From a virus: DNA of 64,000 bases. The translations under genes and the position numbers were made by a program. Numbering within the stretch: the stretch's first letter is position 1; each line of letters starts with the position of its first letter. The stretch covers positions 1 through 64,000 of IMG/VR virus record IMGVR_UViG_3300023184_004051, one strand, 5' to 3'. Below the pieces are notes generated by a model. That model searched no databases. It saw nothing but the letters and a program-made list of their open reading frames with translations, and was not told the origin of the DNA. Positions 1 through 64,000 of this stretch are shown here, piece after piece.

Positions 1-560
1 CCACCCGCCCACCGAGTAGCCCCCCGTAGGCTTGCGCTGCCGACCTCTATCTGGTGTGTATTTATGCGAGCGTGCAGGCACACGGCCTCGATGCACCCCC
101 CCACCCTCCGAGTTTTGGAACGGCAAGCCAACGACAGGCCCCCCGCCGCTTGCCGGCCCTAATCCAAAACACGCACACGCCCCCCGCCCATAGGGAACGC
201 CCAACCCCCTAGCCCTGCTGCCCTACGCCCCAACATCGGCGCGCTCGCGAGCGGCACACGCCCCCCCCTATGCCAACGGGCATCGCCCGCCCATCGCATC
301 CCGCCATCGCTCGATACATCCTCGACACGCATCCAAAACTCACGCCCACGCACGGACAATGCACGACTTATGCACAGGGGTAGGGGGGAGGGTAGGGGGG
401 AGGGAGCAGACCGCCGCCGCCACCGACGACCCGCCGCCGCTCAGATATTTCAAGCGGTTTTAGTGAAATGGCTGGCTGGACACCACCCCACACATCTTTC
501 CAAAACTTTCATCCAACTAAACCCCCCTCTATCACCATCATCCCAACACACACTCCCCTA
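1..560. other. Gene-free, C-run/G-run rich leader region
   Basis: I see no credible gene here. The first 300 bases of the + strand are full of runs of 4-8 C (for example around 97-105, 140-146, 180-187 and 262-270). At 370-440 the strand switches to G runs and then to CCGCCG-type repeats. Both an upstream TTTTGGAA word (113-120) and a TAGTGAAA word (461-468) occur. The region looks unlike the compact coding DNA that follows. It may be a replication or packaging region, or lie at a genome end; that is inference only. Confidence 0.5.
377..404 (+). other. G-quadruplex-forming sequence
   Basis: Four or more G runs separated by 1-2 base loops are seen directly: GGGG-TA-GGGGGG-A-GGG-TA-GGGGGG-A-GGG. 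Such short-loop runs fit the standard intramolecular G-quadruplex pattern. No gene overlaps it. Confidence 0.7.
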
Positions 561-567
561 CAGTCGC

Positions 568-579
568 TAGGATTTCACT
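568..579 (+). promoter_or_regulatory. Leaderless promoter -10 (TAGGAT) for the first gene
   Basis: TAGGAT (568-573) is followed by exactly six bases (TTCACT) and then the ATG at 580. With transcription normally starting about 7 bases past the -10, the mRNA would begin at the start codon. The spacer overlaps a TTTCACTA word. Confidence 0.6.
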
Positions 580-1164
580 ATGGCCGACAACTTCCCCAAC
601 TGGTTTGAGCAAACCGCAAAAAATAACTTCACGATGTTCGCCCTTCTCCCTTTGGATGTCAGCAAACCACTGTCTTGTCTCCAAATCGGAACTTTCGCTG
701 GACACGCAAGCGAGTGGATGGCAAAGAACCTACTGAAAAACCCCGACAGTTTCCTTGACGATGTGGACACTTGGGAAGGCAGCGATGAGCCTGCACATCA
801 CCAGATGGACTTTGGAAGCGTCGAAACAGCATATGACGAGAGAATGTCCCGATGGCTGGCTACGGGGCAGGTACGCAAGCACAAGGGGTTCTCAGGTGAT
901 TTCTTTCGCACTTGCGACACCCAATACGACTTCATCTACATTGACGGCGACCACACCGCCGAGGGAGTGCTGAAAGATGCGGTTGATGCAGACCGGCATC
1001 TGAAGCCAAACGGCATTATGGCGTTTGATGATTACACTTGGTCACTTGGTCTTGACCCCTTGCTTGACCCAAAGCCTGCGATTGACGCATTTATGACGGT
1101 GTACGGCCTCCACTACGCAATGATGGCGGTGAATAACCAAGTCTGGCTTCGGAAAAAGCCGTAG
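580..1164 (+). CDS. Class I SAM-dependent methyltransferase
   Basis: A 194-residue protein with a Rossmann-fold methyltransferase signature. The SAM-binding motif I is LQIGTFAGHAS near residue 30, followed by the acidic strand-loop YDFIYIDGDHTAEG near residues 108-121 and a K-P-N-G-I-M-AFDDY strand near 140. This resembles the Methyltransf_24 class that acts on small molecules, sugars or peptides; the substrate cannot be read from sequence. ATG at 580 is favoured because TAGGAT lies six bases upstream. The gene converges on the minus-strand glycosyltransferase/methyltransferase pair that ends at 1208. Confidence 0.8.
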   Translation: MADNFPNWFEQTAKNNFTMFALLPLDVSKPLSCLQIGTFAGHASEWMAKNLLKNPDSFLDDVDTWEGSDEPAHHQMDFGSVETAYDERMSRWLATGQVRKHKGFSGDFFRTCDTQYDFIYIDGDHTAEGVLKDAVDADRHLKPNGIMAFDDYTWSLGLDPLLDPKPAIDAFMTVYGLHYAMMAVNNQVWLRKKP

Positions 1165-1207
1165 GCGATTTTTTTCCCAAAGGGGATTTCACCAACTAAA
1201 CCCCGCT

Positions 1208-2308
1208 CTAGGAGTTGATGGAAGCCCGAAGTTTTTTAGCGAAATCTTTGAGCATTTTTGCGTCGTGAGGCGTGGCCGCTTTCTTGGCTCCCTCGTGGAA
1301 CGCTGCAACGGCGGATTTCACATCATCCATCCCCAAGTGGCAGAAACCCATCCGCTCCAAAGGCAAGTGTTGGTAGGCGGGGTAGAAAACCGGCGCACCG
1401 TCAGTCGTCGGAACAGCACCGATGCAGGCTCGGTAGAAGGGCAGAGCCTTAGCAAAGGCTTGGGACTCGTAAAAGAGGTCGCCCATCAGCACCCACGCTT
1501 CGGCTCGGTCTGGGGCGTAGTGCATTGCCTGAAGGAGGAAGCCTGAAGCCTCCATCTCTTGCTTCAGACGAACGTGGCACTTGGATAGTGAAAGCAGAGC
1601 CTCGTAATACTCCCAAGTGAAGTGCTTCATCTGAAGGAAGTGGTGATATGCCTCGATTGCTTCCTCGTTGCGTTCCAAATCTCGGAGTTCGTTGGCGTAG
1701 TAGTAGGCGGTGCGGGTTGAGGTATCACCGTTATCCAAAAGGCGTTGCAGGATTTTGATGTTGCGGTCAGTGGCTTTTTGGTTGTAGCCGAAGGGGTCGT
1801 TGATGTAGCCATCAGCAAAGTACCAAGAAACGCCATTTTCGGTTCTGACAACTTCGTGAACAGCACCTTCCCATACCGGGTTGTCGTGGCGGTAGACGAG
1901 GCGGGGGACAGGGTAGTGAAATGTGACCCGACCCGTTTGCGGCTCGATGCAACGGTTCATTTCAGCCCAAATCATCGTTTCGTTTTGTGGCCGCTCGTTG
2001 ATGACATTGGTTGATTTGAGCCACTTCCACTTTTCACCACTTTCAGGGGTCACAATGTCCCCTGTGTCTAGCCACATAATCCAATCACCTGTTGCTTTGG
2101 AAAAGGCGAAGTTTCTGGCAGCAGCGAAGTCGTCAATCCACTCAAAGTCGTAAGTGATTGCCCCATAACTTTCAGCAACCTCTTTCGTCTTGTCCAGCGA
2201 GCCGGTGTCTACGACGATGATTTCGTCAATGAAGGACTTCACCCCTTTGAGGGTCTGCCCGATGATGGCTTCGTTGTCGCGGGCGATGATGCAAAGTGAC
2301 CACTTCAT
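1208..2308 (-). CDS. Family 2 glycosyltransferase with TPR-like C-terminus
   Basis: A 366-residue protein. The N-terminus (SLCIIARDNEAIIGQTL, then IIVVDTGSLDKT and the WIMWLDTGD acidic motif near residue 75) is typical of GT-A family 2 transferases that use nucleotide sugars. The C-terminal half (about 200-360) is helical with repeat-like pairs such as AWVLMGDLFYESQAFAKALPFYRAC, suggesting TPR repeats for partner binding. It starts two bases after the DNA methyltransferase stop and has a GGAG ribosome site just before the ATG, so the two are co-transcribed. Acting on modified DNA, on a virion protein or on a host glycan are all possible; the sequence does not decide. Confidence 0.8.
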   Translation of the reverse strand: MKWSLCIIARDNEAIIGQTLKGVKSFIDEIIVVDTGSLDKTKEVAESYGAITYDFEWIDDFAAARNFAFSKATGDWIMWLDTGDIVTPESGEKWKWLKSTNVINERPQNETMIWAEMNRCIEPQTGRVTFHYPVPRLVYRHDNPVWEGAVHEVVRTENGVSWYFADGYINDPFGYNQKATDRNIKILQRLLDNGDTSTRTAYYYANELRDLERNEEAIEAYHHFLQMKHFTWEYYEALLSLSKCHVRLKQEMEASGFLLQAMHYAPDRAEAWVLMGDLFYESQAFAKALPFYRACIGAVPTTDGAPVFYPAYQHLPLERMGFCHLGMDDVKSAVAAFHEGAKKAATPHDAKMLKDFAKKLRASINS

Positions 2309-2310
2309 AG

Positions 2311-3489
2311 TTATTCTCCAAACAGGGTAGGTTGAGTTGCTTCAGGGGTTTGTTCGTTTTGTGCGTTGCGCTCTTTTTCAGCCCACGCCACTCGTGCCTC
2401 AATAATCGGCCAATAGTCCTCGGTGAGTTCGCAGCCCACCCAGTCAAAGCCTTCCAAAACGGCAGCCACGGCGGTAGTTCCCGAACCGAGGAACGGGTCT
2501 AACACCACGCCATTTGGGGGGCAGACGAGGCGAACGAGGTAGCGCATTAGGGCGAGGGGCTTCACCGTCGGGTGGAAGTTCTGCTTTGGCGTTGCAGTCT
2601 CAGGGTCGTGTTCTTTGCCGCCAATTCCGTTGTTCATCGTAGGCGCAAACTGTGCTGGCAAACCCTCTAGCCCAGCATTACGTTCGGCCTTGCTTGCCTT
2701 GGCACAGTAGAAAAATCGAGCGGCGGAGCCTGAACCCATCTCTGTCCGTTCACCATTGTCCACCGCACCCCAGCCACCCTCGTAATGGCGACCAGTTGGC
2801 ACATTGGATTTCTTTGGAAATGCGCCGCCGTTGCTTGCTGGAAAACCTTCCAAAACTTCATCGGAACCATCGTGAATCACATTTGCGGGCCAGCGACCTT
2901 CAGCATTTGCAGGGCCACTTCGCTCTTTAGGTTTATCAGTGTAAGAAGATGCATTTGGGCGTTGATAACCTTTTGCCGTACTTGCAGAGTTGCGGATGTA
3001 TTCACCTTGCTCAATGGCAACTTCATCGCCAAGACCAACTCGTGAAGCGTCAATGTTCAGCGCACCAGTTCCCCACTCCAAGACATTGTTTGCAACTGTT
3101 CCGGTAAGGGGCTTACGAGCAACGACGATGGGTTCGTGAGCAGGTTTGAGAGCCGTTCCCCAGCCCGCCCACTCGTCTTTGAGGTTGAGCGACTTTGGGA
3201 AACCTGAGCCGTAGAGCCACATAATCTGGTCACGCACCTCAAAGCCAGCATCTTCGACAGCGCAGGCAAGGCGGTGATAAGTGCGACTTCCGCCGAAAGC
3301 GAGCAGGTGTCCGCCCGGCTTCAGAACTCGCAGACACTCGGCCCACAGTTCTACGGAGTAAGCGATGCCGGAGTTGTCCCACGACTTGCCCATAAAGCCA
3401 AGTTCGTATGGCGGGTCAGACACAACGCAGTCAATAGAGTTGTCTGCCAGCACTTTTAGTTGTTCTAAACAGTTTCCACGCAGTAGCAC
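2311..3489 (-). CDS. DNA adenine/cytosine-N4 methyltransferase (DPPY type)
   Basis: A 392-residue beta-type N6/N4 DNA methyltransferase. Catalytic motif IV is DPPY (SDPPYELGFMGKSWD, residues 25-40), followed by VLKPGGHLLAFGG, and the SAM-binding motif DPFLGSGTTAVAA lies near the C-terminus (about 345), the usual permuted order. Between them is a long target-recognition stretch. The start is GTG at 3489; a nearby ATG is in another frame. TAGTAT (3501-3496 on this strand) lies exactly six bases upstream, so it is probably leaderless. It heads an operon with the glycosyltransferase and is divergent from the phosphoesterase gene. Confidence 0.88.
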   Translation of the reverse strand: MLLRGNCLEQLKVLADNSIDCVVSDPPYELGFMGKSWDNSGIAYSVELWAECLRVLKPGGHLLAFGGSRTYHRLACAVEDAGFEVRDQIMWLYGSGFPKSLNLKDEWAGWGTALKPAHEPIVVARKPLTGTVANNVLEWGTGALNIDASRVGLGDEVAIEQGEYIRNSASTAKGYQRPNASSYTDKPKERSGPANAEGRWPANVIHDGSDEVLEGFPASNGGAFPKKSNVPTGRHYEGGWGAVDNGERTEMGSGSAARFFYCAKASKAERNAGLEGLPAQFAPTMNNGIGGKEHDPETATPKQNFHPTVKPLALMRYLVRLVCPPNGVVLDPFLGSGTTAVAAVLEGFDWVGCELTEDYWPIIEARVAWAEKERNAQNEQTPEATQPTLFGE

Positions 3490-3495
3490 GAAGTC

Positions 3496-3540
3496 ATACT
3501 AGTGAAATAAAACAACCCGTGATGGGCATCCTGTTAGGCT
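3496..3540. promoter_or_regulatory. Divergent pair of leaderless promoters
   Basis: On the minus strand, TAGTAT (3501-3496) plus six bases precedes the GTG at 3489. On the plus strand, TAGGCT (3535-3540) plus six bases precedes the ATG at 3547. The minus -10 overlaps a TAGTGAAA word (3500-3507). The two -10 elements are about 35 bases apart and back to back. Confidence 0.6.
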
Positions 3541-3546
3541 GTGCCG

Positions 3547-4284
3547 ATGCAGACGCAATCCTCGGTGCTACTTCTTGGTGATACTCACGGCGACCCTCAA
3601 TCTTTGGCTGACGCTTTTGCTCGCGCCTACGCCGAGAGGGTAGAAGCCATCATCCAACTTGGTGATTACGGTTTTGGATGGTCAGTTGGCGACGATGGAG
3701 TGTGCGACTACTCGTACTTGACGAACGAGATGGTGAAAAAGTCCGGTATTCCCTTCTATTTTGTTGACGGGAACCACGAGAACTTTGACCGCTTGTATGA
3801 GTTGCCGCTGAATGAGGCTGGACACCGGCCTGTTTTGGAAGGCGTGACCCATTTGCCACGAGGTTCGGTCATCAAGTTTGGTGAAACGACCTTTATGGCG
3901 TTCGGCGGGGCGTATTCGGTAGACAAACCCCACCGTGTTGAGGGCAAATCGTGGTGGAAAGATGAACTTGCGAGCCAAGAGGACATTGACCGAGCGTTAT
4001 CTGCTGGAAAAGCCGACATTTTGCTCACACACGATGCCCCGTGGGGAACCCAGACCGAAGGCGACTTCGTTTGGCTAGAAAAGACCTTTGACAACGATGC
4101 CGTAGTCCTGTCGCAGGCGAACCAGCAACTCATCAACCGAGTTTTGGAAAGTTGCGGAGCCAAAAAAGTCTTTCACGGTCACCTCCACCGGAACTACACA
4201 CGGACTATTTCGGGGACTGACATCGAAGCGACCTGTCTGAACAAGGAAACCTCCGAGGGAAGCATCATTATTCTCCCCGTGTAA
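3547..4284 (+). CDS. Calcineurin-like metallophosphoesterase
   Basis: A 245-residue protein with the metal-binding motifs of the metallophosphoesterase superfamily in order: GDTHGD near residue 10, GDYGF near 40, GNHEN near 75, a THDAPWG histidine motif near 160 and HGHLHRN near 205. It should bind two metals and hydrolyse phosphomono- or diesters, but the substrate is unknown. ATG 3547 is preferred over the upstream in-frame GTG at 3541 because it sits exactly six bases after the TAGGCT -10. A second, unrelated member of this superfamily lies at 46342-47562. Confidence 0.87.
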   Translation: MQTQSSVLLLGDTHGDPQSLADAFARAYAERVEAIIQLGDYGFGWSVGDDGVCDYSYLTNEMVKKSGIPFYFVDGNHENFDRLYELPLNEAGHRPVLEGVTHLPRGSVIKFGETTFMAFGGAYSVDKPHRVEGKSWWKDELASQEDIDRALSAGKADILLTHDAPWGTQTEGDFVWLEKTFDNDAVVLSQANQQLINRVLESCGAKKVFHGHLHRNYTRTISGTDIEATCLNKETSEGSIIILPV

Positions 4285-4310
4285 TGCCCACATTCCACTA
4301 CACGGGTAAG

Positions 4311-4316
4311 TAGAGT
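4311..4316 (+). promoter_or_regulatory. Leaderless promoter -10 (TAGAGT)
   Basis: TAGAGT is followed by seven bases and then the ATG at 4324 of a 50-residue gene, fitting the leaderless spacing seen throughout the window. Confidence 0.5.
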
Positions 4317-4323
4317 GTCGTCT

Positions 4324-4476
4324 ATGACCACACCTCGTCAGCAAGTTGACAATGAGTTCTGGGTCTTGCGCTCGCTCCTTCGTGACCGCAAGGTTTTGGA
4401 CTTGGAACTTGACAAACACCTCGAACGGGTGCAAATCCTTATCCAATCTCTGCTGCGAAAGAACAACACTCCGTAA
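4324..4476 (+). CDS. Small hypothetical protein (50 aa)
   Basis: A short gene translating to a 50-residue, charged, helix-forming protein (begins MTTPRQQVDNEFW, ends LLRKNNTP). It has the TAGAGT -10 seven bases before the ATG and fills a gap between the phosphoesterase and a small membrane protein. The pattern of charged and leucine residues suggests a single amphipathic helix, possibly DNA-binding or dimerising. No family recognised. Confidence 0.55.
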   Translation: MTTPRQQVDNEFWVLRSLLRDRKVLDLELDKHLERVQILIQSLLRKNNTP

Positions 4477-4499
4477 GGGGTGTAGTGAAAAGGACATCT

Positions 4500-4694
4500 A
4501 TGAACATCATCAAGGGCTTTTTGTCCCTCATCGCCATCATCGTGATTTTGGCTGTGCTGTTAGCGGCGACCATTGGGCCGGCAGTTGCCTATTTCGTATG
4601 GGGTTGGAAGGTTGCGCTTGGCTGGTTCTTTATCAGCACCGGACTTGGCGCGCTCATCCAAATCGGCAAGGCGCTCACCACCACTGATGAGTGA
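4500..4694 (+). CDS. Small membrane protein (64 aa)
   Basis: A 64-residue protein with one long or two closely spaced hydrophobic segments (GFLSLIAIIVILAVLLAATI and the VALGWFFISTGLGALI stretch). An AAAGGA ribosome site lies about five bases before the ATG at 4500. A TAGTGAAA word (4483-4490) overlaps the leader. Its last 8 bases overlap the start of the deaminase gene, implying translational coupling. Role unknown; no catalytic motif. Confidence 0.6.
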   Translation: MNIIKGFLSLIAIIVILAVLLAATIGPAVAYFVWGWKVALGWFFISTGLGALIQIGKALTTTDE

Positions 4695-5301
4695 CCTTTG
4701 GAAAGAAGTCAGTGAGTGTGCGAACTGCACAGATGAAATGCCCTGCGAGGTTCACCTCACGGCTCTCGCCAAAGACTTTATGCAAGCCGGAGTCACGCCA
4801 GAACGCCTAATGGATATGGCGCTAGGGATGGCTAGTGAAAGCCCCGACCCCTCGACCCAAAACGCTGCGTTCCTTGCGATGCCAAACGGCTCGCCGGTTT
4901 TGGAAACAGCGTCGGTCAACGCCTTTCCTCGTGGTGTAATCGCCCATCCGCAACGGTGGCAACGACCTGTCAAGTATGACTTCGTGGAACACGCCGAGCG
5001 CAACGCCATTTTCGCTGCCGCTCGACACGGCATCAGCACAGATGGCCTGACGATTGTGGCGGTTTGGGCTGCTTGCGCTGATTGCGCCAGAGCGATTATC
5101 CAAAGTGGCATCAAGCGGGTCATCCGCTATCACCACGAGAACGAGCCTGTTCATTGGCATCACACGAACTTGAACGCTCAGGCGATGTTTTCTGAGGCGG
5201 GCATTGAGGTGATTACCCTCGTTAGTGAGCATCCTCACGCCCCGCCACTTCTCTACAACGGCGAAAAATGGCTACCTAATCAGCCCGCTAAGGCCGACTA
5301 G
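4687..5301 (+). CDS. dCMP/cytidine deaminase-family protein
   Basis: A 204-residue zinc-dependent deaminase. The catalytic HAE motif is in VEHAERNAIFAAARHG (about residues 99-114), and the two zinc cysteines are in WAACADCARAII (about 127-138; here AACADC rather than the usual PCxxC). The family deaminates dCMP or related nucleotides to supply dUMP for thymidylate synthesis or modified-base pathways. ATG 4687 overlaps the previous stop by 8 bases. The N-terminal 60 residues precede the deaminase fold and carry two cysteines (ECANCTDEMPC). A CADC in place of PCxxC is slightly atypical. Confidence 0.82.
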   Translation: MSDLWKEVSECANCTDEMPCEVHLTALAKDFMQAGVTPERLMDMALGMASESPDPSTQNAAFLAMPNGSPVLETASVNAFPRGVIAHPQRWQRPVKYDFVEHAERNAIFAAARHGISTDGLTIVAVWAACADCARAIIQSGIKRVIRYHHENEPVHWHHTNLNAQAMFSEAGIEVITLVSEHPHAPPLLYNGEKWLPNQPAKAD

Positions 5302-5306
5302 ATAGC

Positions 5307-5336
5307 CACTAATCACGCAAATAGTGTGAGGTTTTT
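5307..5336 (+). terminator. Possible terminator between converging genes
   Basis: A short CACTA/TAGTG stem (5307-5311 with 5322-5326) is followed by GAGG and five Ts (5332-5336). A second CGGC/GCCG hairpin follows at about 5339-5351. It lies between convergent genes. The stem is weak. Confidence 0.35.
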
Positions 5337-5356
5337 ATCGGCAAATAGCCGGAAAA

Positions 5357-5794
5357 TCACCACCAACTTGTGTAGTAGATTTCCAAACCATCTGCGATTT
5401 GCTTCCTTGCATTGGCGATGAACAGCAAGTCATCGGCTTTGTCCTCGGGGCCTGATTGCCCGAAAAAGAAGCCGGTTGTTTCCGGCAGTTCTTGTCGGTT
5501 CACCGCAGTTTCCAACTGTTCCAAATCGGTCAAAGTGATGCGAATGGGGTCGCAGTTGAACACCACAGTTCCGGCAAACCAACCTTCGGCTTCGGGTTGC
5601 GGAGGGTCGCCAGCAACCGTGCGCTTGGTCAGCCAAAGGTTCTCCATCCAACCCTGTAGGTCGGAGTGTTTGCGCCACTGAGCGATTTTGGTGACCTTGC
5701 TATCGTAATCTTGCTCGTGCGCTTCCCACCCCCACTCGAAGTCAGTGTTGTTGGCGTGGGGGCGAACAGCATAGGCGTATTGGTCTAAGCCCAT
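5357..5794 (-). CDS. Conserved phage hypothetical (MGLDQYAY family, 145 aa)
   Basis: A 145-residue protein beginning MGLDQYAYAV and ending GLEIYYTSWW. I recognise this arrangement (MGLDQYA start, a RKH...LQGWM segment, an LPETTGFFFG segment and a YY-SWW end) as a widespread phage protein of unknown function that is sometimes mis-named phosphoglycerate kinase. It overlaps the upstream zinc-ribbon gene by one base and belongs to a minus-strand operon running from about 7447 to 5357. Confidence 0.7.
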   Translation of the reverse strand: MGLDQYAYAVRPHANNTDFEWGWEAHEQDYDSKVTKIAQWRKHSDLQGWMENLWLTKRTVAGDPPQPEAEGWFAGTVVFNCDPIRITLTDLEQLETAVNRQELPETTGFFFGQSGPEDKADDLLFIANARKQIADGLEIYYTSWW

Positions 5795-6081
5795 CAGTCT
5801 TTCCTTTCCTCAAATGCGGAGCATCCGCAATCCTCGCAGGGGGCTTCAGCACCTACCGGCTCGTCAAGCCCGAACAGAAATGCAAAGTGCAATATCTCAT
5901 CGTGACCGCAAATGCACACGGGCATCTCCTTGTAGCCACCACGCAGGGTCAGCCCAAGAGTCGTCTTGCCTGACACCTCGCAGTAGACACGGATGATTTC
6001 CCACAGTTCACACGCTTCCTCGTGCGTGTCCACCATCATCGCAACGGTGTACTTATCGCTCGTTCGTTCCCAAAATCTCAT
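5794..6081 (-). CDS. Small zinc-ribbon-like hypothetical (95 aa)
   Basis: A 95-residue protein. The C-terminal half carries CICGHDE...H and CEDCGCSAF, together a plausible zinc site (C-x-C-G-H plus C-x-x-C-x-C). The N-terminal half (MRFWERTSDKYTVAMMVDTHEEACELWEII) reads as a compact alpha/beta segment. Its start overlaps the oligoribonuclease stop and its stop overlaps the next gene, implying tight translational coupling. No function assigned. Confidence 0.6.
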   Translation of the reverse strand: MRFWERTSDKYTVAMMVDTHEEACELWEIIRVYCEVSGKTTLGLTLRGGYKEMPVCICGHDEILHFAFLFGLDEPVGAEAPCEDCGCSAFEERKD

Positions 6082-6614
6082 CAGCCAACCATCCCTTGCT
6101 TCTTGTAGAACTTCAGTTGTCGGATACTGCTCTCAATGTCCTTCATCGCTCGGTGAGCAACCTTGCCCTTCTTGGCGTAGAGGTTGTCGTAGGCGACCTT
6201 GTTCCAACGCTTCACGCAAAGCCCCACGCTCGTCACATCAAGCGTCTGATGGCTAAACCGCTTCATCAGCGTCGGCATAAAGCGGGAGAGGAAGCGGACA
6301 TCAAAGTGGATGCTGTTCCCAGCAATGGTCGAGCGTGAGGTCAGCCCGTGCTTGTCCATCAGGGCGATGATTTCCTTCTCCACGACCTTCACCGTCTTGT
6401 CGGCGTTCTCTAGTTCAGCGAGAAGCCCTGACTCGCCGTGAGTGGTCTTGCACCACGCATCCATCTCACGCAGAGCCTTCTTGGAGGTCTTGATAACGGA
6501 GTTGTAGCGGTCAACAACTTTGAGGTTGTCGGTGGTGATGATGACGGCAACTTCCAACAACGCATCGTTGTCAAAGTCAAGCCCTGTTGTCTCGGTGTCA
6601 ATCCAAACAAGCAT
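6081..6614 (-). CDS. orn: Oligoribonuclease / DEDDh 3'-5' exoribonuclease
   Basis: A 177-residue protein close to the usual oligoribonuclease length (about 180-200). The DEDDh residues are visible: ExoI WIDTETTGLD (residues 4-13), ExoII AGNSIHFDVRFLSRFMP (about 98-114), and ExoIII HRAMKDIESSIRQL (about 154-167). The enzyme degrades 2-5 nt RNAs to mononucleotides, which a phage could use to recycle host RNA. The gene is preceded by a GCGACTAAGGGAG leader, a variant of the ribosome-site element repeated six times in this window. Confidence 0.93.
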   Translation of the reverse strand: MLVWIDTETTGLDFDNDALLEVAVIITTDNLKVVDRYNSVIKTSKKALREMDAWCKTTHGESGLLAELENADKTVKVVEKEIIALMDKHGLTSRSTIAGNSIHFDVRFLSRFMPTLMKRFSHQTLDVTSVGLCVKRWNKVAYDNLYAKKGKVAHRAMKDIESSIRQLKFYKKQGMVG

Positions 6615-6616
6615 CT

Positions 6617-6660
6617 TGTTCTCCCTTAGTCGCTACACCGTAGTATAGCGTGTCAAGCCT
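6617..6660 (-). promoter_or_regulatory. CGACTAAGGGAG leader and possible promoter of orn
   Basis: The ribosome-site element reads GCGACTAAGGGAG just before the orn ATG. Upstream on this strand are TTGACA and TATACT, but only three bases apart, so they cannot form one promoter. TATACT could be a -10 with a weak -35 further up. Read-through from the 7.5-kb promoter is also possible. Confidence 0.35.
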
Positions 6661-6940
6661 GTCCGTGTGCAATAAGTTCGTAATCGGCGTGTAGACCTTC
6701 ATCGGTCAGCCCACCAACCGGCTTCAGTTCAGCCCAATAGCCCTCGTGGTCAGACATAATCTCCCACGCCCCATAGACGGTGTACGCACCAAAGGCGACC
6801 TTCAGGTTGCCTTCTTCGGTGACCTTGTAAACCTCAACATCACCGTCGTACTCATCGTTGGTAGGCAACGCTTCACCCACATAATCAAGCGCAACCTCAT
6901 AGTTGAACGCTTCCTCTACTGCCTTCTTGTCAAGTTCCAT
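6653..6940 (-). CDS. Hypothetical protein (95 aa, acidic)
   Basis: A 95-residue acidic protein beginning MELDKKAVEEAFNYEVALDY. The ATG at 6940 is favoured over an upstream one because a CCGACTAAGGAG ribosome-site element lies directly in front of it (6947-6958). The sequence reads as a small alpha/beta fold without catalytic motifs. It sits in the minus-strand early-type operon between a 76-residue hypothetical and oligoribonuclease. Not recognised. Confidence 0.6.
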   Translation of the reverse strand: MELDKKAVEEAFNYEVALDYVGEALPTNDEYDGDVEVYKVTEEGNLKVAFGAYTVYGAWEIMSDHEGYWAELKPVGGLTDEGLHADYELIAHGQA

Positions 6941-6968
6941 TTCGCTCTCCTTAGTCGGTATGGTCAAC

Positions 6969-7199
6969 TTACTTAGTGCGTGTGACATTCGCCGCAAACA
7001 GCCAGCCAGCCCCATTTCCTTCAGGGTCTTGGCTAGGGATAAGGCAAGAGCCGTCAGTAAAGATGATGACGAACCCTTCCTCCCCCTGCCAATACAAGTC
7101 CTTCAGTTCAGTATCGGTCAGGGGGCGGATTTTGGCGATGGTCTTGCCAACGAAGTCTCCAAACTCGTTGGCGATGTAGGTGGCAAAGTTGTTCGGCAT
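6969..7199 (-). CDS. Hypothetical protein (76 aa)
   Basis: A 76-residue protein beginning MPNNFATYIANEFGDFVGKTI. The start ATG overlaps the stop of the upstream gene (TAATG), so I chose 7199 rather than the longer frame. It has a GEEGFVIIFTDGS strand followed by a polar tail. The sequence looks like a small beta-rich fold of the kind seen as orphan early phage proteins. No family recognised. Confidence 0.6.
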   Translation of the reverse strand: MPNNFATYIANEFGDFVGKTIAKIRPLTDTELKDLYWQGEEGFVIIFTDGSCLIPSQDPEGNGAGWLFAANVTRTK

Positions 7200-7447
7200 T
7201 AGAAGTTCACCGCCCGAACCACAGGCTTTGGCGTAGTCCAAAAAGCGACATTCTTGGACTTGGGGTTGGAGAGGAACGCAACGGCAAGTGCTTCACCAGC
7301 GGCGATGGCATCCCATTCGGAGCGGAACGAGCCACCCTCCTTGAACACCTGACGGTTAGGTGCGATGACTTGGTATCGGAAACCGTTGCCACCCTTTCCC
7401 CAGATGCAGTTGAACTCCCAACCTTCGAGGTTGATTGCTTCGGTCAT
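7199..7447 (-). CDS. Hypothetical protein (82 aa)
   Basis: An 82-residue protein beginning MTEAINLEGWEFNCIWGKG. It is the first gene of the minus-strand operon 7447-5357. The leader holds a strong promoter (7494-7522) and an ACCGACTAAGGAAG ribosome-site element. The middle (GGSFRSEWDAIAAGEALAVAF) suggests a helix packed on a small sheet. No family recognised. Confidence 0.6.
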   Translation of the reverse strand: MTEAINLEGWEFNCIWGKGGNGFRYQVIAPNRQVFKEGGSFRSEWDAIAAGEALAVAFLSNPKSKNVAFWTTPKPVVRAVNF

Positions 7448-7493
7448 AACTTCACTTCCTTAGTCGGTGTAGTCGTTGTTGACTACAAGGTGA

Positions 7494-7522
7494 ACTATAG
7501 CAGGGTTGTGTGACAAGTGCAA
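7494..7522 (-). promoter_or_regulatory. Sigma-70-type promoter, minus strand
   Basis: On the minus strand TTGCAC (7522-7517) is separated by 17 bases from TATAGT (7499-7494). It is followed by an ACCGACTAAGGAAG ribosome-site element (7457-7469) before the ATG at 7447. The spacing is optimal, and it would drive the operon through orn down to 5357. Confidence 0.7.
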
Positions 7523-7580
7523 GTCAAGAAATAAAAGTGACCCTTGTGCGGTGACCCTAACCCTAGTAAGGTGTCGCCTT

Positions 7581-7814
7581 GTGACCGATGAGGATGACGA
7601 AAAACTTGTAGCCGATTGGCTACTCGCCCACTTCAGCAATGAGGACATTTTGATTGGCATTGACCAATACGCGAATGTCCTTCTTGGGATGACAGGCGAA
7701 GCCTTCATTGCGATGGTGAAGCGAGGCGACAAAGTGAGTCACCTCCACTTCCGAGCGCAAGCCGTTGCCGACCTCGTGCCACTACTTGACAGGGAGGAAG
7801 CCAGCGATGGTTGA
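7581..7814 (+). CDS. Hypothetical protein (77 aa)
   Basis: A 77-residue protein if started at GTG 7581 (VTDEDDEKLVADWLLAHF). The frame is open back to GTG 7506, but that extension crosses the divergent promoter and adds a Cys/Arg-rich tail, so I prefer the internal GTG, eight bases after a TAAGGT hexamer. The sequence is alpha/beta with an acidic start. It overlaps the next membrane-protein gene by 8 bases. Function unknown. Confidence 0.5.
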   Translation: MTDEDDEKLVADWLLAHFSNEDILIGIDQYANVLLGMTGEAFIAMVKRGDKVSHLHFRAQAVADLVPLLDREEASDG

Positions 7815-8073
7815 CAAGCAATGGCAAAAGTTTGAGCGGGCTGAACGACGCAAGAGAAAGCGTGAGGCTTGGAAAGCCAAACCGACGAGCGACAAAGCCG
7901 CAATCATCTGGCTCTATTCCATTTTTGGATTTCTTGCCTTCATCGTAATCACCGGATTACTCGGCGTAATGGTCGCCTGTAATCTTTCCGATTTCCGACA
8001 CGCTTGGCCGGTGGATGTTGCGGCATTGCTCGTAGCCGTGTCGCTCGCCGCTGCTCAAAAGTTGAGTGACTGA
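7807..8073 (+). CDS. Small membrane protein (88 aa)
   Basis: An 88-residue protein with a strongly basic cytoplasmic N-terminus (QWQKFERAERRKRKREAWK). Two hydrophobic segments follow (IIWLYSIFGFLAFIVITGLLG and VDVAALLVAVSLAAA). Two-helix topology and small size resemble phage-encoded membrane modulators or holin-like proteins, but no specific family is recognised and it is far from the lysin. It overlaps both neighbours. Confidence 0.6.
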   Translation: MVDKQWQKFERAERRKRKREAWKAKPTSDKAAIIWLYSIFGFLAFIVITGLLGVMVACNLSDFRHAWPVDVAALLVAVSLAAAQKLSD

Positions 8074-8249
8074 TGCCAGACATTCCAAAACGGAGCGAAA
8101 TCACCATTGACTTTTCGGGTGAGGAACTTATCCAAATCGGTCAGGCTTGCGTAGCAATGAACTGCACCTTTGGTGAGTTTATTGACAAAGCAATCCGAAA
8201 CTTAGTAGAGAACAGCACGAAAGAGAGTGGCAATGGGCATCTTGCTTGA
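8073..8249 (+). CDS. Small hypothetical, ribbon-helix-helix-like (58 aa)
   Basis: A 58-residue protein. The layout, a short strand (SEITIDFSGEEL) followed by two helices (IQIGQACVAMNCTFGEFIDKAI and RNLVENS), matches the size and pattern of ribbon-helix-helix DNA-binding proteins. That is inference from pattern only. The ATG overlaps the upstream stop (TGATG) and the 3' end overlaps the next gene by 17 bases. Confidence 0.5.
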   Translation: MPDIPKRSEITIDFSGEELIQIGQACVAMNCTFGEFIDKAIRNLVENSTKESGNGHLA

Positions 8250-8814
8250 CATCATTTTTGGCATCATCAGCATCAACATTCTTTGGATTGGGATGTTTGT
8301 TGTCGCCCATTGGTATTACAAAATCAAAGCCCGTCGAGCAGGCAAAAAAATCCAAAACAGCACAGCGCCAGAGCCGACGGTTAGCGAGCCGTCAAGCGAA
8401 CCTGACACGGGCATCAGCACCTACCTGTTGGCGATTGAGAACTACGGGGCATCCATCATCCGCTTAGGCGAGGATGGATGGGTCACGGCTCAGACCTACT
8501 TGGGCGATGCTGAAAACGAAGTCGAGGCGGAAGTCCTCGCAAAGCAAGCCGGTTGGCGTGTTGAAGGAGATTGGTCTGCTGAAGCCGACATCAACACGGT
8601 TTCTGTCGTTCCAAAACTCGCCGCCGCTTCGTTCGTGGCCTCTAGTGAAATCGAGCCGGAGAAGGCGCTCTTTATGGCGAAACTCGCCGGAATGACCGAA
8701 GTTGTCTCGGTGGTGAAGCAAGAAGTCCTTGCCGATGACGGCAAAGTGGTCGTCTACTTCTCTGTGGGCATCCCGCAGGGATGGGTGGATAGTGAAATCG
8801 TTGCGTGGGCCTGA
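8233..8814 (+). CDS. Membrane-anchored hypothetical protein (193 aa)
   Basis: A 193-residue protein with one N-terminal transmembrane segment (LLDIIFGIISINILWIGMFV), a basic stretch (KIKARRAGKK), a Ser/Pro/Glu-rich linker (residues about 45-62) and a soluble C-terminal domain with two similar sections (AEVLAKQAGWRVEGDW and ALFMAKLAGMTEVVSVV). ATG 8233 is preferred over GTG 8227. Two TAGTGAAA words lie in the coding sequence as in-frame AGT-GAA-ATC (Ser-Glu-Ile). Function unknown. Confidence 0.55.
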   Translation: MGILLDIIFGIISINILWIGMFVVAHWYYKIKARRAGKKIQNSTAPEPTVSEPSSEPDTGISTYLLAIENYGASIIRLGEDGWVTAQTYLGDAENEVEAEVLAKQAGWRVEGDWSAEADINTVSVVPKLAAASFVASSEIEPEKALFMAKLAGMTEVVSVVKQEVLADDGKVVVYFSVGIPQGWVDSEIVAWA

Positions 8815-8833
8815 AATGGAGTAGGGTGAAGCC

Positions 8834-9187
8834 GTGATTACGCCGACTTCGCTCCTGCAACGCATCGTCGCCAAAGCGCGCCGACAACATTTCACTACGG
8901 TTGCCGTGTGGCTGCCGAGCGAGCAGGATGAGTGGGATGAAATCCAAATGGAAGTCGCCACAGAAACAGCAATGCTCGCTGCGATTGACATTATTCGGTG
9001 GCAAGCCGATGCTTGGAACGACCTGATTTCAGCAGTTCAGAAAGTCGGGGTCGAGGTCGAAGTGAACGAGGAAGCGCATCAAGAACTTGACGAGATGATG
9101 GGTCGCCTCAGGGCGGCAATCAGCGTCGCCCAAGATGTGCTAGGGATTGACGAGAACTACTTGAAAGGCATCAACAATGAGCGATGA
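8834..9187 (+). CDS. Hypothetical protein (117 aa), leaderless GTG start
   Basis: A 117-residue mainly helical, acidic protein. TAGGGT (8822-8827) lies exactly six bases before the GTG at 8834, the window's recurrent leaderless arrangement. Heptad-like stretches (VEVEVNEEAHQELDEMMGRL) suggest a coiled coil. It overlaps the next gene by 11 bases. Not recognised. Confidence 0.6.
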   Translation: MITPTSLLQRIVAKARRQHFTTVAVWLPSEQDEWDEIQMEVATETAMLAAIDIIRWQADAWNDLISAVQKVGVEVEVNEEAHQELDEMMGRLRAAISVAQDVLGIDENYLKGINNER

Positions 9188-9527
9188 GCAAATCACCACG
9201 CCAGAGGATGACGGCGTTCCAAATCCGTTTGACGACGGAGTGGTGGAAATCGCGGCGGTGCAGGCTGGCATCGAAGCCATCAAGAAAATCCACGCCATTG
9301 AGCGGGAGTTGCTGGCGAGGGCGGTTCAGGTCATCTGCGAGTTGACTTCCAACTCACCACAGGATGTCATCGCCAACCTGTCAAAGGGTTTGGATGGGGA
9401 ATACGACAAGGCAGTAGACACGGCTACGGCATCAGCAAAGGTCGCTCGGTTGTATGTTCCAAATCAGGGGCCTGATGGCAAGCCCACCCTGAAAATCACC
9501 AAGAACCTGCGTGGTCTGACGGACTAA
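9177..9527 (+). CDS. Hypothetical protein (116 aa)
   Basis: A 116-residue helical protein beginning MSDEQITTPEDDGVPNPFDDG, with a helix-rich middle (AIKKIHAIERELLARAVQVICEL). It has weak resemblance in its middle to the protein at 17114-17383 (both have a V-x-W/V-I-x-EL-T-x-x-P segment followed by a V/I-x-x-x-L helix), suggesting distant paralogy. The gene is followed by a clear hairpin. Function unknown. Confidence 0.55.
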   Translation: MSDEQITTPEDDGVPNPFDDGVVEIAAVQAGIEAIKKIHAIERELLARAVQVICELTSNSPQDVIANLSKGLDGEYDKAVDTATASAKVARLYVPNQGPDGKPTLKITKNLRGLTD

Positions 9528-9532
9528 TCACC

Positions 9533-9566
9533 ACGACAGGGCTACCCGTTTGGGCAACCCTGTCGT
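9533..9566. terminator. Bidirectional hairpin between converging genes
   Basis: A perfect 9-bp stem ACGACAGGG (9533-9541) / CCCTGTCGT (9558-9566) with an inner CCC/GGG pairing around GTTT. It lies 5 bases after one gene stop and 9 bases before the opposing gene's stop. There is no T run, so it may stop transcription weakly or protect 3' ends. Confidence 0.65.
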
Positions 9567-9574
9567 AGCAACAT

Positions 9575-9856
9575 CTAGTCGCCTTCGGTGGCGATGGGAA
9601 CGAAGCGTGGGCATCCTCTATCGTGGTGATAGGGCAGGAACTTTTCGGGGTAGCGCCCATCAGCATCCTCGTTGACCCACTCAATGAAACTTTCGCAACA
9701 CGCTTGGTAAGCCATCGTTGCGTAAGCGGAAACAGCAAACCCGCCTGAACTGAGCAGAGCGTTCCAATCCCATTGCGAGGGGTGAGCGAGAGTTTGCCCA
9801 CCAACGATTTCGTCGTGGTCAACCTCGATTTGGATGGTGACTGTGTATTTGGTCAT
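9575..9856 (-). CDS. Hypothetical protein (93 aa)
   Basis: A 93-residue protein beginning MTKYTVTIQIEVDHDEIVGG. The ATG at 9856 has an AAAGGAA ribosome site and is fed by the promoter at 9884-9912, so I prefer it over an upstream in-frame ATG. The N-terminal strand pair and the later CCESFIEW and YHHDRGCP segments have Cys/His residues that could bind metal. No family recognised. Confidence 0.6.
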   Translation of the reverse strand: MTKYTVTIQIEVDHDEIVGGQTLAHPSQWDWNALLSSGGFAVSAYATMAYQACCESFIEWVNEDADGRYPEKFLPYHHDRGCPRFVPIATEGD

Positions 9857-10314
9857 TCGGGGTTCCTTTCGCTTGGCCGCCACATCATAGTGGGGTTTAG
9901 TGGTGATGTCAAGCCAAACGCCCCAAACTCTTTATTGGCAATCAGCGTGATACCCGTCACTTTTGGAAGCCTGCTAGCATCCATCGCTCGCAATGTCGCT
10001 CGGCGGTTTTGCTGATACTGACGCATCCCCTCACGGCAGATGTCGCAACGGCACTTGTGACGGAAGTAGCAGGACAAGCCGTGCTGAACGACCCGTCGGG
10101 TCTTGCGGGTGCAGGTCGGGTTCCCGCATCCGCATTGCTGAACGACGGGCTTCCGATACTTTTGACGGTAGAGCCGGTAAGCCTCCTTGCAGAGTTCACA
10201 GCGACACTTGTGGTTGGTGTACATCGAATATCGCCCGTGTCTCCCTCGCAGGGTCACGGAGCCTTGTGTGCAGGTGGTGTTCCCACAGGCACAGGGTCGG
10301 GTTTCGGTTTCCAT
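9853..10314 (-). CDS. Tandem zinc-module protein (153 aa)
   Basis: A 153-residue protein with two copies of a Cys-rich module: CACGNTTCTQG...HKCRCELCKEAYRLYRQ and CGCGNPTCTRK...HKCRCDICREGMRQYQQ. Each half combines CxCGNxxC with H-K-C-R-C-x-x-C followed by a basic helix. This C-R-C-D-x-C-R type module recurs in actinophage small proteins, sometimes near HNH or WhiB-like proteins. Nucleic-acid binding is likely. The start is the second of two ATGs, with AGGAG upstream. Its 3' end overlaps the next promoter and gene by a few bases. Confidence 0.65.
   Translation of the reverse strand: METETRPCACGNTTCTQGSVTLRGRHGRYSMYTNHKCRCELCKEAYRLYRQKYRKPVVQQCGCGNPTCTRKTRRVVQHGLSCYFRHKCRCDICREGMRQYQQNRRATLRAMDASRLPKVTGITLIANKEFGAFGLTSPLNPTMMWRPSERNPE
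9884..9912 (-). promoter_or_regulatory. Consensus sigma-70 promoter, minus strand
   Basis: TTGACA (9912-9907) and TATGAT (9889-9884) are separated by exactly 17 bases, the best consensus promoter in the window. It lies within the 3' part of the zinc-module gene and drives the gene starting at 9856. Confidence 0.8.
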
Positions 10315-10321
10315 CATTCTC

Positions 10322-10777
10322 CTAGTAGACAATCTCAAAGTGATGCTTCACCACTTTTGGCGTGACCTTCTTGGCGAACCGTGAAGGTGCTGAGTACGGG
10401 TTTGCTTTGACAGCCACTTTTGGAGTAGGCTTCGCAGTCGCTTTTGCAACTGTTGTCAGTGGTGATGACACAACTTTGGGTTGGTTCAGTTGACGCTCAA
10501 TCTCGTAGTCAATGTCAAACCCGATGTCATCAGAGTCATCAGCAAAGTAGTAATCCTCGTCAACGAAGTAGTCAACGGTTGACGCAAGATACTCGTCAAA
10601 GGTTTCCTCGTCAAACAGGTAGAAGGGCAACTCGCTCTCCCCGCATCCGAGAAGGTTCGCCCAATCAGCGTCGGTCAACCCTCGTGTGAAGTCAATCTCA
10701 AACTGATACTTATTCGCGAGGAAGGCGATGTCAGCATCGTCAAGTTGCTTGGAGTAGAAATCCTTTTCGGCAGTCAT
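10322..10777 (-). CDS. Acidic hypothetical protein (151 aa)
   Basis: A 151-residue protein. The first 100 residues are highly acidic (FDEETFDEYLASTVDYFVDEDYYFADDSDDIGFDIDYE region), and the last 50 are basic and Pro/Ala/Lys-rich (KATAKPTPKVAVKANPYSAP). This split charge, DNA-mimic-like front and basic tail, is unusual, but no family is recognised. The ATG at 10777 overlaps the upstream stop (TAATG). Anti-restriction DNA mimicry is only a speculation. Confidence 0.6.
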   Translation of the reverse strand: MTAEKDFYSKQLDDADIAFLANKYQFEIDFTRGLTDADWANLLGCGESELPFYLFDEETFDEYLASTVDYFVDEDYYFADDSDDIGFDIDYEIERQLNQPKVVSSPLTTVAKATAKPTPKVAVKANPYSAPSRFAKKVTPKVVKHHFEIVY

Positions 10778-11214
10778 TAGAACCTCCACCATTCGGTGCG
10801 CTCCACGCAACACCAATCGTTGTTCGGGATGGGGTCACCGAGGAAGTGCGTGTTGCTATCGGCTAGGGCGCAAACGATGACGCTCACGGCTTCACCATTG
10901 ACCGTTGCCTCAGCCTCCACGATGGAGTAGCCAGCGTTGGCTTCCATCTGAAGCATTGACAGCACTTGGTCACTCAGGGGCAACTCGTAGACCTCGCCAA
11001 CGGCGTTTTCATTCGTGTTGTCGGTCATCACCAAATACGGAAATGCTCGGTGGTCACGGCCATAGAACAGTCGAGCAGACGGCATCACCGCAAGCCCTAC
11101 ATTCTCAATGACCTCGCTCTCAATCCAATCGTGCAGTCGCTCGCCTTTGCGGAGTGTTCCGTAGGCAAAGAACAGCACAGTTTTTATGTCTGTGGTTTCG
11201 CTTGTCGTTGTCAT
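10777..11214 (-). CDS. Gamma-glutamylcyclotransferase-like protein
   Basis: A 145-residue protein of the GGCT/AIG2-like fold. The N-terminal glycine-loop motif is FFAYGTLRKGERLHDWI (residues about 15-31), and a GEVYELP strand and the acidic MEANAGYSIVEAE segment follow, where a catalytic Glu is expected. Members cyclise gamma-glutamyl amines or peptides; in phages the substrate is unknown. TACACT lies seven bases before the ATG on this strand, so the transcript is probably leaderless. It is divergent from the gene at 11261. Confidence 0.8.
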   Translation of the reverse strand: MTTTSETTDIKTVLFFAYGTLRKGERLHDWIESEVIENVGLAVMPSARLFYGRDHRAFPYLVMTDNTNENAVGEVYELPLSDQVLSMLQMEANAGYSIVEAEATVNGEAVSVIVCALADSNTHFLGDPIPNNDWCCVERTEWWRF

Positions 11215-11221
11215 AGCAAAC

Positions 11222-11254
11222 AGTGTAGCACACTCAACTAAACCCTGCTACACT
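11222..11254. promoter_or_regulatory. Divergent extended -10 promoters forming an inverted repeat
   Basis: AGTGTAGCA (11222-11230) and TGCTACACT (11246-11254) are perfect inverted repeats. Each contains an extended -10 (TGCTACACT), one per strand, and each is followed 6-7 bases later by a start codon (11214 minus, 11261 plus). The same TGCTACACT is used at 55031-55039. Confidence 0.65.
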
Positions 11255-11260
11255 TTTCGT

Positions 11261-11464
11261 ATGAACGAGGACAGAGTAGAAGTTTCCTTTGTGTATCAAG
11301 GGCGACAGATAGAGACACGGTTCTGCCCACGCTCGCAGGCTGACAAGTGGGGCCGGCAGATGGTCACCATCTACGCCGGAATGTTGAACGGTTCCTACCG
11401 TATTCGGGAACTGCCAAACACCAATGAAATCAAGGTCAATCACTATTTCATAGAAGTGACTTGA
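11261..11464 (+). CDS. Small hypothetical protein (67 aa), leaderless
   Basis: A 67-residue basic protein beginning MNEDRVEVSFVYQGRQIETRF. TACACT at 11249-11254 leaves six bases before the ATG. The alternating hydrophobic pattern (VEVSFVYQ, MVTIYAGML, IKVNHYFIEV) suggests a small beta-rich fold. No family recognised. Confidence 0.6.
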   Translation: MNEDRVEVSFVYQGRQIETRFCPRSQADKWGRQMVTIYAGMLNGSYRIRELPNTNEIKVNHYFIEVT

Positions 11465-11490
11465 CACGGGCTATCCAGCCTGCATAGAAT
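11461..11490 (+). promoter_or_regulatory. Promoter and CACCGACTAAGGAG leader
   Basis: TTGACA (11461-11466) and TAGAAT (11485-11490) are 18 bases apart with TG two bases ahead of the -10. A CAACACCGACTAAGGAG element at 11502-11518 supplies the ribosome site for the gene at 11524. This element recurs at five other gene starts. Confidence 0.75.
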
Positions 11491-11523
11491 GACAACGAAG
11501 CAACACCGACTAAGGAGACAGCA

Positions 11524-12426
11524 ATGCACCAATACCAATACAACAAGGATGCCGTTCTCGCTCAGATGCGTGAGCGTGGCATCGCCAACTTCCAAGAACC
11601 AAACAAGGTGGATGTGGTGACCGGCTCGACCTCGGGCTACCTCGTCAGCGACCTCTTTGATTTGGAAGTGACCGAACTTGGCAACCGTCGTGTCAACATC
11701 ACCGTTCACGATGTCGCTGAGTTGCGCACCCTCATTGCCGAGGCTCGTCGCACCGCACCTGCCAACCATCACCGTTCGCTCTTTCGGTTCAACTCCCAAA
11801 TGAACAAGGCAGTTGCCGAAGCCACGCGGAAGGCTGAGATGAAGGCTCAGACGCTCTACGCCTACTTGCTGATGGACAACTACGCACCTCGCCTCCACGA
11901 GGGCGATGCGGGTTATGTCGCTCAGGACTACCCCCTCTCCGTCATTGGTCTTGACGAACTCATCTCTGCTTACAACCGAAACCAAGAGATGCTGATGAGC
12001 GACTTTGCGTGGCAAAGTGGTCGTCGCAATGGGCGAGATGTGGCGTTCCTCCGCACGAGCCTCTACGACGAGAACGCTCAATGGTCAACCACCGCCTACG
12101 GCTTCTCGGTAGCGGTCACCGCTAAGGCAACGGTTGATGTGGATGGTGAACTCGCCGTCAAGTATGAAATGGAAACCCTGCAAGACCACTCATCGCGGAT
12201 TGGTGAAGCCATTATGCGCTACTGCCGTGATTTCGCACCGTTGATGTTGACGTTCAATACTGACCGTGACTTGCGTATCGCAAAAGAGTTGGCGAGCAAC
12301 AAGTTGCACCTCATCCTCACCAAGTCAGCCCAACTGTTGCACCACGCCATCACGATGCGTGAGCGTGAGTTGCGAGGCTTGGGCTTTGACATCCAAATCG
12401 CCTACAACGATACGATGGCGGCATAA
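11524..12426 (+). CDS. Hypothetical protein (300 aa)
   Basis: A 300-residue soluble protein, the largest hypothetical in the early-type region. It has its own strong promoter and a CTAAGGAG ribosome site, and uses preferred CGT/GAC/CTC-type codons, so high expression is likely. The middle (RRTAPANHHRSLFRFNSQMNKAVAEATRKAEMKAQTLYAYLL) is helical and basic. The C-terminus (LHLILTKSAQLLHHAITMRERELRGLGFDI) is also helical. No catalytic motif or family recognised. Confidence 0.6.
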   Translation: MHQYQYNKDAVLAQMRERGIANFQEPNKVDVVTGSTSGYLVSDLFDLEVTELGNRRVNITVHDVAELRTLIAEARRTAPANHHRSLFRFNSQMNKAVAEATRKAEMKAQTLYAYLLMDNYAPRLHEGDAGYVAQDYPLSVIGLDELISAYNRNQEMLMSDFAWQSGRRNGRDVAFLRTSLYDENAQWSTTAYGFSVAVTAKATVDVDGELAVKYEMETLQDHSSRIGEAIMRYCRDFAPLMLTFNTDRDLRIAKELASNKLHLILTKSAQLLHHAITMRERELRGLGFDIQIAYNDTMAA

Positions 12427-12440
12427 GAAAGAGAGAAGCG

Positions 12441-12794
12441 ATGAAAGCATTGACCATCACCACCGCCGGAGGGGTTTCCGTTTTGGAAATCCCCGATGGC
12501 GACAATCTTGACGAACTGCAAGAGAGCGTCGGGGGGCTGATTGAACTTATCCGCCTCGGCTCCATCGGTTGCGACCTTTGGTGCAACGAGGAAGGCAGGT
12601 TGCTGAACCTGCCCGTGAACAACATCGCCACCGCTCTATGGTGGCGTGAGAGCATCGGCAATGGCGTGATTATTGACGACGCTCTCGTAGGCGATGTCAT
12701 CATCACGGGTGGGCCTGATGCCAATGGCGACACCCTCGGACTGACCGACGAACAGGTAGCCGGCCTTCTTGCGTTTATTGCTGAACGGTGCTAG
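12441..12794 (+). CDS. DUF3846-like protein (117 aa)
   Basis: A 117-residue protein with the layout I associate with DUF3846: an N-terminal LQESVGGLIELI segment, then LWCNEEGRLLNLPVNNIATALWW, then VGDVIITGGPDANGDTLGLTDEQ. The family is common in actinobacterial and Firmicute phages and plasmids and has no established activity. A GAGAGAAGCG ribosome site precedes the ATG. A TTTTGGAA word (12481-12488) is written as Val-Leu-Glu codons. Confidence 0.75.
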   Translation: MKALTITTAGGVSVLEIPDGDNLDELQESVGGLIELIRLGSIGCDLWCNEEGRLLNLPVNNIATALWWRESIGNGVIIDDALVGDVIITGGPDANGDTLGLTDEQVAGLLAFIAERC

Positions 12795-12823
12795 TCTCTC
12801 GCTTCCCAAGCGAAAGGAAGCCG

Positions 12824-13081
12824 ATGCCTCTACAAGTGGCAGTCACCATCCCACCCCATCCAAAATCGGGGAGGATACACATTGGCAATGACACTTCACC
12901 TGTTGAGGAAATGGCGGAACTTCCAAAACACCGACTTGACATAGACACTTTCACGCCGGAGATTGCCTCGCAGGTTGAGGACATCTTGCTGAAGGAGGGC
13001 TATGTCGTCATCTCGGGATGGGACTACCTCATTGAGATTTCGGTTGCCAACATTGAGCCGTTGCGTGGCAAAAATGGATGA
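12824..13081 (+). CDS. Hypothetical protein (85 aa)
   Basis: An 85-residue protein beginning MPLQVAVTIPPHPKSGRIHIG. ATG 12824 has a GAAAGGA ribosome site and is favoured over an upstream in-frame start. It contains TPEIASQVEDILLKEGYVVISGWDYLIEI, which reads as helix-strand-strand. Overlaps the next gene by 8 bases. Not recognised. Confidence 0.55.
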   Translation: MPLQVAVTIPPHPKSGRIHIGNDTSPVEEMAELPKHRLDIDTFTPEIASQVEDILLKEGYVVISGWDYLIEISVANIEPLRGKNG

Positions 13082-13355
13082 CCAAATCAGCAGAAGGTAT
13101 GTCTACCAATCCCAACACGACACTTCCAAACACAAGGGCAAAAAATCAGTCTACCTCGTTGAGCAAATGAGGGGAAGCAATGTCATCGCCCGCGTGAAGC
13201 CTCTCGGAATGGTCAGGGAAACCACCGCAGTCGAGGAAATCACCATTGCCCTTATCAACGAGAGCATCACAGTCGTTGGCAAATGGGCTAAGACCAAGCG
13301 TGGTCATCACAGTCGTAGTCGTGCAGTTCTCGGTTCAGAGTTTGAGGTGAACTAA
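13074..13355 (+). CDS. Hypothetical protein (93 aa, basic)
   Basis: A 93-residue basic protein beginning MDDQISRRYVYQSQHD. Several lysine/arginine/histidine clusters (KHKGKKSVYL, KWAKTKRGHHSRSR) suggest nucleic-acid contact. ATG 13074 overlaps the previous stop and the gene's own TAA overlaps the WhiB ATG (TAATG), so the cluster is translationally coupled. No family recognised. Confidence 0.55.
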   Translation: MDDQISRRYVYQSQHDTSKHKGKKSVYLVEQMRGSNVIARVKPLGMVRETTAVEEITIALINESITVVGKWAKTKRGHHSRSRAVLGSEFEVN

Positions 13356-13936
13356 TGCCAAGGCCCGTTTACAGCCAGCGAGAAGTTTGGCTCAAAGATG
13401 CCAGATGTCGGGGGATGAACCCAAATCTGTTTTTCCCGATGGATGCTGATGGGCGAATAAAGTTCAAGGTTGACCCGCAAGCCGTAGAAGCGTGTGCCAA
13501 CTGTCCGGTCATTGAGCAATGTGCTGATTGGGCGACCCGCCACGAAGCCTACGGGTATCAAGGTGGAATGACGGAAACCCAACGGGCGCAACGCCGACGC
13601 AAACTGAACATCTTGCTTTGGGAACCGCAACACAACATCACCACCATCAAGCCAGCCGTTCGTTCGTTGCCGGCCCATATCGTTCACGGAACACCAAGCG
13701 GATACAAGATGGAAATCAAGCGGGGTTTTGAGGCTTGCGATGCCTGTCGAGCGGCGCACACGGCGCAGGCTAAGGCGAGCAAAGCAAAGGTGAAACTGCT
13801 GAAACAAGAGCAAGAAGCCGAACGCCAAGCACGGATTTCAGCACGAATGGCGGAACTTGAAGCCGAACGCAAGGCGAACGCCGAGAAGCGAGCGGCGGAA
13901 AAAGCGAAGCGAGCAGCGAGGGCCGCAAGCCGCTGA
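13355..13936 (+). CDS. WhiB-family iron-sulfur protein with long helical tail
   Basis: A 193-residue protein. The WhiB domain has the four [4Fe-4S] cysteines at C18, C47, C50 and C56 (C-x28-C-x2-C-x5-C) and a GYQGGMT turn after them. WhiB proteins occur in actinobacteria and their phages, where they bind the primary sigma factor and change transcription. Unusually, residues 100-193 carry a second CDAC pair and a long Ala/Lys/Glu/Arg-rich helix, making it about twice the usual length. It lies just upstream of the lysis genes. A second WhiB is at 18214. Confidence 0.9.
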   Translation: MPRPVYSQREVWLKDARCRGMNPNLFFPMDADGRIKFKVDPQAVEACANCPVIEQCADWATRHEAYGYQGGMTETQRAQRRRKLNILLWEPQHNITTIKPAVRSLPAHIVHGTPSGYKMEIKRGFEACDACRAAHTAQAKASKAKVKLLKQEQEAERQARISARMAELEAERKANAEKRAAEKAKRAARAASR

Positions 13937-13953
13937 TTTTCCAAAACGGGGGA

Positions 13954-13959
13954 TAACCT
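13954..13959 (+). promoter_or_regulatory. Leaderless promoter -10 (TAACCT) of the lysin
   Basis: TAACCT followed by six bases (TGTGTT) and GTG at 13966. A TTTTCCAAAACGGGGG stretch ending about 5 bases before the -10 carries the TTCCAAAA word (13939-13946), as at several other promoters here. Confidence 0.55.
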
Positions 13960-13965
13960 TGTGTT

Positions 13966-15210
13966 GTGAAAACCTTTCTCGTCAAAGCAACCCGTAGCAT
14001 TATGATGGCAGTCGTGGCGCTCGCTACAGTGGGCGTTTTCACTACGCTCCCTAGCAGCCAAGCACAAGCGGGCGTTCAATCTGCCTGCTCCACTTGGGTT
14101 CGCCTCATTGACATTTCTAGCAACAACGCTCACCCCATCAACTGGACTCTGGTTGCCCGAAATGGCGTTTGGGGCGCATACATCAAGAACTCCGAGAACA
14201 CCACTTATGTCAACGAGTTTTGGAACGAGGACACGGCAGGGGCTACGAAGGCTGGCGTTCCGTGGGGTGGCTACTACTTCGCTCGACCCGGACACGCATC
14301 AGCAGTCGCTTCGGCACAGTTCTTTGTGAAATCCGGTGGCGCTAAGGGCCAACTCCCTCCTGTTTTGGACTTGGAAGTGAACGAGTTGTCCGGTGCGGCA
14401 ACCGTGAACTGGGCGATGACTTGGTTCAACACGGTGAAATCCCTTACGGGTCGCACCCCTGTTCTCTACACGGGTGGCTTCTATGCCTACTCATCAGCAC
14501 CGTCGTTGGCGCAGATGAACCTTTGGCTCGCCGCATATCCAAACGGCTACAAGCCCACTCCTAGCGCCTGTGGTCTGCCACTCCCTTACACGCCTTCACC
14601 TTGGGCGGCTAAGGGTTGGAGCATCTGGCAATACACGAGCGTTGGTCGCATCGCCGGAACCTCAGGAAACATTGACGTTTCAGCAGCCGAGCAATCGTGG
14701 TGGACTTCTGTGACCGGCTCTGGCGTGAAGCCCCCGCAGCCCGGTATCAACAAATACCCAGCCCCCATCTACGCAGGTGGCTCGCACGGAACAAAGGTTG
14801 CTGAAATCCAGCGCATCCTCATCAAGCAAGGACTCCTTCCAAAAGGCTCCGACGACGGCTTCTATGGCCCCAAGACCGTTGAAGCGGTGAAAAAGTGGCA
14901 GGTCATCATCAAGGCAAAGCCCGACGGCTTGTGGTCTAGTGAAACCGACAAGTCCACGACCTATTGGCTTCACCACTACCGCCCCCTTCCCCGGAAGTGG
15001 AACTACCCACGCTTGACTTTTGGAACGCACAACTACCCGTGGGTTCGCACCGCTCAGACGCTCCTGCGTCGTCACGGCTACAACATTTCAGTAGATGGCG
15101 TGTGGGGCAAGCAGACGCACTTCGCAGTAGCGGCTTTCCAAAAGCGGCATCACCTTCCGCCAAGTGGCGTGACCGGCCCGATGACTTGGGTTGAACTGTG
15201 GAAGCGGTAG
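13966..15210 (+). CDS. Endolysin: GH25 muramidase with two peptidoglycan-binding domains
   Basis: A 414-residue secreted lysin. Residues 1-36 form a signal peptide (SIMMAVVALATVGVFTTL, then an AQA-type cleavage site). Residues about 45-245 are a GH25 catalytic domain with LIDISSNN (first Asp), PPVLDLEVN (the D-x-E pair) and KGWSIWQYTS. Two PG_binding_1 domains follow: GTKVAEIQRILIKQGLL...DGFYGPKTVEAVKKWQ (about 270-305) and YPWVRTAQTLLRRHGY...DGVWGKQTHFAVAAFQ (about 350-392). It cleaves the MurNAc-GlcNAc bond. The signal peptide implies holin-independent export is possible. The GTG start is leaderless. Confidence 0.93.
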   Translation: MKTFLVKATRSIMMAVVALATVGVFTTLPSSQAQAGVQSACSTWVRLIDISSNNAHPINWTLVARNGVWGAYIKNSENTTYVNEFWNEDTAGATKAGVPWGGYYFARPGHASAVASAQFFVKSGGAKGQLPPVLDLEVNELSGAATVNWAMTWFNTVKSLTGRTPVLYTGGFYAYSSAPSLAQMNLWLAAYPNGYKPTPSACGLPLPYTPSPWAAKGWSIWQYTSVGRIAGTSGNIDVSAAEQSWWTSVTGSGVKPPQPGINKYPAPIYAGGSHGTKVAEIQRILIKQGLLPKGSDDGFYGPKTVEAVKKWQVIIKAKPDGLWSSETDKSTTYWLHHYRPLPRKWNYPRLTFGTHNYPWVRTAQTLLRRHGYNISVDGVWGKQTHFAVAAFQKRHHLPPSGVTGPMTWVELWKR

Positions 15211-15533
15211 CAGTAGCCGTCACCGTCAGTCAAAACACCTCAAACCTTTGGCATACGCTCGCTGCGATGGTCGCTGTGTTCGGGGCGATGGCAACAGGGT
15301 TCGGTTGGCTGAACCGCAAAATCGCAAAGAAGTCCGACATCCAAAAGTTGATTGGCGAGTTAGCCGACTACAAGGATGGGAACACCAAAGAGAACACCCG
15401 CATCATTGCGCTCGTTGAGGAACTGAAGCACGACACCGAGCGCACCGAGAACCGCTTGGAGCGACACATCGAGTTCGGCGTTCACGGGCGCTCGCGTGTT
15501 CAGCGCAATCCGCTCGACGGCGAGGGTGAATGA
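15198..15533 (+). CDS. Putative holin (one TM plus coiled coil)
   Basis: A 111-residue protein overlapping the lysin end by 13 bases. Residues about 15-40 form one hydrophobic segment (LWHTLAAMVAVFGAMATGFGWL), followed by a basic turn (NRKIAKK) and a charged coiled coil (ELADYKDGNTKENTRIIALVEEL). A single N-terminal membrane helix with a charged tail directly after a lysin fits type III-like holins or holin partners. Function is inferred from position and topology only. Confidence 0.6.
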   Translation: MEAVAVAVTVSQNTSNLWHTLAAMVAVFGAMATGFGWLNRKIAKKSDIQKLIGELADYKDGNTKENTRIIALVEELKHDTERTENRLERHIEFGVHGRSRVQRNPLDGEGE

Positions 15534-15700
15534 AAAGAGCCGAGGCCACCCGATAGGGGCATTTCCCCTACACCGTCCGGCGAAAGAAAGTTGGTGACCT
15601 CGGCGGGTCGCAATGCTATCAGCCCGCCGAGCCTCAGTCAAACAACAAGCCTGCACGCTGCGAGCCTCGTTTGGAAAGAAAATGTCAAACTTTTTTTGGG
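15534..15700 (+). ncRNA. Candidate structured RNA region / terminator complex after the lysis genes
   Basis: No gene is present, but several strong pairings are packed together. GCCGAGGCCACC (15539-15550) pairs with GGTGACCTCGGC (15593-15604, one mismatch). TAGGGG/CCCCTA (15554-15559 with 15665-adjacent arm at 15565-15570) is nested within it. CTCGGCGGG (15599-15607) pairs perfectly with CCCGCCGAG (15623-15631) and shares bases with the first stem, so the two folds are mutually exclusive. A GTTTG/CAAAC stem (15669-15690) ends in seven Ts. This could be a terminator with alternative folds or an unannotated small RNA. Confidence 0.45.
15669..15697 (+). terminator. Hairpin with T7 tract
   Basis: GTTTG (15669-15673) pairs with CAAAC (15686-15690) and is followed directly by seven Ts. 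The stem is short, but the T tract is the clearest one in this part of the window. Confidence 0.5.
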
Positions 15701-15750
15701 GTATTTGTGTTTTCCCAGATGAGAGCGCATAAAAAATATTCACCTCTGGC

Positions 15751-15815
15751 TTGACTTTGCTACTAAACGCCACTACAGTTGTTCTCGTTGGGATAAGCCA
15801 ACACCGACTAAGGAG
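15751..15815 (+). promoter_or_regulatory. Promoter plus ACACCGACTAAGGAG leader
   Basis: TTGACT (15751-15756), 17 bases, TACAGT (15774-15779). The ribosome-site element ACACCGACTAAGGAG is at 15801-15815, followed by the ATG at 15822. The DNA just upstream (15690-15750) is AT-rich. Confidence 0.7.
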
Positions 15816-15821
15816 TGCGAT

Positions 15822-16439
15822 ATGCAAACTTTCCAAGAAGCCACCGAGAAGCAAATGGCTTTCATCAACGACCTTCTCGCCAAGCGAGTTGTCCCTACCG
15901 ATGTTCAGGGTCGCATTGAGGCTGAGTTGCTCTCACGGGCTGATGCCTCCAACTTCATTGACCTTCTCAAGGCGATGCCTTACAAGCAACGCACGAACAG
16001 CACCCCTGCCGCCTCACAGTTCATCGCTCACCCTGCACAGGCTCGTGAGTTGGCTAAGGGCTTCTACACGGTTGCTGACGGTCAGGGCGGTTGGGTCACC
16101 TTCCGTATCACGATGGGCAACAAGAACTTCGCTGAAGGCAAGACCATCATCGGCGTTCTCGTCGGCTCTAACAACGAGCGTTCCTACAAGAACTTCGGTT
16201 TCGTGGCTGACGGTGGCATCCGCAAGTGGGGTTCAGCACAGGTCAGTGAGCGGGTCATCGCTTCGGCGCAGTTCCTTCTCACCGGCAACACCGACGAGGC
16301 TCGTAGCGAGTTTCTGAACCAGAGCGAGGCAAACGCTATGGCATCCAACACCTGCCTTGCCTGCCTCAAAACCCTCACCGTTCCTGCCAGCGTTGGTCGT
16401 GGCTTGGGGCCTGTCTGCGCTAAGCAGATGGGACTCTAA
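15822..16439 (+). CDS. Hypothetical protein with C-terminal DUF6011-like zinc ribbon
   Basis: A 205-residue protein. The N-terminus (EATEKQMAFINDLLAKRVV) is a helix-hairpin of a kind common in phage DNA-metabolism proteins. The middle is a beta-rich domain (GGWVTFRITMGNK...TIIGVLVGSNNERSYKNFGF). The C-terminus is CLACLKTLTVPASVGRGLGPVCAKQ, matching the DUF6011 pattern (C-x2-C...S-x-G-x-G-P-x-C). It has its own promoter and repeated ribosome-site leader, implying strong early expression. Biochemical role unknown. Confidence 0.65.
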   Translation: MQTFQEATEKQMAFINDLLAKRVVPTDVQGRIEAELLSRADASNFIDLLKAMPYKQRTNSTPAASQFIAHPAQARELAKGFYTVADGQGGWVTFRITMGNKNFAEGKTIIGVLVGSNNERSYKNFGFVADGGIRKWGSAQVSERVIASAQFLLTGNTDEARSEFLNQSEANAMASNTCLACLKTLTVPASVGRGLGPVCAKQMGL

Positions 16440-16460
16440 GCCTCAGATAGGCTTGACACC

Positions 16461-16640
16461 GTGAGTAAGCGTAAGCCCCGACAGAGCGACACCACCGCCC
16501 TGTCGGGGCTTCGTCGCGAACGCCATTTTGCTGATGGTGGGTCGCTCCACGAATGGCGTGGGGGATTGGCTCACCGCTTCACTGACCGTAAGCGCGAGAG
16601 TGAACGCAAAGCCTGTCGCCGGTTCACCACCGACGATTAG
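16461..16640 (+). CDS. Small basic hypothetical (59 aa) containing a 12-bp hairpin
   Basis: A 59-residue basic protein starting at GTG 16461, seven bases after TAGGCT (16448-16453). The sequence FADGGSLHEWRGGLAHRFTDRKRESERK and the end CRRFTTDD look protein-like. However, AAGCCCCGACAG (16473-16484) and CTGTCGGGGCTT (16500-16511) form a perfect 12-bp stem inside its 5' part. The stretch could instead be a terminator for the upstream gene, or the hairpin could control this gene. Confidence 0.45.
   Translation: MSKRKPRQSDTTALSGLRRERHFADGGSLHEWRGGLAHRFTDRKRESERKACRRFTTDD
16473..16511. terminator. Perfect 12-bp inverted repeat
   Basis: AAGCCCCGACAG and CTGTCGGGGCTT pair perfectly around a 15-base loop. 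It lies 33 bases after the 16439 stop. There is no T run. It may be a 3'-end hairpin or a regulatory stem of the small gene that contains it. Confidence 0.5.
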
Positions 16641-16724
16641 AACTTGCTTCCTGCGTAGCGATTGACTAAGATACTCCACCTACACCACCCTTTAGCGTTG
16701 CTCATAAGCACGGAAAGAGACACG

Positions 16725-17072
16725 ATGAACCAATACGAAATCCAACAGGCAATAGAGGCTGAACTAGAGCGGATGGAAGGCTTGGTGGATGAACTTCAGC
16801 GAGCCGGTATTGACCAAAGCCGAGCGGAAGCCGACTACAAGGTGAACTTCGCCAAAGAGCGACTTCGGGCAAGGTCGGCAGGTGTCGTCGGTGGCGTGAA
16901 GGTCACGCAAGACCACGCTGATGACCTCGCAGTCGTGGCGACGGAAGGCGAGTTCCATAACCGTTTGCTGACGAGCAACAACCTGATGACCCTCCGTGAG
17001 GCTCTACACGCCTCCAAAACACACCTAGAGGCTCTACGCACCCTCGCTGCCTCATATCGGGTCACACCATAA
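16725..17072 (+). CDS. Hypothetical coiled-coil protein (115 aa)
   Basis: A 115-residue helical protein beginning MNQYEIQQAIEAELERMEGLVDEL. It resembles a class of small phage proteins with an AEADYKVNFAKERLRAR segment and a helical hairpin. ATG 16725 has a GGAAAGAG ribosome site and is preferred to longer frames. The hydrophobic heptads imply dimerisation. Function unknown. Confidence 0.6.
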   Translation: MNQYEIQQAIEAELERMEGLVDELQRAGIDQSRAEADYKVNFAKERLRARSAGVVGGVKVTQDHADDLAVVATEGEFHNRLLTSNNLMTLREALHASKTHLEALRTLAASYRVTP

Positions 17073-17078
17073 CTCCGC

Positions 17079-17103
17079 CCCGTTTTGGAAAACGGTGTAG
17101 GGT
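17079..17103 (+). promoter_or_regulatory. CCGTTTTGGAAAACGG palindrome with extended -10 TAGGGT
   Basis: CCGTTTTGGAAAACGG is a perfect 16-base palindrome built on the TTTTGGAA word (17083-17090). It is followed closely by GGTGTAGGGT, whose TAGGGT (17098-17103) matches the -10 of other leaderless genes. It could be an operator or a terminator stem of the previous gene. Confidence 0.45.
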
Positions 17104-17113
17104 GAGTTCAAGA

Positions 17114-17383
17114 GTGCATTGGAACTTACCTATGGATGACTTGCCACCGATTACAGCAGATGAAATCAAACTCATCGCCTTAGAGGAAGGTCTGCGCTCT
17201 GCGGTCTTGCTTGACCAACTCCGGCTAAAGATGCTTCACCAAGCCGTTGAGTGGATAGTCGAGTTGACCGACCTGCCGGTGATTGAAGTCCGGCGAGAAC
17301 TTGCTCGCTACAAAAGTGGACAGATGGCACGAAGTCTTGCTACAATAAATGCAGTTCGTCACCTCTTGAAGGGGACAGACTAA
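17114..17383 (+). CDS. Hypothetical protein (89 aa)
   Basis: An 89-residue helical protein starting at GTG 17114; the in-frame ATG at 17132 is the alternative. It reads LKMLHQAVEWIVELTDLPVIEVRRELARY, similar in pattern to the middle of the protein at 9177-9527. A TAGGGT -10 lies 10 bases before the GTG, so the leader would be very short. No family recognised. Confidence 0.5.
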   Translation: MHWNLPMDDLPPITADEIKLIALEEGLRSAVLLDQLRLKMLHQAVEWIVELTDLPVIEVRRELARYKSGQMARSLATINAVRHLLKGTD

Positions 17384-17428
17384 TCCAATCAAGCCCTGCT
17401 AAGGGCTTCCAAACCGAAGGACATCCTA

Positions 17429-17872
17429 ATGTCAGCAAACATCACAGTAGTAGGCAACATCGCATCAGACCCCGAACTGAAGTTCTTTGATAGTGGAACC
17501 GCATATGTCAACTTCGCAGTTGCCGTTGGTTCACGCAAGAAGGATGAAACCGGAACTTGGGTTGATGGTGATACCTCTTGGTTTGACTGCACCGTGTTTG
17601 ATGCACAAGCCGAGAACTTCGCAGTTTCCCTGACGAAGGGAACCCGTGTCGTGGTGACCGGAACGCAAACTCAGCGTAAGTACACCGACAAGGAAGGCAA
17701 CGAGCGCACCGCTTTCAACATCCGTGTTGAGGAAGTCGCTCCATCCCTGAAGTGGGCATCAGCATCAGTGACCCGCAACCCCAAGAAGGATGCGAGCGAA
17801 AACACCTCTCGCTCCGCTCAGGCTCCCGCACGACGCGCAGAGCCACCTCGCTTCAACGACGAGCCTTTCTAA
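17429..17872 (+). CDS. ssb: Single-stranded DNA-binding protein
   Basis: A 147-residue OB-fold SSB. The start SANITVVGNIASDPELKFFDSG, the middle YVNFAVAVGSRKKDE...TSWFDCTVFDAQAENFAVSLTKG, and VVVTGTQTQRKYTDKEGNERTAF are typical of bacterial SSB. The C-terminus is a disordered Ala/Arg/Pro tail ending FNDEPF, an acidic tip variant of the usual DDxPF that recruits replication and repair partners. GAAGGA precedes the ATG. It indicates the phage controls its own replication, although the polymerase lies outside the window. Confidence 0.94.
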   Translation: MSANITVVGNIASDPELKFFDSGTAYVNFAVAVGSRKKDETGTWVDGDTSWFDCTVFDAQAENFAVSLTKGTRVVVTGTQTQRKYTDKEGNERTAFNIRVEEVAPSLKWASASVTRNPKKDASENTSRSAQAPARRAEPPRFNDEPF

Positions 17873-17908
17873 GGCAAGATTGGTGCTGAACCCGCAAGGG
17901 TAGGCAAC

Positions 17909-17966
17909 CGAGGGGCGTAGCCCAAGTCGCTGTCGCAGGCTGATTTGGGCTACCCCCAACCCCTCG
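17909..17966 (+). terminator. Nested double-stem hairpin after ssb
   Basis: An outer stem CGAGGGG/CCCCTCG (17909-17915 with 17960-17966) encloses a perfect 9-bp stem GTAGCCCAA/TTGGGCTAC (17917-17925 with 17945-17953). It lies 37 bases after the ssb stop. There is no T run. It is probably a terminator or 3' stabiliser. Confidence 0.55.
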
Positions 17967-18013
17967 CCGGTATTCAGGCGCAGTCACATCGAAATGTTGT
18001 ACTATTTGCTTTC

Positions 18014-18217
18014 GTGGCGAACCCTGACGACGAAAATGGCGACGACGAGTTTAGTGAAATGCACGACCCGTTCATTGGTGCGCCGTTATCCGGTCACCTC
18101 GTTGTCGCATTTGGCGAACTCTACAACTCCTTCTCCGCACTTATGGAGAGCGGTTTCACCGAAAACCAAGCCCTAAAGTTCCTCGCCTTCTGCTCTATTT
18201 TTGAGGGCGACTTTTGA
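18014..18217 (+). CDS. Small hypothetical protein (67 aa)
   Basis: A 67-residue acidic protein starting at GTG 18014 (VANPDDENGDDEFSE). TACTAT ends eight bases upstream, so a near-leaderless transcript is likely. The C-terminal part (GELYNSFSALMESGFTENQALKFLAFC) is a helix pair with a pattern I associate with small conserved actinophage proteins. The frame is open further upstream through the nested hairpin, but no good start lies there. Function unknown. Confidence 0.5.
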   Translation: MANPDDENGDDEFSEMHDPFIGAPLSGHLVVAFGELYNSFSALMESGFTENQALKFLAFCSIFEGDF

Positions 18218-18606
18218 CCTACGCCAATCCGAACTACGACGGCACGAACGACTTTTTTTTACCTGAGGATGTCATCCTCATTGACCAACAACTTGCTTTA
18301 GCAATGAAGCCCCCTGCGTGGGCGAAAGACGGAGAGTGTCGAGCGCCGAACGCAGCGAACCTAGACAAGTTCTTTCCCGAAAGCACGAAGCACGGTGGCA
18401 ATCACCTAAAGCCTGCCCGTGAGATGTGCCTCAGATGCCCTGTGCGCTACGAGTGTTTGGAATACGGGATAGACGAACCTTGGGGGGTTTGGGGTGGTCA
18501 TTCACCAAGCCAGCGCCGTCGCATCATTTCCCTAGTGAAAAATGGTAGTAGCCTATGGGAGGCTAGCCAAGTCATAGATGCACGGAGTAGGGATGCCAGA
18601 GGATAA
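18214..18606 (+). CDS. WhiB-family iron-sulfur protein (second copy)
   Basis: A 130-residue WhiB protein. The cysteines are at C42, C72, C75 and C81 (ECRAPN...MCLRCPVRYEC), followed by the GVWGGHS turn and a basic C-terminal helix (QRRRIISLVK). It should carry a [4Fe-4S] cluster and modulate the host RNA polymerase. The start is uncertain: TTG 18214 overlaps the previous stop, and an internal ATG at 18304 would still keep the domain. It lies immediately before the portal gene, so it may control the structural operon. It is clearly different from the WhiB at 13355. Confidence 0.88.
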   Translation: MTYANPNYDGTNDFFLPEDVILIDQQLALAMKPPAWAKDGECRAPNAANLDKFFPESTKHGGNHLKPAREMCLRCPVRYECLEYGIDEPWGVWGGHSPSQRRRIISLVKNGSSLWEASQVIDARSRDARG

Positions 18607-20221
18607 AGAGGTTTTACCACAGGTAGATAACTTCACCGAACTGGGTGCTACAGGTCTGTGGCGCACAGGTGGCTTCGTCATTGACGACATTCTGCCTCAA
18701 CTGCGAGGCAAGCAGGCTCAAATCGCTTACCGCGATATGGCTGAAAACGACCCGATTATTGGCGCAATCCTGTTCGCAATCGAGCGAGTCATCCTTCAGG
18801 TGGACTGGCGTGTAGACCCGTTTGACGACATCACTGACGGCTTGCCTCCTTTGGATGCTGATGTCAAAGCCGCAGCGTTCGTGCAAGAGTGCATTGACGA
18901 TATGAGCCATTCGTGGCACGAGTTGATGATTGCCATCTGCTCGTTCTTGACCTACGGCTGGTCATACTTTGAGATTGTCTACAAACAGCGCAAGGGGCCG
19001 AACCAAAAAGACCCCGCACTGCGTTCCAAGTTTAGTGATAACAAGGTCGGCTGGCGCAAGATTGTGATGCGAGCGCAGGACTCCCTGTGGCAATGGCAGT
19101 TTGACGAAAGCGGCGGCATCAAGGCGATGGTTCAGCGTGACCCCACGACAGGTCGCCTGAATGTCATTCCAATCGAGAAGTCGCTACTTTTCAGAACAAC
19201 CGCCGCTCGTGGAAACCCTGAAGGCCGCTCCATTTTGCGTTCAGCGTTCAAGGCTTGGTATTACAAGCGGCGCATCGAAGAGTTTGAGGCTGTCGGCGTT
19301 GAGCGTGACCTCGCCGGATTGCCTGTCGGTTATGTCCCTGCTGAATGGATGGCATCTACCGCTACGGCTGCTGAAAAGGCTTCATTTTGGGCGATGCAGA
19401 GCATTGTTCGTGGTGTAAAGCGCAACGAGAGCGAAGGCATCATCCTGCCGATGATGTTTGACGAAAACGGCAAGCAACTCGTTGACTTCAAGTTGCTGAA
19501 CTCAGGTGGCAGTCGTCAGTTCCAAACCGGAGCGATTATTGACCGCTACAACAACCAAATCGCAATGACCTGCCTTGCTGACTTCATTATGCTTGGTCAC
19601 GAAAGCGTCGGTTCGTTTGCTCTCGGTGCTTCCAAGATTGACTTGTTTATGGCTGCGGTGGAAAGTTGGGTGCGCCTGATTGCCGAAGTGTTCAACAGCC
19701 ACGCCATTCCACGCCTTATCGCTCTGAACGGCTTGGACACATCTCGTTGCCCCACCCTCACTTACGGTCAGGTGAACGCTATTGACCTGAATGAGTTGGG
19801 TGGCTACCTCTCTAACCTCACTTCAGCACAGTTGCTCACGCCAGACAACAACTTGGAGGAATACCTGCGAGAAATCGCTGGACTGCCCGGCTTCCGCCCC
19901 GATGCCGAGGGAACTGCTGAAAACGCACGCTACGCCGACGGACAAACTGCCCCCGAACAAGCAATGACTGAGCCAAAGAACTTTGTTGGCGTGTCATCAG
20001 CAAGCGCAGGTGCGGTTGCAACTCCAAACCCCGGCACGAAGGTCAAAGCCCCCCAAAATGCACAGGGCGGCAAGAACGACCAAAGTGGCGGTAGTGGAAA
20101 CCAAACGGATATCTCATCTGCCGGATACACGGGAGAAGCACCTCCATCTGAGAAGGGGCCGACGAAAAACACCACCGGACAGAATGGCCCCCTGACGAAC
20201 AATCAAGGCTCAACAACGTGA
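18593..20221 (+). CDS. Portal protein (DUF935 / Mu gp29-like)
   Basis: A 542-residue portal protein of the DUF935 type. Characteristic parts are YRDMAENDPIIGAILFAIERVIL (about 40-62), FLTYGWSYFEIVYK (about 118-131), IEEFEAVGVERDLAGLPVGYVP (about 225-246) and the region FADFIMLGHESVGSFALG near 325. The last 80 residues are Gly/Ser/Pro/Lys-rich and probably disordered. It forms the dodecameric ring for DNA entry. ATG 18593 with GGAG upstream is preferred to an in-frame ATG at 18578. No terminase gene lies upstream in this window, which is unusual for order. Confidence 0.85.
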   Translation: MPEDKEVLPQVDNFTELGATGLWRTGGFVIDDILPQLRGKQAQIAYRDMAENDPIIGAILFAIERVILQVDWRVDPFDDITDGLPPLDADVKAAAFVQECIDDMSHSWHELMIAICSFLTYGWSYFEIVYKQRKGPNQKDPALRSKFSDNKVGWRKIVMRAQDSLWQWQFDESGGIKAMVQRDPTTGRLNVIPIEKSLLFRTTAARGNPEGRSILRSAFKAWYYKRRIEEFEAVGVERDLAGLPVGYVPAEWMASTATAAEKASFWAMQSIVRGVKRNESEGIILPMMFDENGKQLVDFKLLNSGGSRQFQTGAIIDRYNNQIAMTCLADFIMLGHESVGSFALGASKIDLFMAAVESWVRLIAEVFNSHAIPRLIALNGLDTSRCPTLTYGQVNAIDLNELGGYLSNLTSAQLLTPDNNLEEYLREIAGLPGFRPDAEGTAENARYADGQTAPEQAMTEPKNFVGVSSASAGAVATPNPGTKVKAPQNAQGGKNDQSGGSGNQTDISSAGYTGEAPPSEKGPTKNTTGQNGPLTNNQGSTT

Positions 20222-20322
20222 CCCTCCGTATTCGCAAGACCAAATCATCTAAGCCGAAAGGCAAGCCTGTATTCCGAGCGACGACGGGTATGCCTACGCC
20301 ATCACCAAAGCGCGGCAAATAA
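20218..20322 (+). CDS. Very small basic protein (34 aa)
   Basis: A 34-residue Lys/Arg-rich peptide starting at GTG, overlapping the portal stop (GTGA). It reads VTLRIRKTKSSKPKGKP and ends PSPKRGK. The tight coupling to the portal stop suggests real translation. Highly basic small peptides near capsid genes could bind DNA. It is too short for family assignment. Confidence 0.4.
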   Translation: MTLRIRKTKSSKPKGKPVFRATTGMPTPSPKRGK

Positions 20323-20332
20323 CTAAACAGAG

Positions 20333-20381
20333 TTTTGGAAAGCGTGGAGTAGCATCTATGTCAAAGCGTCAGGGGAACTAA
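20333..20381 (+). promoter_or_regulatory. Promoter with mini-ORF leader before the protease-fusion gene
   Basis: A TTTTGGAA word (20333-20340) is followed by an extended -10 TAGCAT (20350-20355). A 7-codon ORF (MSKRQGN, ATG at 20358) then ends with a TAA immediately before the ATG at 20382. AGGGGA inside the mini-ORF is the ribosome site of the large gene. Translation of the mini-ORF could couple to or attenuate it. Confidence 0.45.
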
Positions 20382-22463
20382 ATGGAACAAATGAACGTCA
20401 TTTCTGCCATCACGGATATTGACCTTTCCGAAGTTATGGTGAACCCCGCATTGCCAACTGATGTGTGCGAAGCGGCAGGCGAACTGCTGAAAAAGGGTTG
20501 CTACAACGCAGACCTCCTTGCAATCTCCGACGAGGAAGGCGACACCTCTCTCGTCATCGTTCCAAACTGGCCGACGAGAAAGCGTCTATTCCGTTCCGCC
20601 CCTAGTGAAATCCTTTCCCCCGATGCAGAGCGTCGTTTGATTTCTCGCAACATCGCTAAGGGACTTGCCGACGAAGCCCACCCCTTCACCAAGAGTGTCA
20701 ACGACTTCGGCGGCGCTCACCCCTGCACCGTTTGTGGTTCAGTTTTGGAAAAGTCAATGTGCGAGCCTTTGGACAAAGCCATCGGCTTCCCTTTCACCTT
20801 CGCTATGTCCCCCGTTTCCCCTGATGAGAACGACATTGTTGAGGATGAGAGTTCAGAGGACAGCACGACGGACGGTGCGGTTCAGGTGAAACTTGACCCA
20901 GCAACCGTCGCCGCAATCCTTCAAGCGGTTCAGGCAGCGAATGGTGATGAGGACAGTTCCTCGTCAAGCACTTCCTCGTCGTCATCCTCGTCTAGTGAAA
21001 TGGATGGGGAGAGTTCGTCAAGCAGTTCATCGGTTGATGACAGTGACATCTTGGGTGAAAACTGGAAAGACGGTCTTGACCCTTGGCAGGTTCAACTTGC
21101 TGAAAGCCTTGACGAAATGGTTGAGGATATGGGTCGTGTTCCGACCACCGACGCTTCATACACAGATGTTTCACCATACGCAGGGCAGAACTGTGGCACT
21201 TGCATCGCAATGGGCGAAAGCGGTTGCGATTGGGTTGCTGTTTCTTGCTCGCCTGAGGGTTGGTGCAAGTTCAATGTGACCCCTGTTCTCCTTCGTGCGG
21301 CTGGTGAAAACGAGCAGTATTACAAGGCTCGCAAGGCGGCATCGCCAGATGAGCAAAAGGCAGCGCCCGAAGTTTCACCAGAGAAGCAAGACACTTCCGA
21401 GGACACGAGCGACGAAAGCACTTCGTCAGGCGGTCAAGACCTCGCCCAAGGTGAAATCGAGAAGGGTGGTCCCGGTTCAGGCCCACAACCCGGTCACGCC
21501 TTTTATGGCAACCAATACCAAGCCGGTTCAGGTGGCGGTGGTGGAGCCGACAACTGGGGCGACAAGAACAATAGTGAAAAAGCCTTAGCGGATGTAAAGG
21601 CTGCCGATTACTTGACCGTTTGGTCTGACGGTCCAATGACCGACACCGCAGCAAAGGTGATGGAAGCCGAAAGTCGCCACCCTGATATGGAAGCGGCATA
21701 CCAAGGCAAAGAGACAATGAGCAACGATGAGCGTTCAGCAGATGCCATTCCAAAATGGCTCGTGAACCAAGCGACTCCTAGAGATTTGGACATTTTGACT
21801 GACCACAACTTCCACTCGTCAGTTCGCTACATCCAATCCCAACGACCTGACCTCGTTGCCAAGTCGGTTGGTGAAATCCAAAAGGACAGCCCAACCGTTG
21901 AGGGCGTTCACGTTGATGGCGTTATTGGCGCAGTTGGTGTTTTGCCAAAGTTCGTTCCTGTTGAGTTGGACATCATTGAGGAACAGCAGCCCGAAGTCCT
22001 CGTTGCCGCCAAGTCTGCTGAAATCCCCGGCACAATCCAAAAGTCAGATGAAAAGCGATACACGCTCGGCCCTTGGTATGTTCCAAACCAGAAAGACGCT
22101 CACGGAGAGTGGACTGACCCTGAGGAACTCCAAAAGGCACTTTGGGGCTATGTCGAGAGCGGTGACCGTGACATCCGACTTCAGCACAATGTCAATGTCG
22201 TTGCCGGTAAGTGGGTAGAAGCAATGATGTGGCCTCACGCAGTTGAGGTTCCAATGCTGAAAGCCGACACGCAAGAAATCGTCAAGACCACTTTCCCCGC
22301 CGGAACTGCCTTCTTGGGTGTTCAGTGGGAGCCTTGGGCTTGGGAACTCGTCAAGAAGGGCGAAATCCGAGGTTTCAGCATCGGTGGCACAGGCTCACCT
22401 ATTGAGGTTGACCTGCCATCGGAGTTTGACGACCCCAACCATTTCCCGTTGTTTGGGAAGTAA
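20382..22463 (+). CDS. Large protein with C-terminal XkdF-type serine protease and one GNQ tag
   Basis: A 693-residue protein. Residues about 553-693 (KRYTLGPWYVPNQKDAHGEW, DIRLQHNVNVVAGKWVE, FPAGTAFLGVQWEPWAWELV, GFSIGG) match the XkdF/Peptidase_S78_2 putative prohead protease, a serine protease family of phage heads. Upstream lie possible zinc sites (CTVCGS near 118, NCGTC near 270), a poly-Ser/Asp region (about 187-218) and one GGPGSGPQPGHAFYGNQY tag near 361-380. The protease is therefore linked in one chain to the tag present in seven other proteins. It probably matures the capsid and may also cut tagged proteins; that is inference. Confidence 0.8.
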   Translation: MEQMNVISAITDIDLSEVMVNPALPTDVCEAAGELLKKGCYNADLLAISDEEGDTSLVIVPNWPTRKRLFRSAPSEILSPDAERRLISRNIAKGLADEAHPFTKSVNDFGGAHPCTVCGSVLEKSMCEPLDKAIGFPFTFAMSPVSPDENDIVEDESSEDSTTDGAVQVKLDPATVAAILQAVQAANGDEDSSSSSTSSSSSSSSEMDGESSSSSSSVDDSDILGENWKDGLDPWQVQLAESLDEMVEDMGRVPTTDASYTDVSPYAGQNCGTCIAMGESGCDWVAVSCSPEGWCKFNVTPVLLRAAGENEQYYKARKAASPDEQKAAPEVSPEKQDTSEDTSDESTSSGGQDLAQGEIEKGGPGSGPQPGHAFYGNQYQAGSGGGGGADNWGDKNNSEKALADVKAADYLTVWSDGPMTDTAAKVMEAESRHPDMEAAYQGKETMSNDERSADAIPKWLVNQATPRDLDILTDHNFHSSVRYIQSQRPDLVAKSVGEIQKDSPTVEGVHVDGVIGAVGVLPKFVPVELDIIEEQQPEVLVAAKSAEIPGTIQKSDEKRYTLGPWYVPNQKDAHGEWTDPEELQKALWGYVESGDRDIRLQHNVNVVAGKWVEAMMWPHAVEVPMLKADTQEIVKTTFPAGTAFLGVQWEPWAWELVKKGEIRGFSIGGTGSPIEVDLPSEFDDPNHFPLFGK

Positions 22464-22469
22464 TCCCAA

Positions 22470-24377
22470 ATGCCACAGCCGCCCGATTTCACTACCGACG
22501 GTTTGCTCAACAAAGCGAACTCCGGCTTAGAGCCTCCACGCACGAAGCAACCTCTAAAAATCACCGACAGCCACCCTCAGTCAAACGGTGCAGTTTGGAT
22601 GTCATCGGGGCAAGCGCCACGCATCGGTGGTGGAACTGTGTCGTTCAAGGATGTGAGCGGCCCCGGCACTCCCTCGCACCCGATTTGGACTGTCACGAAG
22701 CCGGATGGTGAAAAGACGGTCTTTGAGGGTCTAGGCATCAAAGATGGCAGACCTACCGGGATTGACGCAAGCGGTCACGGCAACTTTCAGGCGACCATCA
22801 CCAAGCCAAATGGCGAGAAGGAAGTTATCCATCAGCAAGGCGCTACAGGAACTCACACTCGCTTCAATGCTCGTGGTCAACTTGTGACCCGTTTCACCAC
22901 AGGGGCAGGTCGCTTTACGGGTCGTGTGACAGGCGCTCACGCACCGGCGGTCAGCAATGGAAAACACGCCTTCCACGGCAATCAGTTCACCGCCCACGGC
23001 ACAGATGTTCCGGTGCAAGGCCCCCAAGCAAGAAACAAGTCAGTTGACGCAAATACACCCGAAAGGCCCCTAATGCTAAACGATAGTGAAACCCTCCAAT
23101 GGCTCCGCAAAGCGATGGACACTCCAAAATACCCAGATGTCCAAATGCCAAACAACTTGAACAGCACCAACAACTTCGTTGAGCGTGCAAAGGTGCTAGA
23201 GGCAAAGGCTCGCATCCTTGACGATATGCACGAGAACCGTGCTTTTGATGGTCGTGAACCATTCACCGACGAGGACTACGCCGCTTTTTCAGCGGCCCAC
23301 AAGGACTTGGCAGACTCCCACCGTGTTCTCGGAGAGGACTTGAAGGCAGCAATGCCTGATGCACTCCAAGCGATTTCAGCACACGGCAACGCAATGGCCT
23401 ACCACAACGGGGCTTCCAAACTTGCCGAAATGATGGAACCATCTGCTGAACTTGGCGAACGCAATCTGATGTGGCCGCATATGGACAGCAACCAGTTCCG
23501 TTTTGGACACAAAGGCCCTTGGGACACCGAGGAAAAGAACTGGCGAAAGGCTCACCAAGCGTTCATCGCCTCACAATACGCAGCCCGTCAAACCGCTTTT
23601 GACACGGGTGTAGTGGAAAAGGGTATGGATGAGAGCCTTGCCGACATCCTTCGTCACGACAAGGGCCACGATGACTGGCACGCAATGCACGGTGATGAGC
23701 CTTGCACTTCAGAAGCCGACTGCGCCGCTAAGCGAGCCAAGTATGCCGAGGTGAAAGCCGAGGAAGCAGCAAGTGTTTCCAAAGGTGGCCCAGAGGAAGC
23801 CCCACGCCGAGGCAAATACACGATGCGTGATGCCCAGATGAAGTATCTGCGAGAGCGTATGGCGGAGCGCAGGGCTTCTGGTGAAAAGGCAGGCGATGAG
23901 GGTCGGGGAACCGGCTCACACACCGTTGGCGACTTCCCCGGACACCCATTCCGAGGCAACCAATACTCCAAGTCAGTTGAAGTGGTGGAAAAGGGCGATG
24001 TCCCCGGTCACATTTTCCACGGCAACCAATACATCACAGGAACCACCTCAATCCCTGACAACGTTGGTGGTCGTGACTTTGATGCCAAGTCCACCCTTGG
24101 TCAAATCGGGCAAATGAACATCCTGAGCGTGAGTGGTGGAAAAGTCCACTCTATTCACGACACTGATGGTGCAGTCGTAGGTTTGGAACTCCCCGTCAGC
24201 AGCGGCTACAAGGTGCGTGTTTTCCTCGCAGATGACGACACCTACACCGTTCAGCGTGTCCACCGTGACAATGTGAAGGGTGAGCAAACGGGCGTGTATG
24301 CCGACGAGGTTGGTGAAAGCGTCTACCAAGCCGGTATGTACAAGTCCAATCCATTCGGCGGACACTCTCCCCGATAA
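22470..24377 (+). CDS. GNQ-tagged virion-associated protein (635 aa, three tags)
   Basis: A 635-residue protein with tags near residues 165 (KHAFHGNQF), 487 (GDFPGHPFRGNQY) and 508 (KGDVPGHIFHGNQY). The first 160 residues look beta-rich with Gly-Asp turns (TKPDGEKTVFEGLG, TKPNGEKEVIHQQG, an internal near-repeat). The middle (180-430) is helical with His/Ala pairs. Residues about 430-520 duplicate a module found in the protein at 25673. The last about 110 residues form a separate beta-rich domain (INILSVSGGKVHSI...VVGLELPVSSGYKVRVF). No catalytic family recognised. It starts six bases after the protease gene ends. Confidence 0.65.
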   Translation: MPQPPDFTTDGLLNKANSGLEPPRTKQPLKITDSHPQSNGAVWMSSGQAPRIGGGTVSFKDVSGPGTPSHPIWTVTKPDGEKTVFEGLGIKDGRPTGIDASGHGNFQATITKPNGEKEVIHQQGATGTHTRFNARGQLVTRFTTGAGRFTGRVTGAHAPAVSNGKHAFHGNQFTAHGTDVPVQGPQARNKSVDANTPERPLMLNDSETLQWLRKAMDTPKYPDVQMPNNLNSTNNFVERAKVLEAKARILDDMHENRAFDGREPFTDEDYAAFSAAHKDLADSHRVLGEDLKAAMPDALQAISAHGNAMAYHNGASKLAEMMEPSAELGERNLMWPHMDSNQFRFGHKGPWDTEEKNWRKAHQAFIASQYAARQTAFDTGVVEKGMDESLADILRHDKGHDDWHAMHGDEPCTSEADCAAKRAKYAEVKAEEAASVSKGGPEEAPRRGKYTMRDAQMKYLRERMAERRASGEKAGDEGRGTGSHTVGDFPGHPFRGNQYSKSVEVVEKGDVPGHIFHGNQYITGTTSIPDNVGGRDFDAKSTLGQIGQMNILSVSGGKVHSIHDTDGAVVGLELPVSSGYKVRVFLADDDTYTVQRVHRDNVKGEQTGVYADEVGESVYQAGMYKSNPFGGHSPR

Positions 24378-24439
24378 ACCAACTTTTAGAAATAGTGGGA
24401 TAGCATTATCCCCATAAGCCTCTACGAAAGGTAGAACCT
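24378..24439 (+). promoter_or_regulatory. Promoter with palindrome GGGATAGCATTATCCC
   Basis: TTTTAGAAATAGTGGGATAGCAT resembles the promoter at 20333. The -10 TAGCAT (24401-24406) lies within the perfect inverted repeat GGGATA-gcat-TATCCC (24397-24412), a possible operator. GAAAGGT is the ribosome site for the gene at 24440. Confidence 0.5.
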
Positions 24440-25195
24440 ATGTCAGAAATCAGCAACGCAGATGTGGCCGAATGGGTCGTTTCATTTTGGAAGCAAGCCC
24501 CTAGTGAAATCGCCAAGGGAGGCCCCGGTTCTGGCGAGGGTCCCGGACACCCATTTCGAGGCAACCGCTACACGGGTGGCGTTCAGTCTGCCGGTCACCA
24601 CGAAATGCGTGAACACTCTCGTGGCTGGGGTCACGGTCAGCATATGACCGGCGCTGCCGCTCGTATCGCCGCAGGTCGTGTTGCGCTTGCTCACGGTGAC
24701 CACGGACAGGCTCGCGAACACTTCAACGAAGCCGCCTTCCACGCTTCACAGGCTTCATCACAAATCGCTCACGGCGCTGGTAGCCGTGAACTTGGTCACC
24801 ACGCAGAGGCCCTGTATCACGCTGCTCACCACGCTGGCGATGCTGCTGAAAAGGCTGGCTACTTGACCAACCGCCACGGCGAGGCTATTGGCAATGGCCG
24901 TGAAACCACTGTTGTGACCCGTGACCAACTGCTGAACACTGAGGCTGGTCGTGCCGTTGGCTCAACAAGCAACTTTGACCGTGGTGGTCGCTTCGGCCCC
25001 GTTGACACTCGCCTCATCCCTGAGGGTCGCTCAACTGACCGTGTTCTTACGACGGCTGAACTTAGCAATGCCGCCCAAGGCGCTCGTGACAACGCTGAGC
25101 GTGCCGCCAACCTTGCCGGTGCTGCCTCGCACGCTGCGACTTCTGCTCGTGGCTTGATGAGTCCAACCGCTATGGGTCGCGCAGCCGGTCAATAA
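24440..25195 (+). CDS. GNQ-tagged His/Ala-rich helical protein (251 aa)
   Basis: A 251-residue protein with one tag near the N-terminus (residues 26-44, GGPGSGEGPGHPFRGNRY). The remainder is an Ala/His/Gly/Arg-rich helical protein with repeated HxxA and AxHA spacing (QAREHFNEAAFHASQASSQIAHGAG, HHAEALYHAAHHAGDAAEKAG). This composition recalls DNA-condensing or metal-binding internal proteins. Codon choice is strongly biased toward GCT/CGT/GAC, implying high expression. The neighbouring Dps gene starts 12 bases after the stop. Function inferred only. Confidence 0.65.
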   Translation: MSEISNADVAEWVVSFWKQAPSEIAKGGPGSGEGPGHPFRGNRYTGGVQSAGHHEMREHSRGWGHGQHMTGAAARIAAGRVALAHGDHGQAREHFNEAAFHASQASSQIAHGAGSRELGHHAEALYHAAHHAGDAAEKAGYLTNRHGEAIGNGRETTVVTRDQLLNTEAGRAVGSTSNFDRGGRFGPVDTRLIPEGRSTDRVLTTAELSNAAQGARDNAERAANLAGAASHAATSARGLMSPTAMGRAAGQ

Positions 25196-25207
25196 GGGAT
25201 TTCACTA

Positions 25208-25666
25208 ATGAACATTTCCAAAGAAGGTGCTGGCGCTTTGGCATCAGCACTTGCTACTTGCCTTGCAAACGCAACGATTATGTATCACCGCGTTCACGGC
25301 TTTCATTGGAATGTCGTTGGCCCAGACTTTCCGCAATGGCACGACAAGTTTGCTGAAATCTACGATGATGTCTACGGCTCACTTGACCCCATTGCTGAAA
25401 ACATCCGCAAAATCGGTGGCGTAGCCCCATTCCGCTTGTCGGACTTGGCTGTGCGCGCCACCGTTGCTGATGACAATGTTGGCGATTACTCGCCACAAAG
25501 CCTTATCGGTAGTTTGCTTTCCACCAATGCTGGCGTTTTGGACAGTCTTGACCGGGCTTTCCAAATCGCCACCGACACTAATCAGCAAGGCATTGCCAAC
25601 TTCATTGCAGAGCGCATTGACGCTCACCAGAAATGGAACTGGCAACTGTCTGTCTCTAGGGGATAA
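25208..25666 (+). CDS. dps: Dps-family ferritin-like DNA-protection protein
   Basis: A 152-residue Dps protein. The intersubunit ferroxidase residues are intact with the family spacing: H33, H45, D60 and E64 (in HGFHWN, QWHDKF and DPIAEN). Dps dodecamers oxidise and store iron and can bind and compact DNA. It lacks the GNQ tag but lies between two tagged genes in the same operon, and is preceded by a GGGATTTCACTA word right at the ATG. A phage-encoded Dps in the virion block suggests protection of packaged or newly injected DNA from oxidative damage; inference. Confidence 0.88.
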   Translation: MNISKEGAGALASALATCLANATIMYHRVHGFHWNVVGPDFPQWHDKFAEIYDDVYGSLDPIAENIRKIGGVAPFRLSDLAVRATVADDNVGDYSPQSLIGSLLSTNAGVLDSLDRAFQIATDTNQQGIANFIAERIDAHQKWNWQLSVSRG

Positions 25667-25672
25667 CACCAA

Positions 25673-27610
25673 ATGGACAATCTTGACCAGTCAATCATTT
25701 CGTGGGTCATCAAGACCGTCGGCTTCGTCACCAAAGGCGGGCCTGAGGATACCCCTGAGGGCGGCAAGATGTCTTGGCAAGAGTGGAAACTCAAACGATA
25801 TGCCGAGCGGCGCACCGCAGAGCGGCGTGCGCGCTACGCCAACAACTCATCAGGCGGACACACCGTTGGTGATTATCCGGGTCATCCCTTCCGTGGGAAC
25901 CAATACCAAAAGGCCCTTACTGAAATCTTGAAGGGCGACTTGCCCGGTCACACTTTCCGAGGCAACCAATGGACTTCCCTTGGTGGTAAAGCCGATGCAC
26001 TTAGCGGTGCAGTTCAGAAGTTGTCTCTCAGTTCCACCCCAGAGGAAATCCGTAGTCTTGCTCGTGTTCACCAAGGGCTTGCGTTTCAACACGTCAACGT
26101 TGTCTCACAACACGAGGAAATGCCTTACCTGACGACCCCGCAGGAAATCGGTGCTGAAGCCCACCAAGACCTTACGAACAGTTCTTCGATTGCACAAGGC
26201 GTTCACGACGAAGCCGCCGAAGCCCACCAACACGCCGCCGCAGAACTCAACCACGTTGCTGAAATGATAGAAAGCGGCAGAAGTCAGGGAAGTTTGCGCC
26301 TCGCAATGGCTACGGCTAAGGGAGCAAGTCTTTTAGCCGCCGATGCCAGCCGTGAAGGTGACAAAACCGCATTGCCTCACCCTGTAGGCGACCCAGAGTT
26401 CCGTGACCACGAGGCCAAGATGGATGCTGAAATGGAAGCGGAATACCAAGCGAAGTTTGGCAAGTCCGTTGATTTCACTAAGGGCGACCTCCCCGGACAC
26501 CCTTTTAGAGGGAACCAATACGCCACTGGTCAAGAGTTGTCAGACAAGGCAACTAACCTCCGCAACACCGTTGAGAGGGGCATTGACCCTTACAGCGCCA
26601 ACCAATATTCGGTCACATCTTTTCACAACGATATTGCCGACAGGCATCAAAACTTGGCCGCAGACCACAGAGAAGCCGCTGAAGCACTACAACAGTTGCA
26701 AAGTCAAGTAGCGAATGAGGGGAATGTCGCTTTGACGGAACACCTCACCCGTGAAATCGGGAGCCACAGAGAGGCCGCCGCTATTCACCAACTTGCCGCC
26801 GACAACCACGACAAAGTGATTGACGCTGCAATCAACCCTCGTGGTGCTGATTGGTCACAACAAGCGGATGCTGCTGCCGATGCCACCCGTGCCGCTGACC
26901 GTGCTAGCGCAAAGGCGGCAATCGTAGAGAGACAAAGAGCAATGATGCCAACGCTAAAGTCAATCTCTTTCACTAAAGGCGATTATCCGGGACACCCTTT
27001 TCGTGGCAACCAATACAGTCACGGTGAAGCCGCCGCCGCTTTGCGTGACCTTGCTAAATCAGCACGAGCCGCCAATGCGAAGTCTCGCCTAAAGACCGAT
27101 GTTTTGGGCATTTCCGGCGCACGCTCGGACAAGACGGGGAACTACAACCGTAGCGTTCCCACCTACTCAACGCCTCGCTACCTGCAAAGCCAGACGGAGA
27201 ACGCAAAGGAACACAACGAATACATTGCCTCTCACGCCGAAGCCCTTGCAAAGCGTATTGAGAGCGACACTTCCAAGCCAGTAGAGCAGCACATTGCTGA
27301 TTTACAAGATGCCGTCAGTGGCTTGCGTAGTCAGGGTCAGTTCCACACCAGCGTTGACAACTACGACACGGGTGGCAACTACTACCGTTCAGCAAACGCA
27401 GGACAAGGCATTGTTGACCACCTCTCGGGTATGAAGTCTGAAGCACCGGCTTCCGAGCCTGACGAGCCACAGTATGCAGGTGGCACGACTAGTGAAATCG
27501 CCGCAGGGCTTCAAGAAGGTATCCGTAGTGGGCGTATTAGCACCCCAATGGATATGGATAACTACCTTTACGAGAGCGGCTTTGACGGCGACCCAACCGA
27601 ACTGTTCTAG
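25673..27610 (+). CDS. GNQ-tagged multidomain helical protein (645 aa, four tags)
   Basis: A 645-residue protein with four tags near residues 64, 87, 270 and 435. Between them are helical segments: 100-265, 280-420 and 450-640. Each begins a few residues after a tag and is rich in Ala/His/Gln (ADHREAAEALQQL, REAAAIHQLAADNHDKVID). The first about 90 residues duplicate a module in the protein at 22470 (KGGPE-x-x-P start, GHTVGD and two tags in the same order). Two tags are preceded by Phe-Thr-Lys encoded by a TTTCACTA word. It may be cut by the phage protease into four pieces. No enzyme family recognised. Confidence 0.65.
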   Translation: MDNLDQSIISWVIKTVGFVTKGGPEDTPEGGKMSWQEWKLKRYAERRTAERRARYANNSSGGHTVGDYPGHPFRGNQYQKALTEILKGDLPGHTFRGNQWTSLGGKADALSGAVQKLSLSSTPEEIRSLARVHQGLAFQHVNVVSQHEEMPYLTTPQEIGAEAHQDLTNSSSIAQGVHDEAAEAHQHAAAELNHVAEMIESGRSQGSLRLAMATAKGASLLAADASREGDKTALPHPVGDPEFRDHEAKMDAEMEAEYQAKFGKSVDFTKGDLPGHPFRGNQYATGQELSDKATNLRNTVERGIDPYSANQYSVTSFHNDIADRHQNLAADHREAAEALQQLQSQVANEGNVALTEHLTREIGSHREAAAIHQLAADNHDKVIDAAINPRGADWSQQADAAADATRAADRASAKAAIVERQRAMMPTLKSISFTKGDYPGHPFRGNQYSHGEAAAALRDLAKSARAANAKSRLKTDVLGISGARSDKTGNYNRSVPTYSTPRYLQSQTENAKEHNEYIASHAEALAKRIESDTSKPVEQHIADLQDAVSGLRSQGQFHTSVDNYDTGGNYYRSANAGQGIVDHLSGMKSEAPASEPDEPQYAGGTTSEIAAGLQEGIRSGRISTPMDMDNYLYESGFDGDPTELF

Positions 27611-27619
27611 GAGAACTAA

Positions 27620-28216
27620 ATGAGCAACCCTTTTCACCCCGACAGCCTTGACCCAATCGGCGCTGAGGCTATGCGTATTCTCAAAGGCGATTATCCGGGA
27701 CACCCATTTCGGGGTAATCAGTACACCGAAGGCTCGCTCTCGGATACCTCAACACGCTTATCCTCATTTGTGGCTAAAAACCGTAGCAACCTTTCACCTT
27801 CGGATGCACAGGACATTGCAGACAGCCACGATGCACACGCCGAGATGCACGGCTTTGCCGCCAAGCAACTTCGTGACCACATAGATGCGATTACCTCGCC
27901 AGAGAACCTTCACCGTGACGGTGAGGCAACCAAGGCGCAGGTTCAGGCCACGCTGAAGCAAGCCGCCGAACTCACCAAGGCAGCCGAAGCCCACGAAAAG
28001 GCGGCGGATGCACACGGCAAAGCCAGCGACACGGTGCTGAAATCACAGGGCGAGTGGGGTGGTCGTTTGGGTGTAAACGAAAAAGCCCCGACTACTTCGC
28101 AAGTTTCTGCCGCTTCTAGTGCCGCTTCCAAAGCCTCTGTTGCTGCTGAAAACATTGTTCCCTTCCCAGATGCCGGAGTTCAGTTGCCACTTGGCGCTCC
28201 CTACTACGGCGGATAG
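27620..28216 (+). CDS. GNQ-tagged small helical protein (198 aa)
   Basis: A 198-residue protein with a single tag at residues about 22-35 (KGDYPGHPFRGNQY), then a helical body with His/Ala pairs (DSHDAHAEMHGFAAKQLRDHIDAI, AAEAHEKAADAHGKA). It resembles one segment of the 645-residue protein upstream, suggesting modular duplication. A GGAG ribosome site lies 8 bases before the ATG. Function unknown; probably an internal capsid or cargo protein. Confidence 0.6.
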   Translation: MSNPFHPDSLDPIGAEAMRILKGDYPGHPFRGNQYTEGSLSDTSTRLSSFVAKNRSNLSPSDAQDIADSHDAHAEMHGFAAKQLRDHIDAITSPENLHRDGEATKAQVQATLKQAAELTKAAEAHEKAADAHGKASDTVLKSQGEWGGRLGVNEKAPTTSQVSAASSAASKASVAAENIVPFPDAGVQLPLGAPYYGG

Positions 28217-28284
28217 CGGTACGCAGTACAAGTATTTCCAAATAACGGTGTAGCATTTCAGCAGAACCCGAAAGGATTAGCCAT
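28217..28284 (+). promoter_or_regulatory. Promoter before the 494-aa tagged protein
   Basis: ATTTCCAAATAACGGTG is followed by TAGCAT (28251-28256), matching the promoters at 20333 and 24386. GAAAGGA is the ribosome site of the gene at 28285. Confidence 0.55.
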
Positions 28285-29769
28285 ATGATTAGAGTTCCGG
28301 GCGACGACCCAACGACTGTATCTTTCATTCAGAAAGGTGTCGAAGCAAACAACGGGCGTATTGCCTCCGAGCAAGTCACGAAGGCCGCTGCCGCTGAAGT
28401 GGTCGCTCGCACCGCTTTTGAGAACGCCAACTACCGTTTGGAAAAGGCTACCGAAACTCTGAAGGCTAGTGAAATCGCTTACCAAGAGGCCGTTGCCAAA
28501 TCAGCGTGGAACAAGGAACAAGTGCGAGCCGTCTACAACAACGCTCTCGCAGGCTTCCGTGACGCAGACCGCAATGCTGAAATCGCCGCAGAACAGTTTT
28601 CTTTGGCTAAGGCTGCTCTCGGTGGACTTCGTTCAGTCGCTAAGGCTGGCATCAGCAACGGCAACGAACTGAAGGCCGCTGTCAAACTCGCTAAGACCCC
28701 AGAGGAAAAGAAAGCCTGTGTGGATGCTGCTGAAAAGTTGAAGTTGGTCTTTTTCCTGCCTAAGGGTTGGAAGGCCGAAGCCGACAAGATGGTTGCAAAG
28801 TCAAGTTTCACCTCAGCCGAGCGTGCATCGTTCGTTGAAGCCGAGCGCAAGGCTCTGTCCATCAAGGACAAGCAACCGCACATCGCTTTGGAAATCTTGA
28901 ACAATGTTGCTGATGCCTACGCTATAGAGGCTGGCGATGCCAAGCAAAAGGGCGACCTCGCTACTTTTCAGCGCCTCGCTGCCGAAGGTGGTCGTGTGCG
29001 TGGTTTGGCTACCCAAATCCGCCAAGAAGGTTTTGACAACAAGTATCCCGTTCAAGATGTCAAAGACATCACCAACCTCCCTTTGGAAGTCGTTGGTAAA
29101 ACTGCAACTACTAACATTACGAAAGAAGTGATTATGCCCGATGCAAAGATTTTAGTCGTTTGCCCTTCCTGTGGTGGCGACGGCCCCGCCTCTTGCGAGA
29201 TGTGCGGTGGTGAAAAGATGGTTCCTGAGGCTGCATACCACGCCGCTTGGGGCAACAGCGACTATGACGACGAGCCGGGAATGGCCTTCACCACGAAGTC
29301 CCTCTTGACCCGTGACTTCCAAAAGTCCGTCGGCTACCAGAACTACATTTTCACTAAGGGCGGCCCCGGCTCAGGCGAAGGCCCCGGTCACCCGTTCCGT
29401 GGAAACCAGTGGACTGGTGGGCAAAGCGCAGGTGGTCGTCTTATCCACGAACGCGAGGGCCACAAGGTCACGATGAAGCGTTATGAGGAAGGCGCTGCCG
29501 CTCACAAGGCTGCTGCTGAAGCGCAGAAGGCTATCGCTCGTGGTCACGAGAGTCAGGGTCGCCACGCTAAGGCCGCAGAAGCCCACCGTGCCGCCGCCGA
29601 ACACCACAAGGCCGCTGCCGGTTTCCACGAAGGCATTGCCGGTATTCACCAAAAGGTTCACGGCGACGAAACTGCTCGCTCGGAACACCGTGGCGAAGCC
29701 GCCAAGCAACGTGTGTATCAGGGTCGCTCCACCGCCGAAGCCGCACGCTTGGAAGCCTTGGCTGCCTAG
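28285..29769 (+). CDS. GNQ-tagged coiled-coil and zinc-finger protein (494 aa)
   Basis: A 494-residue protein. Residues 1-280 are a long Ala/Glu/Lys-rich coiled coil. Residues about 292-310 carry a DnaJ-type zinc motif (CPSCGGDGPASCEMCGG). One tag (KGGPGSGEGPGHPFRGNQW) lies near 357-376. The last 110 residues are extremely Ala/His/Gly/Lys-rich (AAAHKAAAEAQKAIARGHESQ, HRAAAEHHKAAAGFHEG), histone-H1-like. The tag sits between the zinc motif and the basic tail. The tail may coat DNA. A TAGTGAAA word is read as Ser-Glu-Ile. No exact family recognised. Confidence 0.65.
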   Translation: MIRVPGDDPTTVSFIQKGVEANNGRIASEQVTKAAAAEVVARTAFENANYRLEKATETLKASEIAYQEAVAKSAWNKEQVRAVYNNALAGFRDADRNAEIAAEQFSLAKAALGGLRSVAKAGISNGNELKAAVKLAKTPEEKKACVDAAEKLKLVFFLPKGWKAEADKMVAKSSFTSAERASFVEAERKALSIKDKQPHIALEILNNVADAYAIEAGDAKQKGDLATFQRLAAEGGRVRGLATQIRQEGFDNKYPVQDVKDITNLPLEVVGKTATTNITKEVIMPDAKILVVCPSCGGDGPASCEMCGGEKMVPEAAYHAAWGNSDYDDEPGMAFTTKSLLTRDFQKSVGYQNYIFTKGGPGSGEGPGHPFRGNQWTGGQSAGGRLIHEREGHKVTMKRYEEGAAAHKAAAEAQKAIARGHESQGRHAKAAEAHRAAAEHHKAAAGFHEGIAGIHQKVHGDETARSEHRGEAAKQRVYQGRSTAEAARLEALAA

Positions 29770-29788
29770 TCAGTTCCAAAACTCACGG

Positions 29789-29840
29789 CTAGCCGCCACT
29801 ACTGAAATCCCGAAGTATGGGATAAAGTAGTGGCGGTTAG
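29789..29840. promoter_or_regulatory. 15-bp hairpin overlapping a -10 element
   Basis: CTAGCCGCCACTACT (29789-29803) pairs with AGTAGTGGCGGTTAG (29826-29840) with one G-T wobble. An inner ATCCC/GGGAT stem (29807-29811 with 29819-29823) extends it. A TAAAGT hexamer (29823-29828) overlaps the right arm, so the palindrome could be an operator for the gene at 29860 or a terminator for the one before. Confidence 0.55.
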
Positions 29841-29859
29841 TCATTTCTAAGGGGAACCA

Positions 29860-30147
29860 ATGCGTAATCCATTCGAGACAGCAGAACTTACGAAGTCGCT
29901 GGGAGTGTGGATTGCGAAGGCTCGTGAGGTGGAAATCCACAAGGCGGGGAACGCACAAGGTCTGATTGACTGGTACAACAACGGTGCTGATGGTCAAATC
30001 AACTGGGGCGAACACGGGGACTTTGATGCCTGTGTCGCTATTGCTGGAAAATACCTTGACAACCCCGAAGGGTTTTGTCAGAACCGTCACATTGACGCAA
30101 CCGGCGAACCTGCTGGAAAAGCACCCGGCGAAGCACAGGAAAAGTAG
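29860..30147 (+). CDS. Conserved small phage protein (95 aa)
   Basis: A 95-residue protein. The segment GADGQINWGEHGDFDACVAIAGKYL, then NPEGFCQNRHIDATGEPAGKAPGE, is a pattern I have seen as a small conserved domain in actinophage structural regions. The invariant Trp-Gly, Cys and Asn-x-x-His suggest a compact fold. AAGGGGA ribosome site precedes the ATG. It starts 20 bases after the hairpin. Function unknown, possibly a cargo or head accessory protein. Confidence 0.6.
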   Translation: MRNPFETAELTKSLGVWIAKAREVEIHKAGNAQGLIDWYNNGADGQINWGEHGDFDACVAIAGKYLDNPEGFCQNRHIDATGEPAGKAPGEAQEK

Positions 30148-30153
30148 TTCCTG

Positions 30154-30351
30154 ATGGAAGTTAGCGACTTTTTCAGTGACAACCTCGCGCCTAAGACCGC
30201 TAAGACTTTGGAAGCGGAGAAGTTCACCAAGGCTACGGCGAAAGGTTCTTGGGACTTCAGCACCAATGGGCTACTCAAAGTAGTCATTCCTACCCCTGTT
30301 TCCAAAACTAAGTCGCTGGATTTCAGCACGTCCGCCCTTCTCTCGGAGTAG
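30154..30351 (+). CDS. Small hypothetical protein (65 aa)
   Basis: A 65-residue protein beginning MEVSDFFSDNLAPKTAKTL. Two near-repeats are visible (SWDFSTNGLLKVV and SLDFSTSALLSE). It ends three bases before the multidomain gene. The small size and position suggest a chaperone or linker partner of the 1248-residue protein, but no motif supports a specific role. Confidence 0.45.
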   Translation: MEVSDFFSDNLAPKTAKTLEAEKFTKATAKGSWDFSTNGLLKVVIPTPVSKTKSLDFSTSALLSE

Positions 30352-30354
30352 GAA

Positions 30355-33300
30355 ATGTTCCAACCGAACTTCGTCACCTTCACCAACACTGACATCGCAG
30401 GTCGTGAACCCCTAGAGGGGAAGTTCATCGGCAACCAAAATAACGGTTTCTCGTTTGTTCGATTTGCTGATGGCTCCGGCGGTTTGGAAAAGGAGATGAA
30501 GGACTGGGTTGGGAACAAGACGGGTCGGCTCTACCCTGCTGAAATCTTGGCAGCGCAGGAGTATCTGGCTGGTCGTGTGGGCAAGGCAATGAACGCCCCC
30601 ATCCGTGATTGCTATTTCACTAGCCCCACGAAGGTCATTATGCCCTTCATCAACGGAACGCCTGCAAACGAAAAATACGAAACTGAACTTCCAAAAGGCG
30701 CTCAGGGAACAGCACTCAAACTCTTTGACTACTTCGTGGCAAACGCAGACCGCCGCCCCAAGAACTGGATTACCACATCAGATAATCGCATCGTCGGCAT
30801 TGACCACGCTCTGTGCAACTTCCGCCCACGCACTCCACAACCGGAGTTCGTTGCTGAAATGTGGAATAACGGCTTGACACTTGAAGGTTTGGAACGCCTC
30901 CGACCAAAGTTCGTCGCCCTTGCCAACGAGTTCAGCACATTGGGTATGGCAGACAAGCACCAAAACCTGATGGACAACTTTGACCGCCTGTTTGCCGCTT
31001 TCCAAATCCTTGACCAAGTAGCCGTTGTGGTGAAAGACGCACTCACGCCACCGAAGGGTGTGCAAGAAGCGGCTCAGCGAGCATTGGGCTGGTTGAAGGA
31101 AGGGAAGGCTGGCTCTGGTTTCACCCCTGTGGGTCGTAAGCGTGCATCTGACCTCGCTAACGCCCACCCTGTTTCACTAGACACCCTGAAGCGGATGAAG
31201 GCATACTTTGACCGCCACCAAGTAGACAAGAAGGCAGAGGGCTTTCAGCAAGGCGAGGATGGCTACCCATCTGCGGGTCGAGTCGCTTGGGATGCTTGGG
31301 GTGGTGATGCCGGTTGGTCGTGGGCAAAGTCAGTTTTGGAAAGCGAAGTCCGCAAAGAGGAAATCGGTCACGAGTTTCACGGTAATCAGCACACGGGTGG
31401 CATCGGAGGCGGAGGGGAAGCACCACGCCAAGTAGACCCGGGGCGCAATCAAGTCGGCCCCGGAAGGAACCAAGCCTCAGTCGCACCGGAGGCTGCTGAA
31501 AAGCCTGCCGAACCAAAGGAAACAGCAGAGAAGCCAAAAGAGCCTGAGAAGCCCGAGGACAAGAAATCCGAGGACAAGAAGCCTGAAGGTCAAACCAAGA
31601 AGGAATGGGCGCAAGCACAAGCGCAGAAAATCCTTGATGGTGAAATGCCGACCATCCCGCCAGACCAACTCCTTGACTTCTTTCGCCAAGTCACCGAACT
31701 TCCTAAAGAGTTCCAAACCGTTGACGCTACTGAAATCAAGACCGGCACAGAAGGGCCGAGAGGCCCACTGTTGGGCGACGAGGGAGTAGGCGGTGGTATT
31801 TCCCGCAAGGAGATGCCGCAAATCACAGAGGAACAACGCCCAGAGTTCCTAAGTATGCTGGAAACTGAACACGGCGTAAAGACCACCGAGGAACGGGTTG
31901 ACCCCACCACGCTCTCCCCCTACCAAAAGGAGATGGTTGCTGGAAACATCGGTGGCATCATCGCCAAAAACCCGACGGGATTGCCAGACAGCAGCCGTAT
32001 TCTCGTGTCTAGCGATGGCATCGTGATTGACGGTCACCACAACTGGGCGGCGGCAGTTGCCCTGCACGAAGGCTTGGATAGTCACCCCACACTTCCAATC
32101 TACCGAGTGGATATGCCCGCTTCCAAACTCATCCCCATTGCCACAGCGTTTGGTGATGCAAAGGGCAATCCCCGTATGGGAATGGTTCGCAAGGCCGAAC
32201 TGCGTCGTGTGCTGAAAAAGGCATACGGCAAGAACGCTCACGGGGCTACCAAGTCTATTTTGGAAATGATTTCAGCCCACGCTCGCAAGCGTGTCAAAAA
32301 GTCGTTCAACTACACAAACTTCATCCCCAAAAAGGATGAGCAGTCGTGGGGCAACTTAGGTGAAGGCATCTCCGTTCCAAAACAGGAAGCCGCTAGCCCT
32401 GCTGATGACTTGGCGCTCCGAGCCTTGAACCTGCGTGAAAAACAGCGTTATGAAAGCGCCGGATTTATGCACGAGCGAGCCGCAGCGGCATATCGAGCGC
32501 AGGCTGAAAAAGCAAGTGATGAAGCCGAACGCACATTGCTAGAGAGCAAGGCGAAAGACCAAGACTACGAAGCCAAAGTTGCACATTTCACTGACCAGAT
32601 GGGAGAGGGACACTCCCCCTCCGAGGTCAACAAAGGCGACACACCCGGACATCCTTTCCACGGAAACCAATGGACAGGTGGGAAGGGCGGTGGTGAAATG
32701 CCTGACAACATTGCCGTTTTCGCCCGCAACCTCAAAGAGTTCTACGACGCTGGTGGAAAAGTAGAGCGCATTGACAACTACGACAAAATGCAGGAAATCC
32801 AAAATCAAGTTCAGGACATTATGAGGAAGCCTGAATACAAGCAAATGGATGCTCGTCACCAACAAGGCATCCGCTTCTTAGCCGAAGCCGCCCTTCACGC
32901 CAAAGCCGGTGTCAATAACGCAAATAGTGAAAACTATGGCATTACTTCGTCACACTTGTTCGTTGCTCGCGATAAAGACGGCGAGATGGTATCTGCCGTC
33001 AACATCACCACTCACGAAAGTGGCGTTCGTTTGGGCGACCTCAAAGGCCCTGAAGTTCCACACGCCTCTATTGGCTATCTCGGCTCTACGGGAACGATGC
33101 CGGGTGCGGCAACAGCCCTTATGGAGCAGGCGCTCCAACTTGCCGCTGAAAAGGGCTTGACCGTCACCTACGAGACAACCCCTGACAGCCAGCCATACCA
33201 CGACAAGTTGGGTGTCCAAACGCTCAACTACCGAGGTCTACAAGGGTTTTCACCAGAAAGTGCAGCCGAAGTCGCAGCACTTCCAAATCCAAAACCGACC

Positions 33301-34101
33301 ATCATCAAGTCCAAAATCACCAAGGGCGATGTGCCGGGTCATCCGTTTCGTGGTAATCAGTGGGAAACAGGGGAAGGCGGTGGTGAAAACCAACGGTTTG
33401 AGCGATTTCCAACGCCTAACGAGGTAGGCGGAGAAGCCCACTTCAACTACATTTGGACCCGTTCACGCAGTTGGTATCCCAACGAAGGTCAAGACCCCAC
33501 AAAAGCCCTTGTTCCAAGAACACCAACTCACGATGATTTGATGAACGCTGCTAGGCAATGGAAGGGCGACCCAAAAGTTCTACGGGCAATGTTGCCAGAG
33601 ATTGTTGGTGGAATAGGCAACCCACCTTGGGTTTCGTCTGTGCAAGAGGATGACCGTGCCGCCTGTGCCGCATTACTCAACGAAGTCACCACGAACGCCC
33701 AAGAAAGCACCGGAACGCTCTGGCGTGGAATGACCCTTGGTAGTTCCAACTCCACGGTAGAGGAAATAATGCAACGCTTCACGGTTGGCGAAAAAACCGA
33801 TGTTCCAATCTCCGGCTTTAGTGAAAACCGCAACCACTCAATGAGGTTTTCTGTCGGCGGGGCGGGGCGTGAACGACAACCGGGGGTTCCGGTAATGTTT
33901 GCCCTTAGTTCGGGCGCACAAGGACTACCGCTAGACGGCAATCTTTATCGTGGGCAGTATGCCTACGAGAAGGAGTGGGTCGTTGGTGGTGAAATGCGAG
34001 TGGACAAGGTTGAGACAATGGGTTCAGGCAACAAGCAATACATCAAGGTTTCTATGACCCAGACACAACCACTAACAGCACCGGAAGGTGGCTTCCGATG
34101 A
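30355..34101 (+). CDS. GNQ-tagged polyprotein: kinase-like, ParB-like, acetyltransferase and ADP-ribosyltransferase-like domains
   Basis: A 1248-residue protein with four recognisable domains split by three tags (near 337, 760 and 990). Residues 1-205: HipA/PI3K-like kinase fold (LYPAEILAAQEY; catalytic FDYFVANADRRPKNWI and the IVGIDHALCNF metal motif). Residues about 232-325: a small helical domain (SLDTLKRMKAYFDRH, GGDAGWSWA). After a Pro/Glu/Lys linker, residues about 500-640: ParB/sulfiredoxin-like with DGHHNWAAAVALHE. Residues about 780-985: GNAT acetyltransferase (GYLGSTGTMPGAATALMEQAL). Residues about 1030-1248: ADP-ribosyltransferase-like with the R-S-E triad R1124, S1156 and E1205/E1207. 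The layout suggests proteolytic release of separate effectors after injection; inference. Confidence 0.7.
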   Translation: MFQPNFVTFTNTDIAGREPLEGKFIGNQNNGFSFVRFADGSGGLEKEMKDWVGNKTGRLYPAEILAAQEYLAGRVGKAMNAPIRDCYFTSPTKVIMPFINGTPANEKYETELPKGAQGTALKLFDYFVANADRRPKNWITTSDNRIVGIDHALCNFRPRTPQPEFVAEMWNNGLTLEGLERLRPKFVALANEFSTLGMADKHQNLMDNFDRLFAAFQILDQVAVVVKDALTPPKGVQEAAQRALGWLKEGKAGSGFTPVGRKRASDLANAHPVSLDTLKRMKAYFDRHQVDKKAEGFQQGEDGYPSAGRVAWDAWGGDAGWSWAKSVLESEVRKEEIGHEFHGNQHTGGIGGGGEAPRQVDPGRNQVGPGRNQASVAPEAAEKPAEPKETAEKPKEPEKPEDKKSEDKKPEGQTKKEWAQAQAQKILDGEMPTIPPDQLLDFFRQVTELPKEFQTVDATEIKTGTEGPRGPLLGDEGVGGGISRKEMPQITEEQRPEFLSMLETEHGVKTTEERVDPTTLSPYQKEMVAGNIGGIIAKNPTGLPDSSRILVSSDGIVIDGHHNWAAAVALHEGLDSHPTLPIYRVDMPASKLIPIATAFGDAKGNPRMGMVRKAELRRVLKKAYGKNAHGATKSILEMISAHARKRVKKSFNYTNFIPKKDEQSWGNLGEGISVPKQEAASPADDLALRALNLREKQRYESAGFMHERAAAAYRAQAEKASDEAERTLLESKAKDQDYEAKVAHFTDQMGEGHSPSEVNKGDTPGHPFHGNQWTGGKGGGEMPDNIAVFARNLKEFYDAGGKVERIDNYDKMQEIQNQVQDIMRKPEYKQMDARHQQGIRFLAEAALHAKAGVNNANSENYGITSSHLFVARDKDGEMVSAVNITTHESGVRLGDLKGPEVPHASIGYLGSTGTMPGAATALMEQALQLAAEKGLTVTYETTPDSQPYHDKLGVQTLNYRGLQGFSPESAAEVAALPNPKPTIIKSKITKGDVPGHPFRGNQWETGEGGGENQRFERFPTPNEVGGEAHFNYIWTRSRSWYPNEGQDPTKALVPRTPTHDDLMNAARQWKGDPKVLRAMLPEIVGGIGNPPWVSSVQEDDRAACAALLNEVTTNAQESTGTLWRGMTLGSSNSTVEEIMQRFTVGEKTDVPISGFSENRNHSMRFSVGGAGRERQPGVPVMFALSSGAQGLPLDGNLYRGQYAYEKEWVVGGEMRVDKVETMGSGNKQYIKVSMTQTQPLTAPEGGFR

Positions 34102-35465
34102 ACCTCACCAAGTATTACGAATGGGGCTTTGACGAGCCGTTGTTCCCACGAGACGGCTCAATCACCAAGGGCGACCTTCCCGGACACGTATTCCACGGCA
34201 ATCAGTTCGTTGAGGTCGGTGGCGCTGGCACAACCACTTCAGCACGGAAGCCACGAGCCAAATCCCCCACCATCGCTGGTCTACCGAAGGGCTGGAAACT
34301 GAAGTCCAAGGATGGAAGCCGCATTGTCCTGACTTCCAAAAACGGCAACACGGCCATCTTTGCCACCCGCTCACGGGGTTGGAAGCCTGCTGAAAAGTAT
34401 TCGCAGATGGTTTTGGAAACTATCGAGAACCAAACCTCCGGCAAAACTGTCAACTTCGTTGCTGAAGCAAATGTCGGTAGAGATGCACTTGCTTATGTGA
34501 CAAGCGCAGACCCAAATATCGTAAATATGGGGCGCTACTCGGAGGTTGTCCAAACCCTTGACCATCAGCGTGAGCAGTTTGAGAAGCAAGTGACGAATAC
34601 AGCACTTGTTGGCGCAGACTTGTCGCTGGCGCTGATGGAAATGGCAAAGGGAACGCCTGAGCGTGAGGAACTTATCACCAAGATGGCGGAGTTGTATGAC
34701 CAACAGCCACGCACCGAAGCGATGACGAATAACCTCCACAACTCCTGCGCCTCCTTCGTTTCACCACAGAAAATCATTGAGACAATGGTGGCGCACGAAC
34801 TCGGCCACTCGGACTTCTTTTCCGAGGGTCACAAGATTAGTGAAATCTATCCCGCACTCACCGAAGCGGTGCAAGCGGCGGGGGTAGCAAATCGTTGGGC
34901 TATCTCTGGTAGTTATGCTCGTTTCACCGATGCAAGTGCGTGGGAGGCTAGCCAACGGGATGCTTACGCGGAAGTCCTCAGGGGAACACCAAGAAAATAC
35001 ACAGGCTTTGATGTGGGCAACGGGGTCGTTGTTAGCCGTGCTGATTACATTGACTACCGGATGAAGGAGGGGAGCGGAAGTTATCCTGTGAGCGTTTCCA
35101 CCCAAAAAGTATTGCGTGAGATTGGCGTGACGACTTACGGTTCCACCAAACTCCAAGAGGTTGTTGCCGAAGCACGAGCGATGTATTCCGTGCCACAACT
35201 TCCAAAATCAGCCCTGACGATGCGGATTGCCGGAATACTTGGTTGGGATAAGACAAACAAATCTGCTAAACTGTGGTTTATGAAGTCTGAGGATGACCTT
35301 CCACCTGTGAGCGCCAACGAATATTTGGACAAAGACGGCAACTTGATTGCTCGCGTCTTTGACAATGTTGATACCTCGGGCGTTGCCATCACCATCGTCG
35401 GGACAGTCGTGTTCCTGCCTGATGGCACGACGATGAGCCTTGCTGATTACAACGCAACTCACTAA
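34098..35465 (+). CDS. GNQ-tagged zinc metallopeptidase-like protein
   Basis: A 455-residue protein with a tag at residues 24-37 (KGDLPGHVFHGNQF) and a zinc-binding HELGH motif at residues 233-237 (METMVAHELGHSDFFSEG), the HExxH signature of gluzincin/metzincin peptidases. A third ligand could be E or H in ISEIYPALTEA. The C-terminal 100 residues form a separate beta-rich domain (LIARVFDNVDTSGVAITIVG). It overlaps the polyprotein gene by 4 bases. It would cut proteins in the host or in the virion; substrate unknown. Confidence 0.75.
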   Translation: MNLTKYYEWGFDEPLFPRDGSITKGDLPGHVFHGNQFVEVGGAGTTTSARKPRAKSPTIAGLPKGWKLKSKDGSRIVLTSKNGNTAIFATRSRGWKPAEKYSQMVLETIENQTSGKTVNFVAEANVGRDALAYVTSADPNIVNMGRYSEVVQTLDHQREQFEKQVTNTALVGADLSLALMEMAKGTPEREELITKMAELYDQQPRTEAMTNNLHNSCASFVSPQKIIETMVAHELGHSDFFSEGHKISEIYPALTEAVQAAGVANRWAISGSYARFTDASAWEASQRDAYAEVLRGTPRKYTGFDVGNGVVVSRADYIDYRMKEGSGSYPVSVSTQKVLREIGVTTYGSTKLQEVVAEARAMYSVPQLPKSALTMRIAGILGWDKTNKSAKLWFMKSEDDLPPVSANEYLDKDGNLIARVFDNVDTSGVAITIVGTVVFLPDGTTMSLADYNATH

Positions 35466-35609
35466 CCCCTAAACCGCTACGGGCGTTCACAAAGCCCCCG
35501 CAAGTGCCATTTCACTAGGGAAAACACGCCACCCGTGTTCCAAAGTTGCCATCGAACAATCGTTCGGGTAAAGTATTCCAACCCCCAATGGCTACCCAAA
35601 GGAGGCGTT
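35466..35609 (+). other. Gene-free stretch, no function seen
   Basis: This 144-base gap contains a TTTCACTA word (35510-35517), a TTTCCAAAG variant near 35530, a TAAAGT hexamer near 35570, and a strong AAAGGAGG ribosome site at its end. A promoter is likely but not defined. Confidence 0.35.
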
Positions 35610-35720
35610 GTGCTTCACAACACCACTAACAGCAACGGCTACCAAGCCGCCAATGAAGTGAGCAGGGTTGAAATAGAGCCTTGTGTGTCCTATCCCTCGT
35701 CAAAGGCAGGCGCGTGGTAG
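35610..35720 (+). CDS. Tiny hypothetical peptide (36 aa)
   Basis: A 36-residue ORF beginning at GTG with a near-perfect AAAGGAGG ribosome site (35598-35605). It reads VLHNTTNSNGYQAANEVSRVE and ends SSKAGAW. It ends inside the next gene's 5' region, which favours a role as a leader or coupling peptide for the muralytic protein. The strong ribosome site is the main support. Confidence 0.4.
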   Translation: MLHNTTNSNGYQAANEVSRVEIEPCVSYPSSKAGAW

Positions 35721-36295
35721 TTGCGGTGCGAGGAATGGCTCTCGCACTCACAGTCTCGCTCTGCATTTTGCTATCGGGAGGAAGTCAGGTTTCACCACCC
35801 GCTTCCGCCACGCCCGAAAACTGCAATCACGGATGTAGTTGGACAATCAACGGTTTGACCTACAAGGTTCCAAACCGAACCTTCAACATCAGGCCGACGA
35901 CGACAACGACAACTCCCCCCATCACCACTACAACGGTTCCACCTGTCACGACAACGACAGTGAAACCGTATGTCGCCCCTCCGGTTGTTCCAAAAGTCAC
36001 TACAACGACTGTCGCCCCAAGCCCCATCAACGGTAATCCCTATGGGGTCACGGCTGCTGATGTGGCTGCGTGGACACGAGTTGCCATTTGTGAGGAAGGT
36101 GGCAACTGGCACATTCGTGGTGGAATGTACTCAGGCGGTCTTGGCATCAGCAACTACAACTGGTCGTATTACTCACGAGGTATGGGCGTTCCTGCCAACG
36201 CTGCTGATGCAACGCCAATCCAACAGATTGCGGTTGCTAAAAAAATCAACGCTGGGTATCAGGTTCCCGACCAATACGGGTGCGCCGCTTGGTGA
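35714..36295 (+). CDS. Secreted Rpf/transglycosylase-like muralytic protein
   Basis: A 193-residue protein. It starts with a signal segment (MALALTVSLCILLSG, residues about 8-22), followed by a Thr-rich linker (TTTTTTPPITTTTVPPVTTTT, about 60-90) and a C-terminal transglycosylase domain of the resuscitation-promoting-factor type: WTRVAICEEGGNWHIRGGMYSGGLGISNYNW with the predicted catalytic Glu in ICEEGG, then IQQIAVAKKI. Rpf-like enzymes cleave peptidoglycan. In phages such domains help cell-wall penetration at entry or exit. GTG 35714 has AAAGG upstream; ATG 35735 is an alternative. Confidence 0.8.
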   Translation: MVVAVRGMALALTVSLCILLSGGSQVSPPASATPENCNHGCSWTINGLTYKVPNRTFNIRPTTTTTTPPITTTTVPPVTTTTVKPYVAPPVVPKVTTTTVAPSPINGNPYGVTAADVAAWTRVAICEEGGNWHIRGGMYSGGLGISNYNWSYYSRGMGVPANAADATPIQQIAVAKKINAGYQVPDQYGCAAW

Positions 36296-36303
36296 AAAGT
36301 AGA

Positions 36304-36342
36304 CCATAGGCACGGCATCCAAAACCGTGTCTATGGTACTCT
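36304..36342. promoter_or_regulatory. 12-bp inverted repeat next to the C5-methyltransferase -10
   Basis: CCATAGGCACGG (36304-36315) and CCGTGTCTATGG (36325-36336) form a stem with one G-T wobble. They lie directly against TACTCT (36337-36342), which is six bases from the GTG at 36349. This fits an operator for autoregulation by the methyltransferase, or a terminator for the upstream gene. Confidence 0.55.
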
Positions 36343-36348
36343 TTCGCT

Positions 36349-38493
36349 GTGCTGAAACCGACAACGGATTTGACCGCCGTAAGCCTCTTTGCAGGGGTTG
36401 GCGGGTTTGACTTGGCATTAGAGCGACAAGGCGTAAAAGTCGTCGCTGCGGTGGAAATAGACAAGAACGCCAGAGGGGTTCTTGCACACCGTTTTCCAAA
36501 CAGCACGCTCTTTCCCGATGTCACGGAGGTCACAGGTGAGCAACTTATTTCAGCAGGATTTGTTCCCGAACGAGGCATCCTCACCGGAGGCTTCCCCTGC
36601 CAAGACCTCAGCGTTGCTGGAAAACGGGCCGGTTTGGCTGGCAAGCGTTCTGGCCTCTTTTGGGAAATCGCTCGCCTCATTGACGAACTCACGCCGCAAT
36701 ACTTCATCCTCGAAAATGTCCCCGGTCTTTTGTCATCTAACAGAGGACAAGACTTTGGAGCCGTTCTCGGGGCGCTGGTTGAGCGCGGGTACGGGGTCAC
36801 CTACCGAGTTTTGGATGCTCAATACTTTGGAGTCCCCCAACGCCGCCGTCGAGTGTTCATTGTCGGAAGTTTTGGAGATACCGGGGCCACAACTAGTGAA
36901 ATACTCGCTCTCTCCGAGGGCTTGTCAGGGTATCTTGAACAGAGCATCAAGAAGGAACAAGAAACTTCCACCACTCCTAAACGCCGCACTAGAAGCGGTG
37001 GCGCAGAAGGAAGCGTGACTTCACCACAAACGCTGGCATTTGACACGCAGTTTGGGTCTAACGCAAATGTGTTTGAGGACATTTCACCAACCCTGAAGGC
37101 TTCGCAGGCAGCGCCAAGTTTCACCGAAGTCGGTATGGAGCCGATTTTCTTTGACAGCGCCACTCACGGGGATGGCGCTCGTATTGCTGAAAAGACCATT
37201 CCAACTTTGACTTCCCGTATGGGAACGGGCGGGAATAACACCCCCCTTGTCGCCTACGCCGACCCAATCATCGGCATTGACCAAGAACTCAATGCCCGTG
37301 AGAACATCATTGGCTCGCTCGTCGCCGGTGCAAATAGCGGAACGCAAATACAGGCAGTTGCCTACTCGGTGCGTGAGGATGCACAGAGCAACACTTTCAG
37401 CGCAACCGAACTCTCGGCAGTCAACGCCTTGCAAGCCCACCAACCATCACCACAAAGTCATCACGCTCAAACCTTCATCGTGGAAGTCGAGCCGACGATT
37501 TTTCCAATCCAAGATGGTCGAGAGATGAACCACCAGCAGAACGGCATCGGCGTGGGTAGTGAAAACGACCCCGCCTACACCCTCCTTGCCACAGGCGGTC
37601 AAAGCATCGCAACAGTTTCGCCCGCAATCACCTCAACCGTTCGTCGCCTCACTCCAAAGGAGTGTGAGCGGCTTCAAGGATTTCCCACCGTAGAAAACAT
37701 TGGTATTATTGAGTGGTGTTCAGACCCTCTAAAGAACTATGTGGATGCGGAAAACCAAAATCCCAAGTCGCCATCACCTGCTTTGAGTGTCGCAAACGAA
37801 CAGCCGAGCGAGACTGCGAAATCTGCGGAAAACATTTCACCTACAAACGCTCATCAAACCGCCGAACCTGCTCTGGTCAATGTGGAAGTCAACTGCGAGG
37901 GCGAAATGCTGGAAATACACAGTCAAGGAAAGTTGATATTGTCTGTGAATACTGCGGAGAAGTCAAGCAGGTCAGCCCATCCTCTGCTAAACGCAGATTT
38001 TGTTCCACGGCTTGTGCTTACATTGCAAACTCTGGGTCTAATAACGCTCAATGGCAAGGTGGCATCACCAACGAGCGAGACAAGTTTGACAACAGTAAAG
38101 AGTGGCGTGCCGTTCGTAAGGCTGTCTGGCAACGAGATGACGCTACTTGCCAAAGATGTCGTATCCGATTTGACCATACAACACCCACCTACCACACCCA
38201 CCACATTGTTCCTTTCGGACACGAACCACTTAGAACAGAACTTACAAACCTTGTGTTGCTCTGTAATCCCTGCCATCATTGGGTTCACTCAAACGCCAAC
38301 CAACGGGGTGACTACTTACAGGTTCCACCTACGGGCGAAGCAACCGTGGACAGAGTTCCGCATTGACGAAAAGAAGGGTTTGATTTCACAAGCCGACGCT
38401 CCCCGCTACAAGCAAATGGGAAATGCCGTTGCTGTTCCCTGTGTCGAATGGATTGTGAAGCGGCTCGTTGAGATTGACAGGGCTACGAGGTGA
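36349..38493 (+). CDS. C5-cytosine DNA methyltransferase with nested HNH insertion
   Basis: A 714-residue frame. Residues 1-190 hold the standard C5 motifs: I (VSLFAGVGGFDLALE), IV (GGFPCQDLSVAGKR, catalytic Cys), VI (FILENVPG) and VIII (QRRRRVFIVG). A long variable region follows. Motif IX starts with VRRLTPKECERLQGFP (about 430-446) and motif X is RYKQMGNAVAVPCVEW near the end. Between them a stretch of about 215 residues (roughly 37687-38340) is low-complexity and looks unlike the family. This stretch is coding in another frame for an HNH endonuclease. Whether the enzyme still works is open. Leaderless GTG start. Confidence 0.85.
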   Translation: MLKPTTDLTAVSLFAGVGGFDLALERQGVKVVAAVEIDKNARGVLAHRFPNSTLFPDVTEVTGEQLISAGFVPERGILTGGFPCQDLSVAGKRAGLAGKRSGLFWEIARLIDELTPQYFILENVPGLLSSNRGQDFGAVLGALVERGYGVTYRVLDAQYFGVPQRRRRVFIVGSFGDTGATTSEILALSEGLSGYLEQSIKKEQETSTTPKRRTRSGGAEGSVTSPQTLAFDTQFGSNANVFEDISPTLKASQAAPSFTEVGMEPIFFDSATHGDGARIAEKTIPTLTSRMGTGGNNTPLVAYADPIIGIDQELNARENIIGSLVAGANSGTQIQAVAYSVREDAQSNTFSATELSAVNALQAHQPSPQSHHAQTFIVEVEPTIFPIQDGREMNHQQNGIGVGSENDPAYTLLATGGQSIATVSPAITSTVRRLTPKECERLQGFPTVENIGIIEWCSDPLKNYVDAENQNPKSPSPALSVANEQPSETAKSAENISPTNAHQTAEPALVNVEVNCEGEMLEIHSQGKLILSVNTAEKSSRSAHPLLNADFVPRLVLTLQTLGLITLNGKVASPTSETSLTTVKSGVPFVRLSGNEMTLLAKDVVSDLTIQHPPTTPTTLFLSDTNHLEQNLQTLCCSVIPAIIGFTQTPTNGVTTYRFHLRAKQPWTEFRIDEKKGLISQADAPRYKQMGNAVAVPCVEWIVKRLVEIDRATR
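37704..37709 (+). promoter_or_regulatory. Internal -10 (TATTAT) for the nested HNH gene
   Basis: TATTAT plus six bases precedes GTG 37716, the same leaderless geometry as elsewhere in the window. It lies inside the methyltransferase frame near the edge of the insert. Confidence 0.4.
37716..38366 (+). CDS. HNH homing-type endonuclease nested out of frame
   Basis: A 216-residue protein in a different frame from the surrounding methyltransferase. It carries zinc modules (CEICGKHFTYKRSSNRRTC-x-x-x-C and CEYCGEVKQ...RRFC-x-x-x-C), then EWRAVRKAVWQRDDATCQRCRIRFD, and the HNH core YHTHHIVPFGHEPLRTELTNLVLLCNPCHHWVHS. It is a typical mobile-type HNH endonuclease with DNA-binding zinc fingers. It ends with VDRVPH just before the methyltransferase frame resumes recognisable sequence (WTEFRIDEKKG). 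It most likely arrived as an insertion at a conserved methyltransferase motif. Confidence 0.85.
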   Translation: MFRPSKELCGCGKPKSQVAITCFECRKRTAERDCEICGKHFTYKRSSNRRTCSGQCGSQLRGRNAGNTQSRKVDIVCEYCGEVKQVSPSSAKRRFCSTACAYIANSGSNNAQWQGGITNERDKFDNSKEWRAVRKAVWQRDDATCQRCRIRFDHTTPTYHTHHIVPFGHEPLRTELTNLVLLCNPCHHWVHSNANQRGDYLQVPPTGEATVDRVPH

Positions 38494-39497
38494 AATCAAC
38501 CATCCTTCTAGGCGATGTTCGGAAGCGCCTTTTGGAAATCCCTGACGAGACAATCCAAACCGTAATCACCTCCCCGCCTTACTTTGGCTTACGGGACTAT
38601 GGGGTAGACGGTCAGATAGGTTTGGAAAAATCACCTGAGGACTTCGTGGATGCACTTGTTGAGTTGTTCCGTGAAGTCCGCCGTGTGCTGAAATCTGATG
38701 GAACAGTCTGGCTCAACTTGGGCGACAGTTATTGGGGCGGTAAGGGTCAGTCTGCGAATGGCGGTGCTGAACACCAAGCGGAGAGAGCGAAGCGTGGCGC
38801 AAGCCTCAACCAAGCGCATCAAACGCTCGGTGGTAAAAACCAAACCCGACCAACCGACGGGAAACACCACACCATCAAGCCCAAAGACCTCATCGGCATC
38901 CCGTGGCGTGTCGCTTTTGCCCTACAGGATGACGGCTGGTATTTGCGCTCAGACATCATTTGGTCAAAACCGAACCCAATGCCTGAAGCAATGAAAGACC
39001 GGCCTACAAAGGCTCACGAGTATCTGTTCTTGCTTTCCAAATCACCAAAGTATTACTACGACCACAATGCCATCAGAGAACCGCTTAGTGAGGCCACAAA
39101 AAAGCGTGACCTTGCCCCAAGGGGGCGCTCCCAAAATGGAGGCGGTAGTGAAAAGAGTATGGCTGGATATTCTTACACACCCGAACTTGGAAATATGACG
39201 AGCAACCCACTAGGGCGCAACCGCCGTTCGGTTTGGAGCATCAACACAAAACCATTCAAGGGCGCTCACTTTGCGGTAATGCCCGAAGCCCTTGTAGAGC
39301 CGTGTGTCCTTGCCGGTTCAGCACAGGGGGACACAGTTCTTGACCCCTTTATGGGAAGCGGAACGGTTGCTGTTGTGGCGAACCGTTTTGGAAGGAACTT
39401 CGTGGGAACCGAACTCAACCCTGCATATGCTGAAATCGCCAAGACGAGGATTGTGGATGCAGCCCCCTTACTCAATGAGGTGAACATCGTTGACTAA
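38490..39497 (+). CDS. DNA methyltransferase, SPPY type (copy 1)
   Basis: A 335-residue N4/N6 DNA methyltransferase. Motif IV is SPPY (VITSPPYFGLRDYG, about 27-40), typical of N4-cytosine enzymes and some adenine enzymes. Then TVWLNLGDSYWGG, GWYLRSDIIWSKPNPMPE, and motif I DPFMGSGTVAVVA near 290. GTG 38490 overlaps the C5-methyltransferase stop (GTGA). A paralogous enzyme follows directly. Both share KPFKGAHFAVMPEALVEPCV. Two TAGTGAAA/TTTTGGAA words occur in the coding sequence. Confidence 0.88.
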   Translation: MKSTILLGDVRKRLLEIPDETIQTVITSPPYFGLRDYGVDGQIGLEKSPEDFVDALVELFREVRRVLKSDGTVWLNLGDSYWGGKGQSANGGAEHQAERAKRGASLNQAHQTLGGKNQTRPTDGKHHTIKPKDLIGIPWRVAFALQDDGWYLRSDIIWSKPNPMPEAMKDRPTKAHEYLFLLSKSPKYYYDHNAIREPLSEATKKRDLAPRGRSQNGGGSEKSMAGYSYTPELGNMTSNPLGRNRRSVWSINTKPFKGAHFAVMPEALVEPCVLAGSAQGDTVLDPFMGSGTVAVVANRFGRNFVGTELNPAYAEIAKTRIVDAAPLLNEVNIVD

Positions 39498-40593
39498 TGC
39501 CCGTATCCTCATTGGCGATGCCCGCAAGCGTCTTGCTGAAATCCCTGATGGCTCAGTTCGTTGCGCCGTGACTTCACCACCCTATTTTGGATTGCGTGAC
39601 TACGGGACTTCAGATTACGAAGGTGGCGACCCGAACTGCGAACACACGATTTCAGCGACAGATGCGGATGGGAAAGCGGTCTTTGCCGAGCGTGTGACCC
39701 GTGGTGATAGGTCTGCTTGCCTGAAGTGTGGGGCTACCCGTGTTGACAGCCAAATGGGTTTGGAACAAACTCCTGCCGCCTATGTTAGTGAAATGGTTGG
39801 CTTGTTCCGTGAGGTCAAGCGTGTTCTTGCTGATGACGGAACCCTGTGGCTCAACCTCGGAGACTCCTATGCGGGAGGTGGTGGTGGAAACTACAACAAG
39901 ACCGGCATCTCCCAAGCGGGCGGTCAGCACATCGCCAATGTCCGCAATCGCCCAGATTGGTTGCAAAACGCTGGTGTAAAGCCGAAGGACTTGATGGGTG
40001 TTCCTTGGCGAGTGGCTCTCGGATTACAGCAAGACGGTTGGTACCTCCGCAGCGACATCATTTGGCACAAGCCCAATCCGATGCCTGAGAGCGTCACCGA
40101 CAGGCCGACCAAAGCCCACGAGTATGTCTTTCTCCTTTCCAAATCACCTAAATACTTCTACGACTACGAAGCGGTCAAAGAGGATGGCGTGATGCCCGCC
40201 GGATACAAAGCGGCAAAGGGAAGTGCTGAAAGGTATGGGATGGAGGGCGTGAACGCTCGACCACCGGAATACAAGGTCTATGACGGGAAGCGGAACCGCA
40301 GGTCGGTTTGGACAATAAACACCAAGCCGTTCAAGGGAGCGCATTTTGCCGTGATGCCAGAGGCGTTGGTGGAACCGTGCGTCTTGGCAGGCTCGGAAAT
40401 CGGGGATACGGTGCTTGACCCTTTCACCGGAAGTGGGACTGTAGCCGTCGTAGCAATGCGTTTTGGAAGGCACTTCATCGGCACAGAACTGAACCCTGAG
40501 TATGGTGAAATCGCTCGCACACGGATTGAGGGCGACCAACCTCTAATGAACAATGTTGTTTTGGACTTCAGCACAAAGGCGACAAATGACTGA
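39490..40593 (+). CDS. DNA methyltransferase, SPPY type (copy 2, with zinc insertion)
   Basis: A 367-residue paralogue of the preceding enzyme: SPPYFGLRDYG, DGTLWLNLGDSYAGG, GWYLRSDIIWHKPNPMPE, INTKPFKGAHFAVMPEALVEP and DPFTGSGTVAVVA are shared nearly word for word. It differs by an insert of about 40 residues after SPPYFGLRDYG that contains NCEH and CLKCGA, a likely zinc site. TTG 39490 overlaps the previous stop by 8 bases; an ATG nearby is in another frame. Two specificities from one duplicated gene are likely. Confidence 0.86.
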   Translation: MTNARILIGDARKRLAEIPDGSVRCAVTSPPYFGLRDYGTSDYEGGDPNCEHTISATDADGKAVFAERVTRGDRSACLKCGATRVDSQMGLEQTPAAYVSEMVGLFREVKRVLADDGTLWLNLGDSYAGGGGGNYNKTGISQAGGQHIANVRNRPDWLQNAGVKPKDLMGVPWRVALGLQQDGWYLRSDIIWHKPNPMPESVTDRPTKAHEYVFLLSKSPKYFYDYEAVKEDGVMPAGYKAAKGSAERYGMEGVNARPPEYKVYDGKRNRRSVWTINTKPFKGAHFAVMPEALVEPCVLAGSEIGDTVLDPFTGSGTVAVVAMRFGRHFIGTELNPEYGEIARTRIEGDQPLMNNVVLDFSTKATND

Positions 40594-40771
40594 ACTCAAC
40601 GAAGGCGAGAAGCGGCTGGTTGGTTTGGAAGTAGGCCCACAGTTCAGCGCAAAAATCTATGAGGAAGTTGACTATTCCTTCCACATTGTTTTCACTAGCG
40701 ACGACTTTGCTAGCCTTGCCGAAGCCCAAGGCTTCATTGAGCGTGTGGCGAAAGGATTACGGAATGTCTAA
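40586..40771 (+). CDS. Small hypothetical protein (61 aa)
   Basis: A 61-residue protein beginning MTELNEGEKRLVGLEVGPQFSAKIYEE. It overlaps the preceding methyltransferase stop by 8 bases. A strand-helix pattern (YSFHIVFTSDDFASLAEAQGFIERV) suggests a small alpha/beta domain. A TTTCACTA word falls in it. No family recognised. Confidence 0.5.
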   Translation: MTELNEGEKRLVGLEVGPQFSAKIYEEVDYSFHIVFTSDDFASLAEAQGFIERVAKGLRNV

Positions 40772-40934
40772 GTGTGCGAACACCAAACACAAATGGATTG
40801 TGATGACGATGGCGGGGAATGGGAACAAGGTCTTTATCACCTGTAGCCTCTGCCCAGAGCGGTTCCCGTTTGGCGTTGAGCAGAATGGCGTTCGTTTCAC
40901 CGGAAAACTCCCACAGAAATACTTGGTTGACTGA
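40764..40934 (+). CDS. Small zinc-ribbon protein (56 aa)
   Basis: A 56-residue protein with two Cys pairs (KCANTKHKW... and ITCSLCPERF), a likely zinc ribbon. It overlaps both neighbours (ATG inside the previous gene; TGATG at the end). Such small ribbons in phage early regions often bind DNA or RNA polymerase; here that is inference. Confidence 0.5.
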   Translation: MSKCANTKHKWIVMTMAGNGNKVFITCSLCPERFPFGVEQNGVRFTGKLPQKYLVD

Positions 40935-41197
40935 TGCGTAAGAAAGCCCTTCAAGAACAAGTTGCCGAAAATCAGCAGACCATCAAAGCATTGGTTCGTC
41001 AGAATGAAGTCCTCACGATTGCCGGAAGTGAGATGCGGGTCATCATTGGTGAAAAGAATGATGAGTTAGCCGTCTACAAAAAGGCGTTCCAAAACGCGGC
41101 AGGGCGCTTGGCCGCTCACAACGGAGTTTCACCTGACGATGCCTCGGCGTTCGCTGCACAACTCCTTCAAGATGTGGTTCTCAATCCTGAGTTCTAA
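40934..41197 (+). CDS. Coiled-coil hypothetical protein (87 aa)
   Basis: An 87-residue protein with a heptad-patterned N-terminal half (QEQVAENQQTIKALVRQNEVL...) and a helical C-terminus (NGVSPDDASAFAAQLLQDV). The ATG overlaps the upstream stop (TGATG). A TTCCAAAA word lies within it in a GCGTTCCAAAACGC inverted repeat. No family recognised. Confidence 0.5.
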   Translation: MRKKALQEQVAENQQTIKALVRQNEVLTIAGSEMRVIIGEKNDELAVYKKAFQNAAGRLAAHNGVSPDDASAFAAQLLQDVVLNPEF

Positions 41198-41276
41198 GAT
41201 GTTTCAGCAAAGGCCCTGTTTCAGGGGGGATGAAACAAACCTTGCTCTCTTTCACCAACAGGGATAGGATTTGGCT

Positions 41277-41414
41277 ATGAGTGAAACCGTTGAGTTATGT
41301 GGGGCTTGCGGCGCTGCGGTTGAGGAAGTTCTTGGCGAACTTCGTCATCAGCGCACCCGAGCCAAAGCCTGCGACCTTGATGACCCCTCTAGCCTGAGCG
41401 CCCAAAGAAAGTAG
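41277..41414 (+). CDS. Tiny leaderless Cys-pair protein (45 aa)
   Basis: A 45-residue protein beginning MSETVELCGACGAAVEEV, with one C-x-x-C pair near the N-terminus. TAGGAT (41265-41270) is followed by exactly six bases and the ATG, the same leaderless signature as the first gene. No family recognised. Confidence 0.55.
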   Translation: MSETVELCGACGAAVEEVLGELRHQRTRAKACDLDDPSSLSAQRK

Positions 41415-41463
41415 TAGATGTCTAGTTTCGTTTGAGTTTTGGAAGTAGCATCAGGCTCATCTA

Positions 41464-41865
41464 GTGAAAAGGATGCCTGTGCTTCTGAACGGAGACAACT
41501 ACACCACACGAACGGGCAACGATGTTGTTCGATACATCTCGTGGCATTGGAAACAGTTGGGCTATCCGCCTTCCATCCGCACCATTGGCAAAGCCGTCGG
41601 TATCAGCAGTACCTCGACAATGCAACAGGTTCTCAAAGATTTGGAACGGCAGGGCAAGATTATCCGTGACCCCTATCACCGGAGCGTGAAAGTGGTGAAC
41701 GGAAAGACCCCCGAAGTCTGCGAGCACGATTGGCGCACCCAAGATACAAGTGCTGGAATAATCCGTGTCATCTGCGTAGCCTGTTTCCGTGAGACTGAGT
41801 TTGAGTTTCAGCCCGACCCTGAGCAACCTTCAACTTGGATGCGTTTCGTGGGTGAAGTGCAGTAA
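41464..41865 (+). CDS. Winged-helix (LexA-like) DNA-binding protein
   Basis: A 133-residue protein starting at GTG 41464 (ATG 41473 is the alternative). The N-terminal half (VVRYISWHWKQLGYPPSIRTIGKAVGISSTSTMQQVLKDLERQGKIIR) matches the LexA DNA-binding winged helix. The second half has CEHDW and VICVACF, a likely zinc site, instead of the LexA protease domain. A TAGCAT -10 follows a TTTTGGAA word (41437-41444). It is a candidate transcriptional repressor or switch. Confidence 0.75.
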   Translation: MKRMPVLLNGDNYTTRTGNDVVRYISWHWKQLGYPPSIRTIGKAVGISSTSTMQQVLKDLERQGKIIRDPYHRSVKVVNGKTPEVCEHDWRTQDTSAGIIRVICVACFRETEFEFQPDPEQPSTWMRFVGEVQ

Positions 41866-41921
41866 AGCGACAGGGGTGTGATAACATCATTACAGCAACC
41901 CCCCTACAAGGAGTGGCAACT

Positions 41922-42179
41922 ATGTCCGAACCATTAGACGTTCTCGTAGACCGCGTTCACAAGGCACTTGTTCACGATGCCTACGAAACGAACGACATCA
42001 CCAGCCTGCTCAACATCGTGCTTCGTCAGAAAGACACGATTGGCGAGTTGGCCGCCGACAATCAGCGCCTCACCGAGGCTCTTGGCATTGCCGGTCAGCA
42101 CATTGAGAAGTTGGAAGGCAAGTTGGACTCTATTGAGCCAATGACCCACCTCGTTCAGTATGCCGAGGGTAGCAACTGA
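41922..42179 (+). CDS. Coiled-coil hypothetical protein (85 aa)
   Basis: An 85-residue protein beginning MSEPLDVLVDRVHKALVHD, with a heptad region (IGELAADNQRLTEALGIAGQHIEKLEGKLDSI). AAGGAG (41908-41913) is the ribosome site. The leader has an AGGGGT/ACCCCCCT pairing and a TAACAT -10 (41882-41887). The stop overlaps the next ATG. Function unknown. Confidence 0.55.
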   Translation: MSEPLDVLVDRVHKALVHDAYETNDITSLLNIVLRQKDTIGELAADNQRLTEALGIAGQHIEKLEGKLDSIEPMTHLVQYAEGSN

Positions 42180-42448
42180 TGTTCAGCAAAAAACTGAAGT
42201 GGTCGGAACTTGACAACTTTGGGCAGCGTGAGGCAAAGGATGACCCTTTCACCTTTATTGCGTGGCAGGGCAAGGAATACGCCGAACTGCGTCTTATCCG
42301 TCGTGACAACGAGGGTGGCATCATCGTCTACCTGCAAGATTTCAGTATCTACTGCCGTGACTTGCAAGCGGCGATGAGGCTTGCTGAAAAGGTCAACAAA
42401 GCCCTCCGCAAATCACGGGAATACAACAAGTTCCAAACCCTGTTCTAA
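42179..42448 (+). CDS. Hypothetical protein (89 aa)
   Basis: An 89-residue basic protein beginning MFSKKLKWSELDNFGQREAKDD. The pattern of strands (FTFIAWQGKEYAELRLIRR, GGIIVYLQDFSIYC) followed by a basic helix (RLAEKVNKALRKSREY) suggests a small alpha/beta nucleic-acid-binding fold. It overlaps the previous stop. Not recognised. Confidence 0.5.
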   Translation: MFSKKLKWSELDNFGQREAKDDPFTFIAWQGKEYAELRLIRRDNEGGIIVYLQDFSIYCRDLQAAMRLAEKVNKALRKSREYNKFQTLF

Positions 42449-42474
42449 TCCTTGCCTTCGAGGTATCACCTTGC

Positions 42475-42480
42475 TAGGAT
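42475..42480 (+). promoter_or_regulatory. Leaderless promoter -10 (TAGGAT)
   Basis: TAGGAT plus six bases (GGCTTG) precedes the ATG at 42487. Confidence 0.55.
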
Positions 42481-42486
42481 GGCTTG

Positions 42487-43302
42487 ATGTCATCCACCCC
42501 TCTGTATCTCGGCCCTAAGCCCGACGGTGTTTCACCAAGCCGAGTGAACCAGATTGAGACTTGCCCTCGGCAATACCAATACAGTTCAGTGGAGAGACTT
42601 CCCGAAGCCAAAAAAATGGCGACCTATCGGGGGACTGTGTTCCACGCCATTTTGGAAACAGTGTTCCTCCGAACTGCTGAAAACCCCGAACTGCGAACGA
42701 TTGACTACACGCTGGATGTAATGCGTGAGATGTTGCCCGAACTTGTCAGTGACGAGATTGCTGCTGAAATGGAACTTGATGAGATTGCTCGTCAGGTGTT
42801 CACCCGTGACCTCGCCAAATACATCCGCACCTACTTCACGATGGAGAACCCTGCTGAAATCCAAAGCGAGGGTATCGAAATCAGGTTGGATTTGGATATG
42901 GGTGGGTTTGGACTGCGTGGCATCCTAGACCGCCTAGACCGTGATGCTGATGGCTCCCTCGCCATTGTGGACTACAAGACCGGCAAAGTGCCTCAGGACA
43001 AATACAAGGCTTCAGCACTCCTTCCTGCCAAAATCTACGCCTACCTGTGCGAGCAAGTCTTAGGTGAACGCCCCAAGCAAATCCGCTTGCTCTATGTGCA
43101 GTTTGGAAAAACCCTCACGGTTGATGTCACTGATGCTGATGTTGCCTATGCTGAAAAGCGGGTTCGTGAAGCGTGGGAAAAGATTGACGGCTGGTATGAA
43201 AGCGGTCACTTCCCTGCCATCAGAAACAACCTCTGCGACAAGTGGTGTTCGTTCAGGAACATCTGTCCGCTCTACTCCACAGCCGACGACTACCCGTTCT
43301 AA
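42487..43302 (+). CDS. Cas4/RecB-like PD-(D/E)XK nuclease with Fe-S cysteines
   Basis: A 271-residue nuclease of the Cas4/AddB-like class. The conserved His is in YRGTVFHAILE (about 47-57), and the PD-(D/E)XK site is GILDRLDRDADGSLAIVDYKTGK (about 140-162). Cysteines at C26 and C250, C254, C260 match the four-cysteine Fe-S site of these exonucleases. No cas genes or CRISPR array lie nearby, so a role in phage recombination or host DNA breakdown fits better than CRISPR adaptation. ATG 42487 is leaderless. Confidence 0.85.
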   Translation: MSSTPLYLGPKPDGVSPSRVNQIETCPRQYQYSSVERLPEAKKMATYRGTVFHAILETVFLRTAENPELRTIDYTLDVMREMLPELVSDEIAAEMELDEIARQVFTRDLAKYIRTYFTMENPAEIQSEGIEIRLDLDMGGFGLRGILDRLDRDADGSLAIVDYKTGKVPQDKYKASALLPAKIYAYLCEQVLGERPKQIRLLYVQFGKTLTVDVTDADVAYAEKRVREAWEKIDGWYESGHFPAIRNNLCDKWCSFRNICPLYSTADDYPF

Positions 43303-43307
43303 AGAGC

Positions 43308-43363
43308 GGTTGGGTGTGCTGAAAACACTCAACGGTTGACAAATCCAAAACAGCCCCTACTCT
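43308..43363 (+). promoter_or_regulatory. Hairpin plus strong promoter of the capsid operon
   Basis: GTTGGGTGT/ACACTCAAC (about 43308-43334, one wobble) could terminate the upstream gene. TTGACA (43336-43341), 16 bases, TACTCT (43358-43363) follows as the promoter. The leader contains a GGGT/ACCC hairpin and ends with AAGGAG before the GTG at 43421. Confidence 0.6.
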
Positions 43364-43420
43364 TAGAACTGTCAAGACCATTGGGTGTCATACCCGTGGT
43401 AAAGGTCGTAAGGAGTAAGA

Positions 43421-44197
43421 GTGGCACGCAAACTAGTGAAACTCAACATCAAGGAGACATCGGGTGTTGACCACCCGGCGCATCTCACTGAGGGTTGGGT
43501 AGTAATGAAGTCTGCAACTCCCTCCGATGTGACTGCGGTTCTTGACGAACTGCGCTTTGACGATGAGGTGGGTTCGCCTACTGAAATCGTTGAGGCTTCC
43601 AAGTCGGTATCCACCGATGAGGTAATCACAACCCCTGTTTCCAAGGAGGAAACTATGTCTTTCACCCCAGAGGTGTCGGCCCCAGAGGTCGTCATCATTC
43701 CTGAGGCTGCGAGCGAGGCTGAAATCATCAAGGCTATGCCTGCGGCAATCCGCAAGATGCTTGACGACGCTTCAGCAAACGCTGACGCAGCACTCCGTAA
43801 GGCCGCTGCAAGTGAAGCCGCCCTCATTGCCGAGCGTGAGGCTCGCGCCGACGAGGCCGCTGTTATCAAGGCTTCGCAATGGTCGCACCTTACCTTTGAC
43901 CCATCCATCGTCGGCCCTGCGCTTCGTCGCCTTGCTGAGTCCGATGGTGTTCTTGCGAACGAAATCGTGAAGGCACTTGACAGCGCCAACGAACTCGCCG
44001 CAACCAACGCAGTTTTCACTGAGGTCGGTTCAGAAGCCCCTGTTGCTGCTGACGACGCTTTCAGCAAGATGGAGAGCCTTGCCAAGTCACTCGTGGCTGA
44101 CGGCGTTGCCCCTTCGTTTGAGAGCGCCCTTATGTCAGTTGCTCAGAGCAACCCTGACCTCTACACCGCTTACATCAACGAAAAGGCAGGTCGCTAA
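43421..44197 (+). CDS. Scaffold-like capsid assembly protein
   Basis: A 258-residue protein upstream of the capsid genes. It starts with VKLNIKETSGVDHPAHLTEGWVVMKS, a signature seen on actinophage capsid assembly proteins, and continues as an acidic, helical, Ala/Glu-rich body with a C-terminal LAKSLVADGVAPSFESALMSVA...NPDLYTAY. Helical, acidic proteins at this position are typical scaffolds. GTG 43421 has AAGGAG upstream. A TAGTGAAA word overlaps the first codons. Confidence 0.65.
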   Translation: MARKLVKLNIKETSGVDHPAHLTEGWVVMKSATPSDVTAVLDELRFDDEVGSPTEIVEASKSVSTDEVITTPVSKEETMSFTPEVSAPEVVIIPEAASEAEIIKAMPAAIRKMLDDASANADAALRKAAASEAALIAEREARADEAAVIKASQWSHLTFDPSIVGPALRRLAESDGVLANEIVKALDSANELAATNAVFTEVGSEAPVAADDAFSKMESLAKSLVADGVAPSFESALMSVAQSNPDLYTAYINEKAGR

Positions 44198-44649
44198 TGG
44201 CTTGGGAACAAAATCCATACGCAGTCAAGATTTCACTGGTCGCTAACGGTGACCTTTCGTCATCGCAATACAAGTTCGTGAAGTTGGATGGAAACGTGCT
44301 TACCGGCACTCCTGCCTGCGTTGTCGCTACCGCCGCAACGGACTACTGCATCGGCATCCTTCAGAACCAGCCTAAGAGCATCACCTCAGGTGGTTTCACT
44401 AACTACGGTGAGGCCGAAGTGACCATCTCGGGTATCACGAAGGTTGTTGCAGGTGCAACGAACATCGCCATCGGCGCTCGTTTGTCGGTTGACTCATCGG
44501 GTCGTGCCGTTCCTGTGACTGCCGCTGCCGCAACTACCAACTCCAAGTACATCTTTGGTACCGCACTCACGGCTTCGGGAAGTTCGGGAGCCACTGGAGA
44601 CATCATCACGATGGTCGTTTCCACCACCGCCGCCGTCTTGTCGGCATAG
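44197..44649 (+). CDS. Capsid cement/decoration protein (DUF2190-like)
   Basis: A 150-residue Ala/Thr/Gly-rich protein with the beta-rich pattern of DUF2190-type capsid decoration proteins: CIGILQNQPKSITSGG, VTISGITKVVAG, IAIGARLSVDSSGRAVPV and a final TGDIITMVV. Start ATG overlaps the scaffold stop. Its codon choice is strongly biased, consistent with a highly expressed virion component. Directly followed by the major capsid gene. Confidence 0.75.
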   Translation: MAWEQNPYAVKISLVANGDLSSSQYKFVKLDGNVLTGTPACVVATAATDYCIGILQNQPKSITSGGFTNYGEAEVTISGITKVVAGATNIAIGARLSVDSSGRAVPVTAAAATTNSKYIFGTALTASGSSGATGDIITMVVSTTAAVLSA

Positions 44650-44667
44650 TCAGGAAAGGACTAGAAA

Positions 44668-45675
44668 ATGCCATCACCTAACGTAAACAACGTTCACATT
44701 GACGCAATCTTGACCAACATCTCGGTTGCGTACTTGCAGAACACCAACAACTTTGTCGCTGACAAGGTTTTCCCAATCGTCCCTGTGGACAAGAAGTCAA
44801 ACATCTACTTCAAGTACACGAAGGATGACTGGTTCCGTGACGAGGCTCAGCGTCGTGCTGATGGAACTGCCTCGGCAGGTTCCGGCTACGGCTTGACCAC
44901 CGACAACTACCTTGCGGATGTCTACGCATTTCACAAGGACATCGGTGACCAGACCCGCGCCAACGCCGACAACCCTCTCAACCCGGATATGGAAGCGACG
45001 CAGTTCGTCACCCAACGCCTCCTTCTCCGTCGTGAGGTTCAGTGGGCCGCCGACTACTTCACCTCCGGTATTTGGGGAACCAACATCACGGGTGTCGCAT
45101 CATCAACCAACTCCGCACCTGCCGCAACGCAGGCTGTGAAGTGGAGCGACTACACCACGGGTGTCACCTACACCTCAAACCCAATCGTGGATGTTGAGTT
45201 GGGCAAGACCACCGTGCTTCAGAACACCGGATTTGAGCCGAACACGCTTGTTCTCTCTTACGCCGTGTTCCAAAAGTTGAAGGCTCACCCAATCCTTGTT
45301 GACCGCTACAAGTACACCCAAGCCGGTGCAATCGTGACCGAGGACTTGCTCGCTGCCCTGTTCGGCATTGACCGTGTTCTCGTCGCAAAGGCTGTTGTCA
45401 ACCCATCCAACGAAGGTCAGACCGCCGCGTCTTACAGTTTCACGGCTGGAAACAACGCCCTGCTCTGCTACGTTGCCCCGAACCCGGGTCTTATGACCCC
45501 ATCAGCCGGATACACCTTTATGTGGACTGGCGTTTCGGGTGGCCTCGGTACGACGGTTGGCGTTAGCCGCTTCCGTATGGAGGAACTGAAGGCAGACCGA
45601 GTTGAAGGTGAAATCGCCTTTGACAACAAGGTTGTCGCCGCAGACCTCGGCTACTTTTGGACTAGTATTATCTAA
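44668..45675 (+). CDS. Major capsid protein
   Basis: A 335-residue protein in the right place and size for the HK97-fold major capsid protein. The N-terminus (NISVAYLQNTNNFVADKVFPIVPVDKKSNIYFKY) and the helix-strand pattern (DYFTSGIWG, VLSYAVFQKLKAHPIL, RVLVAKAV) recall capsid proteins of actinophages. GGAAAGGA precedes the ATG. It is followed by a clear terminator. The highest codon bias in the window is consistent with the most abundant virion protein. Confidence 0.8.
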   Translation: MPSPNVNNVHIDAILTNISVAYLQNTNNFVADKVFPIVPVDKKSNIYFKYTKDDWFRDEAQRRADGTASAGSGYGLTTDNYLADVYAFHKDIGDQTRANADNPLNPDMEATQFVTQRLLLRREVQWAADYFTSGIWGTNITGVASSTNSAPAATQAVKWSDYTTGVTYTSNPIVDVELGKTTVLQNTGFEPNTLVLSYAVFQKLKAHPILVDRYKYTQAGAIVTEDLLAALFGIDRVLVAKAVVNPSNEGQTAASYSFTAGNNALLCYVAPNPGLMTPSAGYTFMWTGVSGGLGTTVGVSRFRMEELKADRVEGEIAFDNKVVAADLGYFWTSII

Positions 45676-45695
45676 GCCAGAAGTTGCAGTCAGTG

Positions 45696-45731
45696 AAATC
45701 CCCTCGGCCTTCGGGTCGGGGGGATTTTGCT
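45696..45731 (+). terminator. Rho-independent terminator after the major capsid gene
   Basis: AAATCCCC (45696-45703) pairs with GGGGATTT (45720-45727), with a GC-rich inner stem around CTTCGG, and the right arm runs into a TTTT tract. It lies 20 bases after the stop. Confidence 0.8.
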
Positions 45732-45740
45732 TTGTGGTGA

Positions 45741-45746
45741 TACGAT
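45741..45746 (+). promoter_or_regulatory. Leaderless promoter -10 (TACGAT)
   Basis: GTGATACGATTTC, seven bases to the ATG at 45754. The same GTGATACGATTTC sequence precedes the ATG at 46095. Confidence 0.6.
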
Positions 45747-45753
45747 TTCCTTT

Positions 45754-46056
45754 ATGGAAAACGAACCCATTTACCGCATTATGCACCTGTGTCAGTTTGG
45801 TGGAAAGACTTATGCCGAAGGCGACACCATCCGCTTCTCCGAGATGACAAGCCACGAATACAACTGGGGCAACGCTTACGGCCACATCCAAGAGGTTGTT
45901 GCTGAACCTGAAGCCGTTGAGGAAGTTGCTGAAGTCGAGCCAGAGGCAGTTTTGGAAATCAAGTCAGTCGAGAGCGTTGAGGTTGAGAAGCCTGTCGCCG
46001 CCAAATCACCAGCCAAGAAGCCTGCGACTAAGACGGTCAAGCGAGCAACCAAGTAG
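45754..46056 (+). CDS. Hypothetical protein with Lys/Ala-rich tail (100 aa)
   Basis: A 100-residue protein. The N-terminal half (MENEPIYRIMHLCQFGGKTYAEGDTIRFSEM) is a compact domain. The C-terminal half is an acidic stretch (EPEAVEEVAEVEPEAVLEIKS) followed by a basic tail (AAKSPAKKPATKTVKRATK), as in head-completion or neck proteins. It has its own leaderless promoter. Possible head-tail or capsid accessory protein. Confidence 0.55.
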   Translation: MENEPIYRIMHLCQFGGKTYAEGDTIRFSEMTSHEYNWGNAYGHIQEVVAEPEAVEEVAEVEPEAVLEIKSVESVEVEKPVAAKSPAKKPATKTVKRATK

Positions 46057-46082
46057 GAAGTCGTATTGCGCGCATAGCGTGA

Positions 46083-46088
46083 TACGAT
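46083..46088 (+). promoter_or_regulatory. Leaderless promoter -10 (TACGAT) with TTTCACTA spacer
   Basis: TACGAT plus six bases (TTCACT) precedes ATG 46095. The TTTCACTA word (46088-46095) overlaps both -10 and start codon, as it does for the first gene at 580. Confidence 0.6.
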
Positions 46089-46094
46089 TTCACT

Positions 46095-46352
46095 ATGTCG
46101 CTAAAGGATGCCGAGCAACGACTAGAGCAGGTATTCACCTGCAAGTTTGTTGACTTCCACGAGGGATTAGACAAAGACGACCAAACGACTTTTGCTCGTT
46201 GGGTTGGTGAAATCAAGCCCGCAGGTTGGATTTCCCGTGTCGTGACTGCCGACGGAAAACACCTCAACGAAAAGACCCTCAAACGGCACTTAGATGGGCA
46301 ATGCAAATGCCCCGAGAACACCATCCACAAGGGGGTTTATCGTGGCGCTTGA
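46095..46352 (+). CDS. Small hypothetical protein (85 aa)
   Basis: An 85-residue protein beginning MSLKDAEQRLEQVFTCKFVDFHEG. The C-terminus (GQCKCPENTIHKGVYRGA) has two cysteines. It overlaps the next gene start by 11 bases. It reads as a small helical domain with possible DNA-binding helix (EKTLKRHLDG). No family recognised. Confidence 0.5.
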   Translation: MSLKDAEQRLEQVFTCKFVDFHEGLDKDDQTTFARWVGEIKPAGWISRVVTADGKHLNEKTLKRHLDGQCKCPENTIHKGVYRGA

Positions 46353-47562
46353 CGACGCAGCAAAGCCGTTCACCAAGCACAATGTTCCAAAAGGCAACGA
46401 GCCGGGTATCAAGTGGGATGGTGAAAAGGGCTTTATTGACAGTCCGGCCCTCCCCGATGAACCCGACCAAGCCTTATGGGAAACCATCATTGCCGATTGG
46501 GGACTTTCACCTGAAAAGACGGAAATCGTTGACGGGTCAGTTCACATTCGTGCGTGGGATGCCGCTATTGGCGGTGGTGAAACACAAAGGATGCGCTACT
46601 ACCGAGCGTCTATCCGCAAACGACAAGAGGATGGCTTCCTTTCTGATGAGGTGAAGCGTCTATTCGCTCACATCCAAAACCGCAAGCCAACCAAGCGTAG
46701 TGAAAACGATGTGGACTACGGCAATCAAGCCTTACTTCTTTTGGCGAGCGATTGGCAGTTGGGCAAGGGCGAAGGTGGCGGGCCGGAAGCGGCCATTGAG
46801 CGCATCTGTTCAGCACAAGACAAGTTCATCGAAAAGGTGCGGTTCCTCCGCAAGATGGGTCGTGGGCCTTCGGTGATTTATGTCGTCGGAATGGGCGACT
46901 TGGTGGAAAACTGCGACAACCACTACGCAATGCAACGCTTCACCGTTCGTTTGGACAGGCGAGAGCAAAAAGATGCAGTCATCTTTCTCCTTGACCGCCT
47001 CATTGAGTTGTTGGTGAAAAACTTTCCTGATTTGGAAATCGTGATGGCCGCAGTTCCGGGTAATCACGGCGAGAACAGGTCTAACGGCAAAGCGTTCACC
47101 TCTTGGACTGACAATGACGATTTGGATGCGGTGGCAATGACCTACCGTGCTTTCACTAAAAACCCCGAGCGATACGGCAAAGTCTCAATGCCACAGTTTG
47201 ATGGACTCATCCAAGAGGATATGACTATCACACTGAACATCTGTGGTGTAAATGTGGGTTTTGCACACGGACATCAGTTCCGCAACGGCACAAACGCCTC
47301 GGCCAAAGCGGAGGGGTGGTGGAAAGGTCAAGTAATGGGCGAGCAACCTATTGCTGCCGCCAAACTCTTGTTCGCCGGACACCTTCACCACGCAGTCGTT
47401 TCTGAAGCCACAGGTCGCACCTTTTTCCAATGCCCTGCGATGGATGGCGGTTCAGCGTGGTTCACAAGCACTTCGGGCGCATCATCGCCTGCTGGAATGT
47501 TGACCGTTGGCGTTGGAACGGGATACGAACGCAACGGTTGGGGTGATTACGAAATCCTATGA
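46342..47562 (+). CDS. Metallophosphoesterase (nuclease-like) domain protein
   Basis: A 406-residue protein with a C-terminal calcineurin-like phosphoesterase domain: LLLLASDWQLGKG (about 130), VVGMGDLVENCDNH (about 180), AAVPGNHGENRSN (about 235), VNVGFAHGHQFR (about 305) and LFAGHLHHAV (about 350). The N-terminal 100 residues are unknown. The long form and DNA-modification context suggest a Mre11/SbcD-like or 2',3'-cyclic phosphodiesterase activity, but substrate is not readable. GTG 46342 with AGGGGG upstream. Confidence 0.8.
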   Translation: MALDDAAKPFTKHNVPKGNEPGIKWDGEKGFIDSPALPDEPDQALWETIIADWGLSPEKTEIVDGSVHIRAWDAAIGGGETQRMRYYRASIRKRQEDGFLSDEVKRLFAHIQNRKPTKRSENDVDYGNQALLLLASDWQLGKGEGGGPEAAIERICSAQDKFIEKVRFLRKMGRGPSVIYVVGMGDLVENCDNHYAMQRFTVRLDRREQKDAVIFLLDRLIELLVKNFPDLEIVMAAVPGNHGENRSNGKAFTSWTDNDDLDAVAMTYRAFTKNPERYGKVSMPQFDGLIQEDMTITLNICGVNVGFAHGHQFRNGTNASAKAEGWWKGQVMGEQPIAAAKLLFAGHLHHAVVSEATGRTFFQCPAMDGGSAWFTSTSGASSPAGMLTVGVGTGYERNGWGDYEIL

Positions 47563-47933
47563 CAAACAAGTTCTACATTGCCGGCCCGATGAGGGGTCTG
47601 CCGCAAAACAACAGCGCAGCATTTGAGGAAGCCACCAAACGGCTCCGAGAGGCTGGCTACGAGGTTTTTTCACCATCTGAGGGAGATGACGCACCCGCAA
47701 CGGATGAAACCTTTACAAACGCAATGAAGGCCCTCCTGCCGGAACTACTGAAATGTGATGCGGTAGCCGTGTTGCCGGGTTGGGGTCGAAGCGAAGGTGC
47801 GAAGTTGGAAGTGTTGGTTGCAGTCAGCACCGGCAAGCCCATCTACTCCTATCATCAGCACCGCCCTCAGTATTTGGAACTGATGCCCACCGTCAAAATC
47901 ATTACCCGTGCCGAGGCATTGGCGAATGGCTAA
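47559..47933 (+). CDS. DUF4406-type nucleoside deoxyribosyltransferase-like protein
   Basis: A 124-residue protein matching the DUF4406 pattern: FYIAGPMRGLPQNNSAAFEEATKRLREAGYEVFSPSE and AVAVLPGWGRSEGAKLEVLVAVSTGKPIYSY. This family has the nucleoside 2-deoxyribosyltransferase fold and is common in phages, possibly in nucleotide salvage or base modification. It overlaps the phosphoesterase gene by 4 bases (ATGA) and is followed by DUF1003 and Nmad1-like genes. Confidence 0.85.
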   Translation: MTNKFYIAGPMRGLPQNNSAAFEEATKRLREAGYEVFSPSEGDDAPATDETFTNAMKALLPELLKCDAVAVLPGWGRSEGAKLEVLVAVSTGKPIYSYHQHRPQYLELMPTVKIITRAEALANG

Positions 47934-48381
47934 TCACCATTGGACTGACGGAACTGACACAGGCTGGGATATTTCACCTTGGGAACTACTCCCCGGCGTT
48001 CGCACAGGCGAGGAACTGTCTCGTGGTGAAAGAGCCGCAGACATTGTTCGCAACAAGATGGGTTCGTGGGGCTTTGTTTTCACCTTCACGACCTTTATGT
48101 TCATCTGGGCAAGTGTCAATGTTGTGGTGTTCGCCAATCGGGGCTGGGACCCGTATCCGTTCATCCTGCTGAACCTGATGCTTTCGGCTCTCGCCGGACT
48201 CCAAGGGTCAATCCTTCTCATCGCAGCGAAGCGGGCTGATGCCGTTGCCGCAGAACAAGCCCTCTCGCACCTCACGATTTCCAAAGCAAGTAGCGAAATC
48301 ATCAAGGAACTGCGTAGTGAAATCCGAGCGGTCAAGACATTGGCCGAGCAAATCCAACACCACATCAAGGAGGGCAAATGA
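47926..48381 (+). CDS. DUF1003 membrane protein
   Basis: A 151-residue protein with two hydrophobic helices. WGFVFTFTTFMFIWASVNVVVF, then WDPYPFILLNLMLSALAGLQGSILLIAAKR, matches the DUF1003 membrane family. The C-terminus is a charged coiled coil (SSEIIKELRSEIRAVKTLAEQI). Its role in phage is unknown, possibly superinfection exclusion or membrane remodelling. ATG 47926 overlaps the previous stop. A TAGTGAAA word is read as Ser-Glu-Ile. Confidence 0.85.
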   Translation: MANHHWTDGTDTGWDISPWELLPGVRTGEELSRGERAADIVRNKMGSWGFVFTFTTFMFIWASVNVVVFANRGWDPYPFILLNLMLSALAGLQGSILLIAAKRADAVAAEQALSHLTISKASSEIIKELRSEIRAVKTLAEQIQHHIKEGK

Positions 48382-48872
48382 GCAAGAGTTATGAGGAAAT
48401 CAACGAGTTCCTTGCCGAACAGGAACGGCTTATCACCTCAGCCAATGCCCCCAAGAACCGACTTGTCATAGATGGTCGTCGGATTGTTCGTGCGGGTTCA
48501 GGTCGTCGTGCGGTTTTCACCTTTGCCGAGTTCCCTGAAGGCGGCGACCCCCGTTTCCGTGCCGTTCTTGCTGAAATGTTGCGTATCCACATTTCCAAAT
48601 CAAGCGATTATGGGACTGGCGCTGACCTTTACGCCAACTATCGGTCTGCTGAAGCCATCGGTATTCCGGCGTGGAAGTCGTGTTTCGTTCGTGCTTTGGA
48701 AAAGGTGCAGCGTTTGACGAACGCGGCTGGTGGAAAAAAACTCAACCACGAGGGCATCTCGGACAGTTTCCTTGACCTCGCCAACCACATTGTCATCAGC
48801 AAAGTTCTGTATGACGAAACCCAAGCCAAGAGTGGCGTTTGCGGCAACACTGATTGCGACTGTTCCTGCTGA
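48378..48872 (+). CDS. Nmad1/DUF1599-like nucleotide-modification protein
   Basis: A 164-residue protein. RIHISKSSDYGTGADLYANYR, IPAWKSCFVRALEKVQRL, and HEGISDSFLDLANHIVISKVLYDE match the DUF1599/Nmad1 pattern, a domain found near thymidylate-synthase-like and base-modification genes. The C-terminus ends CGNTDCDCSC, a Cys-rich tail. It suggests phage-controlled nucleotide or base-modification chemistry. It overlaps the DUF1003 stop by 4 bases (ATGA). Confidence 0.75.
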   Translation: MSKSYEEINEFLAEQERLITSANAPKNRLVIDGRRIVRAGSGRRAVFTFAEFPEGGDPRFRAVLAEMLRIHISKSSDYGTGADLYANYRSAEAIGIPAWKSCFVRALEKVQRLTNAAGGKKLNHEGISDSFLDLANHIVISKVLYDETQAKSGVCGNTDCDCSC

Positions 48873-48939
48873 AAAGGCAAGATTTTCCAAACCTTGTGGC
48901 AGACTAGGTGTGTCCGACCAACCCTTCTAGGAGACAAAA

Positions 48940-49614
48940 GTGGCGCAGATTTTCCCCAACGATGGCTTGAACTACCTTTTCACTCAGTTGAGTATGGGTG
49001 GAACGAACGCATCTGCCGTCAGCGCCACCTACTACGCCGGTTTGCTTTCTGGTGGAACCACTACGACTGTTCCCGCCGCTACCGCAGTTCTCGGAACGCT
49101 CGGTGGAACTTTCGTTGAAACGACTGGCTCGGGCTACGCTCGCCAAACGGTGCAGTTCAGCACCATCGCTACCTCTAACACGGCAGTTCTCTCCGGTGCG
49201 ACCATCTCCGCCGGTGGTGGAAACGGCTCTTGGGTCGTGACTGTCGCTTCTAACACTAATGTTCGTGCCGGTATGACCGCAACCCTTACGGGCGGCTCGG
49301 GAACGGAAACCAAAATCGTGACGAACACCATCGGCTCAACGCAAATCGTGTTGTCCTCGGCTATCGCTTCGGGAACGCAGACTGCGATTTCAGTAGGCGA
49401 CCTCTACGCAGGTCGTAAGGTTTATCCGGGTTCAGCAATCTCTTTTGGGCCAGCAACGGGAACTTGGACAGCCGCAACGGGATACTTCATTGCGACCACC
49501 TCAGATAACTCGGGTAAGTTGTTATATGTGAGCAACTTTGCTGATGCCACTTCGCCAACCCTCGGTGCGAACGACACTCTGACGGTCACCCCAACTATCC
49601 TGTTGAGCAACTAG
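48940..49614 (+). CDS. Beta-rich virion protein (224 aa)
   Basis: A 224-residue Gly/Ser/Thr-rich protein. The middle (TISAGGGNGSWVVTVASNTNVRAGMTATLTGGSG) matches a beta-sandwich insertion also present in the tail-tube protein at 55647. It is probably a minor tail or decoration protein. GTG 48940 with AGGAG upstream. It starts the tail-protein cluster after the metabolic genes. Confidence 0.6.
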   Translation: MAQIFPNDGLNYLFTQLSMGGTNASAVSATYYAGLLSGGTTTTVPAATAVLGTLGGTFVETTGSGYARQTVQFSTIATSNTAVLSGATISAGGGNGSWVVTVASNTNVRAGMTATLTGGSGTETKIVTNTIGSTQIVLSSAIASGTQTAISVGDLYAGRKVYPGSAISFGPATGTWTAATGYFIATTSDNSGKLLYVSNFADATSPTLGANDTLTVTPTILLSN

Positions 49615-49630
49615 TCGGGGAAGCCCGACA

Positions 49631-52600
49631 ATGGCTACCCTTGTCAGCGCCTTTGGGTCCGCTAGTAGTGCGGCACTAACGGCTAGCGCCGCTTTCACTG
49701 TCCCCTATACCAACCTTCTAAGCGTTGCCCCTGCTGCGGGTGATTATGTGTTCGTTGCCCTTTGGCTGACTCGTAATGCCGCCGCCACGCAAGCACAGTC
49801 ATCAAACGGCACTTACGCCTCGGTAGCGTGTGGCTCGGTCTACCTGACCTGTATGGAGAACACCTCGGTTCCGACCAACCTCTCGGCAACCTCAACGACG
49901 CTATTTCACCAATATGGCGTTCCGGGCAACCTTTCCGCCAATGCCGTGAACCTTGCTGTTTTTGGAGCGCCTTACACGGCAGGTATGGCACGAGGCATCA
50001 CCGTCACAGGGTTCAACGCCGGTGCTGCTACCGCAGTCCTTCTCTGCACCGCTATGGCAGTTCAGGGCATCTACACGCCCCCAACAAACCCTCGGACAAC
50101 GTGGTGTAAAACCATTGAGAACGGTGGAGTGGTTGACACGACATCGGGTTCCGGTTTGGCTTGGGCGAGCAATGGCGTGACCCCAAGTATCACCGCATTT
50201 GGAAGCACGAAGGTCAATAACAGCAACTTGACTTCCGCCATCGTTGATGATGTTGTAGCCGGTGCGGTGACGGGCATCTTGAACCTTGGCTCTGCTGGCT
50301 ACCAGACCACAGATTTTTCCACTAGGTATTCCAATCAAGAAGGTCTTTTTATTGGGAACCTAGATGTCATTGGCTTTGGCGGCAATGGTGGCTCAGCAAA
50401 CGTCATCGTCACAAACTCCAACAACCCCGTTCCGCCGGCCCTTTCAGGTGGCCCTAGCACTTGGACTGGCAAATACCTTGGGATTGGACAAGCGATATCG
50501 GGTGCGGATATTCCACAAGACACTTACATCACAGGCTTCAGTTATGACCCGAACTACTTGGGCTTTTTAGGCCCCACTTGGTTCGTCAACACCAATAATC
50601 TCGTCACCCCCTCCGGTCAGTTCTGGGCGGGTGCTGAACAGCCTGTCCTTGTCGTGATGTTCACCAACAACTCAACGACTACGGCTGCTACAACTTCGGT
50701 TGGAAACACCGGAGGAACCGTCAACAACGGTCTGACCTACCTTGACCCCCAAGGGTCAACGATGTATTTCACCTCATTTGGGTCGGCATCGGGAACTGTG
50801 GGAACGGGAACAAACACCTCGTTGCCAACTGCGGGCAGGGTGGTTGTGCCGACTTATGGTGGAAACACCACTCTTTCGTGGACTTCCAAACCGTCTAGCA
50901 CCTCCCTTGCGGGTTGCACCGCTCCATCATCACCACTTGATAAAGACCTCTATCAGTTGTGGATGGACAATGTGCAAACCGGCTCGCAGTTTTGGGACTG
51001 CACCCCCGTCGTGACGAATAGTGGAAACGCAACCTCTCCTGCTAGCGCCCCTCCGGGCATTGAGACAGTCAAGACAGTTCTTGCTACAACCACAACGGGT
51101 TTCCAAACCGGAACTTTGGTGATGGCGTATGGGGCGAACCGTTCAGGAATAAGTCCGGTATCCCTTTTCGGACACCTTCGGCACGGCTCGGTATCATCAA
51201 CCAACTTTGGATTTGGAGCGGCTTTTTCCTTCAAGCCCAACAAGTCATCCATCATTGGCACAGTGGGCGAAGTGGTGGAAACAAGAACAACTCCCGGCTC
51301 TGGCGTGTCTCGTGGGGCTATCCGCTCATCGGAAGTCATTGAGTTGGACACAGGTGAAAGTAGCGGCGCTGCTCGCACTTTGCCAAAAACCTCGGAACCA
51401 TCACTATTGGCAAAAGGTGAAATCCAAAACTCAAAACAGAGCAATGTGGCATCTCAGGTCAATGAAGTGCTTTCAGCACAAGACAAGCGTGGCACAAATA
51501 TTGGCGAGAAGGGCGCTGCAACTTATGGAACATTGTTCCAAGAAGTTGTTAGAGCCGTGTTATTCAGCAAATCTAATACGGTCACGGAACTGCTTGACAC
51601 GCAAAGCGTGAGAGCGCAAACGGCATATCGCCTGAGCGCCGTTAGTGAAATCTTGTCCTCAACCAGCCAGAAAACCCTGCTGCTCAACACCCTCACCAAA
51701 GCCGTCACATTTGCTCGCGGTGGGTATGTTCCAAAACTGAACAGCATCACCGGACTCGGCATCTTGGGTCAAGAAGCATTGGGCTATGGCAACTTCTACC
51801 CGACGAACAACTGGTACAACACCACTCTCGCCAAGAACTTCACGAAAACCTATGTCGAGGCGGGGGCGGTTTATCTGCTTTCCACTACCGAAAACACGAA
51901 GGCTACGATACGAAATGTCATATCAAGCGTTGCTGATGTTCCAACCTCAGCCAGCCAGCGAGCAGTCACAATCCCACGCTCTGCTGCGGTTGCTGAAGCG
52001 CCGACAACCACATCTCAACGGTCTACCATCCGTTCCTTTGTCGCCGCCGTTGCTGAAATCTTGTCAGGAGAGAACACACGCAGCGTCAACAAGGGCAAAG
52101 TAAGCGAGGTCAACCTCACTCCAAGTGGTGAAAACCAACGACAAGTGGCGGGCAATGTCGTCGGCTCGGTTGCTGAAGCCCCCAAGAGCGCAAACGGAAC
52201 TTCCAAAACTCTCGCTCGCATCACCACTGTTGTTGAAGCACTCAACACGGTGGCAACCAAAGTCCTCGTCATAAATCGTGCCTCTGAAGTTGCTGAAAAG
52301 CCATCAGAAAGCAATACGAAGTCATCGGCATTTACTCGGTCAAGCCAAGTCTCGGAACGACCCACAACCACATCGCAGCGTTCAGCAAGTCATTCATTTG
52401 CCACAACTGCCAACCTGTTGCTATCAGCAACCGTCACTCGTTCTGTTGGCGTGGCGAGGGCAAGTTCGGTTTACAAGGCGATTTACACCACCGCCTTTGC
52501 CATTCTCATCAAACTGACAAGCGGGTTCGTTGCGACCTTCACGGAATACCCAAAGACTGAGGGTTTCACCGAATATCCAAAGACGGAAACGATGATGGAT

Positions 52601-52684
52601 GCCACAAATGCCGTTTTCACTACCTCAAATACGGCAATCGGTTTTCAGGATGATGGGGTAGCCTCTTACACGGAAGGACAATAA
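49631..52684 (+). CDS. Large tail/adhesin protein with C-terminal short repeats (1017 aa)
   Basis: A 1017-residue beta-rich protein. Residues 1-530 are Gly/Thr/Ser/Asn-rich and resemble fibre or baseplate shafts. Residues about 540-950 contain a run of degenerate units of about 20-25 residues in which a V-x-E core alternates with a Ser/Thr/Gln-Arg stretch (SVADVPTSASQRAVT, AVAEAPTTTSQRST, QVSERPTTTSQRSA). These read like stacked solenoid or helix repeats of a long fibre. It probably contacts the host. Two repeated C-terminal YPKTEGFTEYPKTE copies occur near the end. Confidence 0.6.
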   Translation: MATLVSAFGSASSAALTASAAFTVPYTNLLSVAPAAGDYVFVALWLTRNAAATQAQSSNGTYASVACGSVYLTCMENTSVPTNLSATSTTLFHQYGVPGNLSANAVNLAVFGAPYTAGMARGITVTGFNAGAATAVLLCTAMAVQGIYTPPTNPRTTWCKTIENGGVVDTTSGSGLAWASNGVTPSITAFGSTKVNNSNLTSAIVDDVVAGAVTGILNLGSAGYQTTDFSTRYSNQEGLFIGNLDVIGFGGNGGSANVIVTNSNNPVPPALSGGPSTWTGKYLGIGQAISGADIPQDTYITGFSYDPNYLGFLGPTWFVNTNNLVTPSGQFWAGAEQPVLVVMFTNNSTTTAATTSVGNTGGTVNNGLTYLDPQGSTMYFTSFGSASGTVGTGTNTSLPTAGRVVVPTYGGNTTLSWTSKPSSTSLAGCTAPSSPLDKDLYQLWMDNVQTGSQFWDCTPVVTNSGNATSPASAPPGIETVKTVLATTTTGFQTGTLVMAYGANRSGISPVSLFGHLRHGSVSSTNFGFGAAFSFKPNKSSIIGTVGEVVETRTTPGSGVSRGAIRSSEVIELDTGESSGAARTLPKTSEPSLLAKGEIQNSKQSNVASQVNEVLSAQDKRGTNIGEKGAATYGTLFQEVVRAVLFSKSNTVTELLDTQSVRAQTAYRLSAVSEILSSTSQKTLLLNTLTKAVTFARGGYVPKLNSITGLGILGQEALGYGNFYPTNNWYNTTLAKNFTKTYVEAGAVYLLSTTENTKATIRNVISSVADVPTSASQRAVTIPRSAAVAEAPTTTSQRSTIRSFVAAVAEILSGENTRSVNKGKVSEVNLTPSGENQRQVAGNVVGSVAEAPKSANGTSKTLARITTVVEALNTVATKVLVINRASEVAEKPSESNTKSSAFTRSSQVSERPTTTSQRSASHSFATTANLLLSATVTRSVGVARASSVYKAIYTTAFAILIKLTSGFVATFTEYPKTEGFTEYPKTETMMDATNAVFTTSNTAIGFQDDGVASYTEGQ
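51256..52490 (+). repeat. Degenerate protein repeat array (about 20-25 aa units)
   Basis: The encoded protein has repeated V-x-E cores about every 20-25 residues (GEVVET, SEVIEL, SQVNEV, AVSEI, SVADV, AVAEA, AVAEI, SVAEA, EVAEK, QVSER). The nearest matches are AVAEAPTTTSQRS and QVSERPTTTSQRS. DNA identity between units is low, so the array is old or under selection. Confidence 0.6.
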
Positions 52685-52685
52685 A

Positions 52686-53027
52686 ATGACCACGGTTGCC
52701 ACTTATCCAACACCAGCATCAAGCCTGCCAGACCTGACATTCGTTTGGACTGATGCAACGCAGACCCTCATCAACTTCGGAGTGGCGGGTTGGTCATACA
52801 GTATGAAAATCAGTCAACCTCCAAATGCCCCCACAATCACCAAGACGACGGGCATTTCTGGCGCTTCAACTTCACCAAACATCACGGTTCAGTGGAGCGT
52901 GAACGAACTTGCAACCCTCACACCGGGTCGTTGGTACTTCCAACTGACCGCCACTTACGGCCCTAGTGGTGGAAAACAACGCATTATGACGGGTTCTATC
53001 GTCATTGACCAAGCGATTATGGCGTAG
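52686..53027 (+). CDS. Small beta-sandwich virion protein (113 aa)
   Basis: A 113-residue protein that starts one base after the large tail protein stop. It has a BppU/Ig-like strand pattern (LTFVWTDATQTLINF, YSMKISQPPNAP, TVQWSVNELATLTPGRWYFQLTATYG). Such proteins act as tail-tip or fibre-adaptor domains. Function inferred from fold and position. Confidence 0.55.
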   Translation: MTTVATYPTPASSLPDLTFVWTDATQTLINFGVAGWSYSMKISQPPNAPTITKTTGISGASTSPNITVQWSVNELATLTPGRWYFQLTATYGPSGGKQRIMTGSIVIDQAIMA

Positions 53028-53031
53028 TGAA

Positions 53032-53526
53032 ATGAGTTGGACTTACTCTGCCGACCCAAGTTCCTCAACGAAAGATGCCGTTCGTTTTCTCATTGGTGAT
53101 ACCGATGAGACAGCCCAGCAGATGACGGATGAGGAAATCTACTTCAACCTCACCGAAGTTGGTGGTGAAATCTATCGTGCCGCTTCCAATACTTGCTACA
53201 ACCTTGCCGCCCGATACACGGGTGAAGCGCAAAGCACGAGCAAGAGCGTTGGTGGGTTGTCTCTAAGCAAGAGCCTTGGCGACAGAGCGCAACGCTATGA
53301 ACGCCTTGCCAAAGACCTGTTGATACGCTCACGCCGTATTTCACCACCCGTTCCAAATGCCGACCCAGATGCCCTCGGTGCGGAACTGTATGTGGGCAAG
53401 TTTGACCGCTACTACGCCACCCCGAACTATTGGCCGTCTAGCAGCGTGACGGGCGTTTCCACCACCTATGGCACAAACTACGAACCCGGTGAGGGAGGCG
53501 TGGCCGGAAGCGGTCAAGAGCCATAA
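53032..53526 (+). CDS. Head-tail connector protein (gp6-like)
   Basis: A 164-residue protein: SSTKDAVRFLIGDTDETAQQMTDEEIYFNLTEVGGEIYRAASNTCYNLAARYTGEA. The DAVRFLIGDTD and DEEI patterns and the helical body match head-tail adaptors of phages. A TAGTGAAA word spans the previous stop and this start. Its C-terminal 60 residues are disordered and Gly/Pro/Ser-rich. Confidence 0.7.
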   Translation: MSWTYSADPSSSTKDAVRFLIGDTDETAQQMTDEEIYFNLTEVGGEIYRAASNTCYNLAARYTGEAQSTSKSVGGLSLSKSLGDRAQRYERLAKDLLIRSRRISPPVPNADPDALGAELYVGKFDRYYATPNYWPSSSVTGVSTTYGTNYEPGEGGVAGSGQEP

Positions 53527-53945
53527 TGCCCATTGAGCCGGAACTCTACGAACTGTTTGGGCAGACCGTCTACTGCGAGAACCCTCTGCCTATCACCACT
53601 TACACAGCGCCCGGTGCAACCAACCCGTCGCCTGTTTTGGATGCGTATGGTCGCCACGTTCTTGCTGATGGAACAACGCCATCAACCTCAGCCGCCGCTT
53701 GGACTTCAGCAATCGCCTACAGATGCCGTTTGGAATACTCCGAGCAAGTCATCACTGATGCTGAAGGCAGAAACCGTGTGAGTAAGGGTCGTGCCTACCT
53801 GATGGGCGTTTTCCCTGAAATCACCACAGAAAGTCGGGTCACGGTTGATGAAGTCCAGCCGGCCCTGCAACATCCTGTCCTCATAAATGTCACCACTGAC
53901 AACGACCAATACGGGCCGCAAAACACGACCCTCCACTTTGAGTAG
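53526..53945 (+). CDS. Head-closure/neck protein
   Basis: A 139-residue beta-rich protein directly overlapping the connector. It begins MPIEPELYELFGQTVYCENPLPITTYTAPGATNP and includes AYRCRLEYSEQVITDAEGRNRVSKGRAYL. The position between connector and gp10-like protein fits a head-closure or stopper protein. Function inferred from gene order. Confidence 0.6.
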   Translation: MPIEPELYELFGQTVYCENPLPITTYTAPGATNPSPVLDAYGRHVLADGTTPSTSAAAWTSAIAYRCRLEYSEQVITDAEGRNRVSKGRAYLMGVFPEITTESRVTVDEVQPALQHPVLINVTTDNDQYGPQNTTLHFE

Positions 53946-53957
53946 GAGAGTAGTGAA

Positions 53958-54344
53958 ATGGATATCACGGTTCAGGTAGACACGAGCAACCTCGTGCTTC
54001 ACCAAAAGTCACAACAAATCAACGAGATGATTGCTCGCAGCGTAAGCGATGTCATCGAGAAGGTCTTTGCTGAAAGCCAAATCCTTGTTCCCGTCAACAC
54101 GGGTGCATTGAAAGCCTCCGGTCAAGTGGTGAAAGAGTCGCCTGAGGAAAATGGGGCGCTCAGTTCCTCCTACATCACTTATGGTGATGCAACCGTTGAT
54201 TACGCTGTGTCAGTTCACGAGGACTTGTCTATGCCTCACGCTGCCCCAACGCAAGCCAAGTACCTAGAAACCCCGTTAGTGAAAAATGTGCCGCTTTTGG
54301 AAAGTCTCATCCGAGCGCGGCTGAAAGTGATTTTGTATTCGTGA
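53958..54344 (+). CDS. Neck/tail-completion protein (HK97 gp10-like)
   Basis: A 128-residue protein. ILVPVNTGALKASGQVVKE, then ITYGDATVDYAVSVHEDLSMPH, then PTQAKYLETPLVKN is the HK97 gp10/minor-tail pattern that bridges head and tail. It starts six bases after TAGGAGAGTAGTGAAATG-type leader; AGGAG is the ribosome site. A TAGTGAAA word overlaps the start and another lies near the end. Confidence 0.75.
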   Translation: MDITVQVDTSNLVLHQKSQQINEMIARSVSDVIEKVFAESQILVPVNTGALKASGQVVKESPEENGALSSSYITYGDATVDYAVSVHEDLSMPHAAPTQAKYLETPLVKNVPLLESLIRARLKVILYS

Positions 54345-54772
54345 CTACCCTCCTAGATGCACTTGGAACCTATCTGCCGACCAGAACTGCCACGCTGCCC
54401 GCCGTTCAGCAGTTGCACTTGGGGTCAAACCTATTCTTGGCTCGCATCCCAGCCGAAGCGCCTGATGCTTGTGTCGTCGTTCAGCAGTATGAGGGTCAGA
54501 ACCCGACCTTCACAATGGGGCCTGTCGTCAGCGAGTTGGAACATCCCCGTATCCAAATCACCGTAAGGGGGATGAGAGAGGACTATCCGGGCGCATACGA
54601 CCTCTCCATTGCCATCCGCAACATCTTGGGTGCAATCACCTCTACGACCTCGCTAAGCGGCATCAGCGTCATCCGTATCGAGCCTTTGGGACTTCCAAAC
54701 CCCATCGGCTACGACCAAGTGGAGCGACCCCGTTTCACTACCAACTTCCAAGCGCATTACAAATCATCGTGA
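54341..54772 (+). CDS. Minor capsid / tail terminator protein
   Basis: A 143-residue protein starting at GTG with a 4-base overlap with the upstream gene. The fold pattern (LLDALGTYLPTRTA, CVVVQQYEGQNPTFTMGPVVSELEHPRIQITVRGMREDYPGAYDLSIAIRNIL) matches minor capsid proteins (PF12691-type) that end the tail tube. It sits in the expected order before the tail-tube genes. Confidence 0.7.
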   Translation: MTTLLDALGTYLPTRTATLPAVQQLHLGSNLFLARIPAEAPDACVVVQQYEGQNPTFTMGPVVSELEHPRIQITVRGMREDYPGAYDLSIAIRNILGAITSTTSLSGISVIRIEPLGLPNPIGYDQVERPRFTTNFQAHYKSS

Positions 54773-55005
54773 ACGAACTTGACCTCGTAATCCAAAGCAT
54801 CAAAGCGGCCAAACAAGCCTGCCTTGCATCAGTTCACGCATTGGAGGCAGTCGAGCGGCTTCTCGGTGCTGATGACATTTCCAAAACTCAGCCAGTCGAG
54901 GCTGCCGAGGCATCCGGTTGTCAGCACAAAGATGCGGCTAAAGTCACCACATCGGAAGGTGTGTTTCTTGTCTGCGGATGTGGCGAACAAAAAGAAATCC
55001 AATAA
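54769..55005 (+). CDS. Small helix plus zinc-ribbon protein (78 aa)
   Basis: A 78-residue protein beginning with an amphipathic helix (LDLVIQSIKAAKQACLASVHALEAVERLL), then a Cys-His-Cys ribbon (GCQHKDAAKVTT...FLVCGCG). GTG overlaps the upstream stop. Function unknown. Confidence 0.5.
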   Translation: MNELDLVIQSIKAAKQACLASVHALEAVERLLGADDISKTQPVEAAEASGCQHKDAAKVTTSEGVFLVCGCGEQKEIQ

Positions 55006-55010
55006 ATGAC

Positions 55011-55058
55011 TTGTCGTGAATACTCAACTGTGCTACACTTCCAAAACCGACTAAGGAG
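55011..55058 (+). promoter_or_regulatory. Promoter plus ACCGACTAAGGAG leader inside the tail region
   Basis: TTGTCG (55011-55016), 17 bases, TACACT (55034-55039) with extended TGC. The repeated ribosome element ACCGACTAAGGAG is at 55046-55058, followed by the ATG at 55065. A TTCCAAAA word (55039-55046) overlaps the +1 area. This early-type promoter sits within the late operon. Confidence 0.7.
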
Positions 55059-55064
55059 TAGCCT

Positions 55065-55349
55065 ATGACCCGCAGAACACCAGTAGCCGAGGTCGTTCCG
55101 AACTACACCCCCACTTGGGTGACAGTATTGGAATGGAACGGCTTGACACCGGGCGACCCCGTGAAAATCACGGGCGAGCGAGGGGACTTCACCTTCGCCT
55201 CTGTCCACGAACGAGATGGCGAGGTCATCTCTGTCAATGTTCACGGCGGGATGAACGGTCACCAAATGTGTAGGTCGTTTTATCCCCAAAAGGTCAGCAA
55301 AAAGGTCGCCAAACGGTCACGCCTTCGCTCGGCTCCGGCTGGCGACTGA
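55065..55349 (+). CDS. Hypothetical protein (94 aa), early-type promoter
   Basis: A 94-residue protein: WVTVLEWNGLTPGDPVKITGERGDFTFASVHERDGEVISVNVHGG, a pattern of a small beta-barrel (SH3-like) domain seen in phage small proteins, followed by a basic tail (KVSKKVAKRSRLRSAP). It has the ACCGACTAAGGAG leader shared with early-type genes, so it is likely expressed early though placed among tail genes. A DNA-binding role is inferred. Confidence 0.55.
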   Translation: MTRRTPVAEVVPNYTPTWVTVLEWNGLTPGDPVKITGERGDFTFASVHERDGEVISVNVHGGMNGHQMCRSFYPQKVSKKVAKRSRLRSAPAGD

Positions 55350-55434
55350 CTGAGATGGGCTAACCCCCATCTACCCACAGGTGATTTTCCAATCGGGTGC
55401 TACGATTTTAGTAGGCATCATACGGGAAGGCACT
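55350..55434 (+). other. Hairpin and -10 (TACGAT) between small genes
   Basis: AGATGGG/CCCATCT forms a perfect 7-bp hairpin at 55353-55372. A TTTTCCAATCGGGTGC-TACGAT (55401-55406) -10 motif follows, and GGGAAGG before the ATG at 55435. Confidence 0.45.
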
Positions 55435-55647
55435 ATGGCTAAGGCTAAATCACAGGCGTATCAAGTCACCGATAAGTCACCTTTGTCCTACAACGGCAAG
55501 GATGTGTCTTGTGGTGAAGTGGTCACTGACATTCCCGGCGAAAGCATCTCTTGGCTTCTTGCTGATGGTTTCATCGTTCCCGTCGAGTCAGTCGAGGAAG
55601 CCACTCCCGCAGTTTTGGATGAGGCTCCTGCGGATGGTGAAAACTAA
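55435..55647 (+). CDS. Small protein before the tail-tube gene (70 aa)
   Basis: A 70-residue protein: AKAKSQAYQVTDKSPLSYNGKDVSCGEVVTDIPGESISWLLADGFIVPVESVEEATPAVLDE. It is a small beta-rich domain with an acidic C-terminal tail, as in many head/tail proteins. It shares a one-base overlap with the tail-tube gene (ATG overlap). Confidence 0.55.
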   Translation: MAKAKSQAYQVTDKSPLSYNGKDVSCGEVVTDIPGESISWLLADGFIVPVESVEEATPAVLDEAPADGEN

Positions 55648-56603
55648 TGCCCACCTTCCTTCACGGCAAGAATACGCGCGTGGTGCTTGTCAACCCGAAC
55701 TTCACCTCGCAGACCTTCACGGCTACCGTCACGAGCGGTACTGCAGTTATCACCATCGTGAGCGCCAACTTGTCTTTGGTGCCCGGTATGGGTATCACCG
55801 CAGCCTCAGGCTTGCCTGCCGGAACCGTCATTCTCTCGGCTTCAGGGCGCTCTCTCACCCTGTCCAACAACTTCACCGGAACCGGAACGATTACTTTCAC
55901 CGCTTCTAGCACGGGTATCGCCTACGACATCTCGCAGTTTTTCAATGATGTTTCGGTTTCCTTCGCGAGCGAAGCCGCTGAAATCACGACTTTCCAAACG
56001 GCAGGCTTCAAGTCTTACATCGCTGGCTTGCGTGAAGGCAACATTTCACTAAACGGGTTCTACGACGGAACCATCACGGGTGTTGACGCAATCCTGTACA
56101 CAGCCATTGCTAATACGGGCGACGAAGGCTGCATCGTGTTTACCGATGGCAATAACTCCGCTACTTCTGCCTCTCGGTGCTACATCACCAGAGGTATTGA
56201 GACAAAGTATGACCTCAAATCGCCTGTTTCTGGCGTTGTTGCGGTTGATACTGAAATCCAAGCAGACGGCGGTGTGTGGCGTGGCATCGGTCAAAACTTC
56301 ACCCAAAGCGGTGCGGCAACGACTTATGCACCGTCAACAAATGGCTACGACGGCGGTAGCGCAACAACGAATGGCGGGTTGCTGATTGTGGGCGTGACGG
56401 CATTGACCGGCACAAGCCCAACTGTGGCCTTGACTTTTCAGCACTCCCCAGACCAATCCACTTGGACTGACCTCGCAACAAGCAACACGGGTGGCGCTGT
56501 CACCATCGTCGGGGGAAGCATTTATCGCTACACAAGGCTCAGAGTTGTTTTGGGTGGCACAAGTCCTTCAGCAAACATCTACTACGGGTTCGCCCGCTTC
56601 TAA
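55647..56603 (+). CDS. Major tail-tube protein 1 (with inserted Ig-like domain)
   Basis: A 318-residue protein, a paralogue of the next gene: both start M-x-TF-x-HGKN, contain Y-x-x-DIS-x-x-x-x-x-x-x...TTF-x-x-AG-x-K-x-YI-x-GLR and end with TKYDLKS-x-VSGVV. This copy has an insertion (TSGTAVITIVSANLSLVPGMGITAASGLPAG) of the beta-sandwich type also in the 48940 protein, and a C-terminal extra domain of about 100 residues. The position right before the chaperones and tape measure fits tail tube. Confidence 0.75.
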   Translation: MPTFLHGKNTRVVLVNPNFTSQTFTATVTSGTAVITIVSANLSLVPGMGITAASGLPAGTVILSASGRSLTLSNNFTGTGTITFTASSTGIAYDISQFFNDVSVSFASEAAEITTFQTAGFKSYIAGLREGNISLNGFYDGTITGVDAILYTAIANTGDEGCIVFTDGNNSATSASRCYITRGIETKYDLKSPVSGVVAVDTEIQADGGVWRGIGQNFTQSGAATTYAPSTNGYDGGSATTNGGLLIVGVTALTGTSPTVALTFQHSPDQSTWTDLATSNTGGAVTIVGGSIYRYTRLRVVLGGTSPSANIYYGFARF

Positions 56604-56612
56604 GGAGTAAAA

Positions 56613-57320
56613 ATGGCAACTTTCCAGCACGGTAAGAACGGATTTCTGGCCCTCGGCTACGAAACCGCAACGACTATCCCGACCCTGACCGCAGGTATCT
56701 CGGCAACGACGGCATTGGGAACCATCGGCGGTTTCACTAACTCGCTGCTTGATGGCAACAAGGCAAACCCCGTTATCACGGGTGGCTCGACCTACGGCGT
56801 GTTCCTCGGTGGTGTTCCAAACTACCTGACCGCTTCGATTGCAGCCTCGGGTGGAACGCTTGCTCAGGCCGCAACTGTCGCCACCAGCGCACAGGTTCTC
56901 TCAATGGTCAACTTTTCACCATACATCAACGACATTTCGTTCCCACAGGCGATTGAAACCAACGAAACCACCACGTTCTCGTCGGCGGGTGTCAAGACCT
57001 ACATCGTCGGTCTGAGGGGTTGGACTATCTCCTTTGGTGGAATGTTGGACTTGACCGTTGGCGCGACGAACGCTCCGGGTGGCGTGGACAAGATTATGTC
57101 TGACATCATCGCTTTCCAAAATGTTTCCAGCGCAAACCTTGTCTCGTTTGTCTACGGCCCAGCATCGCCCGGTGCTTTGGGTGGTGGAACCGCCGACCTG
57201 AAGTATTACGGTCAGAGCGTCTTGACGAAGTACGACCTCAAATCCTCAGTCTCGGGTGTGGTCACTTTTGATGGTGAACTTCAGGTCACTGGTGCTGTTT
57301 ACCGCACGACGACTCTCTAG
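56613..57320 (+). CDS. Major tail-tube protein 2
   Basis: A 235-residue protein with the same core as the previous one but without the inserted domain. It reads MATFQHGKNGFLAL, ISFPQAIETNETTTFSSAGVKTYIVGLRG, TKYDLKSSVSGVVTFDGELQVTG. AAGGAG precedes the ATG. Two tube-type proteins suggest a mixed tube or that one is a tube and the other a tail-end or decoration protein. Confidence 0.75.
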   Translation: MATFQHGKNGFLALGYETATTIPTLTAGISATTALGTIGGFTNSLLDGNKANPVITGGSTYGVFLGGVPNYLTASIAASGGTLAQAATVATSAQVLSMVNFSPYINDISFPQAIETNETTTFSSAGVKTYIVGLRGWTISFGGMLDLTVGATNAPGGVDKIMSDIIAFQNVSSANLVSFVYGPASPGALGGGTADLKYYGQSVLTKYDLKSSVSGVVTFDGELQVTGAVYRTTTL

Positions 57321-57324
57321 TTGA

Positions 57325-57330
57325 TACGAT
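57325..57330 (+). promoter_or_regulatory. -10 element (TACGAT) before the chaperone gene
   Basis: TTGATACGAT precedes GTG 57358 by 27 bases with CAAGGAG as ribosome site. It resembles the TACGAT of 45741 and 46083 but has a leader. Confidence 0.4.
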
Positions 57331-57357
57331 AAGTAGAAACTAGCCCAAGGAGTATTG

Positions 57358-57744
57358 GTGTCAAACCTTTCAGCAAAGATTTTCGCAGCATCCGACATTG
57401 AGAGTGAGTTGGTGGATGTCCCGCAATGGGATGTCACGCTGTTAGTGAAATCCATCACGGCGAAAGACCGTGCAGTAATGATTTCGGGTTCTGTCGAGAA
57501 CAATGGTGAGTTTCGGTTGGAGGAAATCCTCCCCGACCTCGTTATTGCCGCTTGTTATGACCCCGAGACTGGCGAGAAGGTTTTTCAGCCCGGTGACCGT
57601 GATGCGCTTATGGCAAAATCAGCCGCACCCATTGAACAGTTGGCGCAAGTCGCTATGCGTTTGTCGGGTATGGAGGAAACTTCGGTGGATAACGCGGGAA
57701 AAGATTTTACGCCAACCCCGAGCGACGCTTCCTCTTTGAGTTAG
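57358..57744 (+). CDS. Tail assembly chaperone (G-like)
   Basis: A 128-residue protein: SNLSAKIFAASDIESELVDVPQWDVTLLVKSITAKDRAVMI, and LEEILPDLVIAACYDPETGEKVFQPGDRDALMAKSAAPIEQLAQVAMRLSG, the typical tail assembly chaperone composition between tail tube and tape measure. The upstream ribosome site is CAAGGAG. It carries the frameshift site GGGAAAA at 57696. The normal product ends at 57744 with SDASSLS. Confidence 0.85.
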   Translation: MSNLSAKIFAASDIESELVDVPQWDVTLLVKSITAKDRAVMISGSVENNGEFRLEEILPDLVIAACYDPETGEKVFQPGDRDALMAKSAAPIEQLAQVAMRLSGMEETSVDNAGKDFTPTPSDASSLS

Positions 57745-57890
57745 CCGAGAAGTTAGGGAGAACGGTTGGCGAACTCCTAGAAGGTTCTCCCGCACATAGG
57801 CCGATGTCCGCTAGTGAAATGGTGGAGTGGCAGGCAGTTTGGAAAATCCGAGCGTATGAGCAAGAGGAAGCAATGAAGGAGAATGGCTAA
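57358..57890 (+). CDS. Tail assembly chaperone frameshift product (G-T like)
   Basis: A -1 slip at GGGAAAA (57696-57702) joins the first 115 codons to a second frame (57702-57890) giving a 177-residue product: the -1 extension reads RFYANPERRFLFELAEKLGRTVGELLEG...EMVEWQAVWKIRAYEQEEAMKENG. The heptamer has the G-GGA-AAA codon phasing expected of a -1 slippery site. The extension has typical chaperone composition (F-x-LAEKLG-x-TV-x-ELL, WQA), matching other phages' second chaperone reading frame. Expression ratio is unknown. Confidence 0.82.
57696..57702 (+). promoter_or_regulatory. Programmed -1 ribosomal frameshift site (GGGAAAA)
   Basis: Frame-0 codons are GCG-GGA-AAA-GAT. Slipping back one base after AAA reads AGA-TTT-TAC, which continues open to 57890. 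The heptamer fits X-XXY-YYZ. Confidence 0.82.
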
Positions 57891-57914
57891 CTGCTAAGAG
57901 GAAGGTGGTGAAAA

Positions 57915-60900
57915 ATGGAAGAAAGTATGCGTATCCGAATACTCGGAGATGCGTCTAGCGCCCAAACCGCTTTTCAGCAAGCAGAGAAGGCCGCTCAACT
58001 TGCGGCTGACAAAATCAGTCACTCTTTCAATCACCTCGGAAGCCTGTTCAAGCGAACCATTGGCTTCGCTGGCATCGCCGTTGGTCTTGATACCGCGCTG
58101 GAAAGTGCATCGCACCTCATCAACGCTCAGAAGGCACAGGCTCAACTCCTGTCCAACCAAGCGAAACAGCAGGGCAGTATCATCAAGTTGCAGGACTTTG
58201 AGTTGGAAGGCAATGCAAAGGCTTACGCTTGGAAGTCCAAAACGCTTGACCAGATGGCGACGCAGTTATCACTAAACAACGCCATTTCCAAATCAGACAT
58301 CGTTCAGGCGCAGAACCGGCAACTCACGAACACGGACTTGCTGAAGTTCTACTCCAAGGGCAACGCTGCGCTTTCACAACAGAACCAGACTTACAAAGAC
58401 ATCGTGAACGAAGCCCGCCTCCACGGGGTAGCAATGTCAGGTTCTCAGGCAGCAATGGCGACGACGCTGACCACCGCAGCCAACCTTGCTGAAGTCACGG
58501 GTCAAGGCATCAACGGCTCAATGATGATGTTGACTCGTTTGATGGCTGACCCTGCCAAGCGAATGTCGGCAATGTCCCGTATGGGTATCCAAATCGCCAA
58601 GTCTGACCAAGAGCGCATCAAGGCGCTGGAAAAAACCAAGGGTCTGATGGCGGCTCAGGGTGAGTTGCTGAATGTTTTGGATAAGACCTATCACGGGATT
58701 GCCGCAACAGCAGCCTCGCCGGTAGAAATCCTGAAAAACGCCTTGGCAAACGTTTGGACTGCATTGGGCGAAGGTCTTATGCCTGTGCTGGAAAGTTTGT
58801 CTGCCGTTGTTATTGAGGTGGTGACACCACTTCTCCCTGTCCTTCAGAGTATGGGCAGCCTCATTGAGGAAGTAGCAAAACGACTCGGTACATCGCTCGG
58901 TTCGTTGATTTCCGACCTCATCCCCTTCATCGACCTCTTAGTGAAAGGGATGCTGCCCGCATTTTTTGACCTCATCACGCCTCTCGTGCAGATGGCCGAC
59001 AAAGCGATTACACCACTTGCCCAAGCGTTCTCGCAGTTGGTTGGTGAGGGTGAGAAAATGGGCCCCCTTTCCCAAGCGTTTTTGGATATGGGCAAGACCA
59101 TTGGTGAAAACTTGAAGCCTGCGGTGGACTTCATCGCTGATGCCTTCAAGAAAATGTCCAAAGACGGCACTCTGGACAAGATGATGAAAAGCCTTTTGGA
59201 TACCTTCAAGGCTCTTGCTCCCATCCTTCCCGACCTCGCCGTTGCATTGGCGAACTTGGTGATTGCGATTACTCCCGCCTTCATCGCTGCACTTCCCATA
59301 ATGGTTGATGCCTTTGCATTGTTCGTGCAAATCCTGACTGCGATTACACCACTCGTCGTGGATGTGGCAAACGGCATTGCCGACTTGGTGAAAAAGATTA
59401 CGGACAACAAGGGCTTGACCGGCGTTATTGGCACACTCATCGGCCTTTGGTTCACCAAGAGCCTGTTCATCACTCCACTCGTCGCCATTACTTCGGGTAT
59501 TGGAATGATTATCACCAAAATCATTTCGGCTGGCTCGGCTCTGAAGGGCGTTGGCTCAATCGCCAAGGGGCTTTTCACTAAGGGCTTTGGCGGGGCTTCG
59601 GCTGCACGACTCGGTTCATTGGATAGACGAGCCGACATCGCCACGAGCAAGGCAACAGCGGCATTTGGAATGTATGGTGGTGAAAGTGGTCGCTACAAGC
59701 GAGCAGCCGCCAAGCAAAAAGAGGCAGTTGAGCGCGCTGAAGCGTTCCGTGGGCGGGTCAACACAGTTGCCGGTGCTGGCGGTGGTGTAAAAGGACTCCT
59801 GAAGTCGGTATTCGGTTTTGGACTTGGAACAGGTTTCAAGCCCGCAAGTGAAGTTGACGCAGTAAACCAAAACACCCAAGCACTCATTGAGTTGACCGCA
59901 ACCCTCGGTCGAACAGCAGGCGGTCTGTCCGGCGGTTTTGGAAGTGGGGGTAGTGGAAAATCTAAGCCGATGACTGACTTGGAAAAGACTTATGCTGAAC
60001 TTCACGCTAGGCAATATGGCGGAAGTAGCGGAAGGGGAGCCATACCGGGGCTTCAGTCTTTGCAAACCGCTCTTGCTGAAAATGGCTATGCCGGTAAGAA
60101 CGGAAAGCCACCGTCAGGTGGAAAGTTTGGCCGCTTCGGTTCGTTTATGAAAAATGAGTTCTCGGCTATGGGCGAGGATGTCAGGAATGGCGCTGCCCGA
60201 ACCAGTAGGATTGGCTCAAAGATTGCCGGATTTGGCAGACTTGGAAGGTTCAGCGCCGGTTCTGGCATTGTCGGTGGTCTTGCCTCGGCTGGTATTGGAA
60301 TGGCAATGCCTCTCCTTCAGAAGGTGATGCCAAAGAAAGCGGCAAATGTCCTTGGTGGGGTCGCTCAGGGCGCTTCTATGGGAATGATGTTCGGCCCTTG
60401 GGGTGCAGCCATCGGAGCGGCAATCGGCCTAGTGAAATCCTTGTTCCAAAACTGCAAGCCTTTCCACGACTTCGTTATCAAGGTCGGCCACAAACTGATG
60501 GAGTGGGGCAAGATTATTTGGACAAAAGTTCAGCCTGTCCTGAAGGTGGTTTGGGAAATCATCAAAAAAATCGCCACCATCTACATCAAGGCAATGATTT
60601 TCGGGTTCAAGATTGTGTGGGGTGTCATCAAGATGGTTTGGAACGTGCTGAAAACCGTCTGGGATGTTCTGTACGCCATTGGTAAGTGGGTCGTTGGCGT
60701 GCTGATGGCTTACTTCAAGGGTTGGTGGACAATCATCAAAGCGGTTTGGGGCATACTGAGTGGCATTTGGGATGGCCTTGTATCTGGTGGAAAGACCGCT
60801 TGGGGCTGGCTGAAGGGTATGTTTGGGTGGATAAAAGACGCAGGGGGAAACGTGTGGGATGCGCTTTACAACGGTTTTGTTTGGGCGGTAAACAAGATTA

Positions 60901-61265
60901 TTGGTCTTTACAACGGAACCCTTGGCAATCTGTTGAGTTGGATTGGCGTGGATGCCAAAATCGGCACACTGACGTATGTTGACCACCACAGCAAGCCCAA
61001 GAAGCACCACTCCGGCGGTATCGTTCAGGGGCCACGAGGCAAGGAAGTTCCGGCCATCTTGCAGGCGGGTGAGGCTGTCACTTCGCTAGCCCAAATGAAC
61101 GCAGGTCGCAACAGGGGAGCGGGCAACACCCTCAATGTCCAACCAAACGCTGTCACCATCGTGGTCAACGGCAATGCCGACGCTGCGACTACTGCTGAAA
61201 TCAAGAAGCACGTTGATGCTCAGTTCAAGGAACTGCACCGCACCCTGAGGGGTATGGGTCGGTAA
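57915..61265 (+). CDS. Tape measure protein
   Basis: A 1116-residue protein with Ala/Lys/Ile/Gln-rich helices and several hydrophobic segments (IEVVTPLLPVLQSMGSLIEEVAKRL, LVIAITPAFIAALPIMVDAFALF, IGTLIGLWFTKSLFITPLVAITSG). Toward the C-terminus are Gly-rich stretches, an AMPLLQKVMPKKAANVLGGVAQGASMGMMFGPWGAAIGAAIG segment and a Trp-rich repeating helix region (KVVWEIIKKIATIYIKAMIFG, WGVIKMVWNVLKTVWDVLYAIG). The length predicts a tail of about 160-170 nm by the usual 1.5 Angstrom per residue. A helical transmembrane-like region may form the injection channel. Confidence 0.9.
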   Translation: MEESMRIRILGDASSAQTAFQQAEKAAQLAADKISHSFNHLGSLFKRTIGFAGIAVGLDTALESASHLINAQKAQAQLLSNQAKQQGSIIKLQDFELEGNAKAYAWKSKTLDQMATQLSLNNAISKSDIVQAQNRQLTNTDLLKFYSKGNAALSQQNQTYKDIVNEARLHGVAMSGSQAAMATTLTTAANLAEVTGQGINGSMMMLTRLMADPAKRMSAMSRMGIQIAKSDQERIKALEKTKGLMAAQGELLNVLDKTYHGIAATAASPVEILKNALANVWTALGEGLMPVLESLSAVVIEVVTPLLPVLQSMGSLIEEVAKRLGTSLGSLISDLIPFIDLLVKGMLPAFFDLITPLVQMADKAITPLAQAFSQLVGEGEKMGPLSQAFLDMGKTIGENLKPAVDFIADAFKKMSKDGTLDKMMKSLLDTFKALAPILPDLAVALANLVIAITPAFIAALPIMVDAFALFVQILTAITPLVVDVANGIADLVKKITDNKGLTGVIGTLIGLWFTKSLFITPLVAITSGIGMIITKIISAGSALKGVGSIAKGLFTKGFGGASAARLGSLDRRADIATSKATAAFGMYGGESGRYKRAAAKQKEAVERAEAFRGRVNTVAGAGGGVKGLLKSVFGFGLGTGFKPASEVDAVNQNTQALIELTATLGRTAGGLSGGFGSGGSGKSKPMTDLEKTYAELHARQYGGSSGRGAIPGLQSLQTALAENGYAGKNGKPPSGGKFGRFGSFMKNEFSAMGEDVRNGAARTSRIGSKIAGFGRLGRFSAGSGIVGGLASAGIGMAMPLLQKVMPKKAANVLGGVAQGASMGMMFGPWGAAIGAAIGLVKSLFQNCKPFHDFVIKVGHKLMEWGKIIWTKVQPVLKVVWEIIKKIATIYIKAMIFGFKIVWGVIKMVWNVLKTVWDVLYAIGKWVVGVLMAYFKGWWTIIKAVWGILSGIWDGLVSGGKTAWGWLKGMFGWIKDAGGNVWDALYNGFVWAVNKIIGLYNGTLGNLLSWIGVDAKIGTLTYVDHHSKPKKHHSGGIVQGPRGKEVPAILQAGEAVTSLAQMNAGRNRGAGNTLNVQPNAVTIVVNGNADAATTAEIKKHVDAQFKELHRTLRGMGR

Positions 61266-61282
61266 ATCCCGACTTCGTGGGG

Positions 61283-61288
61283 TAGAGT
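61283..61288 (+). promoter_or_regulatory. -10 element (TAGAGT) before the last gene
   Basis: GGGGTAGAGT at 61279-61288, 14 bases before the ATG at 61303. It may be a weak internal promoter for the tail-fibre gene. Confidence 0.35.
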
Positions 61289-61302
61289 GGTGATTGAGCG
61301 AG

Positions 61303-64000
61303 ATGAAAACTTACTACGCCAATCCAAACTACGCCGAGGCTGGCAACTCCGATAACTGGGTAGTAGTAGGGGCGCAAAGTGCTGATGTTTCCGTCAATGA
61401 CTTGACACAGTTGGCCGTTGGCAACATTTCAGCACCAACAAGTGCCTCAACTACCGGGTATTACTTCGCCCAAGTAGAGGATTTGACCCGCCTGACAAAG
61501 GGATGGTCATACCTCACCAAGACCAATCTCGGCCCTCGCAACCAAGCGAATGACACCTTTCAAGGCAACCGCCCGCAAGCGCCTGTCTCGGAACCCTATG
61601 TCTATGTTGCTGAAATCAACGGCTTCCTCAATGGCGACACTCTGGCAGTTTTGGAAGGTCAGCAAGAGAACCAACCTCCATTTTCCAATGCCGCCACTTC
61701 ATCTGACTATGGGACAAGTCAGTGGTCAGTCGTTCGCAACGCCGGTCTTATCCCGCTCGTCAGCACCGACCCCGGAAACTCCACCACATCGTTCTTGCAA
61801 CCCGAGAACTCGTCATCCCTCGCTTCACGCCTCATCGCCTACAACAACATTGACTATGGCGACACGAACTACGGAAACACCTACACGGATGACGGTGGCA
61901 ACACTCTGCCTGTCCCTGCAACCAAGAACTACGGCTCAAAGTTCACCCCAACTCCCGACAACTTGGGAAATGGAACAACGCAGAACTGGTATCTCGTCGC
62001 TTCAGGTGATGACACGGCTCAGGCAAACCTTCTCACGATGCTGCCGGATTTCACTACCGATGGCGAGCAAGTTGTCAGCGTGCAGGTTGGGCAGACCGCA
62101 ACAACCGTCACTTTGAGTGCGGCAAACTCCGCTTTCACCGTCGGTCAGACCTTGACGATTGTGACGAACAGCACAGGGGTGAGCAGTTCGCTGCCTTACC
62201 TGTCTACAAGCGCCCCGATGGGTTGGTTTGCTGGAAAGATTACAAGCATTGCCGGTGCGACCCTCTACACCGACCTCAACGACACCACTTCCAATACCGG
62301 AACGCTTGACCCCCTGCCCGGAAGCCTCAATAATGCTTTGACATTCACCGGCACAGTTTTGGGAACGAACACGATTACGATTTCAGCAGTTGGCTCAACA
62401 TCCAACTATGGCATCGCCGCCGGTCACACCCTGACTCTGACCAACACGATTTCCACTATCAGTTCAACGGCCTCAACCTTCACGGTCACCACGAGCGCCA
62501 CGCACTACATCGTTGCAGGTCAACAGGTCACCATCGCTGGCGTGACAGGGGCTACTTACACTCCTTACAACGGGACTTGGACTGTCGCTACGGTTGGGGC
62601 AACCACTTTCACCGTGACAAGCACCATCAACCCCGGAACGGTTAGCCCTGCGAGTGCAACGGCTTCGCAACAGGCGTATGTCGGCTCAATCATCGGAAAC
62701 GGCGTGGGTGCTGTAATCACGCTAGATGCCTATGGTGGGCCAATGGGACTCAATACCGCCATCACAAACGGCTCTGGCATCTCGTTTTCAGCAAACTACC
62801 TTGACAACAATGTGCGAGCATACGCAGCGACAATCACCAACTACACGCTCCGTGTCAATGACGACGGCAACAAGTTGGACTGCCAATACTCAACTGCGCC
62901 TTATTACGCCCAAAACTGCAAACTCTCCCTCTCATCGGCACTTTCCACTACCGGCGCTACGACGCAGGTTGTTCTCCGCAACAACGATGTGTATGACTAC
63001 ACCATCTATGGGGCGACGAACGGTGGAGTAGTTGTTGCAGTCATCTCAGGCGACAACTACCAAGAAATCACCGTCACGAGCGACACAACCATCTTGGGTT
63101 TTGGAACAGCAACCGCCACGGCTACAAGTTTCACGCCAAACTTCGCTTACCCCGCTCGCATCACCTCGCTTTACGATGTCACTCAGACAAAAAGTGGTGA
63201 TAATGACCGATACGGCAAAGTTCTTGTCCTCCCTGTCATCCCGCAGATTTACCGCAACGCCCCAATAGCGCAGTTCAAGAGTATGACCGCTTTGAGTGGT
63301 GGAATAACCGAAACGATTTCCGGCTCTACCTATTACTACGGGACAGTTGGAAGCACTTACTTCTCGTCTGACCCCTACACGGTTTCAGTAGATGATGTTT
63401 CCAATATCAACGTTGGCGACACGCTTACTTTCCGCAACGACTACAACCCGTGGTTCAGCAACTACACGACCAAGCCTCCGACATCCTCTGAATGGTCAAC
63501 CTATGGCGACAATGTGCCTTGGAGTTGGACACTCACCGATAGCGGCGCTTCAGGTTTCACCTGCACGAGCGGGGCGACCTTCATCATCCTTCCTGATGCA
63601 AATGGCTACTCCCTCCCCCTAGTGAAAGGGCAAGCAGCGTTCGGTGCGCCAACCTATGTTCCAAATGGGGCAAAAGTCACGGGTTGGAACGCCACGCAGA
63701 TTTTCTTTGACCAAAACACCACAGCAACCGTCGCCACCCCTGCCCAAAACATCCGCTTCTACCCCGGAACTTCAGGCTTCAACTATTGGAAGGTTTACTC
63801 GGTCAACACGGCGGATAACACCTTCGTCATCTACGGTTCGTCGGGGGCATACGAGCAGATTTCAGCATCTTACGGAACCAACGGCGACAGTCAGAACTAC
63901 ATCTTTGACTACAGTAATCACCTCTACGCAGGGAATACTGTAGACATTTCCAGCACGATTGGCGTTGGAGCGGGCGTTGTCGGACTGTCAAGTGCGGTAA
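61303..64000 (+). CDS. Large tail/baseplate protein, cut by the window end
   Basis: An open frame of 899 codons running off the end. It is Thr/Ser/Gly/Asn-rich and beta-rich with several sandwich-like repeats (TLTITLTNTISTISSTASTFTVTTSATHYI, GVTGATYTPYNGTWTVATVGATTFTVTSTINPG), and begins with KTYYANPNYAEAGNSDNWVVVGAQSADVSVNDLTQL. It follows the tape measure, where distal-tail or fibre genes normally lie. It probably forms the tail tip or host-binding fibre. Its C-terminus is unknown. Confidence 0.75.
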   Translation, partial: MKTYYANPNYAEAGNSDNWVVVGAQSADVSVNDLTQLAVGNISAPTSASTTGYYFAQVEDLTRLTKGWSYLTKTNLGPRNQANDTFQGNRPQAPVSEPYVYVAEINGFLNGDTLAVLEGQQENQPPFSNAATSSDYGTSQWSVVRNAGLIPLVSTDPGNSTTSFLQPENSSSLASRLIAYNNIDYGDTNYGNTYTDDGGNTLPVPATKNYGSKFTPTPDNLGNGTTQNWYLVASGDDTAQANLLTMLPDFTTDGEQVVSVQVGQTATTVTLSAANSAFTVGQTLTIVTNSTGVSSSLPYLSTSAPMGWFAGKITSIAGATLYTDLNDTTSNTGTLDPLPGSLNNALTFTGTVLGTNTITISAVGSTSNYGIAAGHTLTLTNTISTISSTASTFTVTTSATHYIVAGQQVTIAGVTGATYTPYNGTWTVATVGATTFTVTSTINPGTVSPASATASQQAYVGSIIGNGVGAVITLDAYGGPMGLNTAITNGSGISFSANYLDNNVRAYAATITNYTLRVNDDGNKLDCQYSTAPYYAQNCKLSLSSALSTTGATTQVVLRNNDVYDYTIYGATNGGVVVAVISGDNYQEITVTSDTTILGFGTATATATSFTPNFAYPARITSLYDVTQTKSGDNDRYGKVLVLPVIPQIYRNAPIAQFKSMTALSGGITETISGSTYYYGTVGSTYFSSDPYTVSVDDVSNINVGDTLTFRNDYNPWFSNYTTKPPTSSEWSTYGDNVPWSWTLTDSGASGFTCTSGATFIILPDANGYSLPLVKGQAAFGAPTYVPNGAKVTGWNATQIFFDQNTTATVATPAQNIRFYPGTSGFNYWKVYSVNTADNTFVIYGSSGAYEQISASYGTNGDSQNYIFDYSNHLYAGNTVDISSTIGVGAGVVGLSSAV

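Follow-up and report, generated by a model that had tools for sequence, protein, structure and literature searches.

A Dps miniature ferritin in a phage head-gene operon and its recurrent fusion to capsid maturation proteases in related viruses

So far, phage Dps has been interpreted as an auxiliary metabolic gene, one that aids host survival under oxidative stress. What, then, would such a protein do among the genes that build a viral head? The question is raised by an open reading frame in the window, i.e. the whole stretch of DNA that was analysed, which corresponds to positions 1 to 64,000 of an IMG/VR virus record that is 108,670 bases long. Here, we examine the identity of this protein, its metal ligands, its genomic surroundings and the architectures in which its relatives occur, and weigh the roles that it could play during virus assembly.

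A Dps gene among phage head genes

The ORF at 25208-25666 (+ strand) runs uninterrupted from ATG to stop and encodes 152 amino acids. An earlier note, made from the sequence alone, had called the product a Dps ferritin, and this identification is borne out by sequence and structure searches alike: the protein matches Ferritin in Pfam (PF00210, 3.5e-14), phrog_3636 in PHROGs (5e-25) and Dps chains in the PDB (best 4.9e-16). Its AlphaFold2 model (single chain, 70 aligned sequences) has a mean pLDDT of 97.3 and features helices at 5-35, 41-68, 77-83, 96-123 and 127-151, the short helix 77-83 lying between long helices 2 and 3 in the pattern of Dps. The top rows of Foldseek and VIA searches with this model are all Dps (8ff9, TM 0.94, Z 23.9). 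Comparison with L002 and L003, two relatives, revealed purifying selection (pN/pS of about 0.15). Given these database matches, the fold model and the selection, the ORF is a real gene that encodes a Dps, a miniature ferritin. The surrounding features are as follows, where "tag" designates the motif G-H-P-F-R-G-N-Q.

18214-18606, strand not given: WhiB-like regulator just upstream of the portal gene (PF02467, 3.8e-14)
18578-20221, + strand: portal protein, Mu-like (PF06074, 3e-32; phrog_113, 4.8e-83)
20382-22463, + strand: ORF with an XkdF-type (S78_2) head maturation protease in its C-terminal part, aa 552-674 (PF14550, 1.4e-14; PHROG head maturation protease), and a tag at aa 371
21138-21311, + strand: HiPIP-like cysteine segment within the preceding ORF (Cys pattern and profiles; below the Pfam cut-off)
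22470-24377, + strand: tagged ORF, 635 aa, two tags (tag scan; no Pfam or PHROG family match)
24440-25195, + strand: tagged His/Ala-rich ORF, 251 aa, ending 12 bases before dps (tag scan)
25208-25666, + strand: Dps, 152 aa, with H33, H45, D60 and E64, Ala49 at the fifth ligand and Q126/N131 at the pore (Pfam, PHROG, PDB, AlphaFold2)
25673-27610, + strand: tagged ORF, 645 aa, four tags, 6 bases after dps (tag scan)
27620-28216, + strand: tagged ORF, 198 aa (tag scan)
28285-29769, + strand: tagged ORF, 494 aa (tag scan)
30355-34101, + strand: tagged ORF, 1248 aa, with a phrog_2859 domain at about aa 219-344 (PHROG; tag scan)
34098-35465, + strand: 455-aa ORF that closes the tagged block (tag scan; no family match)
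44668-45675, + strand: major head protein, at the downstream end of the head region (phrog_1005, 5.3e-96)

The earlier note had placed dps in a virion-cargo operon, flanked by tagged genes within 12 bases. The flanking genes are as described, with gaps of 12 and 6 bases, and the surroundings indeed form a head-gene operon with portal, XkdF protease and tagged genes; that the latter would encode cargo is one interpretation of this arrangement. In the window, dps is the third gene after the protease and is not fused to it. Gene order near dps is alike in the clade of 14 sequences to which the window belongs (support 99), except in L004 and L005: dps follows the XkdF protease by 2-7 genes, and portal, protease and Dps are encoded in the same direction. 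Counterparts of the His/Ala-rich ORF 24440-25195 precede dps in L001-L003, and the His/Ala-rich neighbours of dps, for which the earlier note had suggested possible binding of metal or DNA, have no family match in Pfam or PHROGs. No + strand promoter-like site was found between 17900 and 31178 (numbers at or below those of shuffles), which led us to reject an own promoter for dps, and terminators showed no excess in the dps operon region.

A WhiB-like gene points to an actinobacterial host; since one is present at 18214-18606, the virus of the window probably infects actinobacteria. Several relatives retain an ORF of similar length at the corresponding place. Further downstream, three consecutive DNA methyltransferase ORFs occupy 36349-40593, after the last tagged gene and before the gene of the major head protein, and the C-terminal part of ORF 30355-34101 looks ADP-ribosyltransferase-like by eye (LWRG ... 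SGFSEN ... EKEWVV), with no Pfam match.

The tag occurs in eight ORFs within 20382-35465, namely the XkdF protease ORF and seven more, at one to four copies each; the four copies in ORF 25673-27610 are spaced between modules. A pattern scan found none in Dps, in agreement with the earlier note, which had suggested that a packaged Dps may ride with a tagged partner and had proposed a survey of whether phage dps genes and the tag co-occur. The survey speaks against the tag as a general route. The tag pattern is present in at least 118 viral stretches, a distribution far wider than that of Dps. Six of 50 tag-bearing records matched the Dps profile at E <= 0.001; because one of them (G060, the record of L133) matches over only the last 15 Dps residues, encoded by bases 1-45 at the end of a tag-bearing contig, whole Dps is present in just five, four of which had already been found by the Dps searches. 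Co-occurrence is limited to a few lineages and tags near dps were observed only in the window's own clade, so that the tag was rejected as a general carrier of Dps. INPHARED contained no match to the tagged ORF 25673-27610, and no paper containing the tag letters was found among the matches listed.

Ferroxidase ligands and iron-entry pore

H33, H45, D60 and E64 lie where the earlier note had located them and are invariant in all 114 distinct phage-clade Dps sequences, fusions included, as well as in all 29 cellular sequences. To call the ferroxidase site "intact" was too strong, however, because the fifth canonical ligand, which we take to be the equivalent of E. coli D67 and Listeria D47, i.e. 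H45+4, is replaced by Ala49. The corresponding column is Asp or Glu in just 41 of the 114 phage-clade Dps versus 18 of the 29 cellular ones, and is Met or Ser in some of the latter, so the loss of this ligand is common and not phage-specific.

The phage clade also departs from cellular Dps near the C-terminal pore. Columns 126 and 131 carry acids in cellular Dps, whereas the window protein has Q at the former and N at the latter; among the phage Dps, Asn occupies column 131 in 108 of 114 sequences and column 126 changes from D to Q or E. G128 is invariant in the clade, within a QQGIANF-type motif, and D138 and W143 are gains with respect to cellular Dps, which together yield a clade signature composed of [QE]QG[IV]ANF (window residues 126-132) and HQKWxW (138-145). 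In Listeria Dps, the acids of the three-fold iron-entry pore are Glu118, Asp121, Asp126 and Asp130 (PMC8389677). Mapped by spacing, columns 126 and 131 look like the outer acidic ring of that pore, formed by Glu118, Asp121 and Asp126 (PMC8389677), and E135 of the window protein, which is acidic, would preserve an acidic residue close to the position of Asp130. By this mapping, the acidic ring of the pore appears largely neutralised throughout the phage clade. Given the replacement of the acidic columns 126 and 131, the clade retains its four catalytic ligands but is predicted to have an altered iron entrance. Searched alone against the PDB, the pore stretch gave no meaningful match.

The window protein is acidic (pI 5.15, charge -6.1) and has no Lys/Arg-rich tail at its N terminus (MNISKEGAGAL) or C terminus (QLSVSRG). 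DNA binding is not common to all Dps, so the absence of a basic tail does not exclude membership in the family. These properties do argue against the suggestion of the earlier note that the protein shields packaged or newly injected DNA, insofar as shielding would operate by binding; shielding through the removal of iron and peroxide is possible.

Fusions to head maturation proteases and the role of Dps

A profile search of IMG/VR retrieved at least 573 relatives, of which the 80 most similar were retained. Combined searches led to 121 loci with Dps (122 counting the window), whose architectures were assigned with local HMMs and confirmed on examples by Pfam and PHROG searches. A single ORF encodes both Dps and a head maturation protease in 36 loci, the protease following Dps in 23 and preceding it in 13, and fusions of both orders account for 35 of the 114 distinct phage-clade sequences of the de-duplicated tree, shares that apply to this sample, which was selected for similarity and with two fusion queries, and are not population rates. 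Two of the 35 originate from bacterial MAGs (L242 and L244), and a PF04586 protease is joined to a PF00210 Dps in one ORF in L007 and L019. On the tree, the presence of a fusion needs seven changes and its order needs five, while the branches starred in the tree force at least three changes for the protease-first order, which indicates that the fusions arose in several separate events.

A phrog_2859 domain precedes Dps and protease in many fusions, and this domain is also found in the window ORF 30355-34101. In the model of the L098 fusion, the helical Dps part and the protease part are both folded, mostly with confidence, and the linkers (114-128 and parts of 275-318) fall below a pLDDT of 50. 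Many phage-clade Dps stand alone. In some of these, the dps gene and the protease ORF overlap, with 4 shared bases in L044 and L058 and 14 in L048, and one clade of 35 stand-alone Dps sits among replication genes (DnaB, DnaC, initiator), with a terminase or portal about 6-8 genes off in some members. Only 2 of 50 stand-alone Dps records contain PF04586; the S78 protease was thus rejected as a neighbour of stand-alone Dps, and it is through fusion that Dps is linked to S78. The protease link of the window's clade is to the XkdF type. Other architectures were encountered in the survey, namely a single-ORF fusion of Dps with a Zeta-toxin domain, the latter also matching a "minor head protein" PHROG (L075:9575-11968), and the succession of a phrog_2859 domain, a HAD-like motif (ISDIDDTL, by eye), Dps and S78 protease (L122:3916-6015 and L123:3845-6004).

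The locus and its relatives thus display a Dps fold, four constrained ligands, a place in an operon with portal and protease genes, and repeated protease fusions in both orders. Because many related uncultivated viruses fuse Dps to a capsid-maturing enzyme, this Dps probably acts inside or on the virus particle and not as part of ordinary cell metabolism. The association with the particle evoked by the earlier note hence gains comparative support, from fusion (35/114) and from nearness in the operon, by a route which that note had not foreseen. With moderate confidence, we propose that a phage-specific Dps clade partners the head maturation protease, and that it would enter the procapsid with the protease and oxidise or hold iron there. 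Dps would be carried in together with protease and scaffold, by fusion in the relatives and, in the window phage, as an independent subunit expressed alongside them. Maturation would entail cleavage of the disordered linkers of the fusions, so that Dps would be retained inside the head. It may then assemble, oxidise ferrous iron, preferably with peroxide, and hold the iron, and the outcome might be the protection of packaged DNA or of head assembly from Fenton damage, a protection that would require no DNA binding through a basic tail. Several observations weigh against this proposal. Stand-alone Dps are common, including the clade of 35 among replication genes; the Dps of cultured phages lie outside head modules where checked; Dps and protease are not fused in the window phage; and, as regards the iron chemistry, the fifth ligand of the window protein is Ala and its pore acids are lost.

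The strongest rival, which we regard as rather unlikely, keeps Dps in the cell: made with the head genes, it would remove ferrous iron and peroxide late in infection and keep host or replicating DNA sound, its place in the head operon reflecting timing. The stand-alone Dps beside replication genes in one clade would suit such a role, and the literature takes phage DPS as help against host oxidative stress (PMC8008677, PMC6669764), yet neither the repeated fusion to capsid proteases in both orders nor the 4-base overlaps with the protease gene are explained. The fusions would make sense, in contrast, if Dps were primarily structural, a ball of 12 subunits that would bring proteases together and nucleate the procapsid's scaffold core, with iron chemistry secondary. 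An oligomerisation module would be expected to occur in both orders, and the fifth ligand and pore acids are relaxed; a pure scaffold would have no need of four metal ligands conserved without exception in all 114 sequences, the fusions among them, and we consider this explanation improbable.

Least probable is the second idea of the earlier note, namely that Dps enters the new host cell with the DNA and protects it there. The tagged neighbours could putatively be injected cargo, but a Dps dodecamer measures about 9 nm and is wider than a phage tail channel, so that passage as unfolded monomers would be required, and the protein has no basic tail with which to bind the DNA.

The proposed partnership with the protease could have a further component. 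The XkdF protease ORF (20382-22463) contains CGTCIAMGESGCDWVAVSCSPEGWCKF, the HiPIP-like cysteine segment, whose four Cys columns are invariant across 15 sequences. A loose Cys pattern was found in 23 ORFs of the surveyed loci, related sequences being counted repeatedly, versus none in 20 residue shuffles. Wider phage profiles of the segment retrieved HiPIPs first from the PDB (3.1e-5 and 1.7e-5, 3h31), while the window-clade profile alone was not significant (0.1) and the window segment alone returned repeat-driven "Pizza" designs first, with PioC at 0.0043. The cut-off of Pfam HIPIP (PF01355) was reached in none of 36 records, and the window segment has no Pfam match; a full HiPIP assignment was rejected on the basis of this missed cut-off and of the value of 0.1, and the segment may bind either Fe-S or Zn. 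Its profile matches 20 of 49 Dps records versus 2 of 45 tag records (one of them with Dps); because 13 of the 20 matching Dps records had supplied rows to the profile, the independent contrast is modest, at 7/36 versus 1/44. Related HiPIP-like segments occur near phage dps genes, and in L047 such a segment and Dps are found in one ORF. It is doubtful, at best a tentative idea, that these elements constitute an iron-redox module of the procapsid, in which the Dps ferroxidase would be linked, either as a fusion or within one operon, to a maturation protease ORF with a HiPIP-like [4Fe-4S] segment. If so, electrons or iron could move between Dps and the segment, clearing peroxide and iron during DNA packaging, or, alternatively, maturation could become sensitive to the redox state.

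Comparison with known systems

Cellular Dps, including PA0962 (8ff9), B. subtilis MrgA (2chp), Brevibacillus Dps (1n1q) and Caulobacterales and cyanobacterial members, share fold, length and H33/H45/D60/E64 with the window protein. A branch with support 99 nevertheless places phage Dps on one side and the 29 cellular Dps on the other, and the two sides differ at position 49, often non-acidic in phages, at positions 126 (D to Q/E) and 131 (D to N), and in the invariant G128 and the gained D138 and W143, the window protein also being devoid of a basic tail. Agrobacterium tumefaciens Dps (1o9r, Z 22.4) has the same fold, and its title describes a family member able to protect DNA without binding, which makes it a model for protection by iron chemistry alone; it is cellular and unlinked to capsid genes, whereas the window Dps stands in a head-gene operon. 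Regarding the cysteine segment, HiPIP [4Fe-4S] proteins (3h31 and PioC, 6xyv) have in common with it four Cys at HiPIP-like spacing and G-[WY]-C, but the window segment is embedded in a capsid protease ORF, unlike HiPIP proteins. A literature search that covered few subscription papers returned nothing relevant on HiPIP with phage or capsid.

Dps is likewise borne by Gratiaviridae/Flandersviridae, Lactobacillus and Aeromonas phages and cyanophage S-SRM01 (PMC8008677, PMC6669764), and has been interpreted as help against host oxidative stress in Gratiaviridae (PMC8008677) and in Lactobacillus phages (PMC6669764). The contexts of S-SRM01, a Bacteroides phage and Lactobacillus phages (PMC6669764) are outside head modules. 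INPHARED yielded six weak Dps matches (26-31% identity) and no fusion of Dps to a protease, unlike the window's relatives. The proteases themselves belong to the same families as the S78/XkdF prohead proteases of caudoviruses that carry extra domains; such domains are known on XkdF proteases, since XkdF-holding PHROGs carry names like RNA ligase or methyltransferase. INPHARED has 623 records that match L040, in its protease part among the matches listed, none of them covering 80% of the query and none containing a Dps fusion. No precedent for Dps with a prohead protease, or for a ferritin-like protein with a maturation protease, was found in the literature, of which few subscription papers were covered.

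Precedents exist for Dps, for phage Dps and for prohead proteases carrying extra domains; new is Dps as a recurrent partner fused to the capsid maturation protease, an arrangement that the searches of GenBank phages and of the literature did not return. If the proposed partnership holds, it would represent a natural means by which viral heads could be loaded with a protein cage, and it makes an old question testable on named proteins, namely whether phages guard their packaged DNA against iron and peroxide. Where phage Dps has been regarded as an aid to host metabolism, its recurrent fusion to a procapsid enzyme points to a role in the virion or in its assembly in many uncultivated phages.

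Follow-up and report, generated by a model that had tools for sequence, protein, structure and literature searches.

Homing genes usually spare the gene that they invade by splicing or by an intergenic location; homing endonucleases borne by introns or inteins enter conserved coding sequence in this way while sparing the host protein. The ShiLan domain is an HNH endonuclease encoded out of frame within a mycobacteriophage methylase (Arsenault, Gosselin and Gogarten 2025, PMC11855218; first report PMC9957025). The host frame is open across the domain, splicing is undetectable, and leaderless translation has been suggested by the authors (PMC11855218). That study concerns mainly mycobacteriophages, mentions neither a promoter nor a test for selection, and leaves translation of the HNH gene open (PMC11855218).

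The window analysed here comprises 64,000 nucleotides (positions 1 to 64,000 of IMG/VR virus record IMGVR_UViG_3300023184_004051) and contains an HNH gene nested in a C5-cytosine DNA methyltransferase gene (Table 1). As in the ShiLan domain, the HNH gene lies out of frame in a phage DNA methylase whose own frame is free of stops, there is no intron or intein signature, the distribution is patchy, the site falls at conserved residues, and the insert is predicted to project from the enzyme as a loop. However, ShiLan gp65 is apparently an N4/N6-type methylase (DPPY motif) entered between KPSYEPVCVAVKP and FEPIVVARKP, whereas in the window a C5-methyltransferase (PF00145) has received the insert between motifs IX and X, and the HNH family of the window matches the ShiLan HNH over a 68-amino-acid stretch only (E 1.5e-4). 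Because host family, site and HNH family differ, the window element is not the ShiLan domain proper; judged by sequence comparison, it is a relative in kind that represents a separate, broader family. In contrast to intron- and intein-borne homing genes, it gives no sign of RNA or protein splicing, and its compatibility with the host gene rests on dual coding. Very probably it is a homing element that is dual-coding and does not splice, with translation of the methyltransferase running straight through it.

Table 1 Features of the nested locus in the window.
Feature	Position	Strand	Basis or remark
C5-cytosine DNA methyltransferase ORF, 714 aa, unbroken through the insert	36349..38493	+	Pfam PF00145 DNA_methylase, 1.2e-63
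Insert of 663 nt separating motif IX (RRLTPKECERLQGF) from motif X (RYKQMGNAVAVP); net gain over L002, 654 nt	37684..38346	+	DNA homology to empty L002/L001
Host-frame strand VENIGIIEWC at the 5' edge, which overlaps the promoter box	37690..37719	+	AlphaFold2 strand 448–457, low to moderate confidence
Extended −10-like promoter TGg-TATTAT (putative), box 37704–37709, 6 nt before GTG 37716	37701..37709	+	Position shared by 9 of 17 relatives
HNH endonuclease ORF, 217 aa, −1 frame relative to the methyltransferase, likely start GTG 37716	37713..38366	+	Pfam HNH PF01844, 1.2e-7; start aligned with homologues
Cys-rich zinc-finger region of the HNH protein (CxC..CxxC, CxxC..CxxxC, CxxC..CxxxC)	37740..38018	+	C9–C100 invariant in 16 homologues
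HNH active-site region: HH 38199–38204, N 38247–38249, H 38274–38276	38199..38276	+	H162/H163/N178/H187 invariant in 16 homologues
Host-frame 3' edge strand YRFHLRAKQP	38314..38343	+	AlphaFold2 strand 656–665; alternating hydrophobic pattern
Methyltransferase C-terminal part with motif X (WTEFRIDEKKG...RYKQMGNAVAVPCVEWI)	38347..38493	+	Comparison with empty homologues

The anatomy of the locus is directly observed. The methyltransferase possesses motifs PCQ, ENV, IX and X, its N-terminal part is 94% identical to that of the empty homologue L002, and its frame corresponds to the HNH frame +1. The HNH protein, present as a single copy in the 108,670-base virus record, has the HH...N...H active site and the zinc-binding cysteines of an HNH endonuclease, and the second GTG of its ORF aligns with the start codon of its relatives. 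The Cys-rich region gives weak Pfam matches to zf-FCS_1 and I-TevI_ZnF, and the protein has a profile match to 5h0m (E 5e-7); a PDB fold search with the HNH model returned 5H0M with a probability of 1.0 but an E of 0.03, and nothing with E below 0.001. A preliminary description, based on the letters alone, had reported a complete HNH endonuclease in another frame of a methyltransferase that stays open across it, and both parts hold.

DNA homology between the window and L002 ends at 37683 and restarts at 38347; 663 nt stand in place of 9 nt, and the net gain is a multiple of three. The uninterrupted IMG/VR homologues L002, L001 and L003 read ...RRLTPMECERLQGF-D-D-G/N-WTAFRIDEKKGL... across the site, with the junction RRLTPMECERLQGFDDGWTAFRIDEKKG in L001–L003 and GFPDNWT in L004. 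The spacing from motif IX to GNAV is 735 nt in the window as against 51–84 nt in the IMG/VR relatives with a measurable motif pair, none of which has an insert between the two motifs. Since these uninterrupted homologues lack the region, the insert is derived from an empty site rather than native. The comparison thus fixes the edges of the extra stretch, put at about 650 bases in the preliminary description, and disposes of the objection that it might be native.

The same boundaries bear on two splicing explanations. A self-splicing group I or group II intron could hold the HNH ORF, with the open host frame incidental; group I introns of phages often carry HNH ORFs, and the conserved insertion site would fit. 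However, Rfam gave no match with an E of 1 or less for the window region, L009, L010 or L002, and the HNH ORF fills the insert (about 30 nt precede it, and in the window it passes the 3' edge), which leaves no space for an intron core. Splicing would also leave the stop avoidance in the 21 elements described below unexplained, and we regard an intron as highly unlikely. It had been named beforehand as a finding that would refute dual coding; that challenge is answered to the extent that no intron family is detected and the insert is fully coding. An intein, or another protein-spliced element in the host frame, would account for a stop-free in-frame insertion at a conserved protein motif, and inteins do occur in this methyltransferase family. 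But the inserts lack a Cys/Ser start, end in P or G instead of His-Asn and are followed by W or Y (in the window the insert begins P-T and ends in P, followed by W), and no Pfam intein or Hint match was obtained, so that protein splicing can for practical purposes be set aside. The methyltransferase of L222 (1–2300) apparently carries an intein at PCQ (VVHN before CQGFSF) together with a nested HNH gene in a dead frame, a combination that parallels ShiLan gp65, which has both element types.

Phage GenBank records gave no match to the insert DNA or to the host-frame peptide, and relatives were therefore taken from IMG/VR. An initial HNH-only scan with single-sequence patterns found no relatives; the family was opened by pairwise alignment of the window with L060. 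The L060 HNH protein is 47% identical to that of the window, and its gene sits at the same methyltransferase position with the host frame open, in an enzyme that is itself divergent. HNH-alignment scans with patterns blind to the host frame, with near-identical contigs counted once, yielded 21 distinct elements of the same HNH family at the same site (class 1), comprising the window and 20 others (L060, L094, L095, L096, L097/L098, L099/L100, L102, L103, L108, L112, L113, L114, L115/L116, L117, L120, L123, L211, L222, L250/L252 and L259/L260). Among 395 sampled genomes of the phylum to which the L123 bin belongs, no other case emerged at E up to 1e-20. In all 21 elements the methyltransferase site is the same, and the host frame lies at HNH +1, contains no stop, and is in frame on both sides, motif X included. 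The other offset contains 8–33 stops among the 16 elements scored. For these 16, Fisher-combined p values for stop avoidance are 1.7e-11 under a synonymous-codon null that uses the codons of each gene itself and 2.9e-22 under one that uses the codon usage of the locus, although they are only indicative because the elements share ancestry.

These relatives carry the argument, because the window by itself does not. Synonymous-codon reshuffling of its HNH gene leaves the host frame open in 12–18% of trials (P ~0.12–0.18), so the earlier contention that a chance stop-free frame of this length is unlikely fails for this locus alone, and the open frame was rejected as a sufficient argument there. 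The other offset, with 15 stops in the window, is practically never open in such reshuffles. The single-locus probability leaves room for a disrupted pseudogene, in which the methyltransferase was broken by the homing gene and kept an open frame merely by chance; the distant class-2 relative L129, inside a methyltransferase whose frame is closed by 13 stops, shows that disruptive insertion happens too. Against a pseudogene stand the 21 open frames with their combined p values, the intact flanking motifs IX and X, and two elements, L222 (two stops) and L120 (one stop), in which the HNH frame is dead and the host frame intact. Sequencing error or recoding is not excluded for the stop in L120; the reverse case, a dead host frame with an intact HNH gene, was not found among class-1 elements. 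We consider chance openness of a broken gene very unlikely. Alternatively, the endonuclease could split the host into two reassembling polypeptides, as is reportedly the case for the Aeh1 NrdA gene, and split C5-methyltransferases exist. Yet no host-frame stop separates the parts in any class-1 element, and the C-terminal part, of about 48 amino acids, has no evident start site, which makes a gene in pieces scarcely credible. The class-1 set indicates that selection keeps the methyltransferase frame free of stops, and it supports the earlier suggestion that production of the enzyme might survive the long insertion, translation itself being inferred.

A second HNH family (class 2) is nested after PQRRRRLFFV (motif VIII) in the cluster J mycobacteriophages Constella, KashFlow and Thibault, with Dallas providing the empty site. 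As in the window, the HNH gene lies out of frame, at the same offset, in an open C5-methyltransferase frame; HNH family and site differ. Constella is absent from the 2025 ShiLan paper (PMC11855218). Class-2 genes are likewise nested in open frames in L097/L098, L126, L127 and L130, and at motif VIII the host frame is open in five of five distinct elements (p 4e-6 and 3e-10). In L097/L098 a single methyltransferase contains two different nested HNH genes, one at motif VIII and the other between motifs IX and X; for both the host frame is open, within a frame of 892 codons. Four further insertions follow the pattern, two in C5-methyltransferases (L143, after ENVKGLLSH; L149, after ERLMSLDDNYT) and two in N4/N6-type methyltransferases (L188, at a PAHE.WW site of ShiLan type; L241, near SPPYFGLR).

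Open +1 frames are not a general property of these nucleases. An unbiased class-2 scan yielded 61 other HNH relatives, 58 of which have stops in that frame; the three exceptions, L143, L149 and L188, are all nested in DNA methyltransferases. Of the 80 loci from a scan with a C-terminal pattern, 24 have no +1 stop, and each of these belongs to a long open frame of a methyltransferase; one or more stops are present in each of the remaining 56.

The nested genes also carry putative expression signals of their own. In 9 of 17 class-1 elements the HNH start is preceded, at a distance of exactly 6 nt, by a TATAAT-like box with no more than one mismatch, compared with a mean of 0.32 and a maximum of 5 in 5,000 shuffles; an extended TG often accompanies the box. 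With this spacing the transcript start would fall at the HNH start codon, and the box in the window may imply a leaderless HNH mRNA. The TATTAT box of the preliminary description is thus present and shared in position by relatives, its promoter role being inferred. L103 and L123 have TAnnTTTG, the Bacteroidetes-type box, in front of the HNH gene; L114 and L117 have GGAG 8 nt upstream of the start, and in the class-2 elements L097 and L126 host arginine codons make AAGGAGG. All of these promoter and ribosome-binding-site readings are inferences from sequence. Programmed frameshifting from the methyltransferase into the HNH frame was considered and rejected as not needed, given the own start codon, the −10 box and an HNH-frame stop at 37710.

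Third codon positions of the HNH gene are second positions of the host frame. They differ at 0.49 of sites, versus 0.59 in single-coded methyltransferase, at 50–60% protein identity, and four-fold sites are identical at 0.465 versus 0.314 predicted by composition (0.397 versus 0.291 in the methyltransferase control). By these comparisons the constraint on the host peptide is modest, and remaining open appears to matter most. An alternating hydrophobic strand at the 3' edge (YRFHLRA, FTIGIKT, FAFELIS, YAINLSL and others) recurs in the 19 elements compared and is retained despite differing HNH tail lengths. AlphaFold2 predicts a confident methyltransferase core (residues 9–190 and 667–714), with pLDDT below 50 at residues 458–510 and 534–656, most of the insert; a looped-out insert is plausible from this model but is not demonstrated. 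The host-frame insert has no Pfam or PHROG match and, being weakly conserved and mostly of low predicted confidence, may be tolerated rather than functional.

The window element shares up to 58% identity with elements whose host methyltransferases are only about 42% identical, and the 94%-identical L002 is empty. Patchiness and spread among divergent methylases are thus observed at the level of sequence; homing itself, the cutting of an empty allele and copying into it, is inferred from distribution only. In the mechanism that we propose, an HNH homing gene has entered a phage C5-methyltransferase gene at a DNA motif of high conservation, in the stretch from motif IX to motif X, with an inserted length that is a multiple of three and the HNH protein written in the −1 frame. 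The nuclease would have a start of its own, served in the window by the extended −10 box and a leaderless mRNA, while selection keeps the methyltransferase frame open and ribosomes would read straight through. The product would be a methyltransferase with a surface insertion of about 220 amino acids, probably on a β-hairpin stalk. Cleavage of the empty site by the HNH protein, full-length translation and retained methyltransferase activity remain inferences.

A selfish gene thus appears to spread while its host gene survives, and with no splicing, by overprinting: the same DNA is read as a nuclease in one frame and, in the other, as an insertion that is tolerated. The set of relatives, with many uncultivated phages and a Bacteroidetes bin, turns a mycobacteriophage curiosity into a widespread strategy, and adds to the ShiLan work evidence of host-frame selection and of own expression signals. 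We lean towards the wider reading that dual-coding homing is general and has evolved repeatedly as a third way, alongside introns and inteins, for homing endonucleases to occupy conserved gene motifs without splicing, with about six sites, two unrelated DNA-methyltransferase superfamilies and several HNH lineages, a host peptide under selection (open frame, β-strand edges) and an active enlarged methyltransferase. The proposed answer to how the hidden nuclease is expressed is its own −10 box (leaderless mRNA) or a ribosome-binding site, sometimes made by host arginine codons. A host frame open at HNH +1 offers a quantitative signature for loci at which automated annotation easily reports just one of two overlapping genes.

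Several further features of these methyltransferase loci were noted. Two N4/N6-type DNA methyltransferase genes (PF01555; 38490–39497 and 39490–40593, + strand) lie directly 3' of the C5-methyltransferase gene in the window and form a three-methyltransferase cluster with it. A second alternate-frame ORF of 178 amino acids (36482–37018, + strand, +1 frame), with the C-terminal end KYSLSPRACQGILNRASRRNKKLPPLLNAALEAVAQ, overlaps the catalytic half of the C5-methyltransferase. This frame is free of stops over 125 codons in most homologous methyltransferases examined, frequently with the motif LSxKACxGILRRA, but has stops in L091, L093 and L097; this could be an overlapping gene that is conserved and unconnected with the HNH gene. 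In cluster J mycobacteriophages (L007, L008, L009 and L010) and in L004, the N-terminal and C-terminal parts of the methyltransferase lie in different frames, split in cluster J near a G-rich run (STLQGGG); phase variation, a programmed frameshift or a split enzyme is possible. ORFs that resemble further HNH genes (IKPK.YP..MV.. region), putative on sequence alone, overlap the start of the methyltransferase or lie directly against it in L001 (100–615) and L060 (313–1107).
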